This document shows, in pieces, positions 1 to 64,000 of a DNA stretch of 64,000 nucleotides. The stretch is from Janthinobacterium tructae. GTDB lineage: Bacteria > Pseudomonadota > Gammaproteobacteria > Burkholderiales > Burkholderiaceae_D. The position numbers and the translations under genes were made by a program. Where the stretch lies: the NCBI RefSeq assembly GCF_006517255.1, contig NZ_CP041185.1, positions 1,488,001 to 1,552,000 of the forward strand, in the 5' to 3' direction. Position 1 is the stretch's first letter, and each line of letters begins with the position of its first letter. The notes below the pieces were generated by a model. The model ran no database searches. It had not been told where the DNA came from and saw only the letters and a list, made by a program, of their open reading frames with translations.

Positions 1-54
1 GCTTTTCGAATGACATTTGCGCTGCGAACGTGTATATAGACAGAGCCATTTTGC

Positions 55-66
55 GCAATCGGTTGC
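55..66. promoter_or_regulatory. LacI-type operator upstream of the first lacI gene
   Basis: GCAATCGGTTGC is a near-perfect 12-bp palindrome with a central CG, the usual form of LacI/GalR-family operators. It lies about 100 bp upstream of the LacI-family gene at 166, so autoregulation or control of a divergent gene left of the window is likely. The assignment rests on pattern only. Confidence 0.5.
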
Positions 67-165
67 TTATTCGCCGCCTGCGTGCGACGTGAAGGTTGGT
101 GATGCCCGGTGTAAGATGCCCGGCGAGTAACCATCGCAATTTTTAAATAGTTATCGGGATTCACA

Positions 166-1242
166 ATGACTGAGAAGAAGCAGCCGGACGACAGCGTGGC
201 CTCACCTTTCCAGCGGCCGTCGCGCACACAGATGGAAGACATCGCACGGATGGCCGGTGTGTCGCGCTCGACCGTGTCTCGGGTGCTGTCCGGGACCGGG
301 CGCATCGGTGAGGAAACCCGCAAGCGCATCACCGAACTGGCCAAAACGAGCAATTACAGCATCGACGCCAGCGCCAGGAATCTGCGCTTGAATCAAAACC
401 GCACCATCTCGGTGGTGGTGCCGTACGACCCGGTCGAGCAATTGCCGCTGTCGGAACCGTTCTTTCTCACATTGATCGGCAGCATCGCCGACGCCCTGAC
501 CGCGTGCGGCATGGATATGCTGCTGTCGCGGGTGTCGGCCGACCGGCTCGATCTGGCGGCGGAGGCGTACAAGGGTGGGCGGTGCCTCGGCTTCATCCTG
601 ATCGGCCAGTGGGGGCATCATGACCAATTGACGGCGATGGCCGTGCAAGGCTTGCCGTTCGTGGTGTGGGGCGCACGGCTGCCCGGGCAATTGTACGGTT
701 CGGTGGGCGGCGACGACGTGCAGGGCGGCTTCCTGGCGACCTCGCACCTGCTCGATGCGGGCGTGCGGCGCATCGCCTTCCTGGGCGACACGGCACTACC
801 CGAGATCAGCCAGCGCCACACCGGCTATCTGCAGGCTCACCACGCGCGCGGGCTGATCCCCGCCGCCGACCTGACCCTGGCGGCCAACCAGTCGCGCGAA
901 TCGGTGGTCGCCGCGATCGCCGAGCGCTATCCCCGCGACGGTGGGTTCGACGGAATTTTCGCCTCCACCGACCCGATGGCGATGAACGCGATCGGCGCGC
1001 TGGCGGCGCTCGGCAAAAAAGTGCCGGACGACGTGCGCGTGATCGGCTACGACGACATCATCACCGCCTCCAATTTTCAGCCGCCGCTGAGCTCAGTGCG
1101 CACGCCGATGATCGACGCAGGCAAGGCGCTGGTCGATAGTCTGCTGGCGCAATTATCGGGCACGCCGCCGCGGCAGTTGCAGCTTGCATCGTCGCTGGTG
1201 ATACGGGAGAGCAGCGGCAGCGGACCGCGCGCCGCAAGCTAG
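166..1242 (+). CDS. LacI-family transcriptional regulator
   Basis: A 358-residue sugar-responsive repressor. The N-terminal helix-turn-helix lies at about residues 24-56 (MEDIARMAGVSRSTVSRVL), followed by the hinge (NLRLNQNRTIS) and a periplasmic-binding-protein-like sensor domain that ends with the usual VIGYDDI segment and a conserved SVRTPM stretch. The family binds palindromic operators and releases them when a sugar or sugar phosphate binds. It faces the fucU/mgl-type operon that is read toward it, and a LacI-type operator sits upstream. The N-terminal 20 residues before the HTH are longer than usual. The ligand cannot be told from sequence. A 45-bp stretch inside it (538-582) is repeated in inverted form downstream. 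Confidence 0.9.
   Translation: MTEKKQPDDSVASPFQRPSRTQMEDIARMAGVSRSTVSRVLSGTGRIGEETRKRITELAKTSNYSIDASARNLRLNQNRTISVVVPYDPVEQLPLSEPFFLTLIGSIADALTACGMDMLLSRVSADRLDLAAEAYKGGRCLGFILIGQWGHHDQLTAMAVQGLPFVVWGARLPGQLYGSVGGDDVQGGFLATSHLLDAGVRRIAFLGDTALPEISQRHTGYLQAHHARGLIPAADLTLAANQSRESVVAAIAERYPRDGGFDGIFASTDPMAMNAIGALAALGKKVPDDVRVIGYDDIITASNFQPPLSSVRTPMIDAGKALVDSLLAQLSGTPPRQLQLASSLVIRESSGSGPRAAS
538..582 (+). repeat. 45-bp inverted repeat, left arm (inside lacI)
   Basis: This stretch matches the reverse complement of 1281-1325 at 41 of 45 bases. Both copies can be read as a peptide containing DLAAEAYKGGR, one in the regulator, one on the opposite strand in the 3' flank. The arms are 698 bp apart, so a local inverted duplication is more likely than a regulatory hairpin. 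Confidence 0.75.
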
Positions 1243-1325
1243 CCGTTCGCGGCCACTGGCATCACGATTTTCCCACGGGTTCGCCCGCCCTTGTACGCCT
1301 CCGCCGCCAGATCGATCCGGTCGCC
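1239..1325 (-). pseudogene. Possible C-terminal remnant of a zinc-type dehydrogenase, containing the right arm of the inverted repeat
   Basis: Reading the minus strand gives about 28 codons ending AYKGGRTRGKIVMPVAANG and a stop. RGKIV near the C-terminus resembles the tail of medium-chain alcohol dehydrogenases/quinone reductases. No start or upstream domain is present because the fucU coding region lies directly beyond. Positions 1281-1325 are the right arm of the inverted repeat with 538-582, so the resemblance may be accidental. Confidence 0.25.
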
Positions 1326-1365
1326 TGACGCACCGCCCTGCCCTAGTCCTGGCGGCAGATGCCGT

Positions 1366-1800
1366 TCACTGCTGCCCCGGCACGCCCTTTCGTAGCAGGA
1401 TGTTACCGTACTTGCGACGTTCGCCGGTGACGACGATGGCGAAGGCAGCGCGCGAGCGCGCCAGAAACTCCTGGCGGCCAATGCGGGCGATCGCCGGCGT
1501 GTCCGGCCAGCAGCGGTCGATGGCGGCGCGGAAGTCGCGCTCCAGTTCCGGGTCGCAGCGGTCGTGCGCTTCGGGCTGCATCATCGCCACCGGCGCGGCG
1601 ACGTAGTCGTCCAGGCACAGCAGCGGCAGCACGCCGGCCAGCAGCTCGGCCGCCGTGCTGCCGTCGCAGCGGATCACCAGGTCGTTGTTGCTGTGGCCCG
1701 GATAGTAGGCGTCGACCACGGCGATCTCGTCGCCGTGGCCCATGCGTGCCAAGGCGTAGAGCAGCTCGGGGCTGACGCAGGGATGGATTCCAACAAGCAT
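1366..1800 (-). CDS. fucU: L-fucose mutarotase (RbsD/FucU family)
   Basis: A 144-residue cytoplasmic enzyme that interconverts the alpha and beta anomers of L-fucose or a related sugar. The N-terminal LVGIHPCVSPELLYALARMG, the family motif MGHGDEI, the PGHSNND segment and the C-terminal AFAIVVTGERRKYGNILLRK follow E. coli FucU along the whole length. The start at 1800 gives the normal family length; a longer open frame upstream runs through the permease gene and is not coding. It is the last gene of a minus-strand operon, 11 bp after the permease, which suggests that the transporter imports L-fucose or a sugar of similar configuration rather than galactose. Confidence 0.9.
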   Translation of the reverse strand: MLVGIHPCVSPELLYALARMGHGDEIAVVDAYYPGHSNNDLVIRCDGSTAAELLAGVLPLLCLDDYVAAPVAMMQPEAHDRCDPELERDFRAAIDRCWPDTPAIARIGRQEFLARSRAAFAIVVTGERRKYGNILLRKGVPGQQ

Positions 1801-1811
1801 GTTCGTCTTCC

Positions 1812-2873
1812 TTATTCGCCGCTGGCGGTTTTTTTCATGTCGAAGTAGACGGCGACGATGATGATGCCGCCCTTGATCACCAGCTGGAAGTAGGAGTCGA
1901 CGCCGAGGAAGGTCATGCCGTAGTTGATGATCCCCAGCGTCAGCACGCCCAGCACCATGCCGCCGGCGGTGCCGATGCCGCCGCTTTGCGAGACGCTGCC
2001 GATGGTCACGGCGGCGATGGCGTCGAGCTCCATGCCCCGTCCGGTGAGGGCGTTGGCCAGGCCGAGCCGGCTCGACAGCAATACGCCAGCGATGCCGTAC
2101 AGGACGCCCGCGTACAGATACACCATCACTAGTTCCCGCTTGACGTTGATGCCCGACACCCGCGCTGCGGCAGGGTTGCCGCCGATGGCGTATAGGCTGG
2201 CGCCCTGGCGCGTGTGGGCCAGCATCAGGTACACGGCGGCGGCGGCCAGCAACGCGAACAGCGCCAGGTGGGGTATGCCGAACAGCGCGCCCTGGCCGAT
2301 TTCCTTGTAGGCGTCCGTCAGGCTGCCCACCACGTTGGCACGGGTGTAGATCAGCTGGCAGCCGAAGGCCACCGACATCGTGCCCAGCGTGGCGATGAAG
2401 GGCGGGATGCGCGCCAGCGCCACCAGCAGGCCGTTGAGCAGGCCGAAGGCGGCGCCGGTCAGCACGCCGGCCACCACCGGCAACCACAGCGGGAACACGA
2501 CACCCGGATACAAGGCGGCGGCGTAGTCGCTGTTCTGGGCGAACGAGGCGGCCACGCTGCTGACCAGGCACACGACCGCGCCAATGGACAGGTCGATGCC
2601 GCGGGTGATGATGATCATGCCTACACCCAGCGCGGCCAGGGCGCGCACCGACTCGGCCACGGCCAGGTTCTTGATCGATTCCGGCGACAGCGAGGCACCG
2701 TCGGTGAGCAGCGCCAGCGCCGTGGCCAGCACGACAAAGGTCAGCAGGTTGGTGCGCGCGCGCAGGTAGGCGAGCAGGCGGCGGCCCGGTGCCGGTGCCG
2801 GCGCCGGGGTGGGACGGGGCGCGGGCGCGCCGGGGGTGGCGGCCTCGTCGGCCGCCTTGGTCAGGGTATTCAT
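1812..2873 (-). CDS. Sugar ABC transporter permease, MglC/RbsC type
   Basis: A 353-residue inner-membrane permease with a Pro/Ala-rich cytoplasmic N-terminus (APAPRPTPAPAPAPG) followed by eight or more hydrophobic segments. The family motif LGVGMIIITRGIDLSIGA (residues about 82-99) and the loop with GGNPAAARVSGIN are typical of RbsC/MglC permeases. The C-terminal LGVDSYFQLVIKGGIIIVAV resembles MglC. It forms the channel with the ATPase encoded immediately upstream; the gap is 50 bp. The substrate is inferred from the fucU neighbour. Confidence 0.9.
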   Translation of the reverse strand: MNTLTKAADEAATPGAPAPRPTPAPAPAPGRRLLAYLRARTNLLTFVVLATALALLTDGASLSPESIKNLAVAESVRALAALGVGMIIITRGIDLSIGAVVCLVSSVAASFAQNSDYAAALYPGVVFPLWLPVVAGVLTGAAFGLLNGLLVALARIPPFIATLGTMSVAFGCQLIYTRANVVGSLTDAYKEIGQGALFGIPHLALFALLAAAAVYLMLAHTRQGASLYAIGGNPAAARVSGINVKRELVMVYLYAGVLYGIAGVLLSSRLGLANALTGRGMELDAIAAVTIGSVSQSGGIGTAGGMVLGVLTLGIINYGMTFLGVDSYFQLVIKGGIIIVAVYFDMKKTASGE

Positions 2874-2923
2874 GCTAAATTGTCTCCGTTTGTGGTGTGG
2901 GACGGCGCGGGGCGGCGCCGGCG

Positions 2924-4438
2924 TCAGCGGTATTGCGTGGCCAGGCGCATGATCTCGTGCTGGCTGGCGTGGGCGCGTTCAAGGGTGCCAGTGTGGCGGC
3001 CCTCGCACAGCACCATGACGCGGTGCGACATGGCGATCAGCTCGGGCATTTCGGACGACACCATGATGATCGACTTGCCTTGCCGCGCCAGCTCGGCCAT
3101 GACCGAGTAGATCTCGAACTTGGCGCCGACGTCTATGCCGCGGGTAGGTTCATCCATGATCAGAATGTCCGGATCGGTCATCAGCCAGCGTGCGATCAGC
3201 ACCTTTTGCTGGTTGCCGCCCGACAGGCTGCCGATCGGCGTCTCCATCGAGGCGCTGCGGGTGCCGAGCTGGCGGTTCAGCCGCGCCGCCTCGGCGCCAG
3301 CACGGGCGTGCTGCAGCGTGCGCCAGCGGCCCATATAGCGCCCCAGCGAGCAGATCACCGTGTTGCGGGTGATCGACAACTGCGGGAAGATGCCAGAGCC
3401 GCGGCGGTCCTCGGTGACTAGGCCCATGCGCTGGACGATGGCCTCGCCGCTGCTGCCGATGCGCACCGCCCTGCCGTCGATCTCGATGCTGCCGGAGGCC
3501 ACCCGGCGCAGGCCGAACAGGGCCTCGACAAACTCGCTGCGGCCGGCGCCGATCAGGCCGCCGATACCGAGGATCTCGCCGCGGCGCAATTCCAGGCTGA
3601 CCTGTTGAAAGGAGCGCGGGTCGGGCGAGCTGAGCGCGTTCACCTTCAGGCGTGTCGCGCCTGGCACACTGTCCAGCGGGGGAAAGCGCTGGCTCGACTC
3701 GCGCCCGACCATCAGTTGGATCAATTGCTCCTCGTCGATCGCGCCGGCGTCGTAGGTGCCGAGCATGCGCCCGTCGCGCATCACCGACACCTCGTCGGCG
3801 ATCTGGAAAATTTCATGCATCTTGTGTGAAATGTAGACCACCGCCACGCCGCGCCGGGTCAGCTCGCCGATGATACGGAACAGCTGCTCGGCCTCCTTGT
3901 CGGTGAGCGACGAGGTCGGCTCATCCATGACCACGACGGCGGCATCGCAGGCGACCGCCTTGGCGATCTCGCACGCCTGCTGGTGTGAAATCGAGAGGTC
4001 GCCGATGATGGCGTCCGGATCGATGTCCATGCCTAGCTTGCGCATCAGCGCGGCGGTGTCCGAGCGCATCTTGCGGTGGTCCAGCAGGCGCAGCGGCCCG
4101 ACCCGGCGGGTCGGCTCGCGGCCTAGCCACAGATTGCTGCGCACCGAGCGCGCCGGCGCGTTGGCCAGCTCCTGATGGATCATCGCCACCCCGGCGTCGA
4201 GGGCGTCGCGGGAATGCTGGAACTGCCGCACCTGGCCACGCAAGCGCACCTCGCCCTGATCCGGCCGATACATGCCGAACAGGCACTTCATCAGCGTCGA
4301 CTTGCCGGCGCCGTTCTCCCCCATCAGCGCGTGCACCTTGCCCGGGCGCAGCCGCAGCGTGACGCCGTCGAGCGCCTGCACGCCGGGAAAGCGCTTGCTG
4401 ATGTTGTTCATTTCAATAACGTAAGGCGTGCCATCCAT
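2924..4438 (-). CDS. Sugar ABC transporter ATP-binding protein, MglA type (two ATPase domains)
   Basis: A 504-residue ATPase with two nucleotide-binding domains, as in MglA/RbsA. Domain 1 has Walker A GENGAGKST (residues 40-48) and Walker B VVVMDEPTSSLT. Domain 2 has the degenerate GGLIGAGRSE in place of Walker A, signature LSGGNQQKV and Walker B ILIMDEPTRGID; this asymmetry is normal for the family. I start it at 4438 because GGAGGGG stands about 8 bp upstream; an upstream ATG at 4459 lies before that ribosome site. Similarity to E. coli MglA runs to the C-terminus. Confidence 0.93.
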   Translation of the reverse strand: MDGTPYVIEMNNISKRFPGVQALDGVTLRLRPGKVHALMGENGAGKSTLMKCLFGMYRPDQGEVRLRGQVRQFQHSRDALDAGVAMIHQELANAPARSVRSNLWLGREPTRRVGPLRLLDHRKMRSDTAALMRKLGMDIDPDAIIGDLSISHQQACEIAKAVACDAAVVVMDEPTSSLTDKEAEQLFRIIGELTRRGVAVVYISHKMHEIFQIADEVSVMRDGRMLGTYDAGAIDEEQLIQLMVGRESSQRFPPLDSVPGATRLKVNALSSPDPRSFQQVSLELRRGEILGIGGLIGAGRSEFVEALFGLRRVASGSIEIDGRAVRIGSSGEAIVQRMGLVTEDRRGSGIFPQLSITRNTVICSLGRYMGRWRTLQHARAGAEAARLNRQLGTRSASMETPIGSLSGGNQQKVLIARWLMTDPDILIMDEPTRGIDVGAKFEIYSVMAELARQGKSIIMVSSEMPELIAMSHRVMVLCEGRHTGTLERAHASQHEIMRLATQYR

Positions 4439-4499
4439 ATTCGTCCCCTCCAGTGACACAGCGCGCGGCCGGCGTCGCGGCGCGCGCTGCTGGTGCGCC

Positions 4500-5588
4500 T
4501 CACTTCTTCGTGAAGCTCTTGTAATTTTCCTGCGTCACGGCCTTGAAGGGCACCAGATAGACCTGCCCGATAACCGCCGCGTTATTGGCAGGGGCTTCTT
4601 CGATGGCGACGGCCAGCGGCTTGTAGCCGCGCACCGTGGCGCCGCCGACGGCACCCTTGGTGGCCATCAGGTAGGCAAGTTCAAAGGCCGTCGCCGACTG
4701 TTCGCCGGCGTCCTGCAGCACGGTGGCGTAGAGTTTTTTCTCGGCCATCGAGCGCAGCGCCACCGGGGTGGCGTCAACGCCGATCACTGGTACCTTCAGC
4801 GAGGTGCCATCGCCGTCGACGTCCACGCCCGGCCGAGCAGGGTCATCGACATACTTGGCGGTGACCAGCGATTCGACCGCGCCCAGCGCCATCGAATCGT
4901 TATTGGCCAGCACCAGGTTGAACTTGCCGCGGTAGGCATTGAGCCAGGCGTCCATCTTTTGCTGCGCCTCCTCCGGCTGCCAGTTGGCGGTGTCCTTGGC
5001 CAGCACATTGACCTTGTAGCCCTTCTGCTGCAGCGACGCCAGCACCGCCTGGGTGCGGTAGATTTGCGCCGGGTGCCCCAACTGGCCGAGCAGCATCAGC
5101 AGGTTGATCGACTTGCCGGGGCCCAGCTTGGCGGGAAACTTCTTGAAGTAGTCGTCGACGATGGCTGCCTGAATCTGCCCAGCCACCGATTCGGGCGAGG
5201 ATGCGAGGAAGAAGTTGCGCCCCGTCTTGAGCGCCTTCACCGTCGGCGCCGTGTTGGAAAATGCAGCGCCACCGCCCTTGGCCGCGATCGCCTGGGCGAT
5301 CTGGTCGCTGCCTTCGGTCACCACCGGCACCACCACGAAATACTTGACTCCCTGGCTAAGCAAGGTGTTGAGCTGGTCGAGTTGGGTCGCCATGTCGCCG
5401 TGGGCGTCCATCAGTTTCAGCTCGGCACCTTTGGCGGCAGCGATCTTTTTCAGGTTGCTGCCGTAGTCACCGAGGAACTGGTCGTCGAGGTTGCGAATCA
5501 GGGCGCCGATCACCGGCTGGCCTGCCGCGGCGTTGCCGCCGAGCACGGCCATTCCGGCCAGCGCCAGGGCGCTAAACAATGTTTTCAT
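4500..5588 (-). CDS. Periplasmic sugar-binding protein, MglB type
   Basis: A 362-residue exported binding protein (Peripla_BP_4 fold). The signal peptide MKTLFSALALAGMAVLG with a cleavage region near NAAAG sets the start at 5588; the longer frame to 5663 is rejected because it would bury the signal. Motifs shared with E. coli MglB include KMDAWL followed by ANNDSMALGAVESL and PVIGVDATPVAL. It delivers the sugar to the permease and ATPase encoded downstream. First gene of the operon; the operators at 5742-5757 and 5808-5823 lie upstream. Confidence 0.92.
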   Translation of the reverse strand: MKTLFSALALAGMAVLGGNAAAGQPVIGALIRNLDDQFLGDYGSNLKKIAAAKGAELKLMDAHGDMATQLDQLNTLLSQGVKYFVVVPVVTEGSDQIAQAIAAKGGGAAFSNTAPTVKALKTGRNFFLASSPESVAGQIQAAIVDDYFKKFPAKLGPGKSINLLMLLGQLGHPAQIYRTQAVLASLQQKGYKVNVLAKDTANWQPEEAQQKMDAWLNAYRGKFNLVLANNDSMALGAVESLVTAKYVDDPARPGVDVDGDGTSLKVPVIGVDATPVALRSMAEKKLYATVLQDAGEQSATAFELAYLMATKGAVGGATVRGYKPLAVAIEEAPANNAAVIGQVYLVPFKAVTQENYKSFTKK

Positions 5589-5741
5589 CTGTCTTGTCTC
5601 CATGTAGGTAGTACTGGTCCGCCAAGTCGGCTGGTGCGGAGGCCGCGTCTGCGCGCGGTGCAATAAAACGGGCTCGCCGCGGTGCCGGCGGCCTTCCTCA
5701 TTTCAAGCTCCGAATAGATAGTACGATACATACAAGCGCTT

Positions 5742-5757
5742 GCGCAAGCGCTTGCGC
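5742..5757. promoter_or_regulatory. Palindromic operator 1, LacI type
   Basis: GCGCAAGCGCTTGCGC is a perfect 16-bp palindrome. The core CAAGCGCTTG occurs once more immediately to the left (5733-5742), so two overlapping registers are possible here. It lies about 150 bp from the binding-protein start and about 120 bp from the divergent lacI start. Confidence 0.8.
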
Positions 5758-5807
5758 GGTGAAAAAACTACTATTTTTTGACACTTTGCAATTTCCCCCG
5801 TCTCTAC

Positions 5808-5823
5808 GCGCAAGCGCTTGCGC
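5808..5823. promoter_or_regulatory. Palindromic operator 2, identical to operator 1
   Basis: The same 16-bp palindrome GCGCAAGCGCTTGCGC, its centre 66 bp from that of operator 1. Two identical operators between divergent genes suggest cooperative binding or looping by the LacI-family protein encoded at 5876. Confidence 0.8.
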
Positions 5824-5875
5824 CTGGCCGTGCTATCCTGCACGACTGAACACAAAACAATGGAAGGGCTGCTCT

Positions 5876-6874
5876 TTGGCTAACATGAACGACGTCGCCC
5901 GGGTTGCCGGCGTATCCGTGTCCACCGTTTCCCACGTCATCAACGGGACCCGGCGGGTCGACCCGGAGACCGAGCAGGTGGTGCGTCTGGCCATCGCCTC
6001 GGCCGGCTACATCCCCAACTCGCTGGCGCGCTCGCTAGCGCGCTCGACCACGAGCACGATAGGCGTGGCCATCTCGACGTTCGCCAACCACTATTTTTCG
6101 GAAATCGTCCGGGCCATCGACACCGCCTGCGGCAAGGCCGGCCTGATGATGCTGTTTGCAGACACCCACGACGACCCCGAGCAGGAACTGCGCGTGGTCC
6201 AGGCCTTCCACCAGCGCCGGGTCGACGGCATCCTGATGGCACCGACCAATGACGGCGCGCTGCGCTCGCTGAAGTATTTGGAGGCCAACCAGATCCCGGC
6301 GGTGCTGGTCGACCATCTGCTGCCGACACCATTCGACCAGGTCGGCGTCGAGAACACCGAGGCGATGCAGTCGCTGGTGGCGCACCTGATCGGACACGGC
6401 CACACCCGCATCGGCTACCTGTCCGGGGCGCAGTGGAACTCGACCAGTGGCGAGCGGCTGGCGGGCTACCGCAGGGCGCTGGCGGCGGCCGGCGTGGCCA
6501 TTGACGAGCGCCTGGTGGCGTGCGGCGAATCGAGCGTCGAACCGGCGCGCCTGGCCGTGCACGCGCTGCTGGCCCTGCCCGACCGGCCCAGCGCCATCGT
6601 CTCCGGCAACAACCTGATGACGCTTGGCGCGATGCGCGCGCTGAAGGAGGCTGGCGTGGCGATACCGGGGGAAATAGCTTTCGCCGGTTTCGATGACCTC
6701 GACTGGGCCGACCTGTTCAGCCCCAGCCTGACCGTCACCGCCCAGCCACTGGAAGACATCGGTGCGCGCGCGGTGAGCTTGCTGATCCGGCGCATCAGGG
6801 AGCCGGATGCGGCGCGCAGCGTGGTTCGCATGCCCGCGACCATGCGCATCCGCCGCTCCTGCGGCTGTCCTTAG
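5876..6874 (+). CDS. LacI-family repressor of the mgl-type operon
   Basis: A 332-residue LacI-family regulator. The HTH begins directly at the N-terminus (MNDVARVAGVSVSTVSHVI), then the hinge SLARSLARSTTSTIG and the sensor domain with AFAGFDDLDWADLF and a C-terminal IRRSCGC. I prefer the TTG at 5876 (protein begins MANMNDVAR, like many LacI proteins) because GAAGGG stands about 9 bp upstream; the ATG at 5885 is the alternative. The frame is open to 5759, but that start would put 39 atypical residues before the HTH. It is divergent from the transporter operon, whose intergenic region carries two perfect operators, so it very likely represses that operon and itself. Confidence 0.9.
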   Translation: MANMNDVARVAGVSVSTVSHVINGTRRVDPETEQVVRLAIASAGYIPNSLARSLARSTTSTIGVAISTFANHYFSEIVRAIDTACGKAGLMMLFADTHDDPEQELRVVQAFHQRRVDGILMAPTNDGALRSLKYLEANQIPAVLVDHLLPTPFDQVGVENTEAMQSLVAHLIGHGHTRIGYLSGAQWNSTSGERLAGYRRALAAAGVAIDERLVACGESSVEPARLAVHALLALPDRPSAIVSGNNLMTLGAMRALKEAGVAIPGEIAFAGFDDLDWADLFSPSLTVTAQPLEDIGARAVSLLIRRIREPDAARSVVRMPATMRIRRSCGCP

Positions 6875-6948
6875 GGTGCGGCTGTAGCGGGACGGCGGCA
6901 GGCATCAGCACGCCGGCATCGCCCGTACGCTCATCGCACAACTCCGAT

Positions 6949-7227
6949 GTGCGACTGATGGACGAGGTCTTTTCCGCGCTCGGCCTGTTGAGCCTGCGCT
7001 ACGCCGACGCCGAGCATGTACTGCGCCAGGACGTCTTCGGTCAGCAACGGCCGCCCCACCTGCCGCTGACCGCGCGCATCCGTCAACAGCTAGAGCAGGA
7101 GCCCACCGGTACCGCGCCGGAGGAGCCATTCGTCGAATTGATGGAGGGTGTCTTCAGGACCGACGAGACCAAGCGCGTGCGCGAGGTGGCGGTCGACCGG
7201 GGACGCTACGGCGAGGTCCAGGAATAG
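6949..7227 (+). CDS. Small protein of unknown function
   Basis: An open frame of 92 codons from GTG (or 89 from the ATG at 6958, MDEVFSALGLLSLRY). The product is acidic and helical-looking and contains a conserved-looking LTARIRQQLEQE. No domain is recognised. It may be the remaining part of a larger gene, because no convincing ribosome site precedes it and the flanking DNA shows no other gene. Confidence 0.35.
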   Translation: MRLMDEVFSALGLLSLRYADAEHVLRQDVFGQQRPPHLPLTARIRQQLEQEPTGTAPEEPFVELMEGVFRTDETKRVREVAVDRGRYGEVQE

Positions 7228-7551
7228 ATTCCACACCGACCGGTTCGAACTGCCGGACCCAGAGGAGGAATAGCCCGGCGCCGGCGCAAAAAAATCACCC
7301 CTCCCCCCGCCGCGGTGGTAATGCCGTTCACTTAAGCAGGTTTTCGTAGAATGCGAGTGGCGTAGTGTTATGGTGTTGTCTTAACGACCCGGTCGAATTT
7401 TCGATCGGGCCGTTCGTCATTCAGAATGCTAGCCGTCAAGTCGGTGGAGATCTGCGATGACTTGTCTGTTGCTCGACGATATTTGGCGCGTGGTGCAAGA
7501 GCGAAGCTCAAACGGTTAGGATATTAGCTTATCGATTTTCACTATACGCAT
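7228..7551. other. Non-coding stretch with one hairpin
   Basis: No gene is seen. At 7388-7409 CCCGGTCGAA and TTCGATCGGG form a 10-bp stem (one G-T pair) with a 2-nt loop, without a following T run. The DNA just before 7552 is AT-rich and may hold the promoter of the next gene. Confidence 0.4.
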
Positions 7552-8235
7552 ATGTATCGACTACACGACATCTTGGCTGAACTCGACGCTTCATTCGTCA
7601 CCATTGAAGCAGGAAATATTCTGCTAAAGAACGAGGCCAAGAACAGCTTCTGGAAAGAGGAGCTCCGTGCGTTTGCCATTTGCCGTTTTCCAGTGACAGA
7701 ACAGCTTTACCGTGAGATGACTGGAGGTGAACTCTGCCCCGATACCGCAACCTGCCCGGTGGTCGATGTCTCCTGGCTCGACGCGATCGCTTTTTGCAAT
7801 CACCTATCGCACCTTGCCGGCTTGGCGCCCTGTTATGACATCGATGGCGAAAGCGTAACTTGGGACCCGACCGCTCAGGGCTACCGACTGCCTACAGAGG
7901 CTGAATGGGAGTATGCCTGCAGGGCAGGCAGCCAGGAAGTGCGTTACGGTGACCTCGACACTATCGGCTGGCATGCGGGAAATTCCAGTGGCAGCCGGCA
8001 TCCGGTCGGAGAAAAAGTGGAGAATGCACTGGACCTCCATGACATGATCGGTAACGTCTGGGAGTGGTGCTGGGATCGCTTTGACCCGGAGGTCTACGGA
8101 GAATATCGTGTATTTCGCGGCGGCGGCTGGCTCGATGTCCCCAACGCCTGCCGCGCCTCATGTCGGCGCAAAAGCCATCCTACCTACCGTATCGACGACC
8201 TGGGCTTTCGGATTGTAAGGAGTTGCATTCAGTGA
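7552..8235 (+). CDS. Formylglycine-generating-enzyme-like (SUMF1 domain) protein
   Basis: A 227-residue single-domain protein of the sulfatase-modifying-factor fold. Visible family motifs are ICRFPVTEQLYREM, VVDVSWLDAIAFCNHLS, GYRLPTEAEWEYACRAGS (about 105-122), DMIGNVWEW and VFRGGGWLDV. True formylglycine-generating enzymes carry two C-terminal cysteines in a CX4C pattern; here the corresponding region reads ACRASCRRK, a CX3C spacing, so catalytic activity as a sulfatase activase is uncertain and no sulfatase gene is nearby. It has no signal peptide. Many members of this fold serve other roles, for example in ergothioneine synthesis or as regulatory domains. Confidence 0.8.
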   Translation: MYRLHDILAELDASFVTIEAGNILLKNEAKNSFWKEELRAFAICRFPVTEQLYREMTGGELCPDTATCPVVDVSWLDAIAFCNHLSHLAGLAPCYDIDGESVTWDPTAQGYRLPTEAEWEYACRAGSQEVRYGDLDTIGWHAGNSSGSRHPVGEKVENALDLHDMIGNVWEWCWDRFDPEVYGEYRVFRGGGWLDVPNACRASCRRKSHPTYRIDDLGFRIVRSCIQ

Positions 8236-8624
8236 GGTGGGATGAGGCCGAACGCGAACAGGACGGCGTCGCGACCGGCAACACAGCACTATAGGCGACC
8301 TCTCACCCGTCGAGCTACGCAATGGCTCGCAATGCTCGCCACGCGAATAATGACCCACGCGCCCCTATGCCGGATAGAATTGGCTTTCACAACAGATGCC
8401 GGTCAGCTCTTGCATATGTGCCAACTCCAGGCCATGATGCGGCTCGACCAGGAGCCGCCCCGCTGTCCAGTACCAGACTATGAGCACCCAGGAAGGTCAC
8501 GCGTCAGTGCTGCTTGCTTACCTTCGGTGATTTCGGAGCGTACGCTATAAAATCTTCTGTGAGCGATATCACCAATATCAGACTGGAGAGCATACCAGGT
8601 GGTGCGGCCGGATCGGTACCGCGT
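8236..8624. other. Intergenic stretch without a recognisable gene
   Basis: Open frames on both strands are short and have no protein-like character. The stretch probably consists of decayed DNA linked with the IS3 remnant at its right. Confidence 0.4.
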
Positions 8625-8766
8625 TTGGCGGCACGGCACCCACCCAGTTCGCCAGCGACCCTGTGGGATCGCGATTCGCTGCGCGGCTTCTTCCAGCTTT
8701 AGCCCTTGGGCCAGCACCAGTTGATTGCCTAGGCCCGCAACTTCGGTGTATATGTCGTTGATTTCA
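8625..8766 (-). pseudogene. IS3-family transposase orfA remnant
   Basis: The minus strand begins MKSTTYTPKLRA, the usual start of an IS3 orfA, then continues in another frame with LVLAQGLKLEEAAQRIAIPQG, the start of the orfA HTH. A frameshift separates the two and the rest of the element is missing. It abuts the 3' end of the monooxygenase gene, so an IS once inserted here. Confidence 0.65.
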
Positions 8767-8885
8767 TGTTTTCACTCCCTTTCACAAGCCTATCAAATGA
8801 CAGTGTCCGACAATGCCAGGCTCGCTCAATAGTGAGGCGTCTCGCGGCCGGAGACGCCATGCGGTGTCTACATTGGCACAGTCCT

Positions 8886-10109
8886 TCAGAGGCGGTACAG
8901 ACTGCCGGAGCCAACGCAGTCCACCGGCGTGCCGTCCGTGCAGCCGGCCATCGGCAAACCCTGCGCCCATCCTGCTGCCAGGGCATGCACGTCACGCAAG
9001 GGATCGGACGCCTTGGCGCGCTCATTGCGAATGCGGCAGGTTTCAGGATCAGTGGCAAACAGACCGCGCGCGAAAACTCGACCCTGCTCGGCCAGCTTCG
9101 CGGTCTTCGGCCCGCGGATCTCCGCGAAGCGCAGCAAGGCTTCATCGAGGCAGCCGTCCGTCCCAACCAGACACCTTGCCAGATGCCAGGCGTCTTCCAG
9201 CGCCTGACAGGCGCCCTGGCCAGATGTCGGCAACGGCGCGTGCGCCGCATCCCCCACGAGCAGCACATTCGCCCGGCTCCACGTGTGCAGCGGCTCCAAG
9301 TCGTGCACGGCAATCAGTCGGATGGCATGCACCGGTGTCGCCTGGATGATGCGGGTGACAGGCTCCGGCCATCCCGCGAACATATCCTCAATCTCCTTAC
9401 GCATATCCGCTGCGGGCGCCGCCCCCGGCAATGGCCGTGCCTGCGCCGCCGCCCAGTAGACCAAATCCGGCCGGACCGCCACGCAACCGAAGCGATCACC
9501 CGCCCCCCAATAATCCTGAATCGCGATATCGCCCACTAATGCACTCTCCCCCTGCGCCACACCCACCCAGTTCACAAAGCCCTGATAAACTGGTGTGTTG
9601 TCCCCCGCGACGAACCTGCGTGCCACCGAGTCCATGCGACCATCGGCGCCGATCAGCAGATCTGGACGAATGCTTACCCCGTTTTCGAACCGCGCCACGG
9701 CTTTACCGCTAGCCTCGAGGTCGATCGCCACCGCCCGATGCCCGAATTCTACCGGGATCCCGGCCTGTGCCGCATGATCCAGCAGTACCGCCTGCAAGTC
9801 CCTGCGCAAAATCGTATGGGTCGGATGTCCCATGATCTGGTCTAGCAGCGCAATATCGATGCCCCCCAAAGAATTGCCCGCAGCATCCTGACGGTGCATT
9901 GCCACCGGCCGGCCTCCCACTGCAGCTATGTCTTGCAGCAACCCTAGTTCCTCTAGCACAAAGCCAGCGTTGGGCCAGAGCGTAACGCCGGCCCCCATAG
10001 TCGCAGGCCCCGCCCGGCGCTCATATACCCGGGGACTGTACCCCTGCTTGCTCAAGGCCAGCGCCACGCTCAACCCTGCAATACCGCCGCCAAGTATTCC
10101 GATTTCCAT
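8886..10109 (-). CDS. FAD-dependent monooxygenase (group A aromatic hydroxylase type)
   Basis: A 407-residue flavoprotein of the salicylate/6-hydroxynicotinate hydroxylase group. The N-terminal dinucleotide fold has ILGGGIAGLSVALAL (residues 4-18) with the acidic end VYERR; a DG motif occurs at LIGADGRMDSVA; the FAD ribityl motif is VLLVGDAAHAPLPTSGQG (about 290). The family uses NAD(P)H and O2 to hydroxylate an aromatic or similar ring. The divergent LysR gene, 137 bp away, is probably its regulator. The substrate is unknown. Confidence 0.88.
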   Translation of the reverse strand: MEIGILGGGIAGLSVALALSKQGYSPRVYERRAGPATMGAGVTLWPNAGFVLEELGLLQDIAAVGGRPVAMHRQDAAGNSLGGIDIALLDQIMGHPTHTILRRDLQAVLLDHAAQAGIPVEFGHRAVAIDLEASGKAVARFENGVSIRPDLLIGADGRMDSVARRFVAGDNTPVYQGFVNWVGVAQGESALVGDIAIQDYWGAGDRFGCVAVRPDLVYWAAAQARPLPGAAPAADMRKEIEDMFAGWPEPVTRIIQATPVHAIRLIAVHDLEPLHTWSRANVLLVGDAAHAPLPTSGQGACQALEDAWHLARCLVGTDGCLDEALLRFAEIRGPKTAKLAEQGRVFARGLFATDPETCRIRNERAKASDPLRDVHALAAGWAQGLPMAGCTDGTPVDCVGSGSLYRL

Positions 10110-10203
10110 GCTGAAGCTCTCCTATTCAATTCGTCCCGACGCGCCGCCGACGGCGATCCATCGGACGAGACGGCATCTTAAATTCCGCCACTGTGGAGTA
10201 CTA

Positions 10204-10230
10204 GTATGTGAAAATGGGCAGCTTTCATAC
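10204..10230. promoter_or_regulatory. Imperfect inverted repeat between monooxygenase and lysR genes
   Basis: GTATGTGAAA and TTTCATAC form inverted arms with a one- to two-base bulge, 17 bp before the LysR start codon. A position between divergent genes and the dyad shape suit a LysR-type binding site. Confidence 0.4.
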
Positions 10231-10246
10231 CTTAATCGGGATAATA

Positions 10247-11164
10247 ATGCGCAATGCCCTCGACCTCAATACAGTCCGTGTCTACGTGGCGGTCGTCGAT
10301 GAGCAAAGCTTTGCCGGCGCGGCACGCCTGCTGACCCTGCCATCTTCCAACGTCAGCCGCCACGTCGCCTCGCTGGAACGCGTGCTGGGCGTCCGCTTGC
10401 TGGAACGCAGCACCCGCCACCTGCGCATGACAGAAGCTGGCAGGCTACTCTACGAACGCGCAAAACCCTTGCTCGGCGCCTTGCTCTCCACCGCGGAAGA
10501 GCTTGGCGCAGTGCAACGCGAACTGCGTGGTCCCCTAAGGATGTGCATGCCAGGCGAAGCGCCAAGGCTGCTAGCTCCTATCCTGGCCGAATTCTGTAGC
10601 CTCCATCCCGGCGTCGAACTGGAATGCGACACGCGCCTGACCGGTCTGGAAGCTCTCCGAGAAGACATGGACCTGTCCATCGTCTTCCATCGTGGGCGCC
10701 AGGATGACAGTACCTTCATCACCCGCGAACTCGCTACGCTGCCCAGCATCGTCGTCGCGGCGCCCGCCCTGCTAGCCAAAACTGGAATACCGCGTCACGT
10801 GCGCGAACTTAGGTCATTGCCTTGCATTACCACCTTGAGCGCGTTAAAGGGCCAGCCCTGGCAGTTTCTCGACGCCGCAGGCGAAATCGTGAAGGTATCT
10901 GTGCGTAGCCGCTATCGTGTTAACAGCGGAGAACTGGCATTGGCGGGCGCGCGGCAAGGCATCGGCTTCGCGATCGTGGCGGCCTATCCATGCCAGGAAG
11001 ATCTTGCCGCGGGCCGATTGCAGGAAGTGCCGCTGGACCTGTGCCCTGCGCCGCTGCAATTGCTTGGCGTGTACAGCCATCGGCATTCCGTGACTGCACG
11101 GGTTCGGGCTTTACTGGAATTGATACAGGTGCGGTTGGAGGGAGTCGGGAGCGGCGCAAGATGA
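10247..11164 (+). CDS. LysR-family transcriptional regulator
   Basis: A 305-residue LysR regulator. The winged HTH occupies residues 1-60 (LNTVRVYVAVVDEQSFAGAA, then LPSSNVSRHVASLERVLGV and the wing LLERSTRHLRMTEAG), followed by the periplasmic-binding-like effector domain. I chose the ATG at 10247, which places the HTH at the usual distance from the N-terminus; the frame opens at 10208. It is divergent from the FAD monooxygenase and so likely activates or represses it. Confidence 0.9.
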   Translation: MRNALDLNTVRVYVAVVDEQSFAGAARLLTLPSSNVSRHVASLERVLGVRLLERSTRHLRMTEAGRLLYERAKPLLGALLSTAEELGAVQRELRGPLRMCMPGEAPRLLAPILAEFCSLHPGVELECDTRLTGLEALREDMDLSIVFHRGRQDDSTFITRELATLPSIVVAAPALLAKTGIPRHVRELRSLPCITTLSALKGQPWQFLDAAGEIVKVSVRSRYRVNSGELALAGARQGIGFAIVAAYPCQEDLAAGRLQEVPLDLCPAPLQLLGVYSHRHSVTARVRALLELIQVRLEGVGSGAR

Positions 11165-11327
11165 AAATCGAATTGAGGAACGCGCCCGAATAGCCGAATG
11201 TCTGCTCCGGGGCCGCGGTTTCCATCGTTGGCATATTCCGCCCCAACGCTTGATCATGCCTGCGCTCTTTGTAGTCAAGTCCTCGATTGAATGGCTGACT
11301 GTCAACTTTTGGCCGACAACCGAAGCA

Positions 11328-11597
11328 CTACGAATCCCTCCAAACTGATTCGAACTCTCGATGGGAGATCGCAATGTATCCTGGCTCTGATAAATCGAGT
11401 GGAATTCCTGCTATCCCGCCAAATTCGTCACCCTCATGCTCGGCACTATAGCAAAGCAGCATGCCAGAAACATACTGCTCAATTTGTCGGGTAACCCATC
11501 CGGCGCTATCGACTTCAAAGTACCACCACGATGTTCCCCATGAATCGTACTGATCACCCCGATTCTCATTCCAGTGTCTCTTAGCGTAGGTGCTCAT
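11328..11597 (-). CDS. Small soluble protein, possibly an orphan immunity protein
   Basis: 89 residues, rich in Trp and acidic residues (WGTSWWYFEVDSAGWVTRQI; C-terminal SHREFESVW). The beta-rich start and the closing FESVW recall the DUF6881 proteins that occur as immunity-like genes in polymorphic toxin loci, but I cannot confirm this. It stands beside two other small genes on the same strand, also of immunity-like size, with no toxin gene next to them. Confidence 0.6.
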   Translation of the reverse strand: MSTYAKRHWNENRGDQYDSWGTSWWYFEVDSAGWVTRQIEQYVSGMLLCYSAEHEGDEFGGIAGIPLDLSEPGYIAISHREFESVWRDS

Positions 11598-11707
11598 ATT
11601 TGGATCGAATCAAGCAGGGTGAGAAGCGTCCGCTTTAGACCGGTTACGCCGTTCATGCGCAACAGATTCTGACCTGAAGCGGTCATAGAACTACCGAAGC
11701 AGGCGGA

Positions 11708-11962
11708 TCAATGAAGTGAATTCACAGCGTCTTGGATATCGTTGATCAACAAGGCGAGATCAGACTGATCGCCGTACATGTCGAGTTCGCGAGTGCCAAT
11801 CAATCCCATGGACAGCGGCCCTGGCGCTGGGTCGGAAGAATATCCAGACACAAATCCTGCGCACCAACCTAGTTGTCGTAGGATAGATTGCCCAGGCGGC
11901 CAGCCTTTCGCTTCCAGAGGCTGAAACTGCTGAATAGCTGATTGAATCTTCCGCAAGAGCAT
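11708..11962 (-). CDS. Small protein of unknown function
   Basis: 84 residues from MLLRKIQSAIQQFQPLEAKG to DIQDAVNSLH. The frame is open further upstream to 12127, but that part overlaps the next gene and does not look like protein. Size, acidic C-terminus and position beside two other small genes suggest an immunity-type or accessory gene. No motif is recognised. Confidence 0.5.
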   Translation of the reverse strand: MLLRKIQSAIQQFQPLEAKGWPPGQSILRQLGWCAGFVSGYSSDPAPGPLSMGLIGTRELDMYGDQSDLALLINDIQDAVNSLH

Positions 11963-12057
11963 TGCTTTGTCTTCCAATGTTTCTTGCTCGCACGAGTGAC
12001 CGCTTGTGGCCGTATGCTGTCGTCGCCGGGAGCGCAAGAGCGGTTGAGTCGAGCCAA

Positions 12058-12249
12058 TCAATCGGGAACCCAAATTTTTTTCGGCATGGCTCGCACGTAA
12101 AGAAAAAGTAGGCCTAAGCAGACCCAAAAGCCATTTCTATAGATGCTCTCTTCCGGAAAAGTGAAGTTCAACATCACACATAACAAAATCAAACTTGCGA
12201 TCAACGACGCTCCAACGAAGGCAAGTCGTCGTGCATTATGCTCAGTCAT
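12058..12249 (-). CDS. Small inner-membrane protein
   Basis: About 63 residues with two hydrophobic segments, LAFVGASLIASLILLCVMLN and FWVCLGLLFLYV, and a basic end PKKIW. Two adjacent ATG codons occur at 12252 and 12249; GGGAGAAG lies just upstream and favours the second. No function is recognised. Confidence 0.55.
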   Translation of the reverse strand: MTEHNARRLAFVGASLIASLILLCVMLNFTFPEESIYRNGFWVCLGLLFLYVRAMPKKIWVPD

Positions 12250-12384
12250 CATCTTCTCCCGGGGCACTTCGTTCAGTGCAGTATATGCGAAAGCGTGAAT
12301 ACCCAGTCTATCGCCTCGGCCACTTCGGGCGGAGCGGTGTGGGCGTTCTCGGTTGGTTTGCATGCCGCCGAGTTGCTCGGTTCG

Positions 12385-13365
12385 TTACAATGGGGATGAA
12401 ACGGCCGGTCGAAATTGCCTTGGCGTCACGCCTATCACTTTGCGCATCAGGCGCCTGAGTGCCGTCGTATCGACATAGCCCACGCGTTCAGCCACTTGCT
12501 CAACCGTCAACTTGCTCGTTTCGAGCAGCATGCGTGCCTTGTTGAGCCGTACGCTCTGCAGCAATGCCGACGTACTGCGCCCCGTGGCGACTCTGACGTG
12601 CCGCGAGAGCGTACGCTCGGACATGCAAAATTCCGCCGCCAACGCTGCAACGCCGGGCGGATTGGGTAAGGCGGACTCGAAACGTTCCACCAGTTTCGCG
12701 ATCAGTGTATTGCCATTGGCAAACATGGCGGGAACGATGAATTGTGCCTGGGATTGCCGGCCATCGATTAACAGCGCGCGCGATACGGCGTCGGCAAGCG
12801 CCGGGCTGAACTGGGTGCTCAACAGGTGCAGCATCAAATCGGTCTGGGCGAGCGCCGCTCCGGCGGTCACGAGCGTTCCATCGCGTATCACCATGCGGTC
12901 GGCATCGACCGCGCAGTGCGGCTCCAGTTGCTGCAATAGCGGCGCCAGCCACCATGAGGTGGTGGCCCGTCGTCCCGCCAGGAGACCGGCGGATTGCAGC
13001 AAAAAAACGGCCCAGCACGACGCAGCCACGGTACCGCCCGCTTGCCCATGCGCTTGCAAGGCCTGCATGGCGCGCAGCGCATCGGGCCGCGCCAGGCGCT
13101 CCGCGATGGCGGGCGGACTCTCCAGGCCAAGGCCGGGAATGACCCAGGTGGAAGCATCCGGACGAGCGGTTTTCGGCAAAATTGTGGCGTCGATGGTCAT
13201 GCCATGGTTAAGCTGGACGGCGCCCTGCGGGGTGACCACGCGCCATCGCGGTGTGGCGCAAGCGACCGTTGCGGCCAGCGACGCCGCGGCCGATAAAATA
13301 TCGAGAGTCAGCGCGACACTCGACGCAAAAGCGCCTGGCAAGACAAGAACCGTGAAATCATTCAT
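12385..13365 (-). CDS. GlxA-type transcriptional regulator (DJ-1/PfpI domain plus AraC HTH)
   Basis: 326 residues. The N-terminal glutamine-amidotransferase-like domain (VLVLPGAFASSVALTLDIL, with the nucleophile-elbow region GGTVAASCWAVFLL around residue 120) is joined to a C-terminal AraC HTH (LAAEFCMSERTLSRHVRVAT and VEQVAERVGYVDTTALRRLM). I start at 13365, where MNDFTVLVLPG matches the family; the ORF opens at 13407. It is divergent, by 98 bp, from the tautomerase/flavin reductase genes and probably controls them. Confidence 0.88.
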   Translation of the reverse strand: MNDFTVLVLPGAFASSVALTLDILSAAASLAATVACATPRWRVVTPQGAVQLNHGMTIDATILPKTARPDASTWVIPGLGLESPPAIAERLARPDALRAMQALQAHGQAGGTVAASCWAVFLLQSAGLLAGRRATTSWWLAPLLQQLEPHCAVDADRMVIRDGTLVTAGAALAQTDLMLHLLSTQFSPALADAVSRALLIDGRQSQAQFIVPAMFANGNTLIAKLVERFESALPNPPGVAALAAEFCMSERTLSRHVRVATGRSTSALLQSVRLNKARMLLETSKLTVEQVAERVGYVDTTALRRLMRKVIGVTPRQFRPAVSSPL

Positions 13366-13463
13366 TGGCTGAAAAAGCTCGAAATATGTCAAAACAGACA
13401 CTGTCATTCTGAATCAATCGAGGTTGTAATACAAGCTCCGATTCATACACAGAAAAGCCGACC

Positions 13464-13922
13464 ATGCCTAACATTCTCGTCAAGATACCGAAAGGTGTAT
13501 TTCCAACCGAACATCGCGCCGCCTTGGTAAAAAAGCTGAACGACGCCGCCGCCGCCGCGGAGCAAATTCCCGACGACCCGCGGAAGCGGTCGATGTGCTG
13601 GGTGATCCTCGACGAAGTGGAGCCAGGATCGTGGACCTGCGGCGCAAACGACATGAGCGCACGATTGCTGCCCTGCCTTGCTGTCATCTACGTTCCGGCT
13701 GGCGTCCTGGACGACGCGTCCCAGACCATGTATGTCGATTTGGTCCACGCGGCGTTCAAGCAGTCTCTGCCATCGACCGAGAAACGCCAGTTGGCGACGT
13801 CCGTCATACTGCATCATGTGGCCGATGGCAGCTGGGGTGTCAACGGCGCCAACTGGCGGCTTCCCGACTTCGCGCAGGCAGCAGGCTATGCGCACCTTCA
13901 GGCATTGCTTCCCCGCGCCTGA
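13464..13922 (+). CDS. Tautomerase-superfamily protein
   Basis: 152 residues beginning MPNILVKIPKGVFP, so that Pro2 becomes the N-terminal catalytic proline after methionine removal, the hallmark of the 4-oxalocrotonate tautomerase/MIF superfamily. It is about twice the length of a 4-OT subunit, as in fused-dimer members; a second beta-alpha-beta unit follows VYVDLVHAAFKQ. Family members isomerise keto-enol substrates or dehalogenate. It lies downstream of and divergent from a GlxA regulator and upstream of an FMN reductase. Confidence 0.75.
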   Translation: MPNILVKIPKGVFPTEHRAALVKKLNDAAAAAEQIPDDPRKRSMCWVILDEVEPGSWTCGANDMSARLLPCLAVIYVPAGVLDDASQTMYVDLVHAAFKQSLPSTEKRQLATSVILHHVADGSWGVNGANWRLPDFAQAAGYAHLQALLPRA

Positions 13923-14045
13923 CGCGGTCAAAAGGCGGCCTGACTGCGCCGACACCATCCTGACGGCAGCTAGCTGCCTCAGCGCGTGCCGGCTATCTGC
14001 CAGACATGCAATACTATCCACCCGATCGATCACGGTTCACTCAAG

Positions 14046-14603
14046 ATGCGTTTACTTTCCTTGTCCGGCAGCTTGCGCGCTGCATCGTCCAACACGCACA
14101 CACTCATCGCAGCTGGCCTGCTGGCTCCGCCAGGCGTCGTCATCGAACATTACGATGCGATTGGCGAGCTGCCTCACTTTACTCCGGATCTCGATGCCAA
14201 CCTTCCGCAGAGCATCGTTGACTTGCGCAGCCGCGTATGTCAGGCGGACGGCCTCCTGATTGCCTGCCCCGAATACGCGCGCGGGATACCAGGGTCTTTC
14301 AAGAACATGCTCGATTGGCTCGTAGGCAGCCCGGATTTTCCGGGCAAGCCCGTCGCGCTGTTCAATACCTCGCCCAGAGCATCCGCTGCGCAAGCCGCCT
14401 TGAAGTTGGTCCTGGAAACGATGTCGGCAACGATCATCCACGATGCTTGCGCCACGCTTCACTTGCCGGGCAAGCAGGCAGACCCGCTTACCATCGCACA
14501 TGATCCCGTGAGCGGCGCAATACTGCGGCATGCGATTCAGGCACTCGTAGAACATCTCGAGGTCGAGGCGGCGCCAACTTGTAGTCCACTGGCAGAGCAA
14601 TAA
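14046..14603 (+). CDS. NADPH-dependent FMN reductase family protein
   Basis: 185 residues with the flavodoxin-like signature LSGSLRAASSNT (residues 5-16) for FMN phosphate binding and the second motif CPEYARGIPGSFKNMLDWL (about 76-94). It reduces FMN or quinones with NAD(P)H. The ATG at 14046 puts the first strand at the N-terminus. It follows the tautomerase gene by 123 bp on the same strand. Confidence 0.88.
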   Translation: MRLLSLSGSLRAASSNTHTLIAAGLLAPPGVVIEHYDAIGELPHFTPDLDANLPQSIVDLRSRVCQADGLLIACPEYARGIPGSFKNMLDWLVGSPDFPGKPVALFNTSPRASAAQAALKLVLETMSATIIHDACATLHLPGKQADPLTIAHDPVSGAILRHAIQALVEHLEVEAAPTCSPLAEQ

Positions 14604-14713
14604 TACGCCACGTCAATTTTTCACTTTTGATGGGTAGATCTCATACTGCCTGCATTCACGCGTCAACTTCGTTGGCGTCCACTTCAGGTTCGACAGACGG
14701 GGGGGGAACAAGT

Positions 14714-15574
14714 ATGAAAAAGACCGAACAGCGTTCCACGATGCAGACTATCCAATATGGAGCGTCCGCCGACCAGCAAGGGGATCTGTACCTTCCCGCA
14801 ACACCACGGCCGCCCGTTGTTTGCCTGCTGCACGGTGGGTTTTGGCGGATGCCTTATGGTCGTGATCAGATGAACGCCATCGCCAACGACTTGGTAGCCC
14901 ACGGTCTTGCCGTCTGGAATATGGAATACCGTCGGCTGGGTGCGCCTCAGACCGCATGGCCAGTAACAATGGACGATGTTGCCGCTGGCATCGGCCACCT
15001 GGCGGACCTTTGTACCGGAGGTATTGACGTCGATCTTGACCGCGTCATCGTGGTCGGCCACTCTGCCGGTGGCCATCTCGCATTGTGGGCGGCCGGGCGC
15101 AGTCACGCTCGAAACACCTCATTGGCAGGCGTTCGTATACAGGCTGTCGTCGGGTTGGCACCTGTTGCTGACCTTGCCGAGGCTTACGTCCGAAAGGTTG
15201 GCGGTGAAGTAGTGGTAGAACTGCTTGGTGGCACCCCGGCTCAGTATCCGGACCGACTTCGTGCAGCATCGCCGATGGAGATGCTCCCCTTGCGCGTCAG
15301 ACAGTTCATTCTTCATGGTATCGCCGATGGTGTGGTCCCCATCGACCTTTCACTAGGCTATGTAAGGGCGGCAGAGGCAGCAGGTGACACTGTAGAGCTC
15401 ATTGAATTGCCGGGTACGGGTCACATGGAATACCTCGATCCAGACAGCGAGGCCCATGCGATCCTTCGTCGTTGGCTACTGGAGTCCATGAGCGAGGCCG
15501 GATCGCGGGTAAGCGCTGTCGAACAACAGCTTGCAGCGGACGGTGCCCACGCCTCCACAGAGCAGGAGCATTAG
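14714..15574 (+). CDS. Alpha/beta hydrolase, esterase/kynurenine-formamidase-like
   Basis: 286 residues. Oxyanion-hole motif LLHGGFW, nucleophile elbow VVGHSAGGHLALWA, a late Asp in ADGVVPIDLS and the His in GTGHMEYLD complete a Ser-Asp-His triad. No signal peptide. I start at 14714 because the frame upstream (from 14627) is unlike protein and a G-rich tract stands before the ATG. The combination HGGFW and GHSAGGHLA is common in formamidase-type and carboxylesterase members. Confidence 0.85.
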   Translation: MKKTEQRSTMQTIQYGASADQQGDLYLPATPRPPVVCLLHGGFWRMPYGRDQMNAIANDLVAHGLAVWNMEYRRLGAPQTAWPVTMDDVAAGIGHLADLCTGGIDVDLDRVIVVGHSAGGHLALWAAGRSHARNTSLAGVRIQAVVGLAPVADLAEAYVRKVGGEVVVELLGGTPAQYPDRLRAASPMEMLPLRVRQFILHGIADGVVPIDLSLGYVRAAEAAGDTVELIELPGTGHMEYLDPDSEAHAILRRWLLESMSEAGSRVSAVEQQLAADGAHASTEQEH

Positions 15575-15922
15575 GCCTCCTCTACGGATTTCCCGCCACT
15601 CTAGATTTATCCCCTGCGCTCGGAAGGGAAACGACGCAGCTTTGTGTTAGACCCTACGACCCACAGTTTTCGTTTGACGCCGTCTCTTTTGCCAACCCGT
15701 CAAGGTGGAACTATTCGGCAAGAGGACCGTGGACGCCATATTGGCCGCCATGGTACACGCCGCGCTGCTGAGGTAACGCGATTCCTTCTCTTTGCGGCTC
15801 GCTGATCAGCGTCCGCTCGAATTCGGCGAACACCCCATACCCAAGTTTAACGTACTTTAGAATCCGAATGCCGAGACGCGCCCTGCCTAAATTGCTCGGT
15901 TATGCGGCGTGGCGAGGCAGTA
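15575..15922. other. Intergenic stretch, nothing recognised
   Basis: About 350 bp between convergent genes. No convincing frame, repeat or terminator with a T run is visible. Confidence 0.5.
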
Positions 15923-16621
15923 TCATGCCTCACCTTTCAGGACGAAATCGACTGCAGCGAGTGCATGTAGTTGGGTGCTGTCGAGCAAGGACAGGTCGCT
16001 GTGCTCCTGCTGTAGCAGCAGGCTGATTTCCGTGCAGCCGAGGACGACGGCTTGTGCGCCGCGCGCGGCCAGCGCATCGATAGCGCGCAGGAAGACGGCA
16101 CGTGAGCAAGTTCGCACAATGCCGGCGCACAGTTCGGTATAAATGATGCCGTGCAAGGCAGTTTGCTGTGCCTCGGGTGGTACGAGGACTTCCAGGCCGT
16201 GCCGTTCCAACCGATCGCGCAGAAAGCGTTGCTGCATGGTGAACGCGGTGCCGAGCAGGCCGACCGTACACAATCCTAGCGCCTGTGCTGCGCTGCCAAC
16301 GGGATCGGCGATGTGCAGGAATGGCAATGGCGATGCCGAAGCAATTTCGTCGGCGAGCACATGCATTGTGTTGGTGCACAGCACGATGCCATCGGCGCCC
16401 CCAGCATGCAGACGTACCGTCGCATCGCGCAGGATGCTCCCGGCATCTTGCCAGCGGCCTGCATGCTGCGCTTGCGCGACGGGGCCGAAATCAACGCTGT
16501 ATAGCAACACGGGCGCAGAGCGAAGCGGCCCCAGGCGGGCGCGCACGCCCTGATTGATGATGCGGTAATATTCAGCACTGGATTCCCAGCTCATGCCGCC
16601 GATCAATCCGATTGTTCGCAT
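15923..16621 (-). CDS. Aspartate/glutamate racemase family protein
   Basis: 232 residues beginning MRTIGLIGGMSWESSAEYY, the conserved start of the family. Two catalytic cysteines are present, in IVLCTNTMH (about residue 82) and VLGCTEISLLL (about residue 194). Members racemise L-aspartate or L-glutamate without a cofactor. Start at 16621; the longer frame to 16687 adds an unrelated leader. It is divergent from an AraC-type regulator 90 bp away. Confidence 0.9.
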   Translation of the reverse strand: MRTIGLIGGMSWESSAEYYRIINQGVRARLGPLRSAPVLLYSVDFGPVAQAQHAGRWQDAGSILRDATVRLHAGGADGIVLCTNTMHVLADEIASASPLPFLHIADPVGSAAQALGLCTVGLLGTAFTMQQRFLRDRLERHGLEVLVPPEAQQTALHGIIYTELCAGIVRTCSRAVFLRAIDALAARGAQAVVLGCTEISLLLQQEHSDLSLLDSTQLHALAAVDFVLKGEA

Positions 16622-16710
16622 ATGCTTTCCTGACGTGTGTGGTAGATGTACTACTGTGAGCCCGGCTAGTATCTCCATTACCAACATTTTTATCTATCAG
16701 GAAATTTCAC

Positions 16711-17529
16711 ATGGCAGGGCCACTTATCAAGGAGAGTACAGGCGGCGCAATGCCTGTCGTCACGCACGCAGCAGGCGGACTGTGCCTGCAGCTTTTGCCG
16801 GGCGCACCTTACAGCGCGCGCGATCCGGTGCAATCACAAAGCATGGGAGTGTCGCTGCAGCGTCAGCGGGGCGTGCATGCGATAGGTTCCGACCGGCGCG
16901 TCGATTTCGATACATGGCCTGGCGTGCTCGCTTGCACGCCAGCCGGGATTGATGTTTTTTCCGAATCTGCGCAAGGTGGCGAGTACCTCGTCCTGCGCTG
17001 GCGTGGCGCCGCGTTGACCGACGCGCCGGAGGCGAATCCTCTTGAGAGGCGCGTGGAAACGGCCGGACACCGGCAGGCTCTCGCTCTGGCGCTACGCCTG
17101 CGACGGCTAATGCTGGATACACAGGCGGACCCACTGGCGCTGGAACACTCGGCGTTGGCATTACTGTCGCTGCGTCCGGTATGCAAAGAGGCACCCCGAG
17201 ACACGGCGCGGGTCGACATGGCGCGGGTGTTAGAGCGGATCGCTTGCCAGTTCGGCCAGGGACTGACGCTGGAACAGCTGGCCGCAGATGAAGGCTTGCC
17301 GGTCCTGCGTTTCCTGCGCGACTTTACTCAGGCGACAGGCATGACGCCGCATGCATACATTGTGGAAACGCGCGTGCAGGCGGCGCGGAGCATGCTACAG
17401 GAGGCGGATAGGCCGCTGGCGGACATTGCCTGCGCCAGCGGCTTTGCACATCAGTCGCACATGGGCAGTGCCATGCGCGCGTCCCTGGGCATGACGCCAA
17501 CCCAGTATCGCCAGTTGCTGGGGACTTAA
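16711..17529 (+). CDS. AraC-family transcriptional regulator
   Basis: 272 residues with a C-terminal double HTH: LEQLAADEGLPVLRFLRDFT and ADIACASGFAHQSHMGSAMR with the closing LGMTPTQYRQL. The N-terminal cupin-like sensor (about 1-150) has no recognised ligand. Being divergent from the racemase gene it is the obvious candidate for its control. Confidence 0.88.
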   Translation: MAGPLIKESTGGAMPVVTHAAGGLCLQLLPGAPYSARDPVQSQSMGVSLQRQRGVHAIGSDRRVDFDTWPGVLACTPAGIDVFSESAQGGEYLVLRWRGAALTDAPEANPLERRVETAGHRQALALALRLRRLMLDTQADPLALEHSALALLSLRPVCKEAPRDTARVDMARVLERIACQFGQGLTLEQLAADEGLPVLRFLRDFTQATGMTPHAYIVETRVQAARSMLQEADRPLADIACASGFAHQSHMGSAMRASLGMTPTQYRQLLGT

Positions 17530-17669
17530 ATATCTGCAAGCGGTTCGTCCACCGCCTGTGGCAGGAACCCCTCCAGATAATTTATCGCCACGACTGACGG
17601 GTCAACGGGAACTAGAAGTTTCATGACTAGCGCATGCTTCAATTTCGATTTGATGCTGCCGAGTGCCAT
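17526..17669 (-). CDS. Short open frame of unknown value
   Basis: A 47-codon frame, MALGSIKSKLKHALV to VDEPLADI, ends just inside the 3' end of the convergent AraC gene. It may be the tail of a decayed gene, since the frame continues upstream for some codons without a start. Confidence 0.25.
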   Translation of the reverse strand: MALGSIKSKLKHALVMKLLVPVDPSVVAINYLEGFLPQAVDEPLADI

Positions 17670-17845
17670 ATGGGACTGATCGTGATAGCCAATCCACAGG
17701 CAGCGCGTTACAAATCCAGAGTCCCATTGAGCGCCTCAAGCAAGTGATGGGCGGTCAGTAATAGCGCGGTATGCAGCTCTAGCGCTTCACGTTGGCATTC
17801 TGCTGCAATTGCTTCAGATCAGTACAGGCGATGCTCTGCAACTCT

Positions 17846-18358
17846 TCAAGGGTTCTTCGCCAGGACTGTACCGGCAGTACACAGCGTCAAGTTGACATCG
17901 GCAATATTGGAATCGGCATACGGCTGCGCTTCAACTGGAAATCCAACCCCCATTGCTGCGGCAATGATTTGCATGTCGTGATCGCTGATGGGAAAAACGC
18001 CAAACCGAAATTGATAACCCCAGTTTCGTTTACCAGCAGCGAACTCTAACATGCCAAGGAGTGGTTGGATCGATACCTCGTGAGCGGGAAGCCATACTAC
18101 ATCTCGGCGAAATGGGCAAAATCCTCCACCCATATTAAGCTGGTATGGGTCTCCAATTTTTACGATGCCGATTGCAGTGAACGCTTGGAGTTTGTTTTTG
18201 CCGCGGAATTCAAGTGTAGGCGAATAATAGACGACGCGGTCACCAGGTTTCAAACGTCGTAGCGGCGCTGCTTTGCCATGACACACCTGCATGAATCCCC
18301 CCTCCCGCCCGACCCGTACATGCTCAGCTGATGCCACAGCAACCCAGTTTCGACTCAC
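17846..18358 (-). CDS. EVE-domain protein (PUA-like fold)
   Basis: 170 residues starting with [19 protein letters not shown], the standard EVE beginning, followed by [11 protein letters not shown], the [10 protein letters not shown] strand and the C-terminal [16 protein letters not shown] domains resemble YTH and PUA domains and bind modified bases in RNA or DNA. The GTG start overlaps the stop of the preceding VOC gene (GTGA), which points to translational coupling and to a two-gene operon. The frame upstream of the GTG lies inside the VOC gene and is rejected. Confidence 0.85.
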
Positions 18359-18726
18359 GATGCTGACGGTGCAAATACGCGCAGGCGATGACCATCCGGA
18401 TCGGACGCAACAAAGGTATAGCCGAAATCCATCTTGGTCGGTGCTTGAGCGATGACAAGTCCACGCCGCACCCAATCGCTATACAGAATATGAACTGCAT
18501 TGTTGTCGGCAACTGAGAAAGCCAACTCTCCAGCACCACAGGTCGCTGTAGCTGCAGGCACTACAGTGTGCTTCGACCATAGTCCAAGCAGGGCACCCGA
18601 TTTCAAGGCGAACAGGGCAAAGGTGGGTGACAATTCGAGAGCAGATTTTCCCAGCAACTCGGCGTAAAAGTCGGCGCTAGCCACAGGGCTGTCGACGTAT
18701 AGGATAATAAAGTTTGGATCGGTCAT
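18355..18726 (-). CDS. VOC-family protein (glyoxalase/bleomycin-resistance fold)
   Basis: 123 residues, [21 protein letters not shown], then [24 protein letters not shown] and the closing [16 protein letters not shown], the two beta-alpha-beta-beta-beta halves of a VOC protein. AAGGAG precedes the ATG at 18726. It is translationally coupled to the EVE gene. Two inverted repeats lie upstream, suggesting a dedicated repressor whose gene is not next to it. Confidence 0.88.
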
Positions 18727-18759
18727 GCCAGTGCTCCTTGATAGTCGATGGATCGATTT

Positions 18760-18781
18760 GAACAGGAATGGATTCCTGTTC
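18760..18781. promoter_or_regulatory. Perfect inverted repeat upstream of the VOC gene
   Basis: GAACAGGAAT and ATTCCTGTTC are perfect 10-bp arms separated by GG, 34 bp before the VOC start codon. Size and place fit an operator. Confidence 0.6.
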
Positions 18782-18808
18782 AACACGACGTCATCCTAAA
18801 GGTTGCTA

Positions 18809-18825
18809 CTGACAGTTTCTGTCAG
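18809..18825. promoter_or_regulatory. Second inverted repeat upstream of the VOC gene
   Basis: CTGACAG-TTT-CTGTCAG, perfect 7-bp arms, 83 bp before the VOC start. Palindromes of this TGACAG/CTGTCA form occur before VOC genes controlled by WYL/DeoR-type regulators; that link is inference here. Confidence 0.55.
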
Positions 18826-19068
18826 CATCGGTGAAATGTTGCCAACGAATAGAGCATCAGAATGCGCGACCGCTGATGTGTGATGTAGCTCCGCCAGACT
18901 AATAAAATGGCTGGGGGACTTGGCGATTCGCTGTCTGCTCTGGTGTAGTAACTCAGACTTGCCCCGACACTGCACGGCAGAGGAACGGCGGCTTCCGCCC
19001 CACAAGAGACATACGATTTTCTCCATATGTAACGTTCAGCGCCGACTTAAACGACTGGTCAAGTGGCT

Positions 19069-19400
19069 GTACTGAATTGCATGCCAGGCGAATCTTCCTG
19101 CCGTGAGGAAAATCCAAGTTTTTCGTAGAATATCGACTTGCCTCTGGCGCTGAAAAGCTGGACATCCGAAGTTCCAGCGTCGCGACAATCGTGAAGAATT
19201 TACCTGACCAAAGCCGCTCCAATTCCTTGATATTGAAATTCGGGGGTGAACAAACGTCCCATTGATAAACGCGTGCAAGCGACCATCCGAAATGACACGC
19301 ACAAAACCAATAGGTTGGCTACCAAAATAGGCAGAGCGCGAACAGCAGGAGTCGTTAAGTGAATCTTGATAAAACGTAGTCCCCCGTGCTCTCCCCGCCC
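19069..19400 (-). pseudogene. GNAT acetyltransferase, frameshifted remnant
   Basis: In successive frames of the minus strand one reads AYFGSQPIGFVRVISDGRL, FINGTFVHP, then EFQYQGIGAALVR (the acetyl-CoA-binding Q/RxxGxG/A motif) and, in another frame, DVQLFSARGKSIFYEKLGF. Together these form most of a GNAT domain, but at least two frameshifts break it. Its 5' end is joined to an IS481 transposase fragment, so the insertion probably removed the true start. Confidence 0.75.
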
Positions 19401-19429
19401 TGTCAGTCGTGTCGCACAGTACCTTAATG

Positions 19430-19700
19430 CCCAGTCCCGTTTGATCATAAACACGCTTGACGAATAGATCAGGCTTCTTTTTCTGCCATTCTTTGAGCGC
19501 CTGGATGGGTGTTTTTGCACGATGGTCCAATGAGGAATGTGGTGGTTGTAAAGCTTTAAATAGTTGAGCAAGGTCGCCTCCAGATCGGCCCGGCTGTCGA
19601 ATCGGGTCTGCTGCAATAGCTCCCTGATACGGCCGTTGAATCGTTCGACAATGCCACTCGTTTGCGGATGTCGGAGTGGTGCCAGAGACAGTCGATGTGC
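19430..19700 (-). mobile_element. IS481-family transposase, C-terminal fragment
   Basis: The minus strand reads HPQTSGIVERFNGRI (the DDE glutamate region), then LQQTRFDSRADLEATLLNYL, LKLYNHHIPH, and in a shifted frame IQALKEWQKKKPDLFVKRVY, the standard IS481 C-terminus. The N-terminal half is missing and a frameshift is present. Confidence 0.8.
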
Positions 19701-19735
19701 TGCAACCGGTGGGACGATTTCGATGGCAAGCCGCC

Positions 19736-19806
19736 GATCAACTCGTCCAGCACGGCTCTGGCGCGGAACAGGGCCATGTTGCGACGAGCAATACGATCAT
19801 ACGGAA
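19736..19806 (-). repeat. IS-associated fragment, shared with 34560-34632 in inverted orientation
   Basis: About 70 bp reading RRNMALFRARAVLDELIGG on the minus strand. The same peptide with few changes (RRSIALFRARAVLDELIGG) is on the plus strand near 34580-34640. Each copy lies beside IS481 transposase debris, so both derive from the same kind of element. Confidence 0.6.
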
Positions 19807-20068
19807 GTAAACAGCCACCCTCGTAGGGCGGTCATGCTGCAACAAGGGCAATGGCACACAGTAACGCCAGTGTGGACAATTTGCGCAAAATGGGGTGACT
19901 TTAAAAACCATTCATCCAAATTCCACAGATTCTCCATGATGCATCGCTATAGTCCATCGCTGATCCACCTCTCGTCAGAGTGTTCGTCCCATATGCAAGC
20001 CATGACAGTCATCGAGAGGCACGATGCATTCTGGATGCACCGGACAGTACCTGAGAAATAGAGAAGAC

Positions 20069-21574
20069 ATGAAATCAGAAGCGATCACCGCATCGGAATC
20101 CCTAGACGAAACCACCCCCTTCACACTGAAGAAAATTTTCTCAATTGCCGTTTTGGCCCATGTGACCATCTGGATCATATTGCCGTTATTATTTCAACGC
20201 AATATTGCGCTCGACATGGCGGAGGGTTTGGCCTGGGGGAAAGAATGGCAACTTGGCTATGAGAAAGATCCACCATTATTTCCGTGGGTGATACAGACCA
20301 TTACCTCCTGGTCAAATAGAGGGATATGGATAAGCTATCTTGCAGGACAATTGTGCGTTGCCACTGTTTTCTTTGCTGTGTGGCAACTTGGGCGGCGGGT
20401 TGCCACTGAAATGCAGGCACTGGTCGGTGCGTTGTTACTGGAAGGCATTTATTATCTCAGCCTTCCTGTTTTGGAATTGAATGACATCGTATTGCAGATG
20501 CCATTTTCCGCCCTGTTTGCCTGGTTTCTACATAAGGCGATCCAGGATAATCAGCTGAGATACTGGATGCTGGCAGGACTGGTTTCCAGCTTGGGCTTGT
20601 TGTCGCGCTATTCCATGGGGGCCTATATTGTACCCATCGCGATATTTGTTCTTATTCACCCAACTTCCCGCGGCCGTCTACGCTCGAAAGGACCGTGGCT
20701 GTTGATATTGATATCCGCACTGGTGTTTTTTCCACATTTATGCTGGATCATTGAAAGCGACTTTATTTCAATAAAATATGTCGGGAACCGGGCGCCTGAA
20801 ATTTCACATGCATTTACTTTTATCAAAGAATACTTTTCATTCATCGGTGCGCAGTTTTTGGCACTGTTACCCATGCTGCTAGTGGCATCATTTTTGTGGA
20901 GGTGGCGCTCGTCCCGTATTTGGTTAAGGGCACGATGGAACGACTTTGACTTTTGCTATATTGCTGTTCTAGCTCTGGGACCGGCTATTTTTTCCTTGTT
21001 GCTGTCATTGCTTGCACAGCGACCATTGCGGGCCATGTGGGGTGCACCGCTGTGGTTTTTTATTGGAATTTTTATCGTTATTATTTTTCAGCCAATTTTG
21101 ACAAAAAAACGTTTTCGCCATTTTATCCGTGCCTGGATTGTGCTACTGATATTTCCCGCATCGTTCTTTGTCGCCGAGAAAATTTATGGAACTGATATTA
21201 CCGGGAATGAGCAGGCCGTTAACTTTCCTGGTGAAAATTTTGGCAATTCGATAAATAACAGGTGGAGCGCGATGACGAAAAAACCATTGAAATATGTGGT
21301 AGGAAGTACATGGAATGCAGGAAATGTCGCATTTTACGCAAAGGACCGCCCTTCCGTCATTTTCTCTCATGCCGATCTCCATGTAAGCCCCTGGGCAAAA
21401 GCCGAGGAAATCAAAAGGGCCGGAGCTGTCATCGTGTGGAATATGCGCGAGGAAGGTTTTGCGCTGCCGCACTATCTTGCCAGCAGATTTCCAGATGCAA
21501 TTGTTCAACCAGCGGTGACTGTGAAAGGAAAACGTTACCATCATTTTGGAGTCGCCTACATTTTGCCACAGTGA
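20069..21574 (+). CDS. Membrane glycosyltransferase, ArnT/PMT type (GT83-like)
   Basis: 501 residues with about ten hydrophobic segments and a C-terminal globular tail, the layout of polyprenyl-phosphate-dependent sugar transferases (ArnT, dolichyl-phosphate-mannose transferases). The first loop has DMAEGLAWGKEWQLGYEKDP (acidic catalytic region) and the PPLFPWV motif. It transfers a sugar from undecaprenyl phosphate to a lipid or protein on the periplasmic side. Start at 20069, preceded by AGAGAAG. The GC content is clearly lower than that of the neighbours, and it lies between IS debris and a decayed tannase, so horizontal origin is likely. Confidence 0.8.
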   Translation: MKSEAITASESLDETTPFTLKKIFSIAVLAHVTIWIILPLLFQRNIALDMAEGLAWGKEWQLGYEKDPPLFPWVIQTITSWSNRGIWISYLAGQLCVATVFFAVWQLGRRVATEMQALVGALLLEGIYYLSLPVLELNDIVLQMPFSALFAWFLHKAIQDNQLRYWMLAGLVSSLGLLSRYSMGAYIVPIAIFVLIHPTSRGRLRSKGPWLLILISALVFFPHLCWIIESDFISIKYVGNRAPEISHAFTFIKEYFSFIGAQFLALLPMLLVASFLWRWRSSRIWLRARWNDFDFCYIAVLALGPAIFSLLLSLLAQRPLRAMWGAPLWFFIGIFIVIIFQPILTKKRFRHFIRAWIVLLIFPASFFVAEKIYGTDITGNEQAVNFPGENFGNSINNRWSAMTKKPLKYVVGSTWNAGNVAFYAKDRPSVIFSHADLHVSPWAKAEEIKRAGAVIVWNMREEGFALPHYLASRFPDAIVQPAVTVKGKRYHHFGVAYILPQ

Positions 21575-21778
21575 CCTCTGACAGGCTTGCGTACGCTGAC
21601 CAGCTGGCAGGGTTCGTCCTTGACCTCCTTGCATGATGGTCAGAGTGCGGAATTTGCTGTCGCTGGCAAGTTGGCCAGCGACAAAGAGCGTAGCGTACAG
21701 GCCCGCCGTAGAGTGCGGCTGCAGTGTTCGATAATGTACCGCACTACTTCGCGCTTCAGTGCGGGCCGCCCCCACTTT

Positions 21779-23173
21779 TCAAGGTGCGCAAGCAAAATTC
21801 TCTGCCTTCTCGGGATCGCCATTGCCGCGATAGCGCGCCACTTGCGGATAGGGGCAAAGCGGGCGGGTTCGGCCCGGCCATGGTGTGCCCGGCCCCGCAC
21901 TGGCTTCGAGACGGTCCGGCGCGCGGCCGTGCTCAACCCAGTCCACCATCGCCGCCAGGGAATCGAACTCCGTCGTGGCCGGACCGCCCGAGCAATGGCA
22001 CATTCCCGGCACAGGAAACACCCGCGCGAACTCGCCGGCCCGGCCATGCTCGCGCCGGTTCAACTGGTCGAACCAGTCGAGCGTGTCCGCCAGGGAAAAC
22101 ACCGGATCGGATTCTCCGTGCGGCACCATCAGGCGGCCGTGGCGCGCCTTGAAGCGCGTCAGGTCGGTCGAGCGCGCGGAGATATCTTCCCAGGCAGAAT
22201 GCCGGAATGGCGCCACCACCGCCTGAACCTTTGCCGCAGCACTGTCGAAGTCAAGTCCCATCTGAAAGTCCGCCAGCGCCTGCGGTCCCGGCGGCAACAT
22301 CACGGGCAGCGTGCTGAACACCGAGGCCAGCGCCTGGCCGCCCAGCACCACGTTAAGCGGCGGCACCTGGCCATCCTCCGAGCCGATCTTCCATACGCGC
22401 CACGCCGGACTGTCGATCCCGGATGGCCAGAACCAGCGGTTGTAGAGCGCCTGGCCGGCGCTGCCCAACGGCCCGCGCATCGATTCGACCAGCGCGTCGA
22501 TCTGCGTCAGGCTCAGGCAGCCGGCCGTCGCGCCGCCGGCCGGACAGATCTTTCCGCGCAGCTGCGCCAGCACCTTCGGATCGGTGCAGCGGTCCACGTC
22601 GGCGACCATGCCGTCGCGCAGGCCATCGTCGGCGTCGCAGGCGTCGAGGATCGCTTCGTGCACCAGCTTGAGCTGCACACCGTTGAAGGCGGTGTGCAAA
22701 CGCGATACGTCGAAGCCGGCGGCGCCGGGCGTCTGGATAACACGGCTGAAGGCGCGCGTGTCCCAAGCCTCCGCCAGGGCGGCCTTGGGCAGCGCGAAGC
22801 CCGGCGCGGAAGCGATGATGCCGTCGAAGATTTCAGGGTAGCGCTGGGCGAACGCCATGCCCTCCTGCCCGCCCTTGGAACAGCCGACGAAATAGTTATA
22901 GCGCGGTTTTTGTCCGTAGTACTAGCGCACCAGCCAAAGGCCGGCGTCGGCGCTGCGCTTGAGCGACGCGTGGCCGTAGTCGCTGCGCGCGATCGGTTCG
23001 AAACCGAACACCATTGGTCCGCCGCGCAGCGGGTCGTCGTCGTAGCCAAGGACAGCGGTAGCACGGCCTTGGTCAATTAGGAAACTAGCAGATAAGGCCG
23101 GCGCAACCTTCACGCTTTGGTCGGTACCATATTTTTTAAGGATGCGCTGGAAGTTCGCTTTGGATGTTGGCAC
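21779..23173 (-). pseudogene. Tannase/feruloyl esterase family gene, broken
   Basis: The large part (21779-22858 plus about 20 codons upstream) has the nucleophile motif FVGCSKGGQEGMAFAQRYP, a lid region with CTDPKVLAQLRGKICP, the acid region and the histidine region VPGMCHCSGGP, all typical of the tannase family. An in-frame TAG at 22922-22924 separates it from an upstream piece in the same frame, DPLRGGPMVFGFEPIARSDY to GLWLVR. The normal signal peptide and first 100 or more residues are missing, and the 5' end runs into the AraC gene. I read it as an N-terminally truncated gene with a premature amber codon. Confidence 0.8.
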
Positions 23174-24116
23174 GCCATGCCTTGGGCGTCATTTCGAAAT
23201 GTTTCTGGAATGTTCGAATGAAGTAGCTCTGCGTGGCAAAGCCGCAGGCCCAAGCTACTTCCTTGCCGGCCAAGGTGCTTTCGCGCAATAGTCGTGCTGC
23301 GCGCACCATGCGCTGGCGGTTGATATAGGCTGTCAGATGCTCACTGGTGCTCTGACGGAATATATACGACAAATAATCGGCGGTGCAGCCCAATTGCTCG
23401 GCCAAATTGCGTACGCTCAACTGCTGATCACTCAGTTTTTTTTGGACTAACACGCGCGCATGCGTCACCAGCGAAGGTTCCGCTTGAGTATCGCTTGGTG
23501 TACCGTCCAGCGCTAGCAGTACACCAGCGACAGCGGTTACGACCAAAGCCCTGATCTGGGTCGCAACCAAGGCCTGCTCGTCTCCCTCCACAAGGTTACC
23601 GGCTTGGACCGAGCTGCCCAGCAAGGCTGCATCGTTTAACCAGTCATGTATGCGTTGCACCTGCACATGGCGGGACGCTGCTAGATACGCTATGCTCGAC
23701 GTCCCTTGCGTCACTTCTTGTGCAACATGGCAAGTCAGCAGGGAGTCGTCCGCATAGATCACGATGTTACTGAACGCCGAACCGTCATCGCCCCCGCCGA
23801 CGCGCTCGGCGTGCAGCAGTTTAGGCGGCAACAGCAGCGCTTCACCAGGCCCTAATAATAACTCGGCATGTGGAAAATGGAACCGTGTCCAGCCCGACAC
23901 TTGCAAGAACAATTCCGACGCCAGATGAAAGTGCCCCTCGCCACGCACAGCCCAATCACGGGCCGGACCGGGCCAGCGGAGCGACAGCGTGCCAGCGGCC
24001 AAGTGTCCGAGGAAATTTTTTAAGTGCTGACGCATGTATTGCGCCTGCTCGGGCGCAACCATGGGTGTCCCGAAGTATTCGAAGCCGGGTCTGGTGGGTT
24101 TTAAATGTTGATTCAT
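23136..24116 (-). CDS. AraC-family transcriptional regulator
   Basis: 326 residues. N-terminal cupin (FEYFGTPMVAPEQAQYMRQH; FHFPHAELLLGPGEALLLPP) and C-terminal double HTH (VRNLAEQLGCTADYLSYIFR; GKEVAWACGFATQSYFIRTF, closing FEMTPKAWR). Start at 24116 (MNQHLKPTRPG); an ATG 12 bp earlier is also possible. It is next to the alpha-glucoside operon, and a broken N-terminal relative of it lies on the other side of that operon at 33295, so this family probably regulates it. Confidence 0.85.
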   Translation of the reverse strand: MNQHLKPTRPGFEYFGTPMVAPEQAQYMRQHLKNFLGHLAAGTLSLRWPGPARDWAVRGEGHFHLASELFLQVSGWTRFHFPHAELLLGPGEALLLPPKLLHAERVGGGDDGSAFSNIVIYADDSLLTCHVAQEVTQGTSSIAYLAASRHVQVQRIHDWLNDAALLGSSVQAGNLVEGDEQALVATQIRALVVTAVAGVLLALDGTPSDTQAEPSLVTHARVLVQKKLSDQQLSVRNLAEQLGCTADYLSYIFRQSTSEHLTAYINRQRMVRAARLLRESTLAGKEVAWACGFATQSYFIRTFQKHFEMTPKAWRANIQSELPAHP

Positions 24117-24354
24117 GTTTCTTAGCATTTCTTGCGGTTTTTTGGCAGCGATTCAGATTGAAGGCGCATTCGACTTGCGGCTATGATCTATTCCGCCAAC
24201 CCGTGCCACGAGTTTTCTTTCCCTGCCAGGGTACCCACCGCTGAGCATAAACCACCGGAGAATCATTCTTCCAAAAAATCAAGATTCATGTCATTTCCAC
24301 GGAGGAATTTCAATGCGCGCGAGCGTCCTGCGCAGTCGGGGTCGTGATTGCACT

Positions 24355-24790
24355 CGGGGTTCATTTTACCCCTGCTGTGAAGCGCGGCTCAAATTCTGAG
24401 CGCACCATGCATTCCATAGACGCGATGATCATGCCGCCCAACGCTTGGCCGAACAGCACGCCCAGGTTCGCCGCCGAGATGTACTGGTTGGTGGCGAAAC
24501 GAAAACTTGCGGCTCGCCATAGGCACCCGACTGCACTATCGGGTGAAGTAGCAGCGTGCGTGCGTGCGCGGGAGTGGACGACGGTGACCGCTGCGCATGA
24601 GACGGCGTTATGCCGTCAATTTCCATTGGCGGCGCTCCCGACGGGGTATGACGATCAGGTGCCGGCCATGAGTTTCTTTTCCAATATGGCGGACACGCCC
24701 AGGAAAGCCGGGTATTCGGCAGTGATGACATAAGTGGCAATCTGCGCCGTACGATCTTCGGCACCAGGAGAGCTTCTGCAGACTGGCCGG
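24355..24790 (-). pseudogene. MFS sugar transporter remnant
   Basis: Two pieces on the minus strand, in different frames: AQIATYVITAEYPAFLGVSA (24665-24740) and, ending in a stop near 24360, NQYISAANLGVLFGQALGGM followed by MIIASMEC and EFEPRFTAGVK. Both look like transmembrane parts of an MFS permease of the sugar type. The gene is degraded by frameshifts and stops. Confidence 0.55.
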
Positions 24791-24942
24791 CCCGATCAGC
24801 CAATGCGCGATACATCAATTGCAGCCTGATGCCAGACAACAAGCGCTCCCTGGAAACGTGCGTATATCAGGCCGATTGGACTTGCGATTGGGTTTGAATG
24901 GTCTTGATTTAACCTAATTGCAGAAGGAAATGGACTAGCAAA

Positions 24943-24968
24943 GGGCTCACCCGCGTTCGGGTGAGCCC
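24943..24968 (-). terminator. Terminator hairpin after the porin gene
   Basis: GGGCTCACCCG-CGTT-CGGGTGAGCCC: a perfect 11-bp stem with a tetraloop, 14 bp past the stop of the porin gene; on the minus strand it is followed by a short TTT. It ends the alpha-glucoside operon. Confidence 0.8.
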
Positions 24969-24982
24969 TCCTGTCATGTCGA

Positions 24983-26218
24983 TCAGAACCAAACCTCTAC
25001 TTGGGTAGCGAAACTGATACCTCTCGTGGCGGTGCCAAACACTCCAGTTGAGGACAAGGTGGAACCGGGTGCTGACGCTGCCTGCGCTGCGTGATTCCAT
25101 TTGGCATAGGTCACGATGGCGCGCAACTCCGGCCGATCCCAGAAGCCCCTGCCTGTGCTTAACACTGGCCCAAATGAAATCTTCGTCAATTCCATCGCGC
25201 GGCCAACTTGCTGCGTCAACCGATCATGGCCTATATCCAGGACCAACTTGACGTTGTCAGCCAAAGAATAGGTCGGACGGGTGCCAATTGACGTCCAGGT
25301 CGTGCTCCCGCCAGGTTGTTGGTTGCGTTGATAGATGAAGTTCAGCGAGCCGGTGAAATTTGAATCAAGTCTCCATATCAGTTGATCGGCGATACGTGCT
25401 TGCGTGGTGGCCGATCCGGCCATGATGCGTCCCACCTGTCCAGGCTTTTGCGCGCCGGCGCCAGCCCCGTACTGTAGCCAAAGCGTGTTGTCGCCTCCGA
25501 AAATTTGAGCCTGCTTATGCGCTATCGAAAGAGAATATCCACCCGTCGCATTGGGGAGCATCGAGTTCGCGGTGATGAGGGTCGCATCGAAATTCACAAA
25601 GCCATTCGCATTCACCGGCACATCGTGATACAGGAATTGGTGACGTGTCGCCGACGAGCTGCCGGTGACGACCGTCGTGCTACCAGGATCCAGGTTATCG
25701 TCGCGCATGAATGCGTAGCTGAATTTCCCTGGCCCTACCGGGATACCATCTATACCGGCACCGACACCATCCATGCCGACCATTTGTGTATCGATCACAT
25801 GGACATCCGGGCGGTTGTAATAGCGTTTGCCGACCCAGACAGTTCCGCCATGCATGAAGTCCAAGTTTTTGGCTTCCACCATCATTTGGGTCAACCCCCA
25901 ATTTTTCCCATTACCAACCGAATCGGCAGCATAGTAATTGCTCATTACCGTCGCGACAAAGCTGGTGCCATTAGCGGATCTCGCTAGCTCTTTAGCGTAG
26001 CCGAATTCGCCATAGGTGTCGCATTCGTTCCCAAAGCGGTATTTTGGGACGCCGGGCAGGCCGAAGCAGGCCTGTCCACCAACATGTTCCGAATTGGCGC
26101 CGACGCCGGCGCGAAAGTAGCCAAAATACTGACCCGTAGTATCATCGGCCCAAACTTGATTCACTGCGAGAAGCATCATAGCTGTGACCGGCAGGATCTT
26201 GAAAAAGCACTTATTCAC
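24983..26218 (-). CDS. Maltoporin-type outer-membrane porin (LamB family)
   Basis: 411 residues from GTG, with signal peptide NKCFFKILPVTAMMLLAVNQ and cleavage near VWA/DDTTG. The mature start TGQYFGYFRAGVG, the disulfide-type segment QACFGLPGVPKYRFGNEC, GKRYYNRPDVHVIDTQMVGM and the C-terminal Phe (QVEVWF) are LamB hallmarks. It forms a sugar-specific trimeric channel for maltodextrin-like sugars. GTG at 26218 is chosen because GGAG lies 7 bp upstream and the signal peptide follows directly; the frame opens at 26368 without signal-like sequence. Likely co-regulated with the ABC genes. Confidence 0.9.
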   Translation of the reverse strand: MNKCFFKILPVTAMMLLAVNQVWADDTTGQYFGYFRAGVGANSEHVGGQACFGLPGVPKYRFGNECDTYGEFGYAKELARSANGTSFVATVMSNYYAADSVGNGKNWGLTQMMVEAKNLDFMHGGTVWVGKRYYNRPDVHVIDTQMVGMDGVGAGIDGIPVGPGKFSYAFMRDDNLDPGSTTVVTGSSSATRHQFLYHDVPVNANGFVNFDATLITANSMLPNATGGYSLSIAHKQAQIFGGDNTLWLQYGAGAGAQKPGQVGRIMAGSATTQARIADQLIWRLDSNFTGSLNFIYQRNQQPGGSTTWTSIGTRPTYSLADNVKLVLDIGHDRLTQQVGRAMELTKISFGPVLSTGRGFWDRPELRAIVTYAKWNHAAQAASAPGSTLSSTGVFGTATRGISFATQVEVWF

Positions 26219-26310
26219 GTCTGTCTCCAAATTATTTTTCTGATGACTATTTAAGGATGCTGAGTACCGCTCCCGGCCTTGCATGGGGTACAACTTAAAA
26301 ACCTCTGTTC

Positions 26311-26337
26311 CTGCAACAGCTGTTGAACGCGTTGCAG
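26311..26337. promoter_or_regulatory. Nested palindrome upstream of the porin gene
   Basis: CAACAGCTGTTG (26314-26325) is a perfect 12-bp palindrome, and wider arms CTGCAAC (26311-26317) and GTTGCAG (26331-26337) enclose it. It stands about 95-120 bp before the porin start, a fitting place for an operator. Confidence 0.5.
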
Positions 26338-26369
26338 AACGGCGCTTTAAAAGCGCGCAGGTTCCCAAC

Positions 26370-26389
26370 GGGCAGCACTGCTGCTGCCC
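26370..26389. terminator. Hairpin between the ATPase and porin genes
   Basis: GGGCAGCA-CTGC-TGCTGCCC, a perfect 8-bp stem with 4-nt loop in the spacer after the MalK-type gene. No T run follows on the minus strand, so it may attenuate or protect mRNA rather than stop transcription. Its left neighbour GGCGCTTTAAAAGCGC is another small dyad. Confidence 0.45.
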
Positions 26390-26476
26390 GACGTCGGGTA
26401 CACTCTTCAGCGTTTTTTAGAATATGGCGGTGTCAGGCGCCACTATTTGGAAGGCGGTCTCCGTAGACCGCGCGCA

Positions 26477-27607
26477 TCAGCTCAATGCGGCGGACTGCAA
26501 ACGCCTGCTCGCGCGGCCATCGGCGTCGAACAAGTGGGCGTTACCGGCCGGTGCGGCCAGACAGATTGGGCTGCCTGCCAAGCCGTGGAAGGTGCCGGCA
26601 TGTTTGACCACGACGGGTGCGGACATGTCCGGCAGGTCGACATACAGGTAGCTGAGCTCGCCCATATGTTCAACGTGTCGAACCCTACCCTTCAGGTTTC
26701 CTGTATCGTCGACCATCAGGTGTTCCGGACGGATGCCAAAACTGACCGGCTCCCCGTGCGCCAAGCCATTCCCGGTCACCTGCGCTGCCAGTCGAGCGCC
26801 TCCGGGCAGCGCCAGCGTCACGCCGTCCGAGCCGACCTCCTGTACTGTAGCGGGCAGGAAATTCATGGCTGGTGAGCCGATGAAGCCAGCTACAAAGCGG
26901 TTGACCGGATGATGGTATAACTCCAGCGGCGAGCCGACCTGGGCGACGCTGCCATCTTCGACCATTGCACGGCCGGCGTTGAGCAGCACAATCTTATCGG
27001 CCAGGGTCATCGCCTCGACCTGGTCGTGAGTGACATAAATCATGCTGGAGGTCCCGATGTCAGTGTGAAGCTTGGCGATTTCCAATCGGGTTTGCACGCG
27101 CAGCGCGGCATCGAGGTTCGATAGCGGTTCGTCAAACAAGAAGATTTGCGGCTGGCGCACGATGGCGCGGCCGATGGCCACCCGTTGGCGTTGGCCGCCC
27201 GACAATTCTTTGGGCAGGCGCTTAAGCAACGGTTCCAGTTGCAGGATACGAGCCGCTTCACGGACTTTCTTGTCAACCGTATCGCTGCTCGTCTTGAGGA
27301 CTTTCAGGCCAAACGCCATGTTGTCGTAGACGTTCATGTGCGGATACAGGGCATAGCTCTGAAATACCATCGCCACCCCGCGCTCGGTGGGCGCCTTTTC
27401 ATTCATGCGCTTACCGCCCAGCAGCAATTCGCCTTCCGATATGTCTTCCAGTCCTGCCACCATGCGCAGCAGAGTCGATTTTCCGCAGCCGGATGGGCCT
27501 ACAAAAACACAAAACTCGCCTTGCTTGATAGTTAAATTGACATCGCGAATGACATCCGGACTAGCGCCGTAGCGCTTGTGGATACCTTTGAAAATTAAGT
27601 CAGCCAT
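26477..27607 (-). CDS. Sugar ABC transporter ATPase, MalK/UgpC type
   Basis: 376 residues. Walker A GPSGCGKST (37-45), signature LSGGQRQRVAIGRA (about 136-149), Walker B IFLFDEPLSNLDA, switch His in IYVTHDQVEAM, and C-terminal OB/TOBE domain from about 240 (FIGSPAMNFLPA; VSFGIRPEHL). Start at 27607 (MADLIFKGIHKRYG); a longer frame upstream is not protein-like. It energises the two permeases encoded just upstream. The regulatory domain may interact with other proteins as in MalK. Confidence 0.93.
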   Translation of the reverse strand: MADLIFKGIHKRYGASPDVIRDVNLTIKQGEFCVFVGPSGCGKSTLLRMVAGLEDISEGELLLGGKRMNEKAPTERGVAMVFQSYALYPHMNVYDNMAFGLKVLKTSSDTVDKKVREAARILQLEPLLKRLPKELSGGQRQRVAIGRAIVRQPQIFLFDEPLSNLDAALRVQTRLEIAKLHTDIGTSSMIYVTHDQVEAMTLADKIVLLNAGRAMVEDGSVAQVGSPLELYHHPVNRFVAGFIGSPAMNFLPATVQEVGSDGVTLALPGGARLAAQVTGNGLAHGEPVSFGIRPEHLMVDDTGNLKGRVRHVEHMGELSYLYVDLPDMSAPVVVKHAGTFHGLAGSPICLAAPAGNAHLFDADGRASRRLQSAALS

Positions 27608-27733
27608 GACATTCTTCTTCCTGTAGACCGGGATGAAATCCCAGCAATTTTTCGACGCGACTGGGGAGGCCCAGCCGACTTGCATCCCAGCCAGTTCGCT
27701 GTTTTCTTTTTTTCGGGCAGTAATGTTTGATGC

Positions 27734-28573
27734 CTAGCCCTTCACCGCACCCGATGTCAATCCCGAGACAATTTTCCGCTGAAGGCCCAGCACCATCAGG
27801 ATCAGAGGTAACGTCACCAGTACCGATGCCGCCATCAGCTTGCCCCAAGGGAGCTCCTGTGAACTGGTGCCACCGCCGATCAGCGAAATTGCCACCGGCA
27901 CGGTACGCCCGATATCCGTGGTTACAAAAGTGAGCGCAAACAGAAATTCGTTCCAGGCTGCGACAAAGGCGAGCAAACCAGTCGATACCAGCGCCGGCCA
28001 CAACAGCGGCATGAAGACATCTTTGATGATGCGCCATGAGGTACAACCGTCCATGATGGCCGCTTCTTCCAATTCCTTCGGCAGATCGCGCATAAAGGTT
28101 GTCAATACCCAGACCGTGAACGGCAGGGTGAACAACATGTAAGGCAGCACCAACCCCAGAGACTTGTTATACAGACCGAGTGTCTGCATCATTTCATACA
28201 TGCCCGCCAGCACCGCCACCTGCGGAAACATCGACACCGCCAGGATTGCTAGCAGCAACATGCTGCGCCCACGGAATTTGACACGCCCCAGTGCGAACGC
28301 CGCGGTCACTCCCAGAAACAGCGACACCGCCACAACCGACACCGCGACCATGATCGAGTTGAGGATGCTTTGGCCGAAGTTCTGGGTGCCGTCAAAAATT
28401 GAAGCGTAGTTCTTGATGCTAAAACCGCTGTCCACCACTTCGGTCACGTCATACAGCGCGCTACCACTCAGGAATGAGGTCAGAATTGCGTAAAACAGGG
28501 GAAACAGCGAAAACACCACTATTGCTCCCACCAGCATCCAGAACGCGATGCGCCATCCCAAATTTCTTATCAC
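27734..28573 (-). CDS. Sugar ABC transporter permease, MalG type
   Basis: 279 residues with six predicted membrane segments and the cytoplasmic EAA loop EEAAIMDGCTSWRIIKDVFMP (about 188-208) that contacts the ATPase. N-terminal GWRIAFWMLVGAIVVFSLFP is the first membrane helix. Encoded 11 bp after the MalF-type gene. Confidence 0.92.
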   Translation of the reverse strand: MIRNLGWRIAFWMLVGAIVVFSLFPLFYAILTSFLSGSALYDVTEVVDSGFSIKNYASIFDGTQNFGQSILNSIMVAVSVVAVSLFLGVTAAFALGRVKFRGRSMLLLAILAVSMFPQVAVLAGMYEMMQTLGLYNKSLGLVLPYMLFTLPFTVWVLTTFMRDLPKELEEAAIMDGCTSWRIIKDVFMPLLWPALVSTGLLAFVAAWNEFLFALTFVTTDIGRTVPVAISLIGGGTSSQELPWGKLMAASVLVTLPLILMVLGLQRKIVSGLTSGAVKG

Positions 28574-28584
28574 GATTATTCTCC

Positions 28585-29550
28585 TTAATCGTTGGCATTA
28601 CTTCTGCTGAATTTCATATAAATCAACGTGCATAAGGCAATGATCAAAAACAGCACGGTTGAAGCGGCTGACCCCTGGCCTACATAGCCGTTTGCTATCA
28701 TGCTTTCGCGCACGAAGCCAGACATGCTGATGGTGCTTTCATTGGTGCCGGTCAGGACGTAGATCACATCGAATACCCGCAAAGCATCGAGCAGGCGGAA
28801 AATAATGGCGACCATCAGCGCAGGTTTGATCAGCGGCAGGGTGACTTTGAAAAACACCCTGACTGGATGAATACCGTCGACCTGGGCCGCTTCGTAGCAA
28901 TCCTTGGGCAGCATTTGCAACGCCGCCAATATCAGCAAGGACATGAAGGGTGTCGTTTTCCAGATATCAACCAACAGCACGGCGAACATCGGAAAATCGG
29001 TGGTGAAGGCGATTTTGTCGAAATGCATGAATGCCAGCACGGAGTTGATGACCCCATATTGCTGTTGAAGCATCCAGTCCCACATCTTGGCTGACACAAT
29101 GGTCGGAATTGCCCACGGCACCAGCACTGCTGTGCGCACCAGCCCGCGACCTTTGAACTGAACATTCAGTACCAGTGCCACCACCGTTCCGAACACAGTT
29201 TCCAGTGTTACTGAACAGAGTGCGAAAAACAGGGTGTTCTTTATTGCCCCGGCCCAAGCCGGATCGATCAGATTGCCGCGAGTGAAGAACAGGCCGTAGT
29301 CGCCGAAATAATTCTCCAGGCCGACAAACTTGACGTCTGCGCCGCTCAGTCGATCGAGGCTAGCGTTCGTCAGGCTGAGCCAAATGCTGCGCCCCAAAGG
29401 CTCCACCGCGACTAGTGCCAGAATAATCAACATCGGCGTTAAAAAAATCCAGGCACTGCGAACGCGTTGTTTGGTGAGAGCGCTTTGCCGTATTTTCCCC
29501 GGGGCCGCACTGGCGACGTGCTGGGGCATGCTAATTGGTATGGAATTCAT
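28585..29550 (-). CDS. Sugar ABC transporter permease, MalF type
   Basis: 321 residues with six membrane segments; EAA loop EAAQVDGIHPVRVFFKVTLP (about 219-238). The first helix follows a basic N-terminus (KQRVRSAWIFLTPMLIILAL). Partners with the MalG-type protein. It follows the binding-protein gene by 83 bp. Confidence 0.92.
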   Translation of the reverse strand: MNSIPISMPQHVASAAPGKIRQSALTKQRVRSAWIFLTPMLIILALVAVEPLGRSIWLSLTNASLDRLSGADVKFVGLENYFGDYGLFFTRGNLIDPAWAGAIKNTLFFALCSVTLETVFGTVVALVLNVQFKGRGLVRTAVLVPWAIPTIVSAKMWDWMLQQQYGVINSVLAFMHFDKIAFTTDFPMFAVLLVDIWKTTPFMSLLILAALQMLPKDCYEAAQVDGIHPVRVFFKVTLPLIKPALMVAIIFRLLDALRVFDVIYVLTGTNESTISMSGFVRESMIANGYVGQGSAASTVLFLIIALCTLIYMKFSRSNAND

Positions 29551-29633
29551 GGGATGTCTCCTCCCTTTTTGGATTAAGGTGATCAGACCAATCGAATCAC
29601 ATGGTCTGCTTGATCAAGCTACGTCAGGTTTTC

Positions 29634-30926
29634 CTACCACTTATCGCCGCGGCGGATATGCGCCAAGTCGCCGCTCAGCTTTTTGACGCTGTCCGTGCCC
29701 TTGTTCTTACCTGACAATGTGGCGTAAGCGGCATTCCAGAACGCGCCTGAGGCTTCGTTATATTTTTCGCCGGTAACGGTCGATGGACGCGCCACTGTGT
29801 GAGTGAACACTTCATACAGCGATGAGGCGAACGGCACTGCCTTCAGCACCTCAGCATCGCTATACAACTCAGGAATGGTTGGGTTGTATGAGCCCTGGAT
29901 GGCACGCCGCTTTTGCCCTTCCTTACTGGTCAGGTACAGCAGCAGATCGGCCGCTTCAGCCGGATGCTTCGAATACTTCGAGATTGCCAACGACCAGCCA
30001 CCAAGGGATGCCGCACTCTGGCCATCAACCCCACCTTTCGGCAAGGCGGCCACACCGACTTTCCCTTTCACCTTGCTGTCGTCTTTTTGCGCCAGCGACC
30101 AGGCATAAGGCCAGTTGCGCATGAATATCGAATTGCCGTTCTGAAATACACCGCGCGCTTCTTCCTCGGTGTAGCTCAACACGTTCCTGGGCGAAATTGT
30201 GCCGATCCAACTGGCGGCCATATCCAGTGCCTTGACGGCTTGCGGGTTGTCGATAGTGATTTTGCCGTTGCCTTCGATAACACTGCCGCCTTTATAGCTC
30301 GACACCCATTCCAACGCATTGCAGGTTAAGCCCTCATAGGTCTTGCCTTGGAATACATAGCCTTGCATTTCCTTGTTGCCAGCTTTGCGCTCAGCGTCCT
30401 GGATTTTTTGTGCGGTGGCGCGCATTTCTTCCCAAGTTGCCGGGACTGGCTTCTTATATTTGTCGAGCAGGTCCTTGCGGTAGTACAGTAAGCCCGCATC
30501 GATGTACCAAGGCATCGCCAGCAATTTTCCATTGATCGTGTTATTGGCAACGATAGCGGGGAAATGATTTTTTTCACTCCCCTTGGTATATGGCTTCAGG
30601 TCCATCAAATGTTGCTTGATCACGCCTGGCCATATGACGTCCACCATGAGGACATCGATTTCGCTCGATTTCGCACCAAATTGTTGACGCAGCAATGCCA
30701 ACGTGTCGGTGGTGGAATTTGGGGTATTGAACAGCTTTACGGTGTTGCCGGTTTTGGCCGACCATTCATTGATTAACTTTTTAAATATTTCAAAATCCTG
30801 TCCTGCCGAGCCGCTGGTAATGGTGATCTCGGCAGCTGCGGCCGTTTCCACGCCACCGACAAACAACAGGGCCGCTACAGCAGCACCGAACACGTGGCGT
30901 TTCAATATTTTTTTCAAGGCAATCAT
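29634..30926 (-). CDS. Extracellular sugar-binding protein (family 1, ThuE/MalE-like)
   Basis: 430 residues. Signal peptide ending around VETAAAAEI, then the family-1 solute-binding fold with SAKTGNTVKLF, VLMVDVIWPG, YYRKDLLDKY, the NSIFMRNWPYAWSLA segment and a C-terminal TGEKYNEASGAFWNAAYATL. The sequence pattern resembles trehalose/maltose/sucrose-binding proteins. First gene of the operon and presumably the most expressed; the AT-rich DNA upstream (30927-31250) must contain the promoter. Confidence 0.92.
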   Translation of the reverse strand: MIALKKILKRHVFGAAVAALLFVGGVETAAAAEITITSGSAGQDFEIFKKLINEWSAKTGNTVKLFNTPNSTTDTLALLRQQFGAKSSEIDVLMVDVIWPGVIKQHLMDLKPYTKGSEKNHFPAIVANNTINGKLLAMPWYIDAGLLYYRKDLLDKYKKPVPATWEEMRATAQKIQDAERKAGNKEMQGYVFQGKTYEGLTCNALEWVSSYKGGSVIEGNGKITIDNPQAVKALDMAASWIGTISPRNVLSYTEEEARGVFQNGNSIFMRNWPYAWSLAQKDDSKVKGKVGVAALPKGGVDGQSAASLGGWSLAISKYSKHPAEAADLLLYLTSKEGQKRRAIQGSYNPTIPELYSDAEVLKAVPFASSLYEVFTHTVARPSTVTGEKYNEASGAFWNAAYATLSGKNKGTDSVKKLSGDLAHIRRGDKW

Positions 30927-31255
30927 CAGGTGTCTCCTTAGGCTTCAGCCTACTGTATTTTTAAATACCCAAGCCGCATCTCTCCTGCGACGCAGGTGAA
31001 AACTCTCAGCAAAAAAAATTTAATAAAGCAAAATGGTTAAAAATAAAATCTGAGAATGTTTTTTATAAAAAAGAAATCATACTAATAGTAAAAATTTCGC
31101 ATTTTGCCCGGCCCGATCTCAGATTGAAGTAATACAAAACCCGACCCACAAAGTAAGAAAATAACGAGAGAAATTACGCTTTTGCATGACATAGATGATA
31201 GCCACCAAGGCGGCGCCTCTCAATCTGAATCACTGCAACAAAACCGCAAAACATA
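30927..31255. promoter_or_regulatory. AT-rich regulatory region of the alpha-glucoside operon
   Basis: About 330 bp without a gene, strikingly AT-rich for this genome, between the glucosidase terminator and the binding-protein start. It should hold the operon promoter and activator sites. I cannot point to one unambiguous -35/-10 pair. Confidence 0.5.
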
Positions 31256-31257
31256 CT

Positions 31258-31312
31258 AAAAAACCCGGGTAGCCATCTACAGCCCATCGCAGCTCTTCGC
31301 GCAGACCGGGTT
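31258..31312 (-). terminator. Rho-independent terminator of the glucosidase gene
   Basis: On the minus strand AACCCGG and CCGGGTT are paired across a loop of about 37 nt and are followed directly by TTTTTT. It lies just past the stop of the GH13 gene. The loop is long, but the T run supports termination. Confidence 0.6.
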
Positions 31313-31328
31313 ATTGCACAACAACGCT

Positions 31329-32987
31329 TTACCCGCGCCCTGCGTCACATACATAAGCGATAGCAAACGATTCGTATGGCTGCAGGCTGAGGTGGTCGGT
31401 CCAGCTGTCACGCTGGGCATAGTTACTGATCAAGCCTTGCCCGGCAATGCCGTGCAGCATTGCCGGCAGATCCAGTTCGACGTGTTCGCCGGAGAAGTTG
31501 TTGACGACAACCAGCTGTTGGCTTCCCAAGCTGCGCCGGTAGGCGAATACCTGCGGGTGCTGCTCCAGCAATGGCAGGTATTGTCCGTAAACCATGACGT
31601 CCCAGTGCTTGCGCAGCTCGATCAGCTTCTGGTAGTGGAAGAAGACCGAATCGGGTTGTTCCAACGCGGCCGCGACGTTGATCTCAGGGTAGTTGGGATT
31701 CAGCTTTAGCCATGGCGTGCCAGTACTGAAGCCGGCGTTGTGTGTGCTGTTCCAGTGCATTGGGGTGCGTGCATTGTCCCGTCCGTTGGCGTGGATGCCG
31801 GCCATCATCGTCTCCGGTGACACGCCGGCGGCCGTGCGTTCGTGGTAGAGGTTGAGCGATTCGATGTCGCGATAGTCGTCGATGGAATCGAAACGTACAT
31901 TGGTCATGCCTATTTCCTCGCCTTGATAGACGTAGGGGGTGCCCTTGAGAAAATGTAGCGCGGTGGCCAGCATCTTGGCCGACTCGACCCGGTAACGGCC
32001 GGGGTCGCCGTATTTGGATACGGCGCGCGGCAGGTCGTGGTTATCCCAGAACAGCGAGTTCCAGCCGGCATCGGCCAGCTCGGTCTGCCACTTACTGATG
32101 ATCTGCTTGAATTCGATCAGATCGAACGGCCGCGGCTTCCATTTCCCCTCCTTGGTATCGTGGGTCATTGTGATGTGCTCAAACTGGAAGACCATCGACA
32201 GTTCCTGGCGCGCCGGGTCGGAATACAGCTTGGCGGTCTCCGGGGTGGCGCTCCAAGTCTCGCCCACCGTCAATACATCGCGTGCCGCCAAGGTCGCTTG
32301 GTGCATTTGCTGCAGCAGCGCGTGCAATTGTGAGCCGTTGGCGATAACCTGCTGGTCGACCTGTTTGCCGATGAGATCGATCACATCCATGCGGAAGCCG
32401 CCGATGCCCTTGTCCAGCCACCAGTTCATCATACGATGCACCTCTTCCTGCACCAGGGGATTTTCCCAGTTCAGGTCCGGCTGTCGTTTCGAGAACAGAT
32501 GGAAGTAATATTCACCGCTGGCGGCATCGTATTCCCATGCACTGCCACCAAAAAACGAACGTTGCTGGTCGGGCGGGGAGCCATCGGCGCTTGCATTGCG
32601 CCAGATGTAGTAGTCACGGTAGGGGCTATCCTTGGATTTCTTCGCCTCGACGAACCAAGCGTGCTCGTCAGAGGTGTGGTTGACCACAAGATCCATCAGG
32701 ATACGGATGTCGCGCTTGGCCGCCTCTGCGATCAACTGCTCCATCTCGGCCAAGGTGCCGAATTCAGCGGCGATATCCTGATAGTCGGAGATGTCATAGC
32801 CGTTATCGTCCATCGGCGACCGGTACACTGGCGACAGCCAGATCAGGTTGATTCCCAGATGTTGCAGGTAGTCCAGTCTGCTGATGATGCCGGCCAGATC
32901 ACCGACCCCATCGTGATTGCTGTCTTGAAAACTACGTGGGTAAATTTGATACACGACGGCGTTATGCCACCATTTCTTATCCGACAT
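31329..32987 (-). CDS. GH13 alpha-glucosidase (oligo-1,6-glucosidase type)
   Basis: 552 residues. GH13 regions: DLVVNH (about 98-103), GFRMDVIDL with the nucleophile Asp (about 200), VGETW with the acid/base Glu (about 242) and FWDNHD with the transition-state Asp (about 315). N-terminal WWHNAVVYQIYPRSFQDSN and QPDLNWENP are typical of subfamily 31. The Val following the nucleophile is associated in this subfamily with alpha-1,6 (isomaltose-type) preference. No signal peptide: the enzyme acts in the cytoplasm on sugars brought in by the adjacent porin and ABC system. Confidence 0.92.
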   Translation of the reverse strand: MSDKKWWHNAVVYQIYPRSFQDSNHDGVGDLAGIISRLDYLQHLGINLIWLSPVYRSPMDDNGYDISDYQDIAAEFGTLAEMEQLIAEAAKRDIRILMDLVVNHTSDEHAWFVEAKKSKDSPYRDYYIWRNASADGSPPDQQRSFFGGSAWEYDAASGEYYFHLFSKRQPDLNWENPLVQEEVHRMMNWWLDKGIGGFRMDVIDLIGKQVDQQVIANGSQLHALLQQMHQATLAARDVLTVGETWSATPETAKLYSDPARQELSMVFQFEHITMTHDTKEGKWKPRPFDLIEFKQIISKWQTELADAGWNSLFWDNHDLPRAVSKYGDPGRYRVESAKMLATALHFLKGTPYVYQGEEIGMTNVRFDSIDDYRDIESLNLYHERTAAGVSPETMMAGIHANGRDNARTPMHWNSTHNAGFSTGTPWLKLNPNYPEINVAAALEQPDSVFFHYQKLIELRKHWDVMVYGQYLPLLEQHPQVFAYRRSLGSQQLVVVNNFSGEHVELDLPAMLHGIAGQGLISNYAQRDSWTDHLSLQPYESFAIAYVCDAGRG

Positions 32988-33294
32988 GATTATCTTTCTC
33001 GCTTATTGATTGGCGGCACTGTCTTGCAACGTGCCAAGGGATCGCCATCGGGTGCAAATAGGCAGCCAAGTTGGATCGCACTGTCGCTCCAACACCTAAT
33101 TGACTGTTCGGCACTAGCGTGGCGGAGTACCCGGCCCCTTGCATTCAAGCTTGCATTTCATTCGGGCAATGATAAAAATCATGGTTTTAGACACGTTCGT
33201 TCTCAGGTAACATTTAGCGCCAAACGGTGACAAGCGCGGACGGATAGAGCAAGCAGATACAATGGTTTTGACGGACCGGATTGAAAGATGATAG
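32988..33294. promoter_or_regulatory. Upstream region of the glucosidase gene
   Basis: About 300 bp between the glucosidase start and a broken AraC gene on the other strand. No gene is seen; it should contain the glucosidase promoter. No strong palindrome is visible. Confidence 0.4.
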
Positions 33295-33516
33295 ATGCCA
33301 CGCAAATCCTACTCAATCCGAATCGCTGCTATAAAACCGTTAAAAATGCTAAAAAACATGGATTTATGGCCGAAAGCCGTCGCCCCCTTCATTCAAAACA
33401 CCCGCTCTCCTCTGGAGGAGCCGGATCAATCGCAGTACATACGCCATCATCTGAAGGAATTTCTGGAGTGTATGGTTAGCGGCACTCTGCCGTTACACTT
33501 AACTGTGCGGCCATAA
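33295..33516 (+). pseudogene. AraC-family regulator, N-terminal fragment
   Basis: 73 codons. IQNTRSPLEEPDQSQYIRHH and KEFLECMVSGTLPLHL match, in order, the N-terminus of the AraC protein at 23136-24116 (MVAPEQAQYMRQHLKNFLGH; AAGTLSLRW). It stops shortly after, so the cupin and the HTH are missing. A second copy of the regulator probably once stood here, divergent from the glucosidase. Confidence 0.65.
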
Positions 33517-33581
33517 CGCTCAGACGCAGGTGTACTAATGCTGACTTGGCGGAATTGTTGCTTATTTGGGAAAAGTGATAA

Positions 33582-33609
33582 TTGAATAGAAACTAACCAA
33601 TCTTATTAA
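33582..33609 (+). promoter_or_regulatory. Sigma-70-like promoter of the gene at 33652
   Basis: TTGAAT, 16 bp, TATTAA, about 43 bp before the ATG and in AT-rich DNA. GGAGG at 33641-33645 gives the ribosome site. Confidence 0.45.
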
Positions 33610-33651
33610 TTAGCATCGTAAGAATATTCCTACATCTTAATGGAGGCCCAG

Positions 33652-34451
33652 ATGCTAAACATCTTGTCCGCTACGACATTCATGTACTTTGCCACAACGA
33701 TGGTTCAAGGCGCGGCATTTTCTCAAGAAGTGGAAAGTCGCCGCCAACAATCTTAAGCGGGCCAACTGAGACCTCTGAAGCTGTTGTAGGAACACCATCC
33801 CTACTAGGTATGCAGGAGGCTTCGGCCACACAGAATGCTGCGCCAGTTCAACCGCAGTTGGGGGCAACACCGGCAAGTGGTAGCGTAACAAGTGATGCAG
33901 GCCATTCAAAGCTATCACCACAAGCAGTGAAAACCGATGTGGCGCGAGACCAGCTATCTATCACCGTCATTAAAAATGCCGGCAAGGGATCGCTAAACAT
34001 CGCGGAGAGACAGGAAGTTGAGTCAAAAGTGATCGTCTTTTACCGCGAAGTGCAAAAGGACTGTTGGAGCAAGCTCATCGAGCTAAAAACAGAAAGTTCA
34101 AGCAGCACAAAGAAACAAGCTTATTTCAATGCAATCGGAGCTTTCGTAGCACTGATAGGCGGGGTCATCGCGTATGCGCCGGCAAAGACTGTATTGATGG
34201 GGATCGGCATATCCTCTGCTGGCGGTTCTAATTCTGTGATAGGCGAACTCTCGAATAGAGAGGGCACAAATAAAACACTGTCACAGCAAAACATTGACGA
34301 CTTAACTGCGCAGTACTCCAGGTCGATTACAGAATATAAGAGCATTGTTAAGGATGAAGACTCGACGGGAGCAAAACGCCTTGACGCACTCATCGATGCA
34401 CAGTCTGGCTGTATGGGGCTACTGACGGCTATGAAAGCTCGGGGATCATGA
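33652..34451 (+). pseudogene. Exported or membrane protein of unknown function with an apparent frameshift
   Basis: A good ribosome site (GGAGG, 6 bp) precedes the ATG at 33652. Its frame encodes a signal-peptide-like start (MLNILSATTFMYFATTMVQG, then AAFSQEV) but stops after 34 codons. The next frame, already open upstream, continues with SGPTETSEAVVGTPSLLGMQ and runs to 34451 (213 codons from the ATG at 33810). That part has a membrane segment, AIGAFVALIGGVIAYAPAKT, flanked by polar helical regions. Either a one-base change has broken a single gene, or the downstream frame starts alone at 33810 without a ribosome site. No family is recognised. Confidence 0.5.
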
Positions 34452-34559
34452 AGCTACCGCTTCGTGAATTTCGCTTTTTCTCGTTCAGTGCGCTTACGTT
34501 ATGCATACGGCCATTGGTCGTTTAGAAGTGATCCAGGAGCTTACCTGGATGTTTAGTTT

Positions 34560-34640
34560 CGTGTGATCATATTCCTCGTCGTAGCATAGCCCTGTTCCGT
34601 GCCAGAGCCGTGCTTGACGAGTTGATCGGCGGTTTTCCAC
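34560..34640 (+). repeat. IS-associated fragment, inverted copy of 19736-19806
   Basis: Reads RRSIALFRARAVLDELIGG on the plus strand, the counterpart of the fragment near 19.75 kb on the minus strand. It directly precedes the decayed IS481 transposase at 34684. Confidence 0.6.
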
Positions 34641-34683
34641 TGAGATCGCCCCACTGGTCGCAGCACATCGCATAAACCAATCC

Positions 34684-35109
34684 ATGATCTCACGCCTTCA
34701 TCCCCAAGCTCGCGCCACCCCAAATATCCGCCTGGAAATCTAGGACTACGGCCTGTCCGACCGCGAGGCCGCCAAGATTTTCAATATCAGCCGCGCTACG
34801 GCCGCCCAGTGACTCAAGCGGGACGATATACAAGACCGTTCACACCGGGCTCTACGCTGCATACCCCGCTTAGCGCGACTCAGGAAGCCATCCTGCGCCA
34901 GTCGCTCTATCTGCCACTCGACGACCTGCTGTAATTACTAGGCAATACATGCATTCCGACGTCTCGCGCTCGGGCATTGCCCGGTTGCTCAAACGCGAAG
35001 GCAGGGCCCGCCTGGAAGACGTCATTACCAAGGCCGAGGGAGAAACTATCTGGACCAAGAAGACCTTCAAGGACTACGAGCCCGGCTTTGTAGCGGTACC
35101 CGAACACTA
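34684..35109 (+). pseudogene. IS481-family transposase, degraded N-terminal half
   Basis: Starting MISRLHPQARATPKYRLEI, then after an in-frame stop DYGLSDREAAKIFNISRATA (the HTH), QDRSHRP, TLSATQEAILRQSLYLPLDD, and in another frame DVSRSGIARLLKREGRARLE and KKTFKDYEPGFV. This is the IS481 order of segments, with at least two stops and a frameshift. The catalytic DDE region is not present. Confidence 0.8.
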
Positions 35110-35202
35110 AAGATCTGGTTGTGCTGAATTGAGACGTGCCTATTACGGCTGCAGTTGGTGGCCAACTATGCAGCCCGTCACTTTGAGCATCGATAGTGCT
35201 TG

Positions 35203-35225
35203 AAACACTACATTTAGTAGGCCGC
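35203..35225. promoter_or_regulatory. NrdR-like palindromic box 1
   Basis: AAACACTACATTTAGTAGG followed by CCGC. The core CTACATTTAGTAG is palindromic and resembles NrdR boxes (ACAC-A-TAT---T-GTGT type) that control ribonucleotide reductase genes. The same 23-bp unit recurs 72 bp to the right. Confidence 0.4.
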
Positions 35226-35274
35226 GAGAAAAAGTGTCAAAAATTACGGGGTTGAGACCGTTGGAATTGCCGAC

Positions 35275-35297
35275 AAACACTACATCTAGTAGGTCGC
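35275..35297. promoter_or_regulatory. NrdR-like palindromic box 2
   Basis: AAACACTACATCTAGTAGG followed by TCGC: 21 of 23 bases match box 1. No ribonucleotide reductase gene is adjacent; the boxes may be all that remains of such a promoter. Confidence 0.4.
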
Positions 35298-35436
35298 AGT
35301 GAAGAAAAACTGCAATTTCTAATCGTCCAACTCAGCGCGCCCGATACCTCGTTCAGTATTTTCAAATCCGCTGAGCAATCGCTGGTCAGTTCTTACGGCC
35401 TACTGAGGAGGCTGCATAGTCGCCATCCTCACAACT

Positions 35437-35757
35437 TTAAATACGGATTCCATCAAGGGTTTGATGCGCCTCTAACCATGATTTTACCCACAGCGGCTGG
35501 CGGCCTCGACCGCTCCACTGCTGCTCTCGATTGTCAGGGTTGCGATACAGAGCAGCCACAACTTTTTTCTCTCCCTTTGCTGCATTTTTTGGTACGCCTG
35601 CGATCAACTGGGTCAGCGGCACGCCGACCCGCTGTGCAATCGCCAGCATTTCCGCACGGGCTCTTTCCAGCTCGTCTTTTTGTCGGGTCTTGATTTCTTG
35701 AATTGCTTGCGCTTCGAGCTTTTTTAACTCGGCCAGTGATAATGATGAGATATCCAT
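35437..35757 (-). CDS. H-NS family histone-like protein
   Basis: 106 residues. The N-terminal coiled-coil dimerisation part (SLAELKKLEAQAIQEIKTRQ and onward to about 55) is followed by the DNA-binding core ALYRNPDNREQQWSGRGRQP and WVKSWL, the betaproteobacterial form of the AT-hook-like motif. ATG at 35757 gives the normal start; the open frame to 35823 is not family-like. Island-borne H-NS proteins often silence foreign AT-rich genes; here it sits at the left edge of the island. Confidence 0.92.
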   Translation of the reverse strand: MDISSLSLAELKKLEAQAIQEIKTRQKDELERARAEMLAIAQRVGVPLTQLIAGVPKNAAKGEKKVVAALYRNPDNREQQWSGRGRQPLWVKSWLEAHQTLDGIRI

Positions 35758-35978
35758 ACGAATTCCTTGAAAGTAGGACAAATTTTGGGTGACACCTATA
35801 TGTGACTTGAGCACGCATGCCAAGTGAAAGCCATTCTAAAACAATTCATACATGCTTTTGCAATCTTCTTTCTCCTTGTACCATCGAAACACCTTGTTTA
35901 AAGGGGTAATTTCGACTGGAGCTATGCAACTGGCCCGACAACAATAGTGGAAATCACCGTTGCCACTAAAGCCGAAAT

Positions 35979-36893
35979 ATGGAACCACGATACCCTTCTT
36001 TGGCATCGACCTGGCTTCGGGCCATGCTTCAAGGACAGACCTATGACCGGATCGCAGAGCAGTTTCGTGTCACTAAGTCGACGGTGTCCAAATCGGTTAC
36101 CGATTTAGCGCGAGATCTACAATCCGTTGTAGGTGTGATCGGCATCGACGAAGACAGTGCCCCCACCGCCCACGTGATCCGAGCGCATGCACAAGATTAC
36201 CTAGAGGCATTGGAACATTTCGTGCCGCTGGCGAAACCTGCGGCCACAACCTCACCTCCGATCATTGCCCATACGCACATTGAGCGGCTGGTGCTGCACA
36301 CGGCACGGCATAGTCGCTGCAAACAGCGCGATATCGCCCTTCTCCTCATGCTTATCCATACCGGGGCACGTCCGAATGAGATCGCCAGGATGACCGTTGC
36401 CGACTACATCGATGCATCGGGCCAGCGCCGCTCACCACTATATCTGCCAGCGCATGCCGCGGCGAATGGCATAGCACGTCCGCTTCTGCTTCGCGATGCA
36501 ACAGCGTTGTACTGGCTCGACGCGTATTTGGCGTGGCGTCTGGCTGCTGGATATGGTGTCAGCGATCCGAGCGAATATCGAGGACTCCAGGGTGAAAGTA
36601 GCCTATTTCTCAGACGGACCGGTGAGTCGTTTAGTTCGTCATCAACGAAAGCCACTGCCGAAAAAGGGTTACATGATGTCCTGCAGCGTATCTTCCGCTA
36701 CGCCAATCAGCCTGGTCTGGGCGTGCTGGGCGCGCGCCGTTCTGTGGCGCATCGGTTGCAAACCGAGGGCTGCACACATGAGGAGATTGCGTTTTATCTC
36801 GGGACGCGGACCGGTAGCGTGCGTCGTCTGTTGTCGAAGAGTACCCAGAAGCCATCACATTCGCGTATGGCGTCCCTACCTTTCCGCACCTGA
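35979..36893 (+). CDS. Recombinase-fold protein with N-terminal HTH
   Basis: 304 residues. Residues about 15-45 form an HTH (TYDRIAEQFRVTKSTVSKSV). From about 105 the tyrosine-recombinase catalytic fold is recognisable: LMLIHTGARPNEIARMTVAD carries the first Arg, and LGARRSVAHRLQTEGC with EEIAFYLGTRTGSVRRLL corresponds to the second box. The usual HxLRH histidine and the final Tyr cannot be identified, so strand exchange activity is doubtful. It stands at the left of the island and may be an excision or control factor instead. Confidence 0.7.
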   Translation: MEPRYPSLASTWLRAMLQGQTYDRIAEQFRVTKSTVSKSVTDLARDLQSVVGVIGIDEDSAPTAHVIRAHAQDYLEALEHFVPLAKPAATTSPPIIAHTHIERLVLHTARHSRCKQRDIALLLMLIHTGARPNEIARMTVADYIDASGQRRSPLYLPAHAAANGIARPLLLRDATALYWLDAYLAWRLAAGYGVSDPSEYRGLQGESSLFLRRTGESFSSSSTKATAEKGLHDVLQRIFRYANQPGLGVLGARRSVAHRLQTEGCTHEEIAFYLGTRTGSVRRLLSKSTQKPSHSRMASLPFRT

Positions 36894-37035
36894 ACGCATT
36901 CAGTCTTGCCGTTGGCTGGACCAACTACGTGCGTTCGCGCCACGGGAAAAAGTCTGGACGAGGATAACGGGGTTGACTCACTAATGGTCGATGAGAGGAT
37001 GGTTCATAGCTCATTTTCACGTAAAGGAGACCATC

Positions 37036-38439
37036 ATGGACAAGGAAATCGTCAATCGCTCGCTTGCGCAAGGCGCTCCGCCAACGGTCCTGGGTGAACG
37101 GCCGGCCCGCATTCCCACTGGCGGCACTATCCGCGCCGGCATCAAAGTGCTGACCAAGGCGGCAGCGAGCAATCCGCAAGCGAAAGCGATCTACGAGCAG
37201 GGGCTGGCCTCAAACTGTTCGTTTGAGGAGATCGGACAAAAGATTGCCGAGGCATTCCCGGATATCAAGACACCGCTGGTTCCCAAAAATGTGGCGTGGT
37301 TCACCGTGCGGCCCAATGACTTTCCCAACCCGGCCCTGGCAGCGCAGATTTTGGCGGCCTTTGGCGAGGATCGCGGCGACGGCGTCATCCGGCTGTATCG
37401 TTTTCCGGTTATTTTCCCGGCCGACACCTGGCAATTGGTCATGCCACATGAACTGGCCGCCTGGGCACGCAATGACAAGCGCTACTGGAGCGAATATGCG
37501 TCGGATGGCCATACGCGCTACTGCAAAATGTATGCGCCCGTCCGTTTTGATGAGCGCAGCCAACGCGTGGTTCGCACCTTTGGCGGGCGCCCAGTGCAGC
37601 TACGACCAGAAAACAATGGCGTCTGCGATCCAGAAAACTGCCCGGAATTTCAGAACCGGCAATGCAACCTGACCGGGAAGTTCATTTTCTACATTCCCGG
37701 CATTGCCTCGATCGATGCTTTCGTCCTGCACACGAACAGTTTTTATGCCATGAGCCGCGCCATCGAGCGCTTTGAAACCATCTCGTTCATGCGCGGTGGC
37801 CGCCTCGCCGGCTTCCTCGATCAGCACCGCACGCCCTTCTATTTCAGTAAAAAGCTACGCGATGTCTCCCATATCGATCCCAAAACCGGGCAATCCGTGC
37901 GCAGCGCACACTGGATCATCGAACTGGAAGCACCAATCGATGTCTCTTCCCTCCTGATCCAGCATGACGATGAAAGCGCTTTACACCTGGCCGATCAGGC
38001 CGCCCATATCCTGCAGGGGCAAAAGGAACAACAAGACATTGCCTCAGTGCAGCTCCGCCCCGATGAGGCACTTGAGGTGCCACTGGAGCAACCGGCACAG
38101 AGTGAAGCATCCATGCAGCAGAAAGCGGCCACTGACGCCACGGCATTGGCGCCACCTCAGCAGGCCAACAACTGCGGCGAAGATGACGCAATCCGCACCC
38201 TGTTTGACCTGGCAGCGGCCTATGGTGTAGACCAGGATCAGTTTGGCCTCTTTGCTGACCGCCAGTGGGGAGCGGGCTGGCGACGCAACCCGAACGGCCG
38301 TCAACGCGTGCTGGCGGAACTGGAACGCTATCAGAATGATCCGGAAGGCTTCTGTGAAAAGGTCAACGCCCGCCTGCGCGCGTCGGACACGCCGTCATCC
38401 CGGCCACGCGCTCCAACAGCGCCAGCCAAGGGAGAATAG
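37036..38439 (+). CDS. gp3-like recombination directionality factor / putative metal-binding protein
   Basis: 467 residues, start at 37036 after AAGGAG. Residues about 20-300 resemble the gp3-like directionality-factor proteins often annotated as hydrolase or metal-binding protein: VPKNVAWFTVRPNDFPNP, then IRLYRFPVIFPADTW, a cysteine cluster VCDPENCPEFQNRQCNLTGK (about 195-214) and FYIPGIASIDAFVLHTNSFY. The last 130 residues are a Gln/Ala-rich linker and a small C-terminal domain. It is followed 2 bp later by the SbcD-like gene. This trio is a recurrent module on integrative elements; the role in excision or recombination is inferred from the family name only. Confidence 0.65.
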   Translation: MDKEIVNRSLAQGAPPTVLGERPARIPTGGTIRAGIKVLTKAAASNPQAKAIYEQGLASNCSFEEIGQKIAEAFPDIKTPLVPKNVAWFTVRPNDFPNPALAAQILAAFGEDRGDGVIRLYRFPVIFPADTWQLVMPHELAAWARNDKRYWSEYASDGHTRYCKMYAPVRFDERSQRVVRTFGGRPVQLRPENNGVCDPENCPEFQNRQCNLTGKFIFYIPGIASIDAFVLHTNSFYAMSRAIERFETISFMRGGRLAGFLDQHRTPFYFSKKLRDVSHIDPKTGQSVRSAHWIIELEAPIDVSSLLIQHDDESALHLADQAAHILQGQKEQQDIASVQLRPDEALEVPLEQPAQSEASMQQKAATDATALAPPQQANNCGEDDAIRTLFDLAAAYGVDQDQFGLFADRQWGAGWRRNPNGRQRVLAELERYQNDPEGFCEKVNARLRASDTPSSRPRAPTAPAKGE

Positions 38440-38441
38440 AA

Positions 38442-39680
38442 ATGCGCATCGCTCATTTTTCGGATTTGCACTATGCAGTATCGACCTTGCCCGAGGTCGA
38501 TACGTGCTTCACCTATGCCGTAGACCAGGCAATCGAAAAACAGGCGGAGGTCGCCGTTATTACGGGCGACACCACCGATCATGCCCTGGATGCCCATTCG
38601 CCGGCGTTGATGGCGCTCGCGCGCCAGATCCGGCGCCTGGCCGATCATTGCCCAGTCCTGATGCTGCAAGGGACGTTTTCACACGAACCGCCCGGTACGC
38701 TGGATCTGTTTTCCCTGCTAGGTGGACGTTATCCCATACACGTGGCCAACCGCTTGCAGCAGGTCATCCTCAACAGCCGGCGTGAATGGATGGCCTCCAC
38801 ACACTCGCGCTTCAATGGCAATGACTGGTGCGACACGGACTGCGCCCTCCTCTGCTCGTGCGTTCCGACCATGAACAAGGCGAATTTGGCTGCCAGTGTC
38901 GGTGCGGACCAAGCCGGACAGGCCATGGGGCACTATCTGGCCGACCTCCTGGCCGGCTACGCGCCAGGCAATCTGCTGGCGCGCCAGCGGGGCATACCCA
39001 CCATCGCGCTCTCCCACGGTACCGTGATTGGCTGTATGACAGAGCATGGGGTGCCGATGGCGGGAATGGACCATGAATTTACCGCAGGGGTACTCTTTCA
39101 GGCACAGGCCAATGCATTCATGTTGGGGCATATTCACCTGCATCAGGCGTGGGACCTCAATGGACAGGTGATCGCCTACCCTGGCTCCGTCGGACGCTTG
39201 CATTACGGCGAACAAGGCAATAAGGGTTTCCTGATGTGGGAAGTCACCGCCGACAGCGCTAGCTGCGAACTCGTCGCAACGCCGGCTCGCCGCACGCTGG
39301 AGCTGGCGTTTGCCGGGGCGCCGGAGATGGATGCACTGCACCAATACGTCGCTAGCCACCCCATCGACGGTGCCTGGGTGCGTATCCGCTGGCAGTGCCT
39401 TGAAGAGGAACGCGCCACCATCGACCGCGAAGCGATCACGGCACTGTTTCGTGGCGCGGCAGGCATCAAGCTTGAAGGCCGTGTGATTCCGATCACCCGT
39501 GCCAGAGCGGAGGGAATGGCACGCTGCCATCAACTTGAAGAGCAAGTACGTACCTGGGCACACCAGGTCGATAGGCCAGCCGCACCTCTATTGGCTTGTT
39601 TGGCCCAGTTAGCTATCCACTCACCCGCCGACATTGCTATGGCTGCGCTGTCAACAGAAACAGTTGCTGGCGACGCTTAG
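38442..39680 (+). CDS. SbcD/Mre11-like metallophosphoesterase
   Basis: 412 residues. Calcineurin-type motifs: FSDLHYA (residues 6-12, DxH), ITGDTTDHA (about 39-47, GDxxD), LQGTFSHE (the usual GNHD/E in altered form, with Thr-Phe for Asn), LSHGTV and LGHIHLHQ (about 228-235, GHxH). It should be the nuclease subunit partnering the SbcC-like ATPase downstream. The stop of the previous gene and the start here are 2 bp apart. The altered GNHE motif may change nuclease activity. Confidence 0.82.
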   Translation: MRIAHFSDLHYAVSTLPEVDTCFTYAVDQAIEKQAEVAVITGDTTDHALDAHSPALMALARQIRRLADHCPVLMLQGTFSHEPPGTLDLFSLLGGRYPIHVANRLQQVILNSRREWMASTHSRFNGNDWCDTDCALLCSCVPTMNKANLAASVGADQAGQAMGHYLADLLAGYAPGNLLARQRGIPTIALSHGTVIGCMTEHGVPMAGMDHEFTAGVLFQAQANAFMLGHIHLHQAWDLNGQVIAYPGSVGRLHYGEQGNKGFLMWEVTADSASCELVATPARRTLELAFAGAPEMDALHQYVASHPIDGAWVRIRWQCLEEERATIDREAITALFRGAAGIKLEGRVIPITRARAEGMARCHQLEEQVRTWAHQVDRPAAPLLACLAQLAIHSPADIAMAALSTETVAGDA

Positions 39681-39785
39681 ACCAGCGGATGCAATGCTTT
39701 GCGAAACGGGGCTGTGCAGCCTTGAGGTGCGCATGCTCTGCCTCATACTAAAGATCAACAGACACTTTGATCAGGAGAGATCACC

Positions 39786-42203
39786 ATGCGCCCCCTTTCC
39801 CTCACCTTAACGGGCTTCATCGGCATTCGGGATGGGATGAACAGAGAGACATTGACGCTCGATTTCGAGCGCCTCACGGCCGGCGCCCAGCTGGTGGCCA
39901 TCGTCGGCCCGAACGGACGCGGCAAAACCACCGTATTAGACAATATGACGCCCTATGCGACCATGCCGTCCAAGGCAGGGGCTGACGGCCTTGGCAACTT
40001 TTCCTACTATGACGAGGTGTATTTGCCGCTCAACCGCAAGGAACTCCTGTGGGAAATGTGGGGACAGCGATACCGCACCCAGATCATCATTCGCCTCAAC
40101 GGCAAACGCAGAAGCGAGGCCTACCTGCACCAGCTCTGCGCTGACACATGGCAGCCAGTGCAACTCCCAGACGGTACCGTGTCCGATGGCCGGATGGAGT
40201 CGTACCAACGCTGCGTCGAGGATATCGTCGGACCAGCCGCCACTTTTTTTTCTACGGCATTTTCAGCACAAAACAGGCGCCAACTGGCCCATTACCGCAA
40301 CGCGGAAATCAAAGTACTATTGGCTGACCTGCTTGGACTGGAGCGCGTGCGTACAAAGGGTCTACAGGCTGCGGAGACGGCGAAACTGCTGCGCTGCGGG
40401 CTTTGCGGATTGCAGCAGGAGCGGCGCCTACTACAGCAACAGATCGATGATCATCACGCGCTTTCACGGCAATTGGCCATGCCCGACGGTGCGCTGGATA
40501 CCCTACAATGCCGTAGGCAGGCAGCACTGGCAGCGCTGGATGAGGCCAAAAACTACCTGGCAACACTCAAGGCGAAACAAGCCGTCGCTGCAACCTACGT
40601 GAACCAGCGCCAGCAGCTTAATCAAACACTTCAGTATCTGAGCGATCGCGTGCTGGCAGCCAATCAGCAGATGGACGAGCGCGAACATGACCTCATCGCG
40701 GCTCGCGAGTCCATGACCCAACACATCCTGCAACGGCGGCAAACCCATGCACAGGAGCATCAGGCGGCAACACGCAGGCATGCGAGGCTGCTGTTGCTCA
40801 CCGCCGATCACCTGCGCGTGACCCGCGCCGTTCGGCGGCTGCCGATCCTGGCCCGCCTCGTGGAATACCGCAGCAATCAGGCCGCAACCTGCCGCCAATC
40901 CCATGATCGGTATATGCAGGTAACATCACAGCGTGCGCTGGCCCTGCAAAAGATCGATGGGATCAACAGAGAAATCGGTGAGGCGGTGTGTCAAACCCGA
41001 GCATTGCACCAGCGCCTCTCGCTCACCTCACTCGTTCCCTGCGCGGGAACCGCGCTACAGGGACAATGCCAGCTCCTCGAACACGCCCGTTCAGCACGCC
41101 CCATCATTCCACAGTACGAACACTCCCTGCGCCGACTGGAACACGCACGGCGCCAGCAAGCCGAGGTGCTGTCGCAGCTGGACGCGCACATTGCTGCGAT
41201 GCCGGCCACGGCAGAACGTTTACTAAGGGCAGAGCGCCGCCTGGATCGAACTCGCGCAAAATGCTCAGTCAATCAACAGGTCGCTGCACGCGCCGGCGAG
41301 ATCGAACAGGCACGCACCAGCATCGATGACGTGACGCAGCGCATTCACCTGCTCGCGCAGACAGTCGACGACGAAACAGAAGTCGAAAAGCAGGAAAAAG
41401 CACGCATCGACAGGGAATTGGCAGCTATTACAGGCGAGCGCGCCCGGGTCGCACGGAGTGCGGGCCTGGAACGCGAGTGTATCGAACAGCAACTCTCCGC
41501 TCTTCCGATGCCGTTCGATCCGCTTCGCCTCGTGCAGGCCGATCAGGAAATCGCTCACTTCATGGACCAGTTCGCAGATTGCGAAGCACAACTGCACGAA
41601 GCGACCGGGCGGCAGCACCGCCTTATTGAACTTCAACGCCAGCTGCTGGGGCAACGTCAAACGCTGGCATTGCTGGATGCCCGGATCGCTCATATTGAAG
41701 AGCAGACAACAATCTGGTCTCTGTTCGCCACATGCCTGGGGAACGACGGGGTCATCGCCCTGGCCATCGACGACGCGGGGCCCGCCCTGTCCATGCTCAC
41801 GAATGATTTATTGATGGCGTGCTATGGGCCACGCTTTACGGTATCGATTCGCACGCTGCTCGAATCGGTCAAAGGACAATCCAGGGAAGGATTTGACGTC
41901 ATCGTGCACGACGCCAACACCGGCTTCGCCAAGAGCGCTTCCAAGATGAGCGGAGGCGAACGCGTCTGGATCAACGAATGCCTCACGCGCGCCATGGCCT
42001 TGTATCTGGCCCAGTCCAACTGCCGGCGCAGCGAAACGCTTTTCTCGGACGAAGCAGATGGCGCCTTTGATGCCGAACATAAACGCATGTTCCTTGCCAT
42101 GAAGCGACAGGTCATACAACTGGGTGGCTATCAACAAGAGTTTTTTATCTCACACACGCCAGAGCTGGCCGCATTGGCTGACGCCACCATCGATCTCCTC
42201 TAG
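39786..42203 (+). CDS. SbcC/Rad50-like ATPase
   Basis: 805 residues. Walker A GPNGRGKTTVLDN (about 40-52), Q-loop region, two long coiled-coil arms meeting near the middle at PCAGTALQGQC (about 417-427), a CX8C motif where Rad50 has its CXXC zinc hook, and at the C-terminus the signature KMSGGERVWINECLTRA and Walker B TLFSDEADGAFD. It is shorter than chromosomal SbcC (about 1050). With the SbcD-like protein it would process DNA ends or hairpins, probably in replication or transfer of the island. Confidence 0.85.
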   Translation: MRPLSLTLTGFIGIRDGMNRETLTLDFERLTAGAQLVAIVGPNGRGKTTVLDNMTPYATMPSKAGADGLGNFSYYDEVYLPLNRKELLWEMWGQRYRTQIIIRLNGKRRSEAYLHQLCADTWQPVQLPDGTVSDGRMESYQRCVEDIVGPAATFFSTAFSAQNRRQLAHYRNAEIKVLLADLLGLERVRTKGLQAAETAKLLRCGLCGLQQERRLLQQQIDDHHALSRQLAMPDGALDTLQCRRQAALAALDEAKNYLATLKAKQAVAATYVNQRQQLNQTLQYLSDRVLAANQQMDEREHDLIAARESMTQHILQRRQTHAQEHQAATRRHARLLLLTADHLRVTRAVRRLPILARLVEYRSNQAATCRQSHDRYMQVTSQRALALQKIDGINREIGEAVCQTRALHQRLSLTSLVPCAGTALQGQCQLLEHARSARPIIPQYEHSLRRLEHARRQQAEVLSQLDAHIAAMPATAERLLRAERRLDRTRAKCSVNQQVAARAGEIEQARTSIDDVTQRIHLLAQTVDDETEVEKQEKARIDRELAAITGERARVARSAGLERECIEQQLSALPMPFDPLRLVQADQEIAHFMDQFADCEAQLHEATGRQHRLIELQRQLLGQRQTLALLDARIAHIEEQTTIWSLFATCLGNDGVIALAIDDAGPALSMLTNDLLMACYGPRFTVSIRTLLESVKGQSREGFDVIVHDANTGFAKSASKMSGGERVWINECLTRAMALYLAQSNCRRSETLFSDEADGAFDAEHKRMFLAMKRQVIQLGGYQQEFFISHTPELAALADATIDLL

Positions 42204-42530
42204 TCTCTTGCCTGCACACCGGGCACCATCACGCCGCCCGGCAACCAGCCTGCCAGCGTGGTTTCATTTTCAAGAAATACGGCATCTCACCGGCAGGCAA
42301 TTCTTGTGCAACGCCTACTGCCAATCGCCGTCAACTCTCACGCCCACTCGACTTCACTGCACTAGAATACGTCGGGAAATTTTACAGCTCGGCGTTTTAT
42401 TCGTCTCACAACTATATAAACCGTTGATTAGTCGAGGAAAACTCGGGCGGCACGCAAATTGCTGAGTTCTGCTGCTGCCAGACGATGTCATGCGTTGTCG
42501 TCTCCTTTCCACTTCTCGGACGAGGTACCT
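42204..42530. other. Intergenic region before the exported-protein cassette
   Basis: No gene. CCGGGC and GCCCGG (42219-42224 and 42236-42241) form a small hairpin just after the SbcC stop. The remaining sequence should hold the promoter of the cassette. Confidence 0.4.
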
Positions 42531-43505
42531 GTGAAAAGATTGCACATCCTGTCACGCCACATCGGGCATGGCTTGCTGCTCCTGGCATTGTCTGCGGGTA
42601 TCCTCATCCCCGCGCCAGCTGCAGTCATCAATGTATCAACCACCAGCGCCCATGTTAGCGTCGGACAATCGTTCAACGTGCTGTTCGACGTACGAGGCCT
42701 CTCCAGTGCCGCCAATGACTCATTGAGTGGCTTTGACCTGGATATCGTCTTCGATCCGCTCACCGTGCGCTTGCTCAATGCCAGCTTCTTCGATCCCGCC
42801 AGTGGCACCAACCAGCTCGCATTCAGTGAAGCCGGGAGCTTCGGCTTTATTGGCCAAACCGCAATATCGGGCGGTGTCATTGACCTGTTCGGCATTTCTG
42901 GTAACAGTGCCGGGTTACTTGACGCCCGCCAGAACGATGTTTTTCGCTTTGTAACCCTGACCTTCGAGACGCTGGCAAGCAGCCCAGGCACTTTCATCGG
43001 CGTCAATCTTGCCGATCCGGCACTGCTGTTTACCGACAGCGGTGCTGGCGGGCTGCCCATTGCCTTCGATAACAGCAGCGTTGGGATAGCGATCGGTCCC
43101 ACGGCGGTTCCAGCACCATCCAGTTTTGCCCTCTGCATGGCTGGGATGATTGCCATCCTAGCAACAATAAGGCGCATCCGTGTGGCCATCCTGCGGGCAG
43201 GCGGGATCAGCATCGCTCTGCTCACTTCGCTCGCCATGCCTGCGCAGGCGCAGGCGCAGACCAGCACCAGCACCAGCACCAATACAACGCAACAACAAAC
43301 GACACCGGTCAACCAGGAAGCCATCGATGGCGTCATCACGGCCATCCAAGGCCAGCGGCTCCAGGTACGCCTGAACAGTGGGAAATTAGTGTGGATGACA
43401 AGTACGACTTCCTTATCCTCTTCCCATGTCGGAAAGCGGCTCACTGGTATCGCTGTCCCTGCCGGCGATGGTCTCGTGCTCACCCAGGCCAGGTTCTTCA
43501 ACTGA
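42531..43505 (+). CDS. Cohesin-like domain protein with PEP-CTERM-type anchor and a C-terminal extension
   Basis: 324 residues from GTG (GAGG 6 bp upstream). Signal peptide HGLLLLALSAGILIPAPAA. Residues about 28-185 resemble a cohesin/carbohydrate-binding beta-sandwich: VSVGQSFNVLFDVRGLSS, SGFDLDIVFDPLTVRLL and a repeating FRFVTLTFET pattern. At about 193 begins a PEP-CTERM-like sorting segment, VPAPSSFALCMAGMIAILAT with basic end RRIRV. Unusually the protein continues with a second signal-like stretch (AGGISIALLTSLAMPAQA), an STST/Gln linker and a domain GVITAIQGQRLQVRLNSGKL. It may be two genes fused. Followed by a lipase-like and a dockerin gene. Confidence 0.65.
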   Translation: MKRLHILSRHIGHGLLLLALSAGILIPAPAAVINVSTTSAHVSVGQSFNVLFDVRGLSSAANDSLSGFDLDIVFDPLTVRLLNASFFDPASGTNQLAFSEAGSFGFIGQTAISGGVIDLFGISGNSAGLLDARQNDVFRFVTLTFETLASSPGTFIGVNLADPALLFTDSGAGGLPIAFDNSSVGIAIGPTAVPAPSSFALCMAGMIAILATIRRIRVAILRAGGISIALLTSLAMPAQAQAQTSTSTSTNTTQQQTTPVNQEAIDGVITAIQGQRLQVRLNSGKLVWMTSTTSLSSSHVGKRLTGIAVPAGDGLVLTQARFFN

Positions 43506-43530
43506 GCGATCTACTTCAACGGAGACAGCA

Positions 43531-44994
43531 ATGCGATCCAACCTGACCATGTTAGTACTGAGTTTGTCGCTCGGGCTTTCCGGCCGTTCCTCGCTCGCTC
43601 AGAACAGCTCGCCATTCCCACCGCCAACGGAAACACTGGGCACCTATGTCGTCAATAGCGGTCCAGGACTTGATACCGGCTGCACCTTTCGGGGAGCGGG
43701 ACCACTGCGCATTACCATTCCAGTGCCCAAGCTGATCAACGATCGGGAATTGAACGCCGATGGCACCTTGCGCGACCCGTCCCGATTGGTTGCCAACGGC
43801 GTGGTCTCGGCCCAGGCAACCATACGCTTTCCCGTGTACGACATTGATGACCAGGCCGCTCCCGGAGGCGGTATCGCACCGGAGGTTGACCGCGTGTCGT
43901 TCAATGCACGATTTAAAAAAGTACTGGCCGGATTTAACAATACTTGGACGGACGACACGATCTTTGTCCCGATCGAGGAAATCAAATTTGGGCAAAACAA
44001 CACGCTGCAGATCGATATCGATACTGCGAACGCCGGTGGAGGAGAATACTGGTGCATGGCGGTCGACTGGGTATCGATCGAATTCGAAGCCACGCCCCCG
44101 TATATCCTGCAACACGGTATCAGCGCCAATCTGTCCACGTGGGACGAAGCCAGTGCAGCTGGTGTGCTCCGAGCACTCAATGAGCGCGGCGTGCTCTTTA
44201 CGCGCTTCTCACTTGGCGCCGGCGCGGCAGGCAATGGCTCCGCCGCGGCCAACGCTATCGAACTGAACAATCTCATCACCACCTTTCTGGCGCCATTGAA
44301 GGCAGATAAGGTCCATGTGATCGCCCACAGCAAGGGAGGACTGGATACACAAGCGCTGCAGGCGCTTGGACCGGAATTTACCCTCGTTTCGTTGTCGACG
44401 TTATCCACTCCGCATTTAGGAAGCGTCGCGGCCGATCTGTCCGTCGTTCAGAAGACCGCTGCAGATGAGAAACGCAATAGTGGCGCGGATCCTGATGGCT
44501 ACGTTGCACAATACGTCGATACCTGGACCTTTGGCAAGGGACCTCAGTTTCCAGGCTTGTCCGACTTGACGACGTATGCCGCGACCGCCGCACTGAGTAC
44601 CGGCCAGCGCGACAATATTCCCAACACCTACACCATTGGCGCCGACGCTGACCTCAATCATGACAATCTGTTGACATTCAATGAGTCGACGCCATTATTT
44701 CCCTATGAGCAGGTGCACTATGCAGCGATCCGCACCTGGCAAGTACTGCGTGACTTTACCTCTGCGCACATGACGTTATCCACCATCCCGGGCAAATACT
44801 GGGGTACCAGAACCGTCCTGACCTATGTCGCGGTCGTCGCTCCGGCACCACAGCTGAACGACATTGTCGTCACGGAAGATTCCGCCAATCCCGGCTACGG
44901 CACGCCGGTAATCAACGTGGGCGCTAACCATTCCACCGTCAAGAGCGGCGCGAACATCGAGCGCATTCTGGACCTCACCATCCCGCTTAAATAA
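43531..44994 (+). CDS. Exported lipase-like alpha/beta hydrolase
   Basis: 487 residues. Signal peptide MRSNLTMLVLSLSLGLSGRS with cleavage near SLAQ. The first 165 mature residues form a beta-rich domain of unknown type (GCTFRGAGPLRITIPVP). The hydrolase part begins with the oxyanion motif ILQHGISANLSTWDEA (about 191) and has the nucleophile elbow VIAHSKGGLDTQAL (about 264-277, Ser in HSKGG), as in PGAP1/lipase-class serine esterases, then STPHLGSVAADLS. Start at 43531 after GGAGACAG; the longer frame upstream overlaps the previous gene. Substrate unknown. Confidence 0.8.
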   Translation: MRSNLTMLVLSLSLGLSGRSSLAQNSSPFPPPTETLGTYVVNSGPGLDTGCTFRGAGPLRITIPVPKLINDRELNADGTLRDPSRLVANGVVSAQATIRFPVYDIDDQAAPGGGIAPEVDRVSFNARFKKVLAGFNNTWTDDTIFVPIEEIKFGQNNTLQIDIDTANAGGGEYWCMAVDWVSIEFEATPPYILQHGISANLSTWDEASAAGVLRALNERGVLFTRFSLGAGAAGNGSAAANAIELNNLITTFLAPLKADKVHVIAHSKGGLDTQALQALGPEFTLVSLSTLSTPHLGSVAADLSVVQKTAADEKRNSGADPDGYVAQYVDTWTFGKGPQFPGLSDLTTYAATAALSTGQRDNIPNTYTIGADADLNHDNLLTFNESTPLFPYEQVHYAAIRTWQVLRDFTSAHMTLSTIPGKYWGTRTVLTYVAVVAPAPQLNDIVVTEDSANPGYGTPVINVGANHSTVKSGANIERILDLTIPLK

Positions 44995-45006
44995 CCTGGA
45001 GCTGCA

Positions 45007-46674
45007 ATGAAGACGATCATACAAGCGTTGGTGCATGCAATGCGATGCCGGACAGGTACCTGGCACCTATGGGGGGTATCGTTCCTGCTTGCCGCAAGCA
45101 TGTCACTGTCGTATGCCCAGAATGTCCCGGTCGCACTCAATCTGCCCACCAGCGTAAGTGGCGATATCGTTCCCGGCATGACTGCGCTCGATTTGCCATT
45201 TGTCGTACAGGGCGCGGATGGTTTGGCGCTCGATGTCATCGTGCCTGTCAACGGTGCCAGAATGAGTCTGATTGACCCCACCGGCGCCGCCGTACTGGTT
45301 CCCAATGATTCCCGCCTCACGTACCATCCTGGCAGCCAACTCACACCACCCTTGCCCGGTGGCGTCTTCACCCTAGCCGAACTTCCCGCCCCGTCAAACG
45401 GCACCTGGATTCTACGCCTGACATTCCCGGCCGCGCACAACAGAACCGTGGCCATGGCAACGGTGCGCGCCCGCTCGCGCTACCAGGTCGGCATCGCAAT
45501 CGAACGTACGACCTTGCTGGCCGGCGAGGATGTCGCCATTGGCATGATCGCACTCGATAACGGCACACCAATCCGCGGTCTGCTCTCCTCAATCAGTGTT
45601 GGCCAGGGCACGCCGGGCCAAGCCATTGCCGCGCACGACAATGGACAGCAGCCTGACGGGCTCGCCGACGATGGGGTCTACACCATCGACTATACCTTTG
45701 CCACTGCCGGTACCTACGATATTCTTGGTTCAGTTGAAATCCAGACACCGGAAGGGCCGATACAGCGTACGGCAGTTTCGCAGGTTCGCGTCATCAATCC
45801 ACTGCTCAGTGCGGGCAGCAGTGCCTTTAACGTCGTGCGTAGTGCTGGCAACTGCGTCAGCGGACTGCAAGTATCGCAAAATTTCAATGTGCTGGAAGCA
45901 GCCACGTATGCCACCTTGATACGGCTACGCGCGCCGAACGGCAAAACCATCGACATCCGTAAATCCAGACTGCTCCCACTAGGGGCCGCCAGCGTCACGG
46001 CGCTGTTCGATGCCAAAACAATTCGACAAACGCTGGCCAGCGACGGCCCGTACAGCGTCGCGCTAATTGAAAGCCTGCGGGTCGGCGCATCCGAATTGAC
46101 CCTGGGTTTTCGCAAGCGCGATGCCGGGATCTTCAATGTCACGCTGGAGGATCTGTGCACGGAACCAATTGTCTTGCAACAGCAGCTGACCATGACACCA
46201 GTCATCGAGCAAGGCTACATTGCGTCGTTCGACGTCGCCTTCCCGATACAAGTGAGTTCTCCCGGCTTTTATCAGATATCCTTCAAAGTTGTGGGACAAC
46301 ATGGAGAAGATATCGCCCTCTTCAATGCTTCGCGCTCGCTTGCAGCTGGCGTCAACACGGTTGTCGTCAACATTCGCTCCGAGAAATTCCTTGCCGTTGA
46401 TGGGCCGTACCGGGCGCTCTCGCTCGTCGTGGTAGGGGGAGGCAATAGCGCGCGGCTCACGTCGATAGGAACCAGCGACACCTATTCCCGCTGGCAATTT
46501 TTGCCTAGTAAAAATGGCGATCTCAATAACGATGGCAGCGTTGACGGTGCCGACATGGCATTGGTGACACAGTATCGGGGATTGCGGGCCGCTATTCCCG
46601 GCGATCGCAGGGATATCAACCGCGATGGCATCATTGATATCAGGGATGCAAGGGCGCTCCAGACCTTGCGCTAA
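45007..46674 (+). CDS. Exported multidomain protein ending in a type I dockerin
   Basis: 555 residues. A long N-terminus leads to the hydrophobic signal GVSFLLAASMSLSYAQ. The middle resembles bacterial adhesin/beta-sandwich repeats, including a choice-of-anchor type domain (SRYQVGIAIERTTLLAGEDV; DGLADDGVYTIDYTF, an Asp-rich loop seen in FlgD/CARDB-like Ig domains). The last 55 residues contain two F-hand calcium repeats, GDLNNDGSVDGADMALV (about 503) and RDINRDGIIDIRDARAL (about 534), a dockerin pair. It is 12 bp downstream of the hydrolase gene, so the cohesin-like protein at 42531 is the natural partner. Confidence 0.75.
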   Translation: MKTIIQALVHAMRCRTGTWHLWGVSFLLAASMSLSYAQNVPVALNLPTSVSGDIVPGMTALDLPFVVQGADGLALDVIVPVNGARMSLIDPTGAAVLVPNDSRLTYHPGSQLTPPLPGGVFTLAELPAPSNGTWILRLTFPAAHNRTVAMATVRARSRYQVGIAIERTTLLAGEDVAIGMIALDNGTPIRGLLSSISVGQGTPGQAIAAHDNGQQPDGLADDGVYTIDYTFATAGTYDILGSVEIQTPEGPIQRTAVSQVRVINPLLSAGSSAFNVVRSAGNCVSGLQVSQNFNVLEAATYATLIRLRAPNGKTIDIRKSRLLPLGAASVTALFDAKTIRQTLASDGPYSVALIESLRVGASELTLGFRKRDAGIFNVTLEDLCTEPIVLQQQLTMTPVIEQGYIASFDVAFPIQVSSPGFYQISFKVVGQHGEDIALFNASRSLAAGVNTVVVNIRSEKFLAVDGPYRALSLVVVGGGNSARLTSIGTSDTYSRWQFLPSKNGDLNNDGSVDGADMALVTQYRGLRAAIPGDRRDINRDGIIDIRDARALQTLR

Positions 46675-46733
46675 GCGTGCACTTATTAGCTTCTGGACGT
46701 GCCATCGCTTGACGGCCGGTGCCTGGACGATCA

Positions 46734-46765
46734 GGGATGGTGAGCGACCTGCAGCTCACCATCCC
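46734..46765. terminator. Strong hairpin after the dockerin gene
   Basis: GGGATGGTGAGC, an 8-nt loop, GCTCACCATCCC: a perfect 12-bp stem, 60 bp past the stop codon. No T run follows; a short tandem TCCCCAATACG repeat does. It lies between convergent genes, so it may stop or stabilise transcripts from both sides. Confidence 0.6.
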
Positions 46766-46845
46766 CAATACGTCCCCAATACGCCTATGCGCCACCACCG
46801 CTGCAGGTATCTTGTGCAAATGATTTTCCCAGTCTACCTACATGC

Positions 46846-47238
46846 TCAAGACGCACCCGCAAATCGTGTGACAAGGTGAGCCACCCTGTTTCGCCGCTCG
46901 CACATCCGCCTTTGACGAAGCTGATTTCTCCAACACATACCATCTACGGTTTTGGCACAATCACACGTCCATCCGCCATGAGCACGGCATAACCGCATTT
47001 CGGCTGCCGTCTTGGCGAGACGGATACCTTCCAGCCACAGTTCCTGCAGCGACTCATTGAATAGAAACACCAGCGGCATTTCCTCCCTTCCGTCGAAGTA
47101 GTCTTCGTAGCCTAAGTGCAGAGCTGCCCGAAATGCTTCCAGGTGCACAAGCTCACCGCTACCGGGTCGCCATTTTTCAGTTGCTTCGATATATTTCTGA
47201 ACTACGGCCAGGCCGTGCACCTCATCAGCACCGTCCAT
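46846..47238 (-). CDS. Small protein, possible RMF-like fold, paralogue of the next gene
   Basis: 130 residues, start at 47238 (MDGADEVHG) since GGAGG lies 5 bp upstream; it overlaps the end of the upstream gene. The segment YEDYFDGREEMPLVFLFNES and LQELWLEGIRLAK parallels YDDYKRGNEKVPRLF and DAWLMGFAQA in the neighbouring gene. The pattern of an aromatic/Gly start, a central Pro and a closing W-x-x-G helix recalls ribosome modulation factor, but at low similarity. The C-terminal part is Cys- and Arg-rich. Confidence 0.6.
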   Translation of the reverse strand: MDGADEVHGLAVVQKYIEATEKWRPGSGELVHLEAFRAALHLGYEDYFDGREEMPLVFLFNESLQELWLEGIRLAKTAAEMRLCRAHGGWTCDCAKTVDGMCWRNQLRQRRMCERRNRVAHLVTRFAGAS

Positions 47239-47557
47239 CATCGCCTCCATGGTGTTCTACCGCTTCGGCAGGGTCCTGCTGACGCTTCCTTCGCAATTCC
47301 ATCAACTGTTCAACACTGTCGCGTATCGCTGCCTGCGCAAAACCCATCAACCAGGCGTCCCGCAAGCCGACCTCCCTATTAAACAAGCGCGGTACTTTCT
47401 CATTGCCGCGCTTGTAATCGTCATACCCCATCTCCTCAGCGCGATATAACATCACGCTCATCAGCTCGTGCCGCCGCCGTTCATCGCAACGGATGTCCAG
47501 TGCACGGCAATACTCGTAATAAATCAAACCAATCGTTATATTGATCATTTCGTTCAT
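47225..47557 (-). CDS. Small protein, possible RMF-like fold
   Basis: 110 residues, start MNEMINITIGLIYYEYCRAL at 47557 after AAGGAG. The core GYDDYKRGNEKVPRLFNREV and LRDAWLMGFAQAA resembles the adjacent gene and, weakly, ribosome modulation factor. Charged helical C-terminus. Part of a run of small minus-strand genes with good ribosome sites. Confidence 0.65.
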   Translation of the reverse strand: MNEMINITIGLIYYEYCRALDIRCDERRRHELMSVMLYRAEEMGYDDYKRGNEKVPRLFNREVGLRDAWLMGFAQAAIRDSVEQLMELRRKRQQDPAEAVEHHGGDDGRC

Positions 47558-47568
47558 GACAATGCTCC

Positions 47569-47829
47569 TTAGTGCAAATGCCCTACCCCGCCGCCCGTGG
47601 AACCTCCATGTACATAGCAAAGATCCTTTGCTGAGCACAGGTGTCCGGTCGCCAGGTCGCAAAAACAAATGCACGTCCTGTTTGTTCGAATAAACTGCGC
47701 GCCGTCCCGGGTCACAACGCGCGTACCCGGAGACAACGCCTCTAACTGCTCAATGAGCGGATCGACCTCTCCAGCTGCGTTGGCGCGTGTTGCCCCACTC
47801 CTCTTCCAGTGTGAATATTGATGTTTCAT
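47569..47829 (-). CDS. Small Cys-containing protein of unknown function
   Basis: 86 residues, MKHQYSHWKRSGATRANAAG onward; C-terminal CICFCDLATGHLCSAKDLCY has five cysteines that may bind metal. The ATG at 47829 follows GGAGGACATC, the same leader that precedes the gene at 48926. It sits 11 bp before the RMF-like gene. Confidence 0.6.
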   Translation of the reverse strand: MKHQYSHWKRSGATRANAAGEVDPLIEQLEALSPGTRVVTRDGAQFIRTNRTCICFCDLATGHLCSAKDLCYVHGGSTGGGVGHLH

Positions 47830-47941
47830 GATGTCCTCCATACTTGAGGGAATTGAATAATCCTGGGCAATCGATGCCAGCACACTGCACGACCCTGGAC
47901 CATGCCAGCCTTATCCATGCTGGCGACTTGAAATCTGCTCG

Positions 47942-48262
47942 ATGGATGCCTATCCTGAGCAACTGGCATATACGGAAAACGATCTGTGCTGGATGACGGA
48001 TCTGATGAGGGCCGCAATCGGAAAAAATATGTTGCAACTTGGCGTACATATCCGCCTGACGTCGAGAGACGTCGAGCGCCTGCGCTACATCACCGGCTTC
48101 GAACCTGTCGGGATCAGAAGGCTCGCCGATCTCGACGCCTACGTCGAGCAATGCAAACAGCATTTACAGGGACGAGCTGACGAAACGCGGCTACTGCATA
48201 AGCTCATCGACGAGACGGTGGCATCGTGCAGCACGTCGGCCTGCTCAATACTTCACCGATAG
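47942..48262 (+). CDS. Small protein of unknown function
   Basis: 106 residues, helical and acidic (MDAYPEQLAYTENDLCWMTD; RLTSRDVERLRYITGFEPVG; DLDAYVEQCKQHL). No ribosome site of note, but the composition is protein-like and nothing on the minus strand competes. It is the only plus-strand candidate in this small-gene cluster. Confidence 0.5.
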   Translation: MDAYPEQLAYTENDLCWMTDLMRAAIGKNMLQLGVHIRLTSRDVERLRYITGFEPVGIRRLADLDAYVEQCKQHLQGRADETRLLHKLIDETVASCSTSACSILHR

Positions 48263-48386
48263 CCAGTGTGCTGGTATTCCGTCCCGGCATCAGACGGTGC
48301 CTTGGACCAGAATCCCGGCACCATCAGCAACACCACATATCCGCGAAGGGCGACGTGGTCGTCGCCCTCCCAAACGCGATCGTGCA

Positions 48387-48926
48387 TTACCTCGCTCTTG
48401 CACTAGCGCGCTTTTCCGAACGCTGAGATACATCGATACTGGCCTGTTGCCCAGTGTCAGTCGCAGCTTGTTCACGCATTGGACGAGCAATTTCTGACGG
48501 CGATACCCCCTGACCCGAATCCACCGGATTGGCATCTCCAGTGGTCAACCTGCGTAGCTGAGCGCCAGCCCTGTCCTCGCGTTCCGGCAAACAGGCCAGG
48601 AAGATGGTTCCTGTCGACCTGAACAGCCTTGTAGCAAAGCCAAGGGGAGCAGCGATCGCTATATGGATTGCCCAACGGATCCCAGCGCCCATCTTTCGAA
48701 GGCGCAACTGGCGCGCTTTTTCCCTTCGCAGCACATGTTTGCAGCGCAGGTACAGGCCACTATGCTGAAATCGCAATTCACTGCTCTTTTCCAGATGTGC
48801 CACCAACTCCGCGGCAATTATCGGATCTGCCGCGCGCCGATATAGACTCGCCCAAACCCGTTCTTCTTCAACTTCGACCAAGGAGCGCCGACGCTTTCCG
48901 GTCCTCATCTCTCCATCGTTTTGCAT
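48387..48926 (-). CDS. Small basic protein with one hydrophobic segment
   Basis: 179 residues from MQNDGEMRTGKRRRSLVEVE. The start at 48926 has GGAGGACATC upstream, the same leader as at 47829. Arg-rich helical part to about 90, then hydrophobic WAIHIAIAAPLGFATRLF and a polar tail. No family recognised. Confidence 0.55.
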   Translation of the reverse strand: MQNDGEMRTGKRRRSLVEVEEERVWASLYRRAADPIIAAELVAHLEKSSELRFQHSGLYLRCKHVLRREKARQLRLRKMGAGIRWAIHIAIAAPLGFATRLFRSTGTIFLACLPEREDRAGAQLRRLTTGDANPVDSGQGVSPSEIARPMREQAATDTGQQASIDVSQRSEKRASARAR

Positions 48927-49033
48927 GATGTCCTCCACCATAAACAAAAGGGAACGCCAGCATCCCATCGGATGCTGGTGCTCCCTCATCGACACACGCC
49001 TCGCTCCTTTAACAAGCAAACGAGACAATCTAT

Positions 49034-49240
49034 TTAGCATTCCCCCTCATCTGGTAAGGAATAACCACATGCCGGGCAATAAACGCTCCAGTGTTGGTTG
49101 ATCGTGCCAGACTCGGCGCTTTCCCAGCTGTGATACCTGGCCCGTTCATGCGAACATGCCGGGCACTCCGCCTCAAAGTGCTCATTGTCGAGTTCCATGC
49201 CGCCAAGCTCGACGCCCCTTCCAAATACCCTGGTTCCCAT
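49034..49240 (-). CDS. Zinc-ribbon small protein
   Basis: 68 residues, start MGTRVFGRGVELGGME at 49240, GGAGG 5 bp upstream. Two CPxC knuckles, ECPACSHE and YCPACGYS, make a zinc ribbon. Such proteins often bind nucleic acid or act in transcription. The frame continues upstream to 49291 but without protein character. Confidence 0.7.
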   Translation of the reverse strand: MGTRVFGRGVELGGMELDNEHFEAECPACSHERARYHSWESAESGTINQHWSVYCPACGYSLPDEGEC

Positions 49241-49250
49241 ATTGGCCTCC

Positions 49251-49580
49251 TCAGCAAGCGCCTTGTCTGGAAGGTGAAGCCCTCCGAGCAAGGAACCGCA
49301 TCAACTGGGTTCGCCGCAACCAGAGCTCCATCGCGAGGTCAACAACACAGGCAAACAACGATCCTGTACCTGACCTCAGATACGGGAACATACTGCCAAG
49401 ATGACACTGATATGGCATCTTCGCGCATGCCGAAGCGTGCAATATCCGAGAGTCGCCTGAGCTTGACCGGAGCAGTGCACACGCGACATACACCTCCCCG
49501 CTCACCTCACGTAACCCGGTGCCGCCGAGTAAAATGCAAAGCGGGTATGGCTGATCCTGTAGAAATTGTCGTTGGGACAT
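49251..49580 (-). CDS. Small protein of unknown function
   Basis: 109 residues from MSQRQFLQDQPYPLCILLGG at 49580, with GGAGAG upstream. Middle part AKMPYQCHLGSMFPYLRSG, basic C-terminus. It ends 10 bp before the zinc-ribbon gene, so the two are probably co-transcribed. Confidence 0.45.
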   Translation of the reverse strand: MSQRQFLQDQPYPLCILLGGTGLREVSGEVYVACALLRSSSGDSRILHASACAKMPYQCHLGSMFPYLRSGTGSLFACVVDLAMELWLRRTQLMRFLARRASPSRQGAC

Positions 49581-49753
49581 GATAGCTCTCCAAAAAAAAG
49601 AAGGCACCATGGCCCCGCACGGGGACCGCGATGCCCCGCACACGATAAGATATGCCTAGCTATCGTCAAAAAACCGATAGACAAGCGAAAGAAGGCCCGC
49701 CATTCCGAAGAACAGGGGCCTAACCTGAGAAGTATCTAATGGAAGGTACTTCC

Positions 49754-49852
49754 ATGACGCAAACGATCCTCCGCTTGCGCTATCAGCCTGACAAGTGGCC
49801 AGGCAAAGATCGGTTGCCGAAGCAACGTGTCGAAGTCTTATTCGACAGGTGA
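49754..49852 (+). CDS. Very small open frame
   Basis: 32 codons, MTQTILRLRYQPDKWPGKDR to VEVLFDR, preceded by GGAAGG about 7 bp upstream. Its composition is protein-like. A further 60-codon frame starts directly at its stop (TGAATG), but that one is not convincing. Confidence 0.35.
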   Translation: MTQTILRLRYQPDKWPGKDRLPKQRVEVLFDR

Positions 49853-50056
49853 ATGACGGGTGACGACCGCAACGCTCACCACGCGAGTGGCAAGATCCTG
49901 CCAGACATCCGCGATGGATGGGGCAGGAGCAATGTGAGAGCGATTCTCACAGAAAGCATTTTTATTTTTGCAGTAGTTCTTGACGAATTCAAGCCGCATC
50001 AAGACGAAAGTTCACCGAAAATCGATCGTTCATAGAACATTGGTCTTGCCGATGCA

Positions 50057-51667
50057 TTACGAAACGTGCATCTGTTTGGCGAGCGAATGCATTACGGTGG
50101 TGGCCCAGCCGTGAATGAGGTTCGTACAGCGCGCGACGCCAGCGCCGCCAGGAGAGAACTCACTAACGGTACCCACACCATGTTCAAACAGAAACGCAGA
50201 ATTATCGAGGTGCGGGACATCGGCAATTGCCGGCAGCAAAAGAAGGCAGAAAGCGGCACGCATGCGGTTCACTCGTAGAGCATCATGATAAATATGTGCA
50301 GACTCCATTGCTTCGAGCACATTTTCCCGGTGGCGACGATACTTTGCGTCCAGAACAATGAATTCGCATTTTTCACCGGAGACAATTCCAATCACAACAT
50401 CGGGAATTCGCAGACCAGATAGACACCATCCCCTATTCTCGGCTGTGTTCCCATCACCAGCAGGAAAACGTGCCTGAAAATGTACCTCCATGCGAACGTG
50501 TTGATCCAGTTGCATCACATAGGATTCGTCAGCAGTGACTATCCCCCGTTTCGTCGTTCGGCTTAGCCTACCGCTAAACACTTGAGAAATTCTTGCTAGA
50601 AGATGGACCATACACCAGGCCTCATACACCCCCCACGTTGGCCTGACCGGTAACTGGTCCTGTTCATTATCACCAGTAGTGCCAAGCCAAAGTGCTTTTG
50701 TTCCACTCCGATAAGCGCCACTGTATGCTGGCTGGGCGGCAATTTGTGTTAGTCCACCGGCAGACGCGTTGGTGCATGCTGCACTGGCAAAGGGCTCAAG
50801 CAGAAGGAAAACTTTGAGCTTTTCCAGAATCATTTGCAATGCGCGTTCCCTACGCGGCCGGCGCTGCTCCTGTTCCTGTTTATCTCCTCCCAGCTTGTGT
50901 TCCTGGACGACGGCCAGTAGCGAAGTGGTCTGCGCCAACATCCTTTTGATGAGAGATTTGAGGGCGCGGTTGGATGGTGTATCAAAGGTAGGATTTACCA
51001 CCGGACTCGTGACATACAATGTATCGATGAACTCGGCATGTTTTGTGGCATCCATAGCAATGGCAGCAATACGTGGTTGACGCAAGGCAGAGGAATGCAG
51101 ACGCTTTGCTTGGGATAGCAAAATGGGGCGGGTGCTCTGCTGAAGCGTTCTATGCGGCGCGTTGGTGATCGGTTGAAGTTGGCGCAAAAAAAGAGGGGCA
51201 TATGCGTTAATTCTCGCAAGCCTTACAAGCGCATCAAGCTTGCTCGCGCTCGTCTCCTCGTCAAAACCCAAGGTCGCGCCTGAGTTGTCGAGCAATAAGG
51301 AGGCACGAAAGCATCGAATCTCGCTCACCATCGCCTCATATTGCGCATCAGACAGCTTTTTCTCCGATGAACCAATGTGTACATGAAAAACAAACTCGGC
51401 CACCTCACTTACTACTACCGCTAACTGAACTGTTCCCGACAAAAAGCTAGGTATCCATTGATATAGGCCATCCTTGTTCGCATAAACTTCGACGTCGTCC
51501 ACGAAAACCTGCGAGGGTACAGCATCCAGTACCGTAAAAATGCAGCTCTCGCGCTCCCTCAATCCGTAAATGATACTACCCGGTAAATAGATCTCCGGTG
51601 GCGCTGATGCGCCATCAAGTGAGACTGATAGTTGAGGAACAGTCACTTCGCTATTCCAGCTGGTCAT
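50057..51667 (-). CDS. McrC-like nuclease subunit (DUF2357 plus PD-(D/E)XK)
   Basis: 536 residues. The N-terminal half resembles DUF2357; the C-terminal nuclease has RIPDVVIGIVSG and EFIVLDAKYRRHRE (PD...DxK, residues about 416-445). The ATG at 51667 overlaps the stop of the McrB-like gene (ATGA), indicating coupled translation. Together they form a type IV-like restriction system that cleaves modified foreign DNA. The longer frame upstream lies inside the McrB gene. Confidence 0.8.
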   Translation of the reverse strand: MTSWNSEVTVPQLSVSLDGASAPPEIYLPGSIIYGLRERESCIFTVLDAVPSQVFVDDVEVYANKDGLYQWIPSFLSGTVQLAVVVSEVAEFVFHVHIGSSEKKLSDAQYEAMVSEIRCFRASLLLDNSGATLGFDEETSASKLDALVRLARINAYAPLFLRQLQPITNAPHRTLQQSTRPILLSQAKRLHSSALRQPRIAAIAMDATKHAEFIDTLYVTSPVVNPTFDTPSNRALKSLIKRMLAQTTSLLAVVQEHKLGGDKQEQEQRRPRRERALQMILEKLKVFLLLEPFASAACTNASAGGLTQIAAQPAYSGAYRSGTKALWLGTTGDNEQDQLPVRPTWGVYEAWCMVHLLARISQVFSGRLSRTTKRGIVTADESYVMQLDQHVRMEVHFQARFPAGDGNTAENRGWCLSGLRIPDVVIGIVSGEKCEFIVLDAKYRRHRENVLEAMESAHIYHDALRVNRMRAAFCLLLLPAIADVPHLDNSAFLFEHGVGTVSEFSPGGAGVARCTNLIHGWATTVMHSLAKQMHVS

Positions 51668-53931
51668 CGCCAGAATCTCGCCGTTCCAGTTTCCTTCAGA
51701 TCGTCGATCAGGACGGACAATTTTGCTGTGCATCTTGCCAGGCCATGCTCCGACAATATTGCGCAAGCAGACGAAAGCGCACGATGAAACCTCACCGTAT
51801 TCTCCCCTCGAAGCTTTGGCAGCACCTTCGCATAAATCACCGCATCCAACGCATCTTGCTCAGTAGACCCTGCCTCAACGGCGAAGCTCAAGTAACGTAA
51901 AACGTCCTCGACAGTTCTCCATCCAAAATGCAAGCGAACTGGCGCGAGAGCACAACCCAAATCAATGAGAAGTTTTTTTGTGGAACTATGCAGCCTTGTG
52001 GACAATGAAAATCGATCCCATCCGGGAAAGTCTTCGACATTGATATTCCAAAACTCCAAAGTGAAAGCACGATCGAGTATTTTGTCAGACAAGCCGTGTG
52101 TCGTCTCATCCATATTTAATGTGCCGATGATCGCCAAGTTCGCCGGGTAGCGGATTCGTTGTGGCACATTGGTGACATCTTCCGGTAGATCGTGTAAATC
52201 AATCCATCCCCCTGTTTCCATCGCCGAAAGCATCGGAGCAAGATACTGTTCTGGATGCGATAAGTTCATCTCATCAAGGATGACTACGTAGGGGTGCATC
52301 GGGTCATCGGCTGCACTTATCAATATATCAAGAAATGGCGCTGTACTATAACGCTGGGTCAACGGGCTCACGTAGCCAAGAAGTGGCGAAGAGTCGTACC
52401 AGGCAGGCTGAACAGGAATCACACGAGTTCGATCTAGTTCGCCACGGCTGCTGCCCGTAACAGCAAGTCCATAGTTAAGCGCAAGCTGAGTTTTTCCGGA
52501 TCCCGAAATCCCTGTCAGTACGGCAAAATGGCGTAGCGGCTGACTCCACAAACCACTATGTAGTTGACGCACCAGGTCATCAGGAAAAACGAGCTTTGCC
52601 TCGACAATATGTTGGATTCGCTGTTGTACCATAGAAAAACTTGGAATCTGAACTGCAACATTGTTCGAAGTACCAGATAATTGCACTTCAGGATGATCGA
52701 TTGAGATCGATTCAGGTGCCCAAGTGACTCTGCTCGCCCACGCCTCACCACGCACGCTTAACTGGTATCGTCCTACCGAGTCTTGCTCAAGAAGATCAAG
52801 ACTCGTCAACCACGTAATCATGGAGCGTGGCATGAAATCTGATGTCCAGCCCGGATTGATACTTTTGATCTTTGCAATGAAGTCGACGAGCGCTAGCGGC
52901 CCCCTTTCGAGAAGCTTGATCGCATAATCGACGCCAAGAATCCGGGTGAGTAAATGATCGGCTAACTCATCAGGATCACGCGTCTCGAGCAGATTTAAAC
53001 CCCGCGCATTAAGGGTATAAATTGCTCCATCATAGACACACAGATCGAACTCTCTCGCAACCGTGTTAATAACGATGCCAACGCTGGACGGTGCTAGACT
53101 AGGGTTGCTGCGTCGTACTTCGTCTGCAAACTCTTCACGCGACAAACCATCTTGCAGGAGTGGCACGAGTTCAAGAAGTGTACTGAAATAGCCTTTTATA
53201 GATGTCAGACCTTTCCGACGAATGGCTGCAGGAAGCGGTCGCATTTCTGACAGAGAGTCGACTCCCGTGACATCGATTTCGCTAGCCGGCGCGGCAAGTG
53301 CCTCCTTGGTGATGTACTCATACAGAGACCAAGGAAGACAAAGGCGGTCGAGGTCTGCATCTGGTAGGTTTGGATCAACAGGGCCGAGTAAATTGTCGAG
53401 CCGACGTTTAATCGCGAGATGTGCATGAACTGGATGTGCATTGGATTTGCCGCCCAGTGCACGATGCAAGAATTGTAGACTACCCACATCTGCGATCGTT
53501 GTGAACTGTTGCGGAAAGCGCGCGCACATGACTCGATTCAGCTTCAAACGTGCCACCCGGTCACATTTTTGGCGCAGATTTCTCTCGATCTCCTTGTATA
53601 GCCTAATTAGAAATCCCTCGACCTCAGCTTCGTCAGCTGGCAGGGTAGTGCTAAACGCCTGACTAAACCATTCACGGAAGGAAGGATCATCGAGTGCAGG
53701 GCCTAGCTTCACGCTTCCCATTCCAGTCGACGCGACAGAATCATCCTCCCACAGCTTCTCCAAAAATTCGCGATTCATTAGCTCTTCTTGCGTGCTATCT
53801 TTCGCGCGCGCCAGTTGCAGCCGCAATCTCCGATACCAAGGTCTCGCTTCACTCTTTGTTTCAGCTAACACGGCATCAACTGTTTCTTTCAATGCAGCGT
53901 CTGAGACCAGATCGAAGTTGTTACTTTTCAT
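51664..53931 (-). CDS. McrB-like AAA+ GTPase/ATPase
   Basis: 755 residues. AAA+ motor in the last 300: Walker A TGISGSGKTQLALNYG (about 470), Walker B VVILDEMNLSHPEQYLAP (about 545), and IGTLNMDETTHGLSDKILDR (about 603), the McrB-type sensor and arginine finger. The 450-residue N-terminus is much longer than McrB's DNA-binding domain and includes winged-helix-like parts (RRKGLTSIKGYFSTLLELVP; RGPLALVDFIAKI), which would read the target DNA. First gene of the pair; divergent from the nuclease-peptidase gene at 54204. Confidence 0.85.
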   Translation of the reverse strand: MKSNNFDLVSDAALKETVDAVLAETKSEARPWYRRLRLQLARAKDSTQEELMNREFLEKLWEDDSVASTGMGSVKLGPALDDPSFREWFSQAFSTTLPADEAEVEGFLIRLYKEIERNLRQKCDRVARLKLNRVMCARFPQQFTTIADVGSLQFLHRALGGKSNAHPVHAHLAIKRRLDNLLGPVDPNLPDADLDRLCLPWSLYEYITKEALAAPASEIDVTGVDSLSEMRPLPAAIRRKGLTSIKGYFSTLLELVPLLQDGLSREEFADEVRRSNPSLAPSSVGIVINTVAREFDLCVYDGAIYTLNARGLNLLETRDPDELADHLLTRILGVDYAIKLLERGPLALVDFIAKIKSINPGWTSDFMPRSMITWLTSLDLLEQDSVGRYQLSVRGEAWASRVTWAPESISIDHPEVQLSGTSNNVAVQIPSFSMVQQRIQHIVEAKLVFPDDLVRQLHSGLWSQPLRHFAVLTGISGSGKTQLALNYGLAVTGSSRGELDRTRVIPVQPAWYDSSPLLGYVSPLTQRYSTAPFLDILISAADDPMHPYVVILDEMNLSHPEQYLAPMLSAMETGGWIDLHDLPEDVTNVPQRIRYPANLAIIGTLNMDETTHGLSDKILDRAFTLEFWNINVEDFPGWDRFSLSTRLHSSTKKLLIDLGCALAPVRLHFGWRTVEDVLRYLSFAVEAGSTEQDALDAVIYAKVLPKLRGENTVRFHRALSSACAILSEHGLARCTAKLSVLIDDLKETGTARFWR

Positions 53932-54203
53932 GCTTATCCTGAAATGAGGGTTGGTGAAACAACATATGCTTAACGTTGCGAAAAAATTCTGTCACTTGCT
54001 GGTCTGCACTGACGTATAAATGAAATTCTGTGGATTAATTGCGACACCAAATGTACTACTTTAAGGAAATTTCACGCTGAAGAATGTAGGATTAGCGATT
54101 TGAAAATCAACCATCAGGGCCCTGCCCCATACACCTTTCCTAGTTTTCCTTAGAAACAGATACGATACTAAAAAATCTGTCTAAAACGCAACCGATTGCT
54201 CGA
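53932..54203. promoter_or_regulatory. Divergent promoter region between the McrB-like and nuclease-peptidase genes
   Basis: AT-rich 272 bp. ACAGAT (54156-54161) and ATCTGT (54175-54180) make a dyad close to the right-hand gene. Two promoters are expected here. Confidence 0.5.
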
Positions 54204-55565
54204 ATGAATACTACACTGAAGGGTGACCTACTCGAAGGATACATCTTCGACCTTTTTTCGCAACAGATCGCTGCCGGCGATTTTTGGGGCAATGCAAAAA
54301 ACTGCAAAATATTTCAAAAAAAAGGCTATTACTCAAAGGATCGCGAAAAAAATATCATATTCGATGTATCGATCGAGTTCTACTTGCCTGGCGCCTCGCA
54401 ATATTCGCTCGTAACTTTTATTGAATGTAAAAATTATTCACACTCCGTTTCGGTCGATGATGTAGAGGAATTTTTCACGAAAACTCAGCAAGTAGCTGCT
54501 TCAAACTCCAAAGCCATTATAGCTAGTACCGCTTCATTTCAGTCAGGAGCAATGACGTTTGCGCGATCTAAAGGAATTGGACTGCTCCGTTATTTTGACA
54601 GCTCAAACTTCAAATGGGAGCTAAACCGTTCGCCTTCCACCAGTGCCTACTCAGATGTGAACACTTCATACGACATGATACTCGACGGACTTTCGGTTCC
54701 AGACTTCGTCAGTAACGTTTTCGATCTCTACATGCAGTCACCCGCAGGTCTGACAAATTCCGCCTGGGATTTCTTCGAAAAACTGCTAAACGATACAAAT
54801 ATTCCATCTGAAAAACTAGACAGCATACGCAACCAAAAAGGCAGACCTAGTCCACTGGTGCCATTTCTCGAACAAGCAATCCTGGAAAAGCGAAGTCTCT
54901 CGATCCTACGCGATATTGGCTACCAGGATGGCGAGGTATCACTGCATGCGATCTGCGCCCGCGAAGCTACACAGTGCGGCCTGGTGGTTAAGAGAACTGC
55001 TCACTTAGAACATCCGCACTCGAGAAATACGATATTGGGACAGATCTGCTTCGCACCACTCGAAATCCGTCTGTACGACCAACCGATATTGAACTCAGGA
55101 CGAGAGCGATTTACGCTCGCACATGAACTTGCGCACCACTTTCTGGGACATTCCAAATATATGTTTAGGGAAGTGTGTGAGGAGGATGATTTCGCGCTCC
55201 CGCGCACCGGAAGTACCTTGGAACCCGATATTGCAAGAATCGAGTACCAGGCCAATATTTTTGCCTCCTGCCTGTTAATGCCCAAGGACGGCTTCGTACA
55301 AAATTTTGCAAGAATCACGCAATGGTTGGGTATCGCAAATAGAGGATTCGGGGCTCTTTACGTAGATGATCAGCACTGCAATCAACAACACTACCTGAAG
55401 GTGACTCACGAATTAATGGGCCACTACGGCGTCTCACGCGCGGCTGCAAGCATTCGCCTCGAGAGTCTAGGCTTGCTCCGGTTCTATCGTGCCGAGCCCC
55501 ACCCGCAACTACACCCCCTTCAGGAGTTTTTCGACCAACTACTCAACACGGGCGTTGACGACTAA
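54204..55565 (+). CDS. Restriction-endonuclease-like domain fused to an ImmA/IrrE metallopeptidase
   Basis: 453 residues. The N-terminal about 150 contain a PD-(D/E)XK core of Mrr type: IIFDVSIEFYLP (Asp about 53), VTFIECKNYSHSVSVDDVEE (ExK about 73-75), then KAIIASTASFQSGAMTFARS. The C-terminal part has the ImmA/IrrE peptidase with TLAHELAHHFLGH (HEXXH at about 307) and IEYQANIFASCLLMP. ImmA/IrrE peptidases normally cleave a repressor in response to DNA damage. It faces away from McrB and shares its promoter region. Low GC relative to the surroundings. Confidence 0.8.
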   Translation: MNTTLKGDLLEGYIFDLFSQQIAAGDFWGNAKNCKIFQKKGYYSKDREKNIIFDVSIEFYLPGASQYSLVTFIECKNYSHSVSVDDVEEFFTKTQQVAASNSKAIIASTASFQSGAMTFARSKGIGLLRYFDSSNFKWELNRSPSTSAYSDVNTSYDMILDGLSVPDFVSNVFDLYMQSPAGLTNSAWDFFEKLLNDTNIPSEKLDSIRNQKGRPSPLVPFLEQAILEKRSLSILRDIGYQDGEVSLHAICAREATQCGLVVKRTAHLEHPHSRNTILGQICFAPLEIRLYDQPILNSGRERFTLAHELAHHFLGHSKYMFREVCEEDDFALPRTGSTLEPDIARIEYQANIFASCLLMPKDGFVQNFARITQWLGIANRGFGALYVDDQHCNQQHYLKVTHELMGHYGVSRAAASIRLESLGLLRFYRAEPHPQLHPLQEFFDQLLNTGVDD

Positions 55566-55635
55566 GCAGCCAACGGGCCATCATCCATATGTACATAGCC
55601 GTTGCTCTCTCAACAGATGTATCGGTTTCACTGAC

Positions 55636-55992
55636 TTAGCGAATACCATGTTTTTCGTCAGATAATCTTGCAAGTAACCTGAAGCGCTCACGCACCAATT
55701 GATTAAAACAGCGCATGAATTCTCCACCATCGTCACAAGTCACGATCACATGCTTTTCCAGACGACCACATCGCGAGACGCGCCGCGTGTCAGCAATCAC
55801 GCACGATGTGTGACTGAAATTGCAGATAACAAACGGCCGCCCCTCGACCGGCGCATCATAGTAAGCTTGCGCCGCGAGGCAGGCATCGTGCATTTCGATG
55901 CCCTTGCGCCCGCTTTTCTCAATCACCGTGTAGGTTGATCCGGCCGTCCGGCATGCTCGCAGCAACTGGCGGCTCTCCGCATTCAGTTCCAT
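55636..55992 (-). CDS. Protein of unknown function
   Basis: 118 residues, MELNAESRQLLRACRTAGST onward, containing IVTCDDGGEFMRCFNQLVRE. It overlaps the end of the Mrr-like gene by about 10 bp and so belongs to the same transcript. Four to five cysteines, no family recognised. Confidence 0.6.
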   Translation of the reverse strand: MELNAESRQLLRACRTAGSTYTVIEKSGRKGIEMHDACLAAQAYYDAPVEGRPFVICNFSHTSCVIADTRRVSRCGRLEKHVIVTCDDGGEFMRCFNQLVRERFRLLARLSDEKHGIR

Positions 55993-56690
55993 ACCATCTT
56001 CCCCGCGCGCCTCCCCAATACCAGTTGCACGAGACTCGCGCCGCTGACCAGCACCACGTTGCTTTTGGTCAGATGGGGATACACGGCCGCGCCGCTGCGC
56101 CCGGTATGTAGGAATAATCCCGCCCCAACACCATGATCACAAATGGCCTCGCCAAAGGCCGCCACGTGTTGATGGTTCACATGGCCGCAATAGCGCTTCG
56201 ACTGCACCGCATACCAACCATGCCCAGGCAACCACACCTTGCCGTCAATCCCGCCATCCCCGGAGTACCTCTGGTTGCGCAAGACAAATAGCCCGGCGTC
56301 TTCCAGGGCCGAGAGCACCACTTCTTCGAACACCAGCGGATCCACACTGCGCAAATAAGCCAGGCACCGTGCCGCGTACCCCTCCCCTGTGAACTGCCTC
56401 ACAGCCTGCAACACCGCACGCGATTGAGCAATACGCCTGCGATGGTCTGGCAGCCGGCGCATGCGCATCGCATTGAACAACTGCGACGCACATCGAAACA
56501 GCATGCCGCTCACACCGCGTGATCGGGCCAGAACGGCTTCATAGCGCTCGCGCGCAGGACGCGGGGCACGGGAGCCGCCAGGTTTTCCATCCTCGATTCG
56601 CTCTTCTCTACCATCACCGGCCACCGTGTGCTTGACCCACCGCGCACGCGGATTTCCTGACGACCAACGCTGCCAATGTCCCCGTTTCAT
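55983..56690 (-). CDS. Mrr-like restriction endonuclease
   Basis: 235 residues. Mrr_cat pattern in the C-terminal half: VDPLVFEEVVLSALEDAG, YSGDGGIDGKVWLP (catalytic Asp in GDGGID, about 146) and YAVQSKRYCGHV (Q-x-K, about 160), then FLHTGRSGAAV. The N-terminal 90 residues are basic. Start overlaps the integrase stop (ATGA), so it is translated with the integrase, an unusual pairing that ties defence to the island's mobility gene. Confidence 0.82.
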   Translation of the reverse strand: MKRGHWQRWSSGNPRARWVKHTVAGDGREERIEDGKPGGSRAPRPARERYEAVLARSRGVSGMLFRCASQLFNAMRMRRLPDHRRRIAQSRAVLQAVRQFTGEGYAARCLAYLRSVDPLVFEEVVLSALEDAGLFVLRNQRYSGDGGIDGKVWLPGHGWYAVQSKRYCGHVNHQHVAAFGEAICDHGVGAGLFLHTGRSGAAVYPHLTKSNVVLVSGASLVQLVLGRRAGKMVWN

Positions 56691-57766
56691 GATGCCGCTC
56701 CCATTAAATCAACTTCGTCACTGCGCCGGACTACCGGCGACCCCAGATACGCATTGCTGATTTGCCTCCGATGGTGGCCCAGCTGTTCTGCCACCTGCCG
56801 ATAGGCGTCCGCCATGACCTCACGATCGATTATCAGCTCGCCACCGCGGACAGGCGGCTGTACCTGCGTGATATCAAAGTACAGATCACCGGCAAACTGG
56901 TGCCGCAAGCCGTGTGGCGTGACACCCAGGTCATTCTTGGTCAATCCGACTGAACGCACCACATTCGAAAACAGGTCCAGCGATTGTTTCAAGGACAATC
57001 CAGGATGCCCGATATGTCCCCAGTCCTGCCGGGCGAGACAGCGCGCCCGCACCAATGCTTGCCGCTGCTGAGGCGTGCGCACTGCCGCATAGCGCAGCCG
57101 GCCGCCCTTCGTCCCGCGCTTGATGCGCAAAAAACTAATGTAATGATCGGATCGAGAATGCTGCACTGGCAAGGCATACGCCGGTACCTCGGCGGCGCGC
57201 GGGCAGAACATCACGGCTTCCTTGCGCCGCAGGCCAAAGGCGATCATCATCGCCAGTTGGCCTCCCACGTGGCTGTCAACCGCATCGACGGCCGCAATGA
57301 CCTCATCGACGGCAACACCGTGACTCTCCCAACCCTTGTCGATCAGCGCCCCGTAGGAGCGGCGCACCAGAGCCGGATCGTTCACATAGCTCACGGCACT
57401 GCGTACCAGTCCCGGCTTGCCGATCCAGCTGGCGAAGACTCGGATAAAGCTCATTTGCTGTTGAATGTAAGCTGCGCTGCAGGGATATGCACGGCGCGGT
57501 ATCGTCATCGGCATATCAAGCAACACATCTGCCGGTAACTGCTGCGCCGTCCAATACGCCATCAACGCGCGCACATGCCGCTCCGCCAGGTTTTCAGGTA
57601 CTGGCTTGAATCCCAATTTGCGCAGTAACGCGAATATCCGGTACAAGCCCTGGCTGCGCGCCTCCCTGGTGCTATGCGAAATCCCCTTCCCTACACTGGC
57701 ATGCCGCTCATTAAACGCGTCCAGCAACGCATCGAGCTGCCCCCTCCATTGTGTGTTGTGGGTCAT
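56687..57766 (-). CDS. Site-specific tyrosine integrase
   Basis: 359 residues from ATG at 57766 with GGAGG upstream. Core-binding N-terminus (STREARSQGLYRIFALLRKL), then catalytic motifs MIAFGLRRKEAVMFC (Arg I), TPHGLRHQFAGDLY (HxLRH) and QLGHHRRQISNAYLGSP (final Tyr). This resembles the integrase family with an Integrase_1-type domain that also appears on ICEs and plasmids. It is the only complete recombinase of the island and likely the one that moves it. Confidence 0.85.
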   Translation of the reverse strand: MTHNTQWRGQLDALLDAFNERHASVGKGISHSTREARSQGLYRIFALLRKLGFKPVPENLAERHVRALMAYWTAQQLPADVLLDMPMTIPRRAYPCSAAYIQQQMSFIRVFASWIGKPGLVRSAVSYVNDPALVRRSYGALIDKGWESHGVAVDEVIAAVDAVDSHVGGQLAMMIAFGLRRKEAVMFCPRAAEVPAYALPVQHSRSDHYISFLRIKRGTKGGRLRYAAVRTPQQRQALVRARCLARQDWGHIGHPGLSLKQSLDLFSNVVRSVGLTKNDLGVTPHGLRHQFAGDLYFDITQVQPPVRGGELIIDREVMADAYRQVAEQLGHHRRQISNAYLGSPVVRRSDEVDLMGAAS

Positions 57767-58972
57767 GACTTCTCCCTCCTGATACTCAAGGATTGTCGAA
57801 TTGGCATGCTGCACTGTCTGGCGCGCATGCCCCCGGTGTGGCCTTCAACTGGCATCGGCGCCCGGCCTGCTGCGCCGACGAGGGAGATGTACTCTAGACA
57901 TTCCAACGCGCTGTCCCTATCTCAGCGTCGATGGCGGATTTTCTATTTGCCCGAAGGCGCGGTGTCTTAAAAATGCTCATGCGAATAACCAGCGAATTTC
58001 TCCTTCTGTGTTAGTCCCCGCGTCTTGCGCGAGCAGTGCGGCGCTGACGCCACAAAGACATTTAGGTGCCCCGGCCACTCTCAATTGAACCAGGACCTTG
58101 CCCCCTCTTCCCTCACGGTCATCCCTTCAGCCCTACCACCAGGCCGCTTCGTGATTGCGCACTAACCAGGTTGATCGAAGCTTCTTCGGCAACGTCACAA
58201 CAAGGCACCGCGATAGGCTCTTCGTACAGCAGGAAGATTGAATAGGTGATAAATCACTCTCCTGCGGTTCGCGGCCGCAGGCGATACATCGACACTACCA
58301 GGATCGTAAATTAGCGACGGAGCGCCGCAAGGCCCTCTCCGATTTGACAAGCGTCTCTTGACGAGAAATCACGCGCGAGCTGTTATCCCCAGCAGGGGCA
58401 GCCCGACATACTTCTTCACTGACATACCACTCAACTCGACCGCAGGGCGCGGCCGACAAACTTCGCTTCGATAGACAGGTAACGACTGCAACGGCATACC
58501 ACGCTTGCCAGCGCCACATTCCGAACGCGATGTTCCTGGAAGTGGGTCCAGACAGTCGTCACAGAATATGATCAGTTATTTCGAATGTCAAGCCGATTTT
58601 CGGCGTTGAAAATTTGTGATTGAGGTCGAATTTATTTGGTAAGTACCTCTGGCGAGGATTTCTCCCTATGAAGAACGCTGCGTGGCCATTCCTCTGATTG
58701 TAAATGGTTTTGAACATCGGAACGGACTGAGCCAGATACACAGATGAGCGATGAAAATACGTCTGCGATGTGGCGCAATTCCAGCGCAGATGCGCTGTTA
58801 TCTCATGCCAGCATGCGCCAATATAGCCGCGCCGCAGCGCGACTCCAGTCGTTCCCCAGCACGTCTGAATTGGCACTCACTACAAATTCTGGCAAAAAAT
58901 CAGGGCTTTTCCCATGGAATACATACCACCCCGCTATTACTGTTGATCACTTGCAGCAATCAGGAGGACGAA
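57767..58972. other. Long non-coding region before parM
   Basis: About 1.2 kb without a convincing gene. Open frames are short and lack ribosome sites. In ParMR systems the centromere lies just upstream of parM, so it is expected near the right end here, but I see no clear iteron array. A replication or transfer origin could also be in this stretch. Confidence 0.45.
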
Positions 58973-60025
58973 GTGGAACCCATCGTGCGAGCCGTGGACA
59001 TTGGCCGGGGAAATACCAAATTCATTGCAGGGGTCAGCGCTGGTGATGTGCGCTGCGCAATGTTCCCGTCGCAGGCCCACCCATGTGAAACAGTCTATGA
59101 GCAGGAAGCCTGGGGAACGAAACGTCGTACCGTCTGCGTCCCAGTCGACGATCTGAACTATGAGGTCGGGCCGGACGCTCACTTGGCCTCCGACATCTTT
59201 AATGCCAATGTACTGCAGCATGACAGCTACAGTGCAACGCCTGAATATCTGGCTTTGCTACTGGGTGCACTGCATTACATGCGTCTCGACCGGATCGATC
59301 TACTGGTACTTGGTCTGCCGGTAGCCACGTATAAGCTCAAGAAGCAGGTGGCGGCGTTGGAACGCCGCGTGACCGGTGAACACATCCTGGCGGAAGGCAG
59401 AAAGATCACGATCGCGCGCGTCAAAGCAATTGCGCAGCCGTCCGGGGCCTTGATGTACTGCGGGCTGACCCATGGGCGCCTTGCTCAGATGCGCAAGGAA
59501 CGAAATCTGATCATCGATCCAGGTCGGCGGACGTTTGACTGGCTTGTGACGCAAGGCATGCAGCAAATTGACAAGCGCAGCCATTCGGTACCGCGTGGCA
59601 TGTTTGATGTGCTCCACTCGATCATCGAAGGCATCAGCCGAGCCACCGGCTCTCACTACCGCGAATACGACGCGATCGATTTGGCGCTGCGAACGGGAAA
59701 AAAGCCGGTCATCTTTCAAAAAGAATACGACATTGCCCAACACCTGCCACTCGCGCAGAAGATCCCGGAGCAGGCTGTCGCCGAGATGCTGCACTACGTG
59801 GGCGACGCTGCCGACATCAACAATATTATTCTGGTCGGCGGTGGCGCCTTCTTCTATCGCAAAGCCTTGAAAACCGCATTCCCGCATCACGAGCTGCAGG
59901 AACTCAAGGATCCGATCTTTGCCAACGTCAAAGGTTTTCAGTATGCCGGCACGGAGCTAGCCAAGCAGGCCGACGCTTCATCGACTCGGCCAGATGGCAC
60001 AGAGCCGCTAAACATGGCGACCTAA
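58973..60025 (+). CDS. parM: ParM/StbA-like actin-type partition ATPase
   Basis: 350 residues from GTG with AGGAGG 6 bp before it; the longer frame to 58751 lacks a ribosome site. Phosphate-1 motif VRAVDIGRGNTKFIAGV (about 5-21), the second phosphate loop NLIIDPGRRTFDWLVT (about 178-193) and the adenosine loop NIILVGGGAFFYRKAL (about 283-298) are those of ParM/StbA actins. The filament pushes apart element copies bound by the adaptor encoded next. A partition pair indicates that the island exists, at least at times, as a plasmid-like circle. Confidence 0.85.
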   Translation: MEPIVRAVDIGRGNTKFIAGVSAGDVRCAMFPSQAHPCETVYEQEAWGTKRRTVCVPVDDLNYEVGPDAHLASDIFNANVLQHDSYSATPEYLALLLGALHYMRLDRIDLLVLGLPVATYKLKKQVAALERRVTGEHILAEGRKITIARVKAIAQPSGALMYCGLTHGRLAQMRKERNLIIDPGRRTFDWLVTQGMQQIDKRSHSVPRGMFDVLHSIIEGISRATGSHYREYDAIDLALRTGKKPVIFQKEYDIAQHLPLAQKIPEQAVAEMLHYVGDAADINNIILVGGGAFFYRKALKTAFPHHELQELKDPIFANVKGFQYAGTELAKQADASSTRPDGTEPLNMAT

Positions 60026-60028
60026 ACT

Positions 60029-60310
60029 ATGGGCACACCTCTTACCATCCGCTTGAGTGTAGAACTGGAACGCGCCGACAACCCTCCCCTGTATGACGAT
60101 CTCATCAAGTTCCCAAAGGGGCCACGCCGCGTGAATCGCCTGCGAACACTGGCCTATGCCGGACTGGTATTACAGCAATGCGGACAAACCACGTCGGTCA
60201 TGGAGGCACAGTGGCTCACCAAGCCAAGTGCTGAACCAAACACGTCGAGGCAGGATCCCGTCGTCGCCTTGGCATCGATGGAGCTTTTTGGCCCATCAAG
60301 AAGCGAATAG
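60029..60310 (+). CDS. ParR/StbB-like partition adaptor
   Basis: 93 residues, 3 bp after the parM stop. N-terminal strand TIRLSVELERADNPPLYDDL followed by a helical part GPRRVNRLRTLAYAGLVLQQ, the ribbon-helix-helix arrangement of ParR/StbB proteins. It would bind the centromere and the filament end. Position, size and fold fit; the similarity itself is weak. Confidence 0.7.
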   Translation: MGTPLTIRLSVELERADNPPLYDDLIKFPKGPRRVNRLRTLAYAGLVLQQCGQTTSVMEAQWLTKPSAEPNTSRQDPVVALASMELFGPSRSE

Positions 60311-60318
60311 GAGTGAAC

Positions 60319-60771
60319 ATGGAAAACGACGAGCTACCTCGTATCAGTGCTAGCCAACTGGCCGAGATGGGATACTGCGAACGCAAAATCGTCCTGGCCG
60401 CCAGGTTTGGTCCACGCAGCACGCCGGAGCGCGAACAGGCCCGAGCAAATGGTGAGCTGCAACACGTGCGGTTCTTCATCGAAACGTTGGAAGTGAATAC
60501 CGTACCGTTAGCGGCCTCAAGTTTGCGAGAACAGTCGTCCATTCAAGCGAACGCATCGTCTAAACGAACTAGCAGACGCCCAATAGGATGGTACAAGATA
60601 CTGCCAAGATGTCTATCGGCGATGCATAAGACAAACTGCCAGGTGGCGCGATCTGTCCGAGCAGGGTTTGTAAAATTATGCGTTCGAGTGTATTGGCGGC
60701 CCCGGCAACGAGTGCAAACAAAGCGCCAGTTGCCTCTTCACCTCGTATCTCGTTCCCCCGAAAAAAAATGA
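60319..60771 (+). CDS. Cas4-like nuclease, N-terminal portion
   Basis: 150 residues from ATG at 60319 (GGAG 5 bp upstream). ISASQLAEMGYCERKIVLAA is the usual Cas4/PD-(D/E)XK exonuclease start with its first cysteine, and RANGELQHVRFFIETLE follows. After about residue 60 the sequence is basic and does not match the family. The stop overlaps the next gene's ATG (ATGA). It may be half of a gene split by a frame change, whose catalytic half is the following gene. Confidence 0.55.
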   Translation: MENDELPRISASQLAEMGYCERKIVLAARFGPRSTPEREQARANGELQHVRFFIETLEVNTVPLAASSLREQSSIQANASSKRTSRRPIGWYKILPRCLSAMHKTNCQVARSVRAGFVKLCVRVYWRPRQRVQTKRQLPLHLVSRSPEKK

Positions 60772-61325
60772 GCATGTCGGATTTTCTGTCGGCGCTCTTG
60801 CATATGTGTGGGGCATTTCTGTTGCTCTGTCTCGTACGCGGAGTGAGAAGACATGCGATGTGTCGAACGCGCCCCTGCTGGTTCCCGGAGGAACTGCGGT
60901 ACGCCAGCCTGGCTTACGCAGAACAAACCTTTACGCTTGACGCCCCCATCAAACTCATCGCACGTGTCGATCGAGCCTATCGCTACAAAGGAAAACTCAC
61001 GTTGATGGAGTACAAAATTCGTCGTGTTGAGCGTGTGTTCATGTCGGACGTGATCGAACTCTCTGCCCAAAAGATGATTCTGGAATTGGCAAGCGGAACC
61101 AAGGTGAACAATTATGGGTTTGTCGTTGTTGAGCATCCCGACATAGCCGGGCGTAGAGCCATGAAGGTTTTTTTGCTAAATCACAAACAAATCATCGCGT
61201 TTTATCACCGCAGAATGGCTTTATTGAATCAAACGATAACTGCCGACCACGCAGAGTCATCATCGCAGTGTCGCCGATGTGAGTTCTTGACGGAGTGCAA
61301 AAAGTATCCTGAAAGTACGCCATAA
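60768..61325 (+). CDS. Membrane-linked Cas4-like PD-(D/E)XK nuclease
   Basis: 185 residues. MSMSDFLSALLHMCGAFLLL is a membrane-like start. The nuclease core reads LIARVDRAYRYKGKLTLMEY, K (Asp about 65, ExK about 79-81), then KMILELASGTKVNNYGFVVV, and the C-terminus has QCRRCEFLTECKK, the three-cysteine part of a Cas4-type iron-sulfur cluster whose fourth Cys is in the preceding gene or at CRTRPC here. No CRISPR array or other cas gene is near; the neighbours are ParM/ParR. Confidence 0.6.
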   Translation: MSMSDFLSALLHMCGAFLLLCLVRGVRRHAMCRTRPCWFPEELRYASLAYAEQTFTLDAPIKLIARVDRAYRYKGKLTLMEYKIRRVERVFMSDVIELSAQKMILELASGTKVNNYGFVVVEHPDIAGRRAMKVFLLNHKQIIAFYHRRMALLNQTITADHAESSSQCRRCEFLTECKKYPESTP

Positions 61326-61413
61326 CCCAGGTGGTGCTCTGAGAGGGTCCTCTGTGAATACTAGCCCCCCAGTCCGCCCACGCGCGAACTTCCTGATAGG
61401 TTTTGTACAACCA

Positions 61414-61443
61414 TTCAGTGAAAGAGGCCTCTCGTTCACTGAA
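61414..61443. repeat. Nested inverted repeats at the right edge of the island
   Basis: TTCAGTGAA (61414-61422) and TTCACTGAA (61435-61443) enclose the palindrome AGAGGCCTCT (61423-61432). The structure lies between the last island gene and vgrG, a fitting place for a terminator or the attachment site. Confidence 0.45.
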
Positions 61444-61600
61444 AACGTGCACGAAGCGCTTCATTGCCCGATATCGGGTTTCCTTGCCCCTCCGTACTCA
61501 TCCTGTTTCCTGAATGATTAGATATTGCGACTTCGCAATACCTTTCTTGCTGTGCCCGCTAAAGTCGTTGTTAACGCACTGCAAAGGCAACGAAAGACTC

Positions 61601-63760
61601 ATGAACTTCTTTGACGGCGACACTATCGCACTGGCGGCTCTTGCCAACGATATGCAAGGTGAGCGCCTGCTGCGCCTGCACTTTCCGTATGGCGACGGCC
61701 CTGCTGACATCCAGTTCCTGGCCAACAGCCTGGACGCCAGCGAAAGCCTGTCGCGCGACTTTTCCTATGTGGTGGAAGTGCTATCCGACAATGCCGCCAT
61801 CGCGCTCGACAAAGTGATGGGCAAGATGGTGACCATCGAACTGGTGCGAGAAGACGGCACCTTGCGCTACTTCAATGGTTACGTGTTCGAGTTCCGCTTC
61901 CTGCGCACGGACGGCGGCTTCGCCTTCTATGAAATGGTGCTGGAACCGTGGCTGTCGCACCTGCACTTGCGGCAAAACAATGTCGCCTTCCACGGCTTGA
62001 CGGTGGCGGCGCTGACGGACAAGGTCTTCGATGATTACCTGATGCGCGACTACAAGCTGGCCGCCGGCGGCCTGGACCCAGCCATCACCTATACCTGCCA
62101 ACACAACGAAAGCGACCACAACCTGCTGCACCGCCACTGGGAGCAGCTGGGCTGGCACTACCGCTACGAACACCGCCTTGACGGCCACACCTTGTGGTTA
62201 TCCGACGACAGCACGAACGGTAAGGCCATCGATGGTGAACTGAGCGAAATGCCTTTCCAGCACCAGGCCGGTTCGCAAGAAGATGACGGTGTGCACAACT
62301 GGGGCACGGTACGGCGCATGGCGCCTAGCCAGATGACGTTGGCCAGCTTCAATTTCAAGAATCCGCGCAGCGCCCGCGCCAGCCGCGCCTCGCTGAACCG
62401 GCAAGGCGCCGTGCCGTCCCTGGAAGTGTATGAAAATACGGGCAGCTACGGTTTTAAAAACATCGACGATGGCGAAGCCCTGGCCCAGCGCCGCATGGAA
62501 GAGGTTGACGCACTGGGCCAGCTGTTCGAGGCGCAGGGCAACGACCGCACGGCGCAGCCGGGACGCTGGTTCACCCTGAGCGGCCATTTCGACACCGCTT
62601 TAACCATCCCACGCAAACCTGTTACCGAATACCTCATTCTCTCGGTGCGCCACCAAGCCAGCAATAACTACCAGCAAGGAAGCCACGCCAACTCTCACTA
62701 CAGCAACACGTTTACCTGCATCGAGCGCGCCATCCCCTGGCGCCCCGGCCGCAATTTTCATAGCCGCGAGCCGAAGATCTACGGCGTGCAGACGGCCACC
62801 GTCGTCGGGCCACCCGGCGAGGAAATCCATACGGACGGTTATGGAAGAGTGAAAGTGCAATTCCACTGGGACCGCCTGGGCACCTTCGACGACAAGAGTT
62901 CGCCGTGGATACGGGTGATATCGACCTGGGCCGGCCCGAATTTCGGCCACATTAGCCTGCCCAGGGTGGGAATGGAAGTGGCCGTGCAATTTCTCGACGG
63001 GAACGTCGCCATGCCCCTCATCATCGGCTGCGTCTACAACGCGCGCAACATGCCGCCGTGGGACTTGCCGGCCAACAAGACGCAAAGCGGCATGCTGAGT
63101 CGTTCCTCAAAAAAAGGTTCCGCCGTGCACGCCAATGCCCTGCGTTTCGAGGACCGCAAGGACGCGGAAGAACTGTGGCTGCATGCGGAAAAGGACCAGC
63201 GCATCGAAGTCGAGCATGACGAGTCGCACTGGGTCGGCAACGACCGCCGCAAAACCGTCGACCGCGATGAAACCGTGCACGTCAAGCGCGACCGCACGGA
63301 AACGGTGGGCCACGATGAAGACATCACCGTACATAACAACAGGACGGAGCGGGTCGATCAGCATGAGACGGTCAGTATTGGTGGCAATCGCAGCAAGACT
63401 GTGTTCAAGAACGAAAAGGACCACATCCAGAAGAACTGGTCTGTCCGGGTCAACAAGACCAAGACCGAAACCATCGACATGGCTTACATGCAGAACGTGG
63501 GCATGGCGCGTCTGGAAAACGTTGGGCTCGGCTACAGCCTGAACATCGGTCTGGGCATGCACACAGTCATCGGCGTGAATCAAACCACCCGCGTAGGTAA
63601 AAAGATTCACATCAGCGCAGGCGATGAACTCGGTATTACCGTCGGCAAGGCGACACTGCTCATGAAATCGGATGGCTCGATCTTCCTGAATGGCTCCCAG
63701 ATCAGTATCGAAGCGAGCGGGCCACTCCAGATCCTTGGTCATGACGTGGATGTCAACTAA
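61601..63760 (+). CDS. vgrG: Type VI secretion spike protein VgrG
   Basis: 719 residues from ATG at 61601. N-terminal gp27/gp44-like domain (SDNAAIALDKVMGKMVTIEL; LEPWLSHLHLRQNNVAFHG), gp5 OB fold (GPPGEEIHTDGYGRVKVQFH, SSPWIRVISTWAGPNFGHIS) and a C-terminal beta-helix with DUF2345-type repeats (RRKTVDRDETVHVKRDRTET). It forms the puncturing tip of the secretion tube and carries effectors. The gene behind it, DUF2169, is typical of VgrG-linked effector loci. No upstream T6SS structural genes lie in the window, so this is an orphan vgrG cluster. Confidence 0.95.
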   Translation: MNFFDGDTIALAALANDMQGERLLRLHFPYGDGPADIQFLANSLDASESLSRDFSYVVEVLSDNAAIALDKVMGKMVTIELVREDGTLRYFNGYVFEFRFLRTDGGFAFYEMVLEPWLSHLHLRQNNVAFHGLTVAALTDKVFDDYLMRDYKLAAGGLDPAITYTCQHNESDHNLLHRHWEQLGWHYRYEHRLDGHTLWLSDDSTNGKAIDGELSEMPFQHQAGSQEDDGVHNWGTVRRMAPSQMTLASFNFKNPRSARASRASLNRQGAVPSLEVYENTGSYGFKNIDDGEALAQRRMEEVDALGQLFEAQGNDRTAQPGRWFTLSGHFDTALTIPRKPVTEYLILSVRHQASNNYQQGSHANSHYSNTFTCIERAIPWRPGRNFHSREPKIYGVQTATVVGPPGEEIHTDGYGRVKVQFHWDRLGTFDDKSSPWIRVISTWAGPNFGHISLPRVGMEVAVQFLDGNVAMPLIIGCVYNARNMPPWDLPANKTQSGMLSRSSKKGSAVHANALRFEDRKDAEELWLHAEKDQRIEVEHDESHWVGNDRRKTVDRDETVHVKRDRTETVGHDEDITVHNNRTERVDQHETVSIGGNRSKTVFKNEKDHIQKNWSVRVNKTKTETIDMAYMQNVGMARLENVGLGYSLNIGLGMHTVIGVNQTTRVGKKIHISAGDELGITVGKATLLMKSDGSIFLNGSQISIEASGPLQILGHDVDVN

Positions 63761-63772
63761 AACAGGTCCGTC

Positions 63773-64000
63773 ATGGAATTTCGTAACCTGACCTCTTTCC
63801 CTGCGATCGCCTTCGATGCGCTCGACCAGCGCGATGTCCGTTTCCACACGGTAGCAATACGCCTTACCTTTACCTTGCAGCCAGATGGCACGCTGGCGTT
63901 TGCCGAAGAACAGACGCCATTGATCACTAGTGACGTACATTACGGCGAACCAAATCAGTCTAGCTCCCGCCAGGAGTCTGACTTTGTGCCATACAAGCCT
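63773..64000 (+). CDS. DUF2169 family protein, 5' part only
   Basis: Begins MEFRNLTSFPAIAFDALDQR 12 bp after the vgrG stop and continues past the right edge (76 codons seen). RFHTVAIRLTFTLQPDGTLA matches the start of DUF2169 proteins, adaptors that help load effectors onto VgrG. The C-terminal part and any effector lie outside the window. Confidence 0.75.
   Translation, partial: MEFRNLTSFPAIAFDALDQRDVRFHTVAIRLTFTLQPDGTLAFAEEQTPLITSDVHYGEPNQSSSRQESDFVPYKP

Follow-up and report, generated by a model that had tools for sequence, protein, structure and literature searches.

Within the window analyzed here, a stretch of 64,000 nucleotides (G000:C1:1488001-1552000) of the one-contig, 6.31-Mb genome G000, three consecutive genes lie on the forward strand: gene A (42531..43505), which begins with GTG and encodes 324 amino acids; gene B (43531..44994), which encodes an exported, lipase-like alpha/beta-hydrolase of 487 amino acids; and gene C (45007..46674), with a product of 555 amino acids. 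In the window copy the spacers measure 25 bp between A and B and 12 bp between B and C. These coordinates, spacers and gene order are exactly those given by a sequence-only reading of this DNA, and, as it also held, all three products have a signal-peptide-like N-terminus when judged by eye (residues about 1-31 in A). A Pfam profile search of window A, B and C found no carbohydrate-binding match, and an Rfam search of positions 42000-47200 matched no families. Promoter-like sites numbered 5, compared to 2.4 (sd 1.4) in shuffles, and terminator-like sites 4, compared to 3.9.

The region of A that follows its N-terminus (42615..43100, residues about 29-190) is predicted to be a cohesin. AlphaFold2 modeled this domain with a pLDDT of about 92, and searches with the model by Foldseek and VIA matched cohesins, the best matches being type II cohesins and CaCohA2; the predicted structure contains one such domain. 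A cohesin beta-sandwich is thus the predicted fold of residues ~30-190, in agreement with the cohesin-like sandwich proposed for the first protein from its sequence. The cohesin profile PF00963 gave no match to window A, while 5 of 21 rows of the A family matched at E up to 0.1 (best E 0.0016), the best row scoring 19.1 bits, below the cut-off of 24.1. A relative of A from Massilia sp. METH4 is named a cohesin domain-containing protein by one database source.

Beyond the predicted cohesin, A carries an internal PEP-CTERM-like segment (43107..43181, residues about 193-217), made up of VPAPSS, a hydrophobic stretch and RRIR, and then a second signal-peptide-like stretch that ends in AQA-Q (43182..43250, residues about 218-240). 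A Thr/Gln-rich linker connects the latter to a small tail domain of five predicted strands (43317..43502, residues 263-324). This beta-rich domain of 60 residues was modeled with a pLDDT of about 86 and is conserved in relatives, and it was barely covered by one of the structure searches that gave the cohesin matches. The layout of PEP-CTERM-like segment, second signal-peptide-like stretch and beta domain is common to all six genomes in which A, B and C occur together (hereafter the trio genomes). In each of them the motif is followed by a hydrophobic stretch (15-residue Kyte-Doolittle maximum 1.99-2.61) and RR, and lies 121-152 residues from the C-terminal end. The PEP motif itself is intact in four (G375, G235, G314 and G372); the window copy has PAP in its place, and the G309 copy AEP. 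The PEP-CTERM profile PF07589 matched 16 of the 21 A-family rows at E up to 0.1, the matches in relatives falling at residues about 190-215. The second stretch ends in a site of the AxA-[QK] type in 17 of 18 full-length rows, which stand for about nine independent lineages, as 10 of them, the window copy and its close database relatives, are at least 91% alike. Such an ending is the usual signature of signal peptidase I.

Like PEP-CTERM/exosortase proteins, A thus has an N-terminal signal, a PEP-like motif, a hydrophobic stretch and an arginine cluster, and exosortase-family genes are present in these genomes; the check for an exosortase that the sequence-only reading had proposed found two PF09721 matches in the window genome. 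Unlike in those proteins, the segment of A is internal, with a further export signal and a beta domain beyond it, and the window copy has PAP for PEP; the description of A as a PEP-CTERM-type protein of the ordinary kind is therefore not supported. Passages of Haft et al. 2006 (PMC1569441) state that the domain is followed by fewer than ten residues in 87% of PEP-CTERM proteins, suggest that those with much longer tails are possibly non-functional, and describe atypically placed examples as more variable. Without a Pro-Glu-Pro motif in the window copy and without an extreme C-terminal placing, A is no typical exosortase substrate; it resembles either two exported proteins joined in a single ORF or a membrane hairpin.

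A frameshift or artefact behind this double architecture was rejected because in each of the six trio genomes the reading frame runs uninterrupted across both segments; A in the other five is 39.6-48.5% identical to window A (best local match). A separate internal translation start for the tail was also considered: codon 218 of window A is GTG, with TAAGG lying upstream, and GTG or TTG also occurs in the scanned stretch of A in G375, G235 and G314, but such a start is not conserved, since G372 and G309 have only CTG there. In three partial relatives (L029, L030 and L031), those inspected among 15, the cohesin-like and PEP-CTERM parts are present and the frame ends within ~15 residues of the arginine cluster. 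The simplest history would be that an ordinary cohesin/PEP-CTERM gene was fused to a gene for a small secreted protein and that the fusion was then kept. It is possible, if somewhat short of probable, that A is an export polyprotein, whose cohesin would be released or handed on at the internal PEP-CTERM segment and whose beta-domain protein would be released by signal peptidase.

Following its signal-peptide-like N-terminus, C contains a row of Ig-like beta domains (residues about 45-490), including choice-of-anchor X, for which NF041940 scored 37.9 bits against a cut-off of 25; relatives of C are likewise named choice-of-anchor X proteins by their database source. Relative to these proteins and to the DUF4785 protein lpg0956 (4kh9), C extends further, with beta-sandwich sequence and a dockerin. 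The dockerin (46513..46671, residues 503-555) comprises two 12-residue calcium-loop repeats and was matched by PF00404 with an E-value of 1.6e-7 and 31.8 bits (cut-off 22.9), and the structure model places helices at residues 514-522 and 545-554. Both loops were found with our own loop pattern in 28 of 31 aligned C rows. Together, profile, pattern and model identify the C-terminus of C as a two-loop dockerin in which each loop is predicted to be followed by a helix, and support the earlier description of two F-hand repeats of dockerin type. PF00404 matched C at E<=0.001 in five of the six trio genomes, and in G309 both loops of C were found by pattern only. Positions 10-11 of the loops read GA and IR, unlike type I dockerins, which have Ser-Thr there.

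The sequence of B places it among lipase-like alpha/beta-hydrolases, with a candidate Ser-Asp-His triad in family order. A phmmer comparison with the Burkholderia-type lipase 1ys1_X gave an E-value of 1.1e-6 over residues 190-306, the nucleophile region, in which the two are alike by sequence. S267, D444 and H467, which we take to be the triad (Asp and His being assigned from the motif positions of the Burkholderia lipase), are invariant in all 25 aligned rows, that is, 19 of the 120 database rows listed, the window copy and five loci. B and the Burkholderia-type lipases have the S, D, H order in common, together with ND-x-VV and NH motifs. Unlike these lipases (e.g. 1ys1), B has about 170 additional N-terminal residues, an AHSKGG elbow and an EF-hand-like loop, DLNHDNLLTFNE, which was found by pattern in 20 of the 25 rows. 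A Pfam profile search found no dockerin in B, and hence only C is a candidate for docking; the proposal that the hydrolase itself is held by the complex found no support.

We sought A, B and C in 392 genomes of the family, scoring in each genome at most 5, 4 and 3 first-look candidates, respectively, so that extra copies could escape these counts. Full-length A, B and C were each found in six genomes, and these were the same six (G000, G375, G235, G314, G372 and G309), with the genes contiguous and in the same order, as expected if the cassette occurs as a unit elsewhere. The gaps in the trio genomes are 17-29 bp between A and B and -4 to 36 bp between B and C. A was found in 21 of the 392 genomes (15 of them with partial matches) and C in 9 (3 partial). 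Among the database homologues, 20 of 50 for C share the exact size of their longest contig with one of the 120 B homologues listed (100 shifted controls: mean 0.44, maximum 3), and three of these sizes also occur among 16 matches for A; the link between B and C therefore reaches beyond the range over which A could be followed. B was absent from the other genomes of the window's genus in the 392-genome sample, and its own genome alone was recovered among 399 genomes of the order (E<=1e-15) and, by alignment, among 360 of the class (E<=1e-30).

In the other five trio genomes the three genes lie at one chromosomal site, flanked by a cpdB-like gene on one side and lysS on the other (names by eye); neither flanking gene was seen in the window or the G000 flanks L095, L096 and L112. 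In the window they follow an SbcD/SbcC-like pair and a Gp3-like gene; genes for an Integrase_1 protein and an actin-like partition protein are found ~10 kb and ~12 kb away, respectively. The window genome has likely gained the trio horizontally. A location of the cassette on plasmids or viruses was rejected, as the proteins A and B and the trio DNA had no matches in the plasmid collection and viral contigs held no relative of B; a wider scan of genome contigs with A gave one weak relative, L002 (33% over residues 1-153). The claim that the cassette is carried by a mobile element is thus supported by the mobile-element-like neighbours in the window genome, and found no support for mobile elements generally.

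Several other features of the window were recorded. At 36991-42203, the Gp3-like gene encodes a putative recombination directionality factor, had no match in phage records and stands beside the diverged SbcD/SbcC-like pair. A defence-like cluster at 50057-57814 comprises a DUF2357/PDDEXK-type nuclease, a weakly McrB-like protein of 755 amino acids, an IrrE/Mrr-like fusion, an Mrr-like nuclease and the Integrase_1 protein. The actin-like (ALP_N) partition protein near the integrase (58751-60025) is a plasmid-like gene within the chromosome, and a VgrG-like protein with Phage_GPD, Gp5 and OB domains is encoded at 61514-63760. An alpha-amylase gene unit of ~1.74 kb (31310-33047) recurs elsewhere at 95-97% identity with sharp ends: in inverted orientation at G000 C1:1568647-1570305, on two G262 contigs, one of which has the length of a plasmid, and in G285, G136 and G179. 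It looks like a short mobile cassette.

We also surveyed cohesins and dockerins elsewhere in these genomes. C is the sole Dockerin_1 match in G000 at E<=0.001, and there was none in 20 relatives, of which 12 belong to the window's genus and 8 to other families, with no Massilia-type genome among them. An extra partial Dockerin_1 match, covering profile positions 19-52 of 57, was present in G235, G314 and G375. In G235 and G375 a protein of 401 amino acids that is glycerophosphodiesterase-like by eye (L100:6091-7296, also L099) was discounted as a dockerin, having a single calcium loop. A search of eight genomes with PF00963 gave two places in G235, three in G309 and two in G314 and none in G000, G136, G372, G375 or G089; the search also gave matches in the control genomes of E. 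coli and Methanosarcina. One match in G309 lies near a secretin-like ORF (by eye; L090:938-3286), and G235 and G314 also have matches in reading frames about as long (779-800 aa). In G235, G309 and G314 there are thus, or may be, cohesins with no dockerin next to them.

A second locus in G309 (L094:6644-10340) consists of an M12B reprolysin-dockerin gene immediately followed by a cohesin/PEP-CTERM gene, with E-values of 2e-10 for the dockerin on the reprolysin and of 6.7e-10 for the cohesin and 9.2e-7 for the PEP-CTERM segment on the 192-aa second protein. As in the trio, a dockerin protein is encoded beside a cohesin with a PEP-CTERM segment, whereas here the dockerin is on a metallopeptidase, there are two genes, and the PEP-CTERM segment is near the true C-terminus (162-185 of 192). 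The presence in G309 of two unrelated dockerin proteins next to PEP-CTERM-type cohesins suggests a tethering route for exported proteins in these bacteria.

Our main reading, to which we assign a probability of roughly 0.55, is that the trio forms a small exported docking system. A would be a cohesin tethered to the membrane or surface, and the calcium-loaded dockerin of C would plug into it, so that C is held at the cell envelope. B would be a secreted lipase-like hydrolase of the same gene set that acts with A and C; as B lacks a dockerin and is kept together with C, the best-placed candidate for holding or assisting it is C. Past the PEP-CTERM-derived transmembrane segment of A, the second export signal would be expected to take the chain across the inner membrane again, and A would then be cut, or kept as a hairpin, leaving both parts in the periplasm. 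The cohesin-dockerin binding of A and C is what we infer from this arrangement, along with the roles of calcium and tethering, the attachment of B and the cleavage of A. The analysis itself shows the gene order, the co-inheritance, the sequence-level dockerin and the conserved internal fusion, and predicts the cohesin fold. Against docking stand the lack of a cohesin-profile match in window A, with the family rows under the PF00963 cut-off; the margin of the VIA cohesin matches over adhesins; the seven PF00963 places in G235, G309 and G314, of which one, the G309 pair, was seen beside a dockerin; the C of G309, which PF00404 did not reach at E<=0.001; the GA/IR positions of the loops; the PAP of window A, together with the suggestion in the passages of PMC1569441 that long tails past PEP-CTERM are non-functional; and a physical tie of B to C that found no support. 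The cohesin fold of A could be a generic adhesin-like sandwich and the dockerin of C a mere calcium-binding tail, in an operon for exported proteins without mutual affinity, which we consider unlikely.

Two further readings concern only where A ends up, and both are compatible with docking. In one, a membrane hairpin, the PEP-CTERM segment of A would be a decayed sorting signal that now serves as a transmembrane helix and the second stretch would stay uncleaved, so that the cohesin and tail are periplasmic and the complex is not at the surface. This is rather unlikely on balance: PAP in window A and AEP in G309 speak for it, as do the 131 residues from motif to end in window A, compared to 27-37 past the match start in all 24 PF07589 matches of G000, and the remark in the passages of Haft et al. 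(PMC1569441) that atypically placed PEP-CTERM segments may be non-functional, while PEP is intact in four of the six trio genomes and the AxA-[QK] ending kept in 17 of 18 rows would be superfluous for a permanent helix. In the other, canonical exosortase sorting would cut A at the PEP motif and present it on the cell surface, where it would hold C and, by way of C, the lipase. The exosortase family PF09721, above its cut-off in all six trio genomes, the PF07589 matches in 16 of 21 A rows and the 24 other PEP-CTERM matches of G000 are consistent with such display; however, window A reads PAP and is absent from those 24 matches, and the segment is internal in every trio genome, which makes this display unlikely. 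For the final place of A, PAP thus favours the hairpin in the window copy, whereas the kept AxA-Q favours cleavage.

Cohesins, dockerins, PEP-CTERM segments and lipases are individually known, and we found no description in the open-licence literature of their combination in such a trio, or of a second export signal placed behind a PEP-CTERM-type segment. With the type II and type I pairs of cellulosomes the trio shares a cohesin fold, a two-loop dockerin and signal-peptide-like N-termini on both partners, but it has one cohesin domain, no scaffoldin repeats and no carbohydrate-binding Pfam match, and its dockerin is on a row of Ig-like domains rather than on an enzyme. A cellulosome, with its multi-cohesin scaffoldin and dockerin-bearing enzymes, is thus not what is found here, where A has a single cohesin and B no dockerin. 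The earlier picture of a cassette of cohesin PEP-CTERM protein, lipase and dockerin protein is retained for the predicted cohesin fold, the two-loop dockerin and the co-inherited trio, and found no support for A as an ordinary PEP-CTERM protein. To our knowledge, little has been established about what cohesins and dockerins do outside cellulosomes, and the trio is a small cohesin/dockerin operon that is inherited together in Massilia-type bacteria. The sole Dockerin_1 match of G000 lies one gene from its likely partner, and the docking question can therefore be tested in one strain. With its PEP-CTERM-type segment ahead of a second export signal, A is a conserved natural case for testing directly what exosortases require, and whether a single chain can give bacteria two mature exported proteins. 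If A is indeed an export polyprotein, it would break, in a conserved way, the rule that places PEP-CTERM at the extreme C-terminus, and would be coupled to cohesin-dockerin docking outside cellulosomes.
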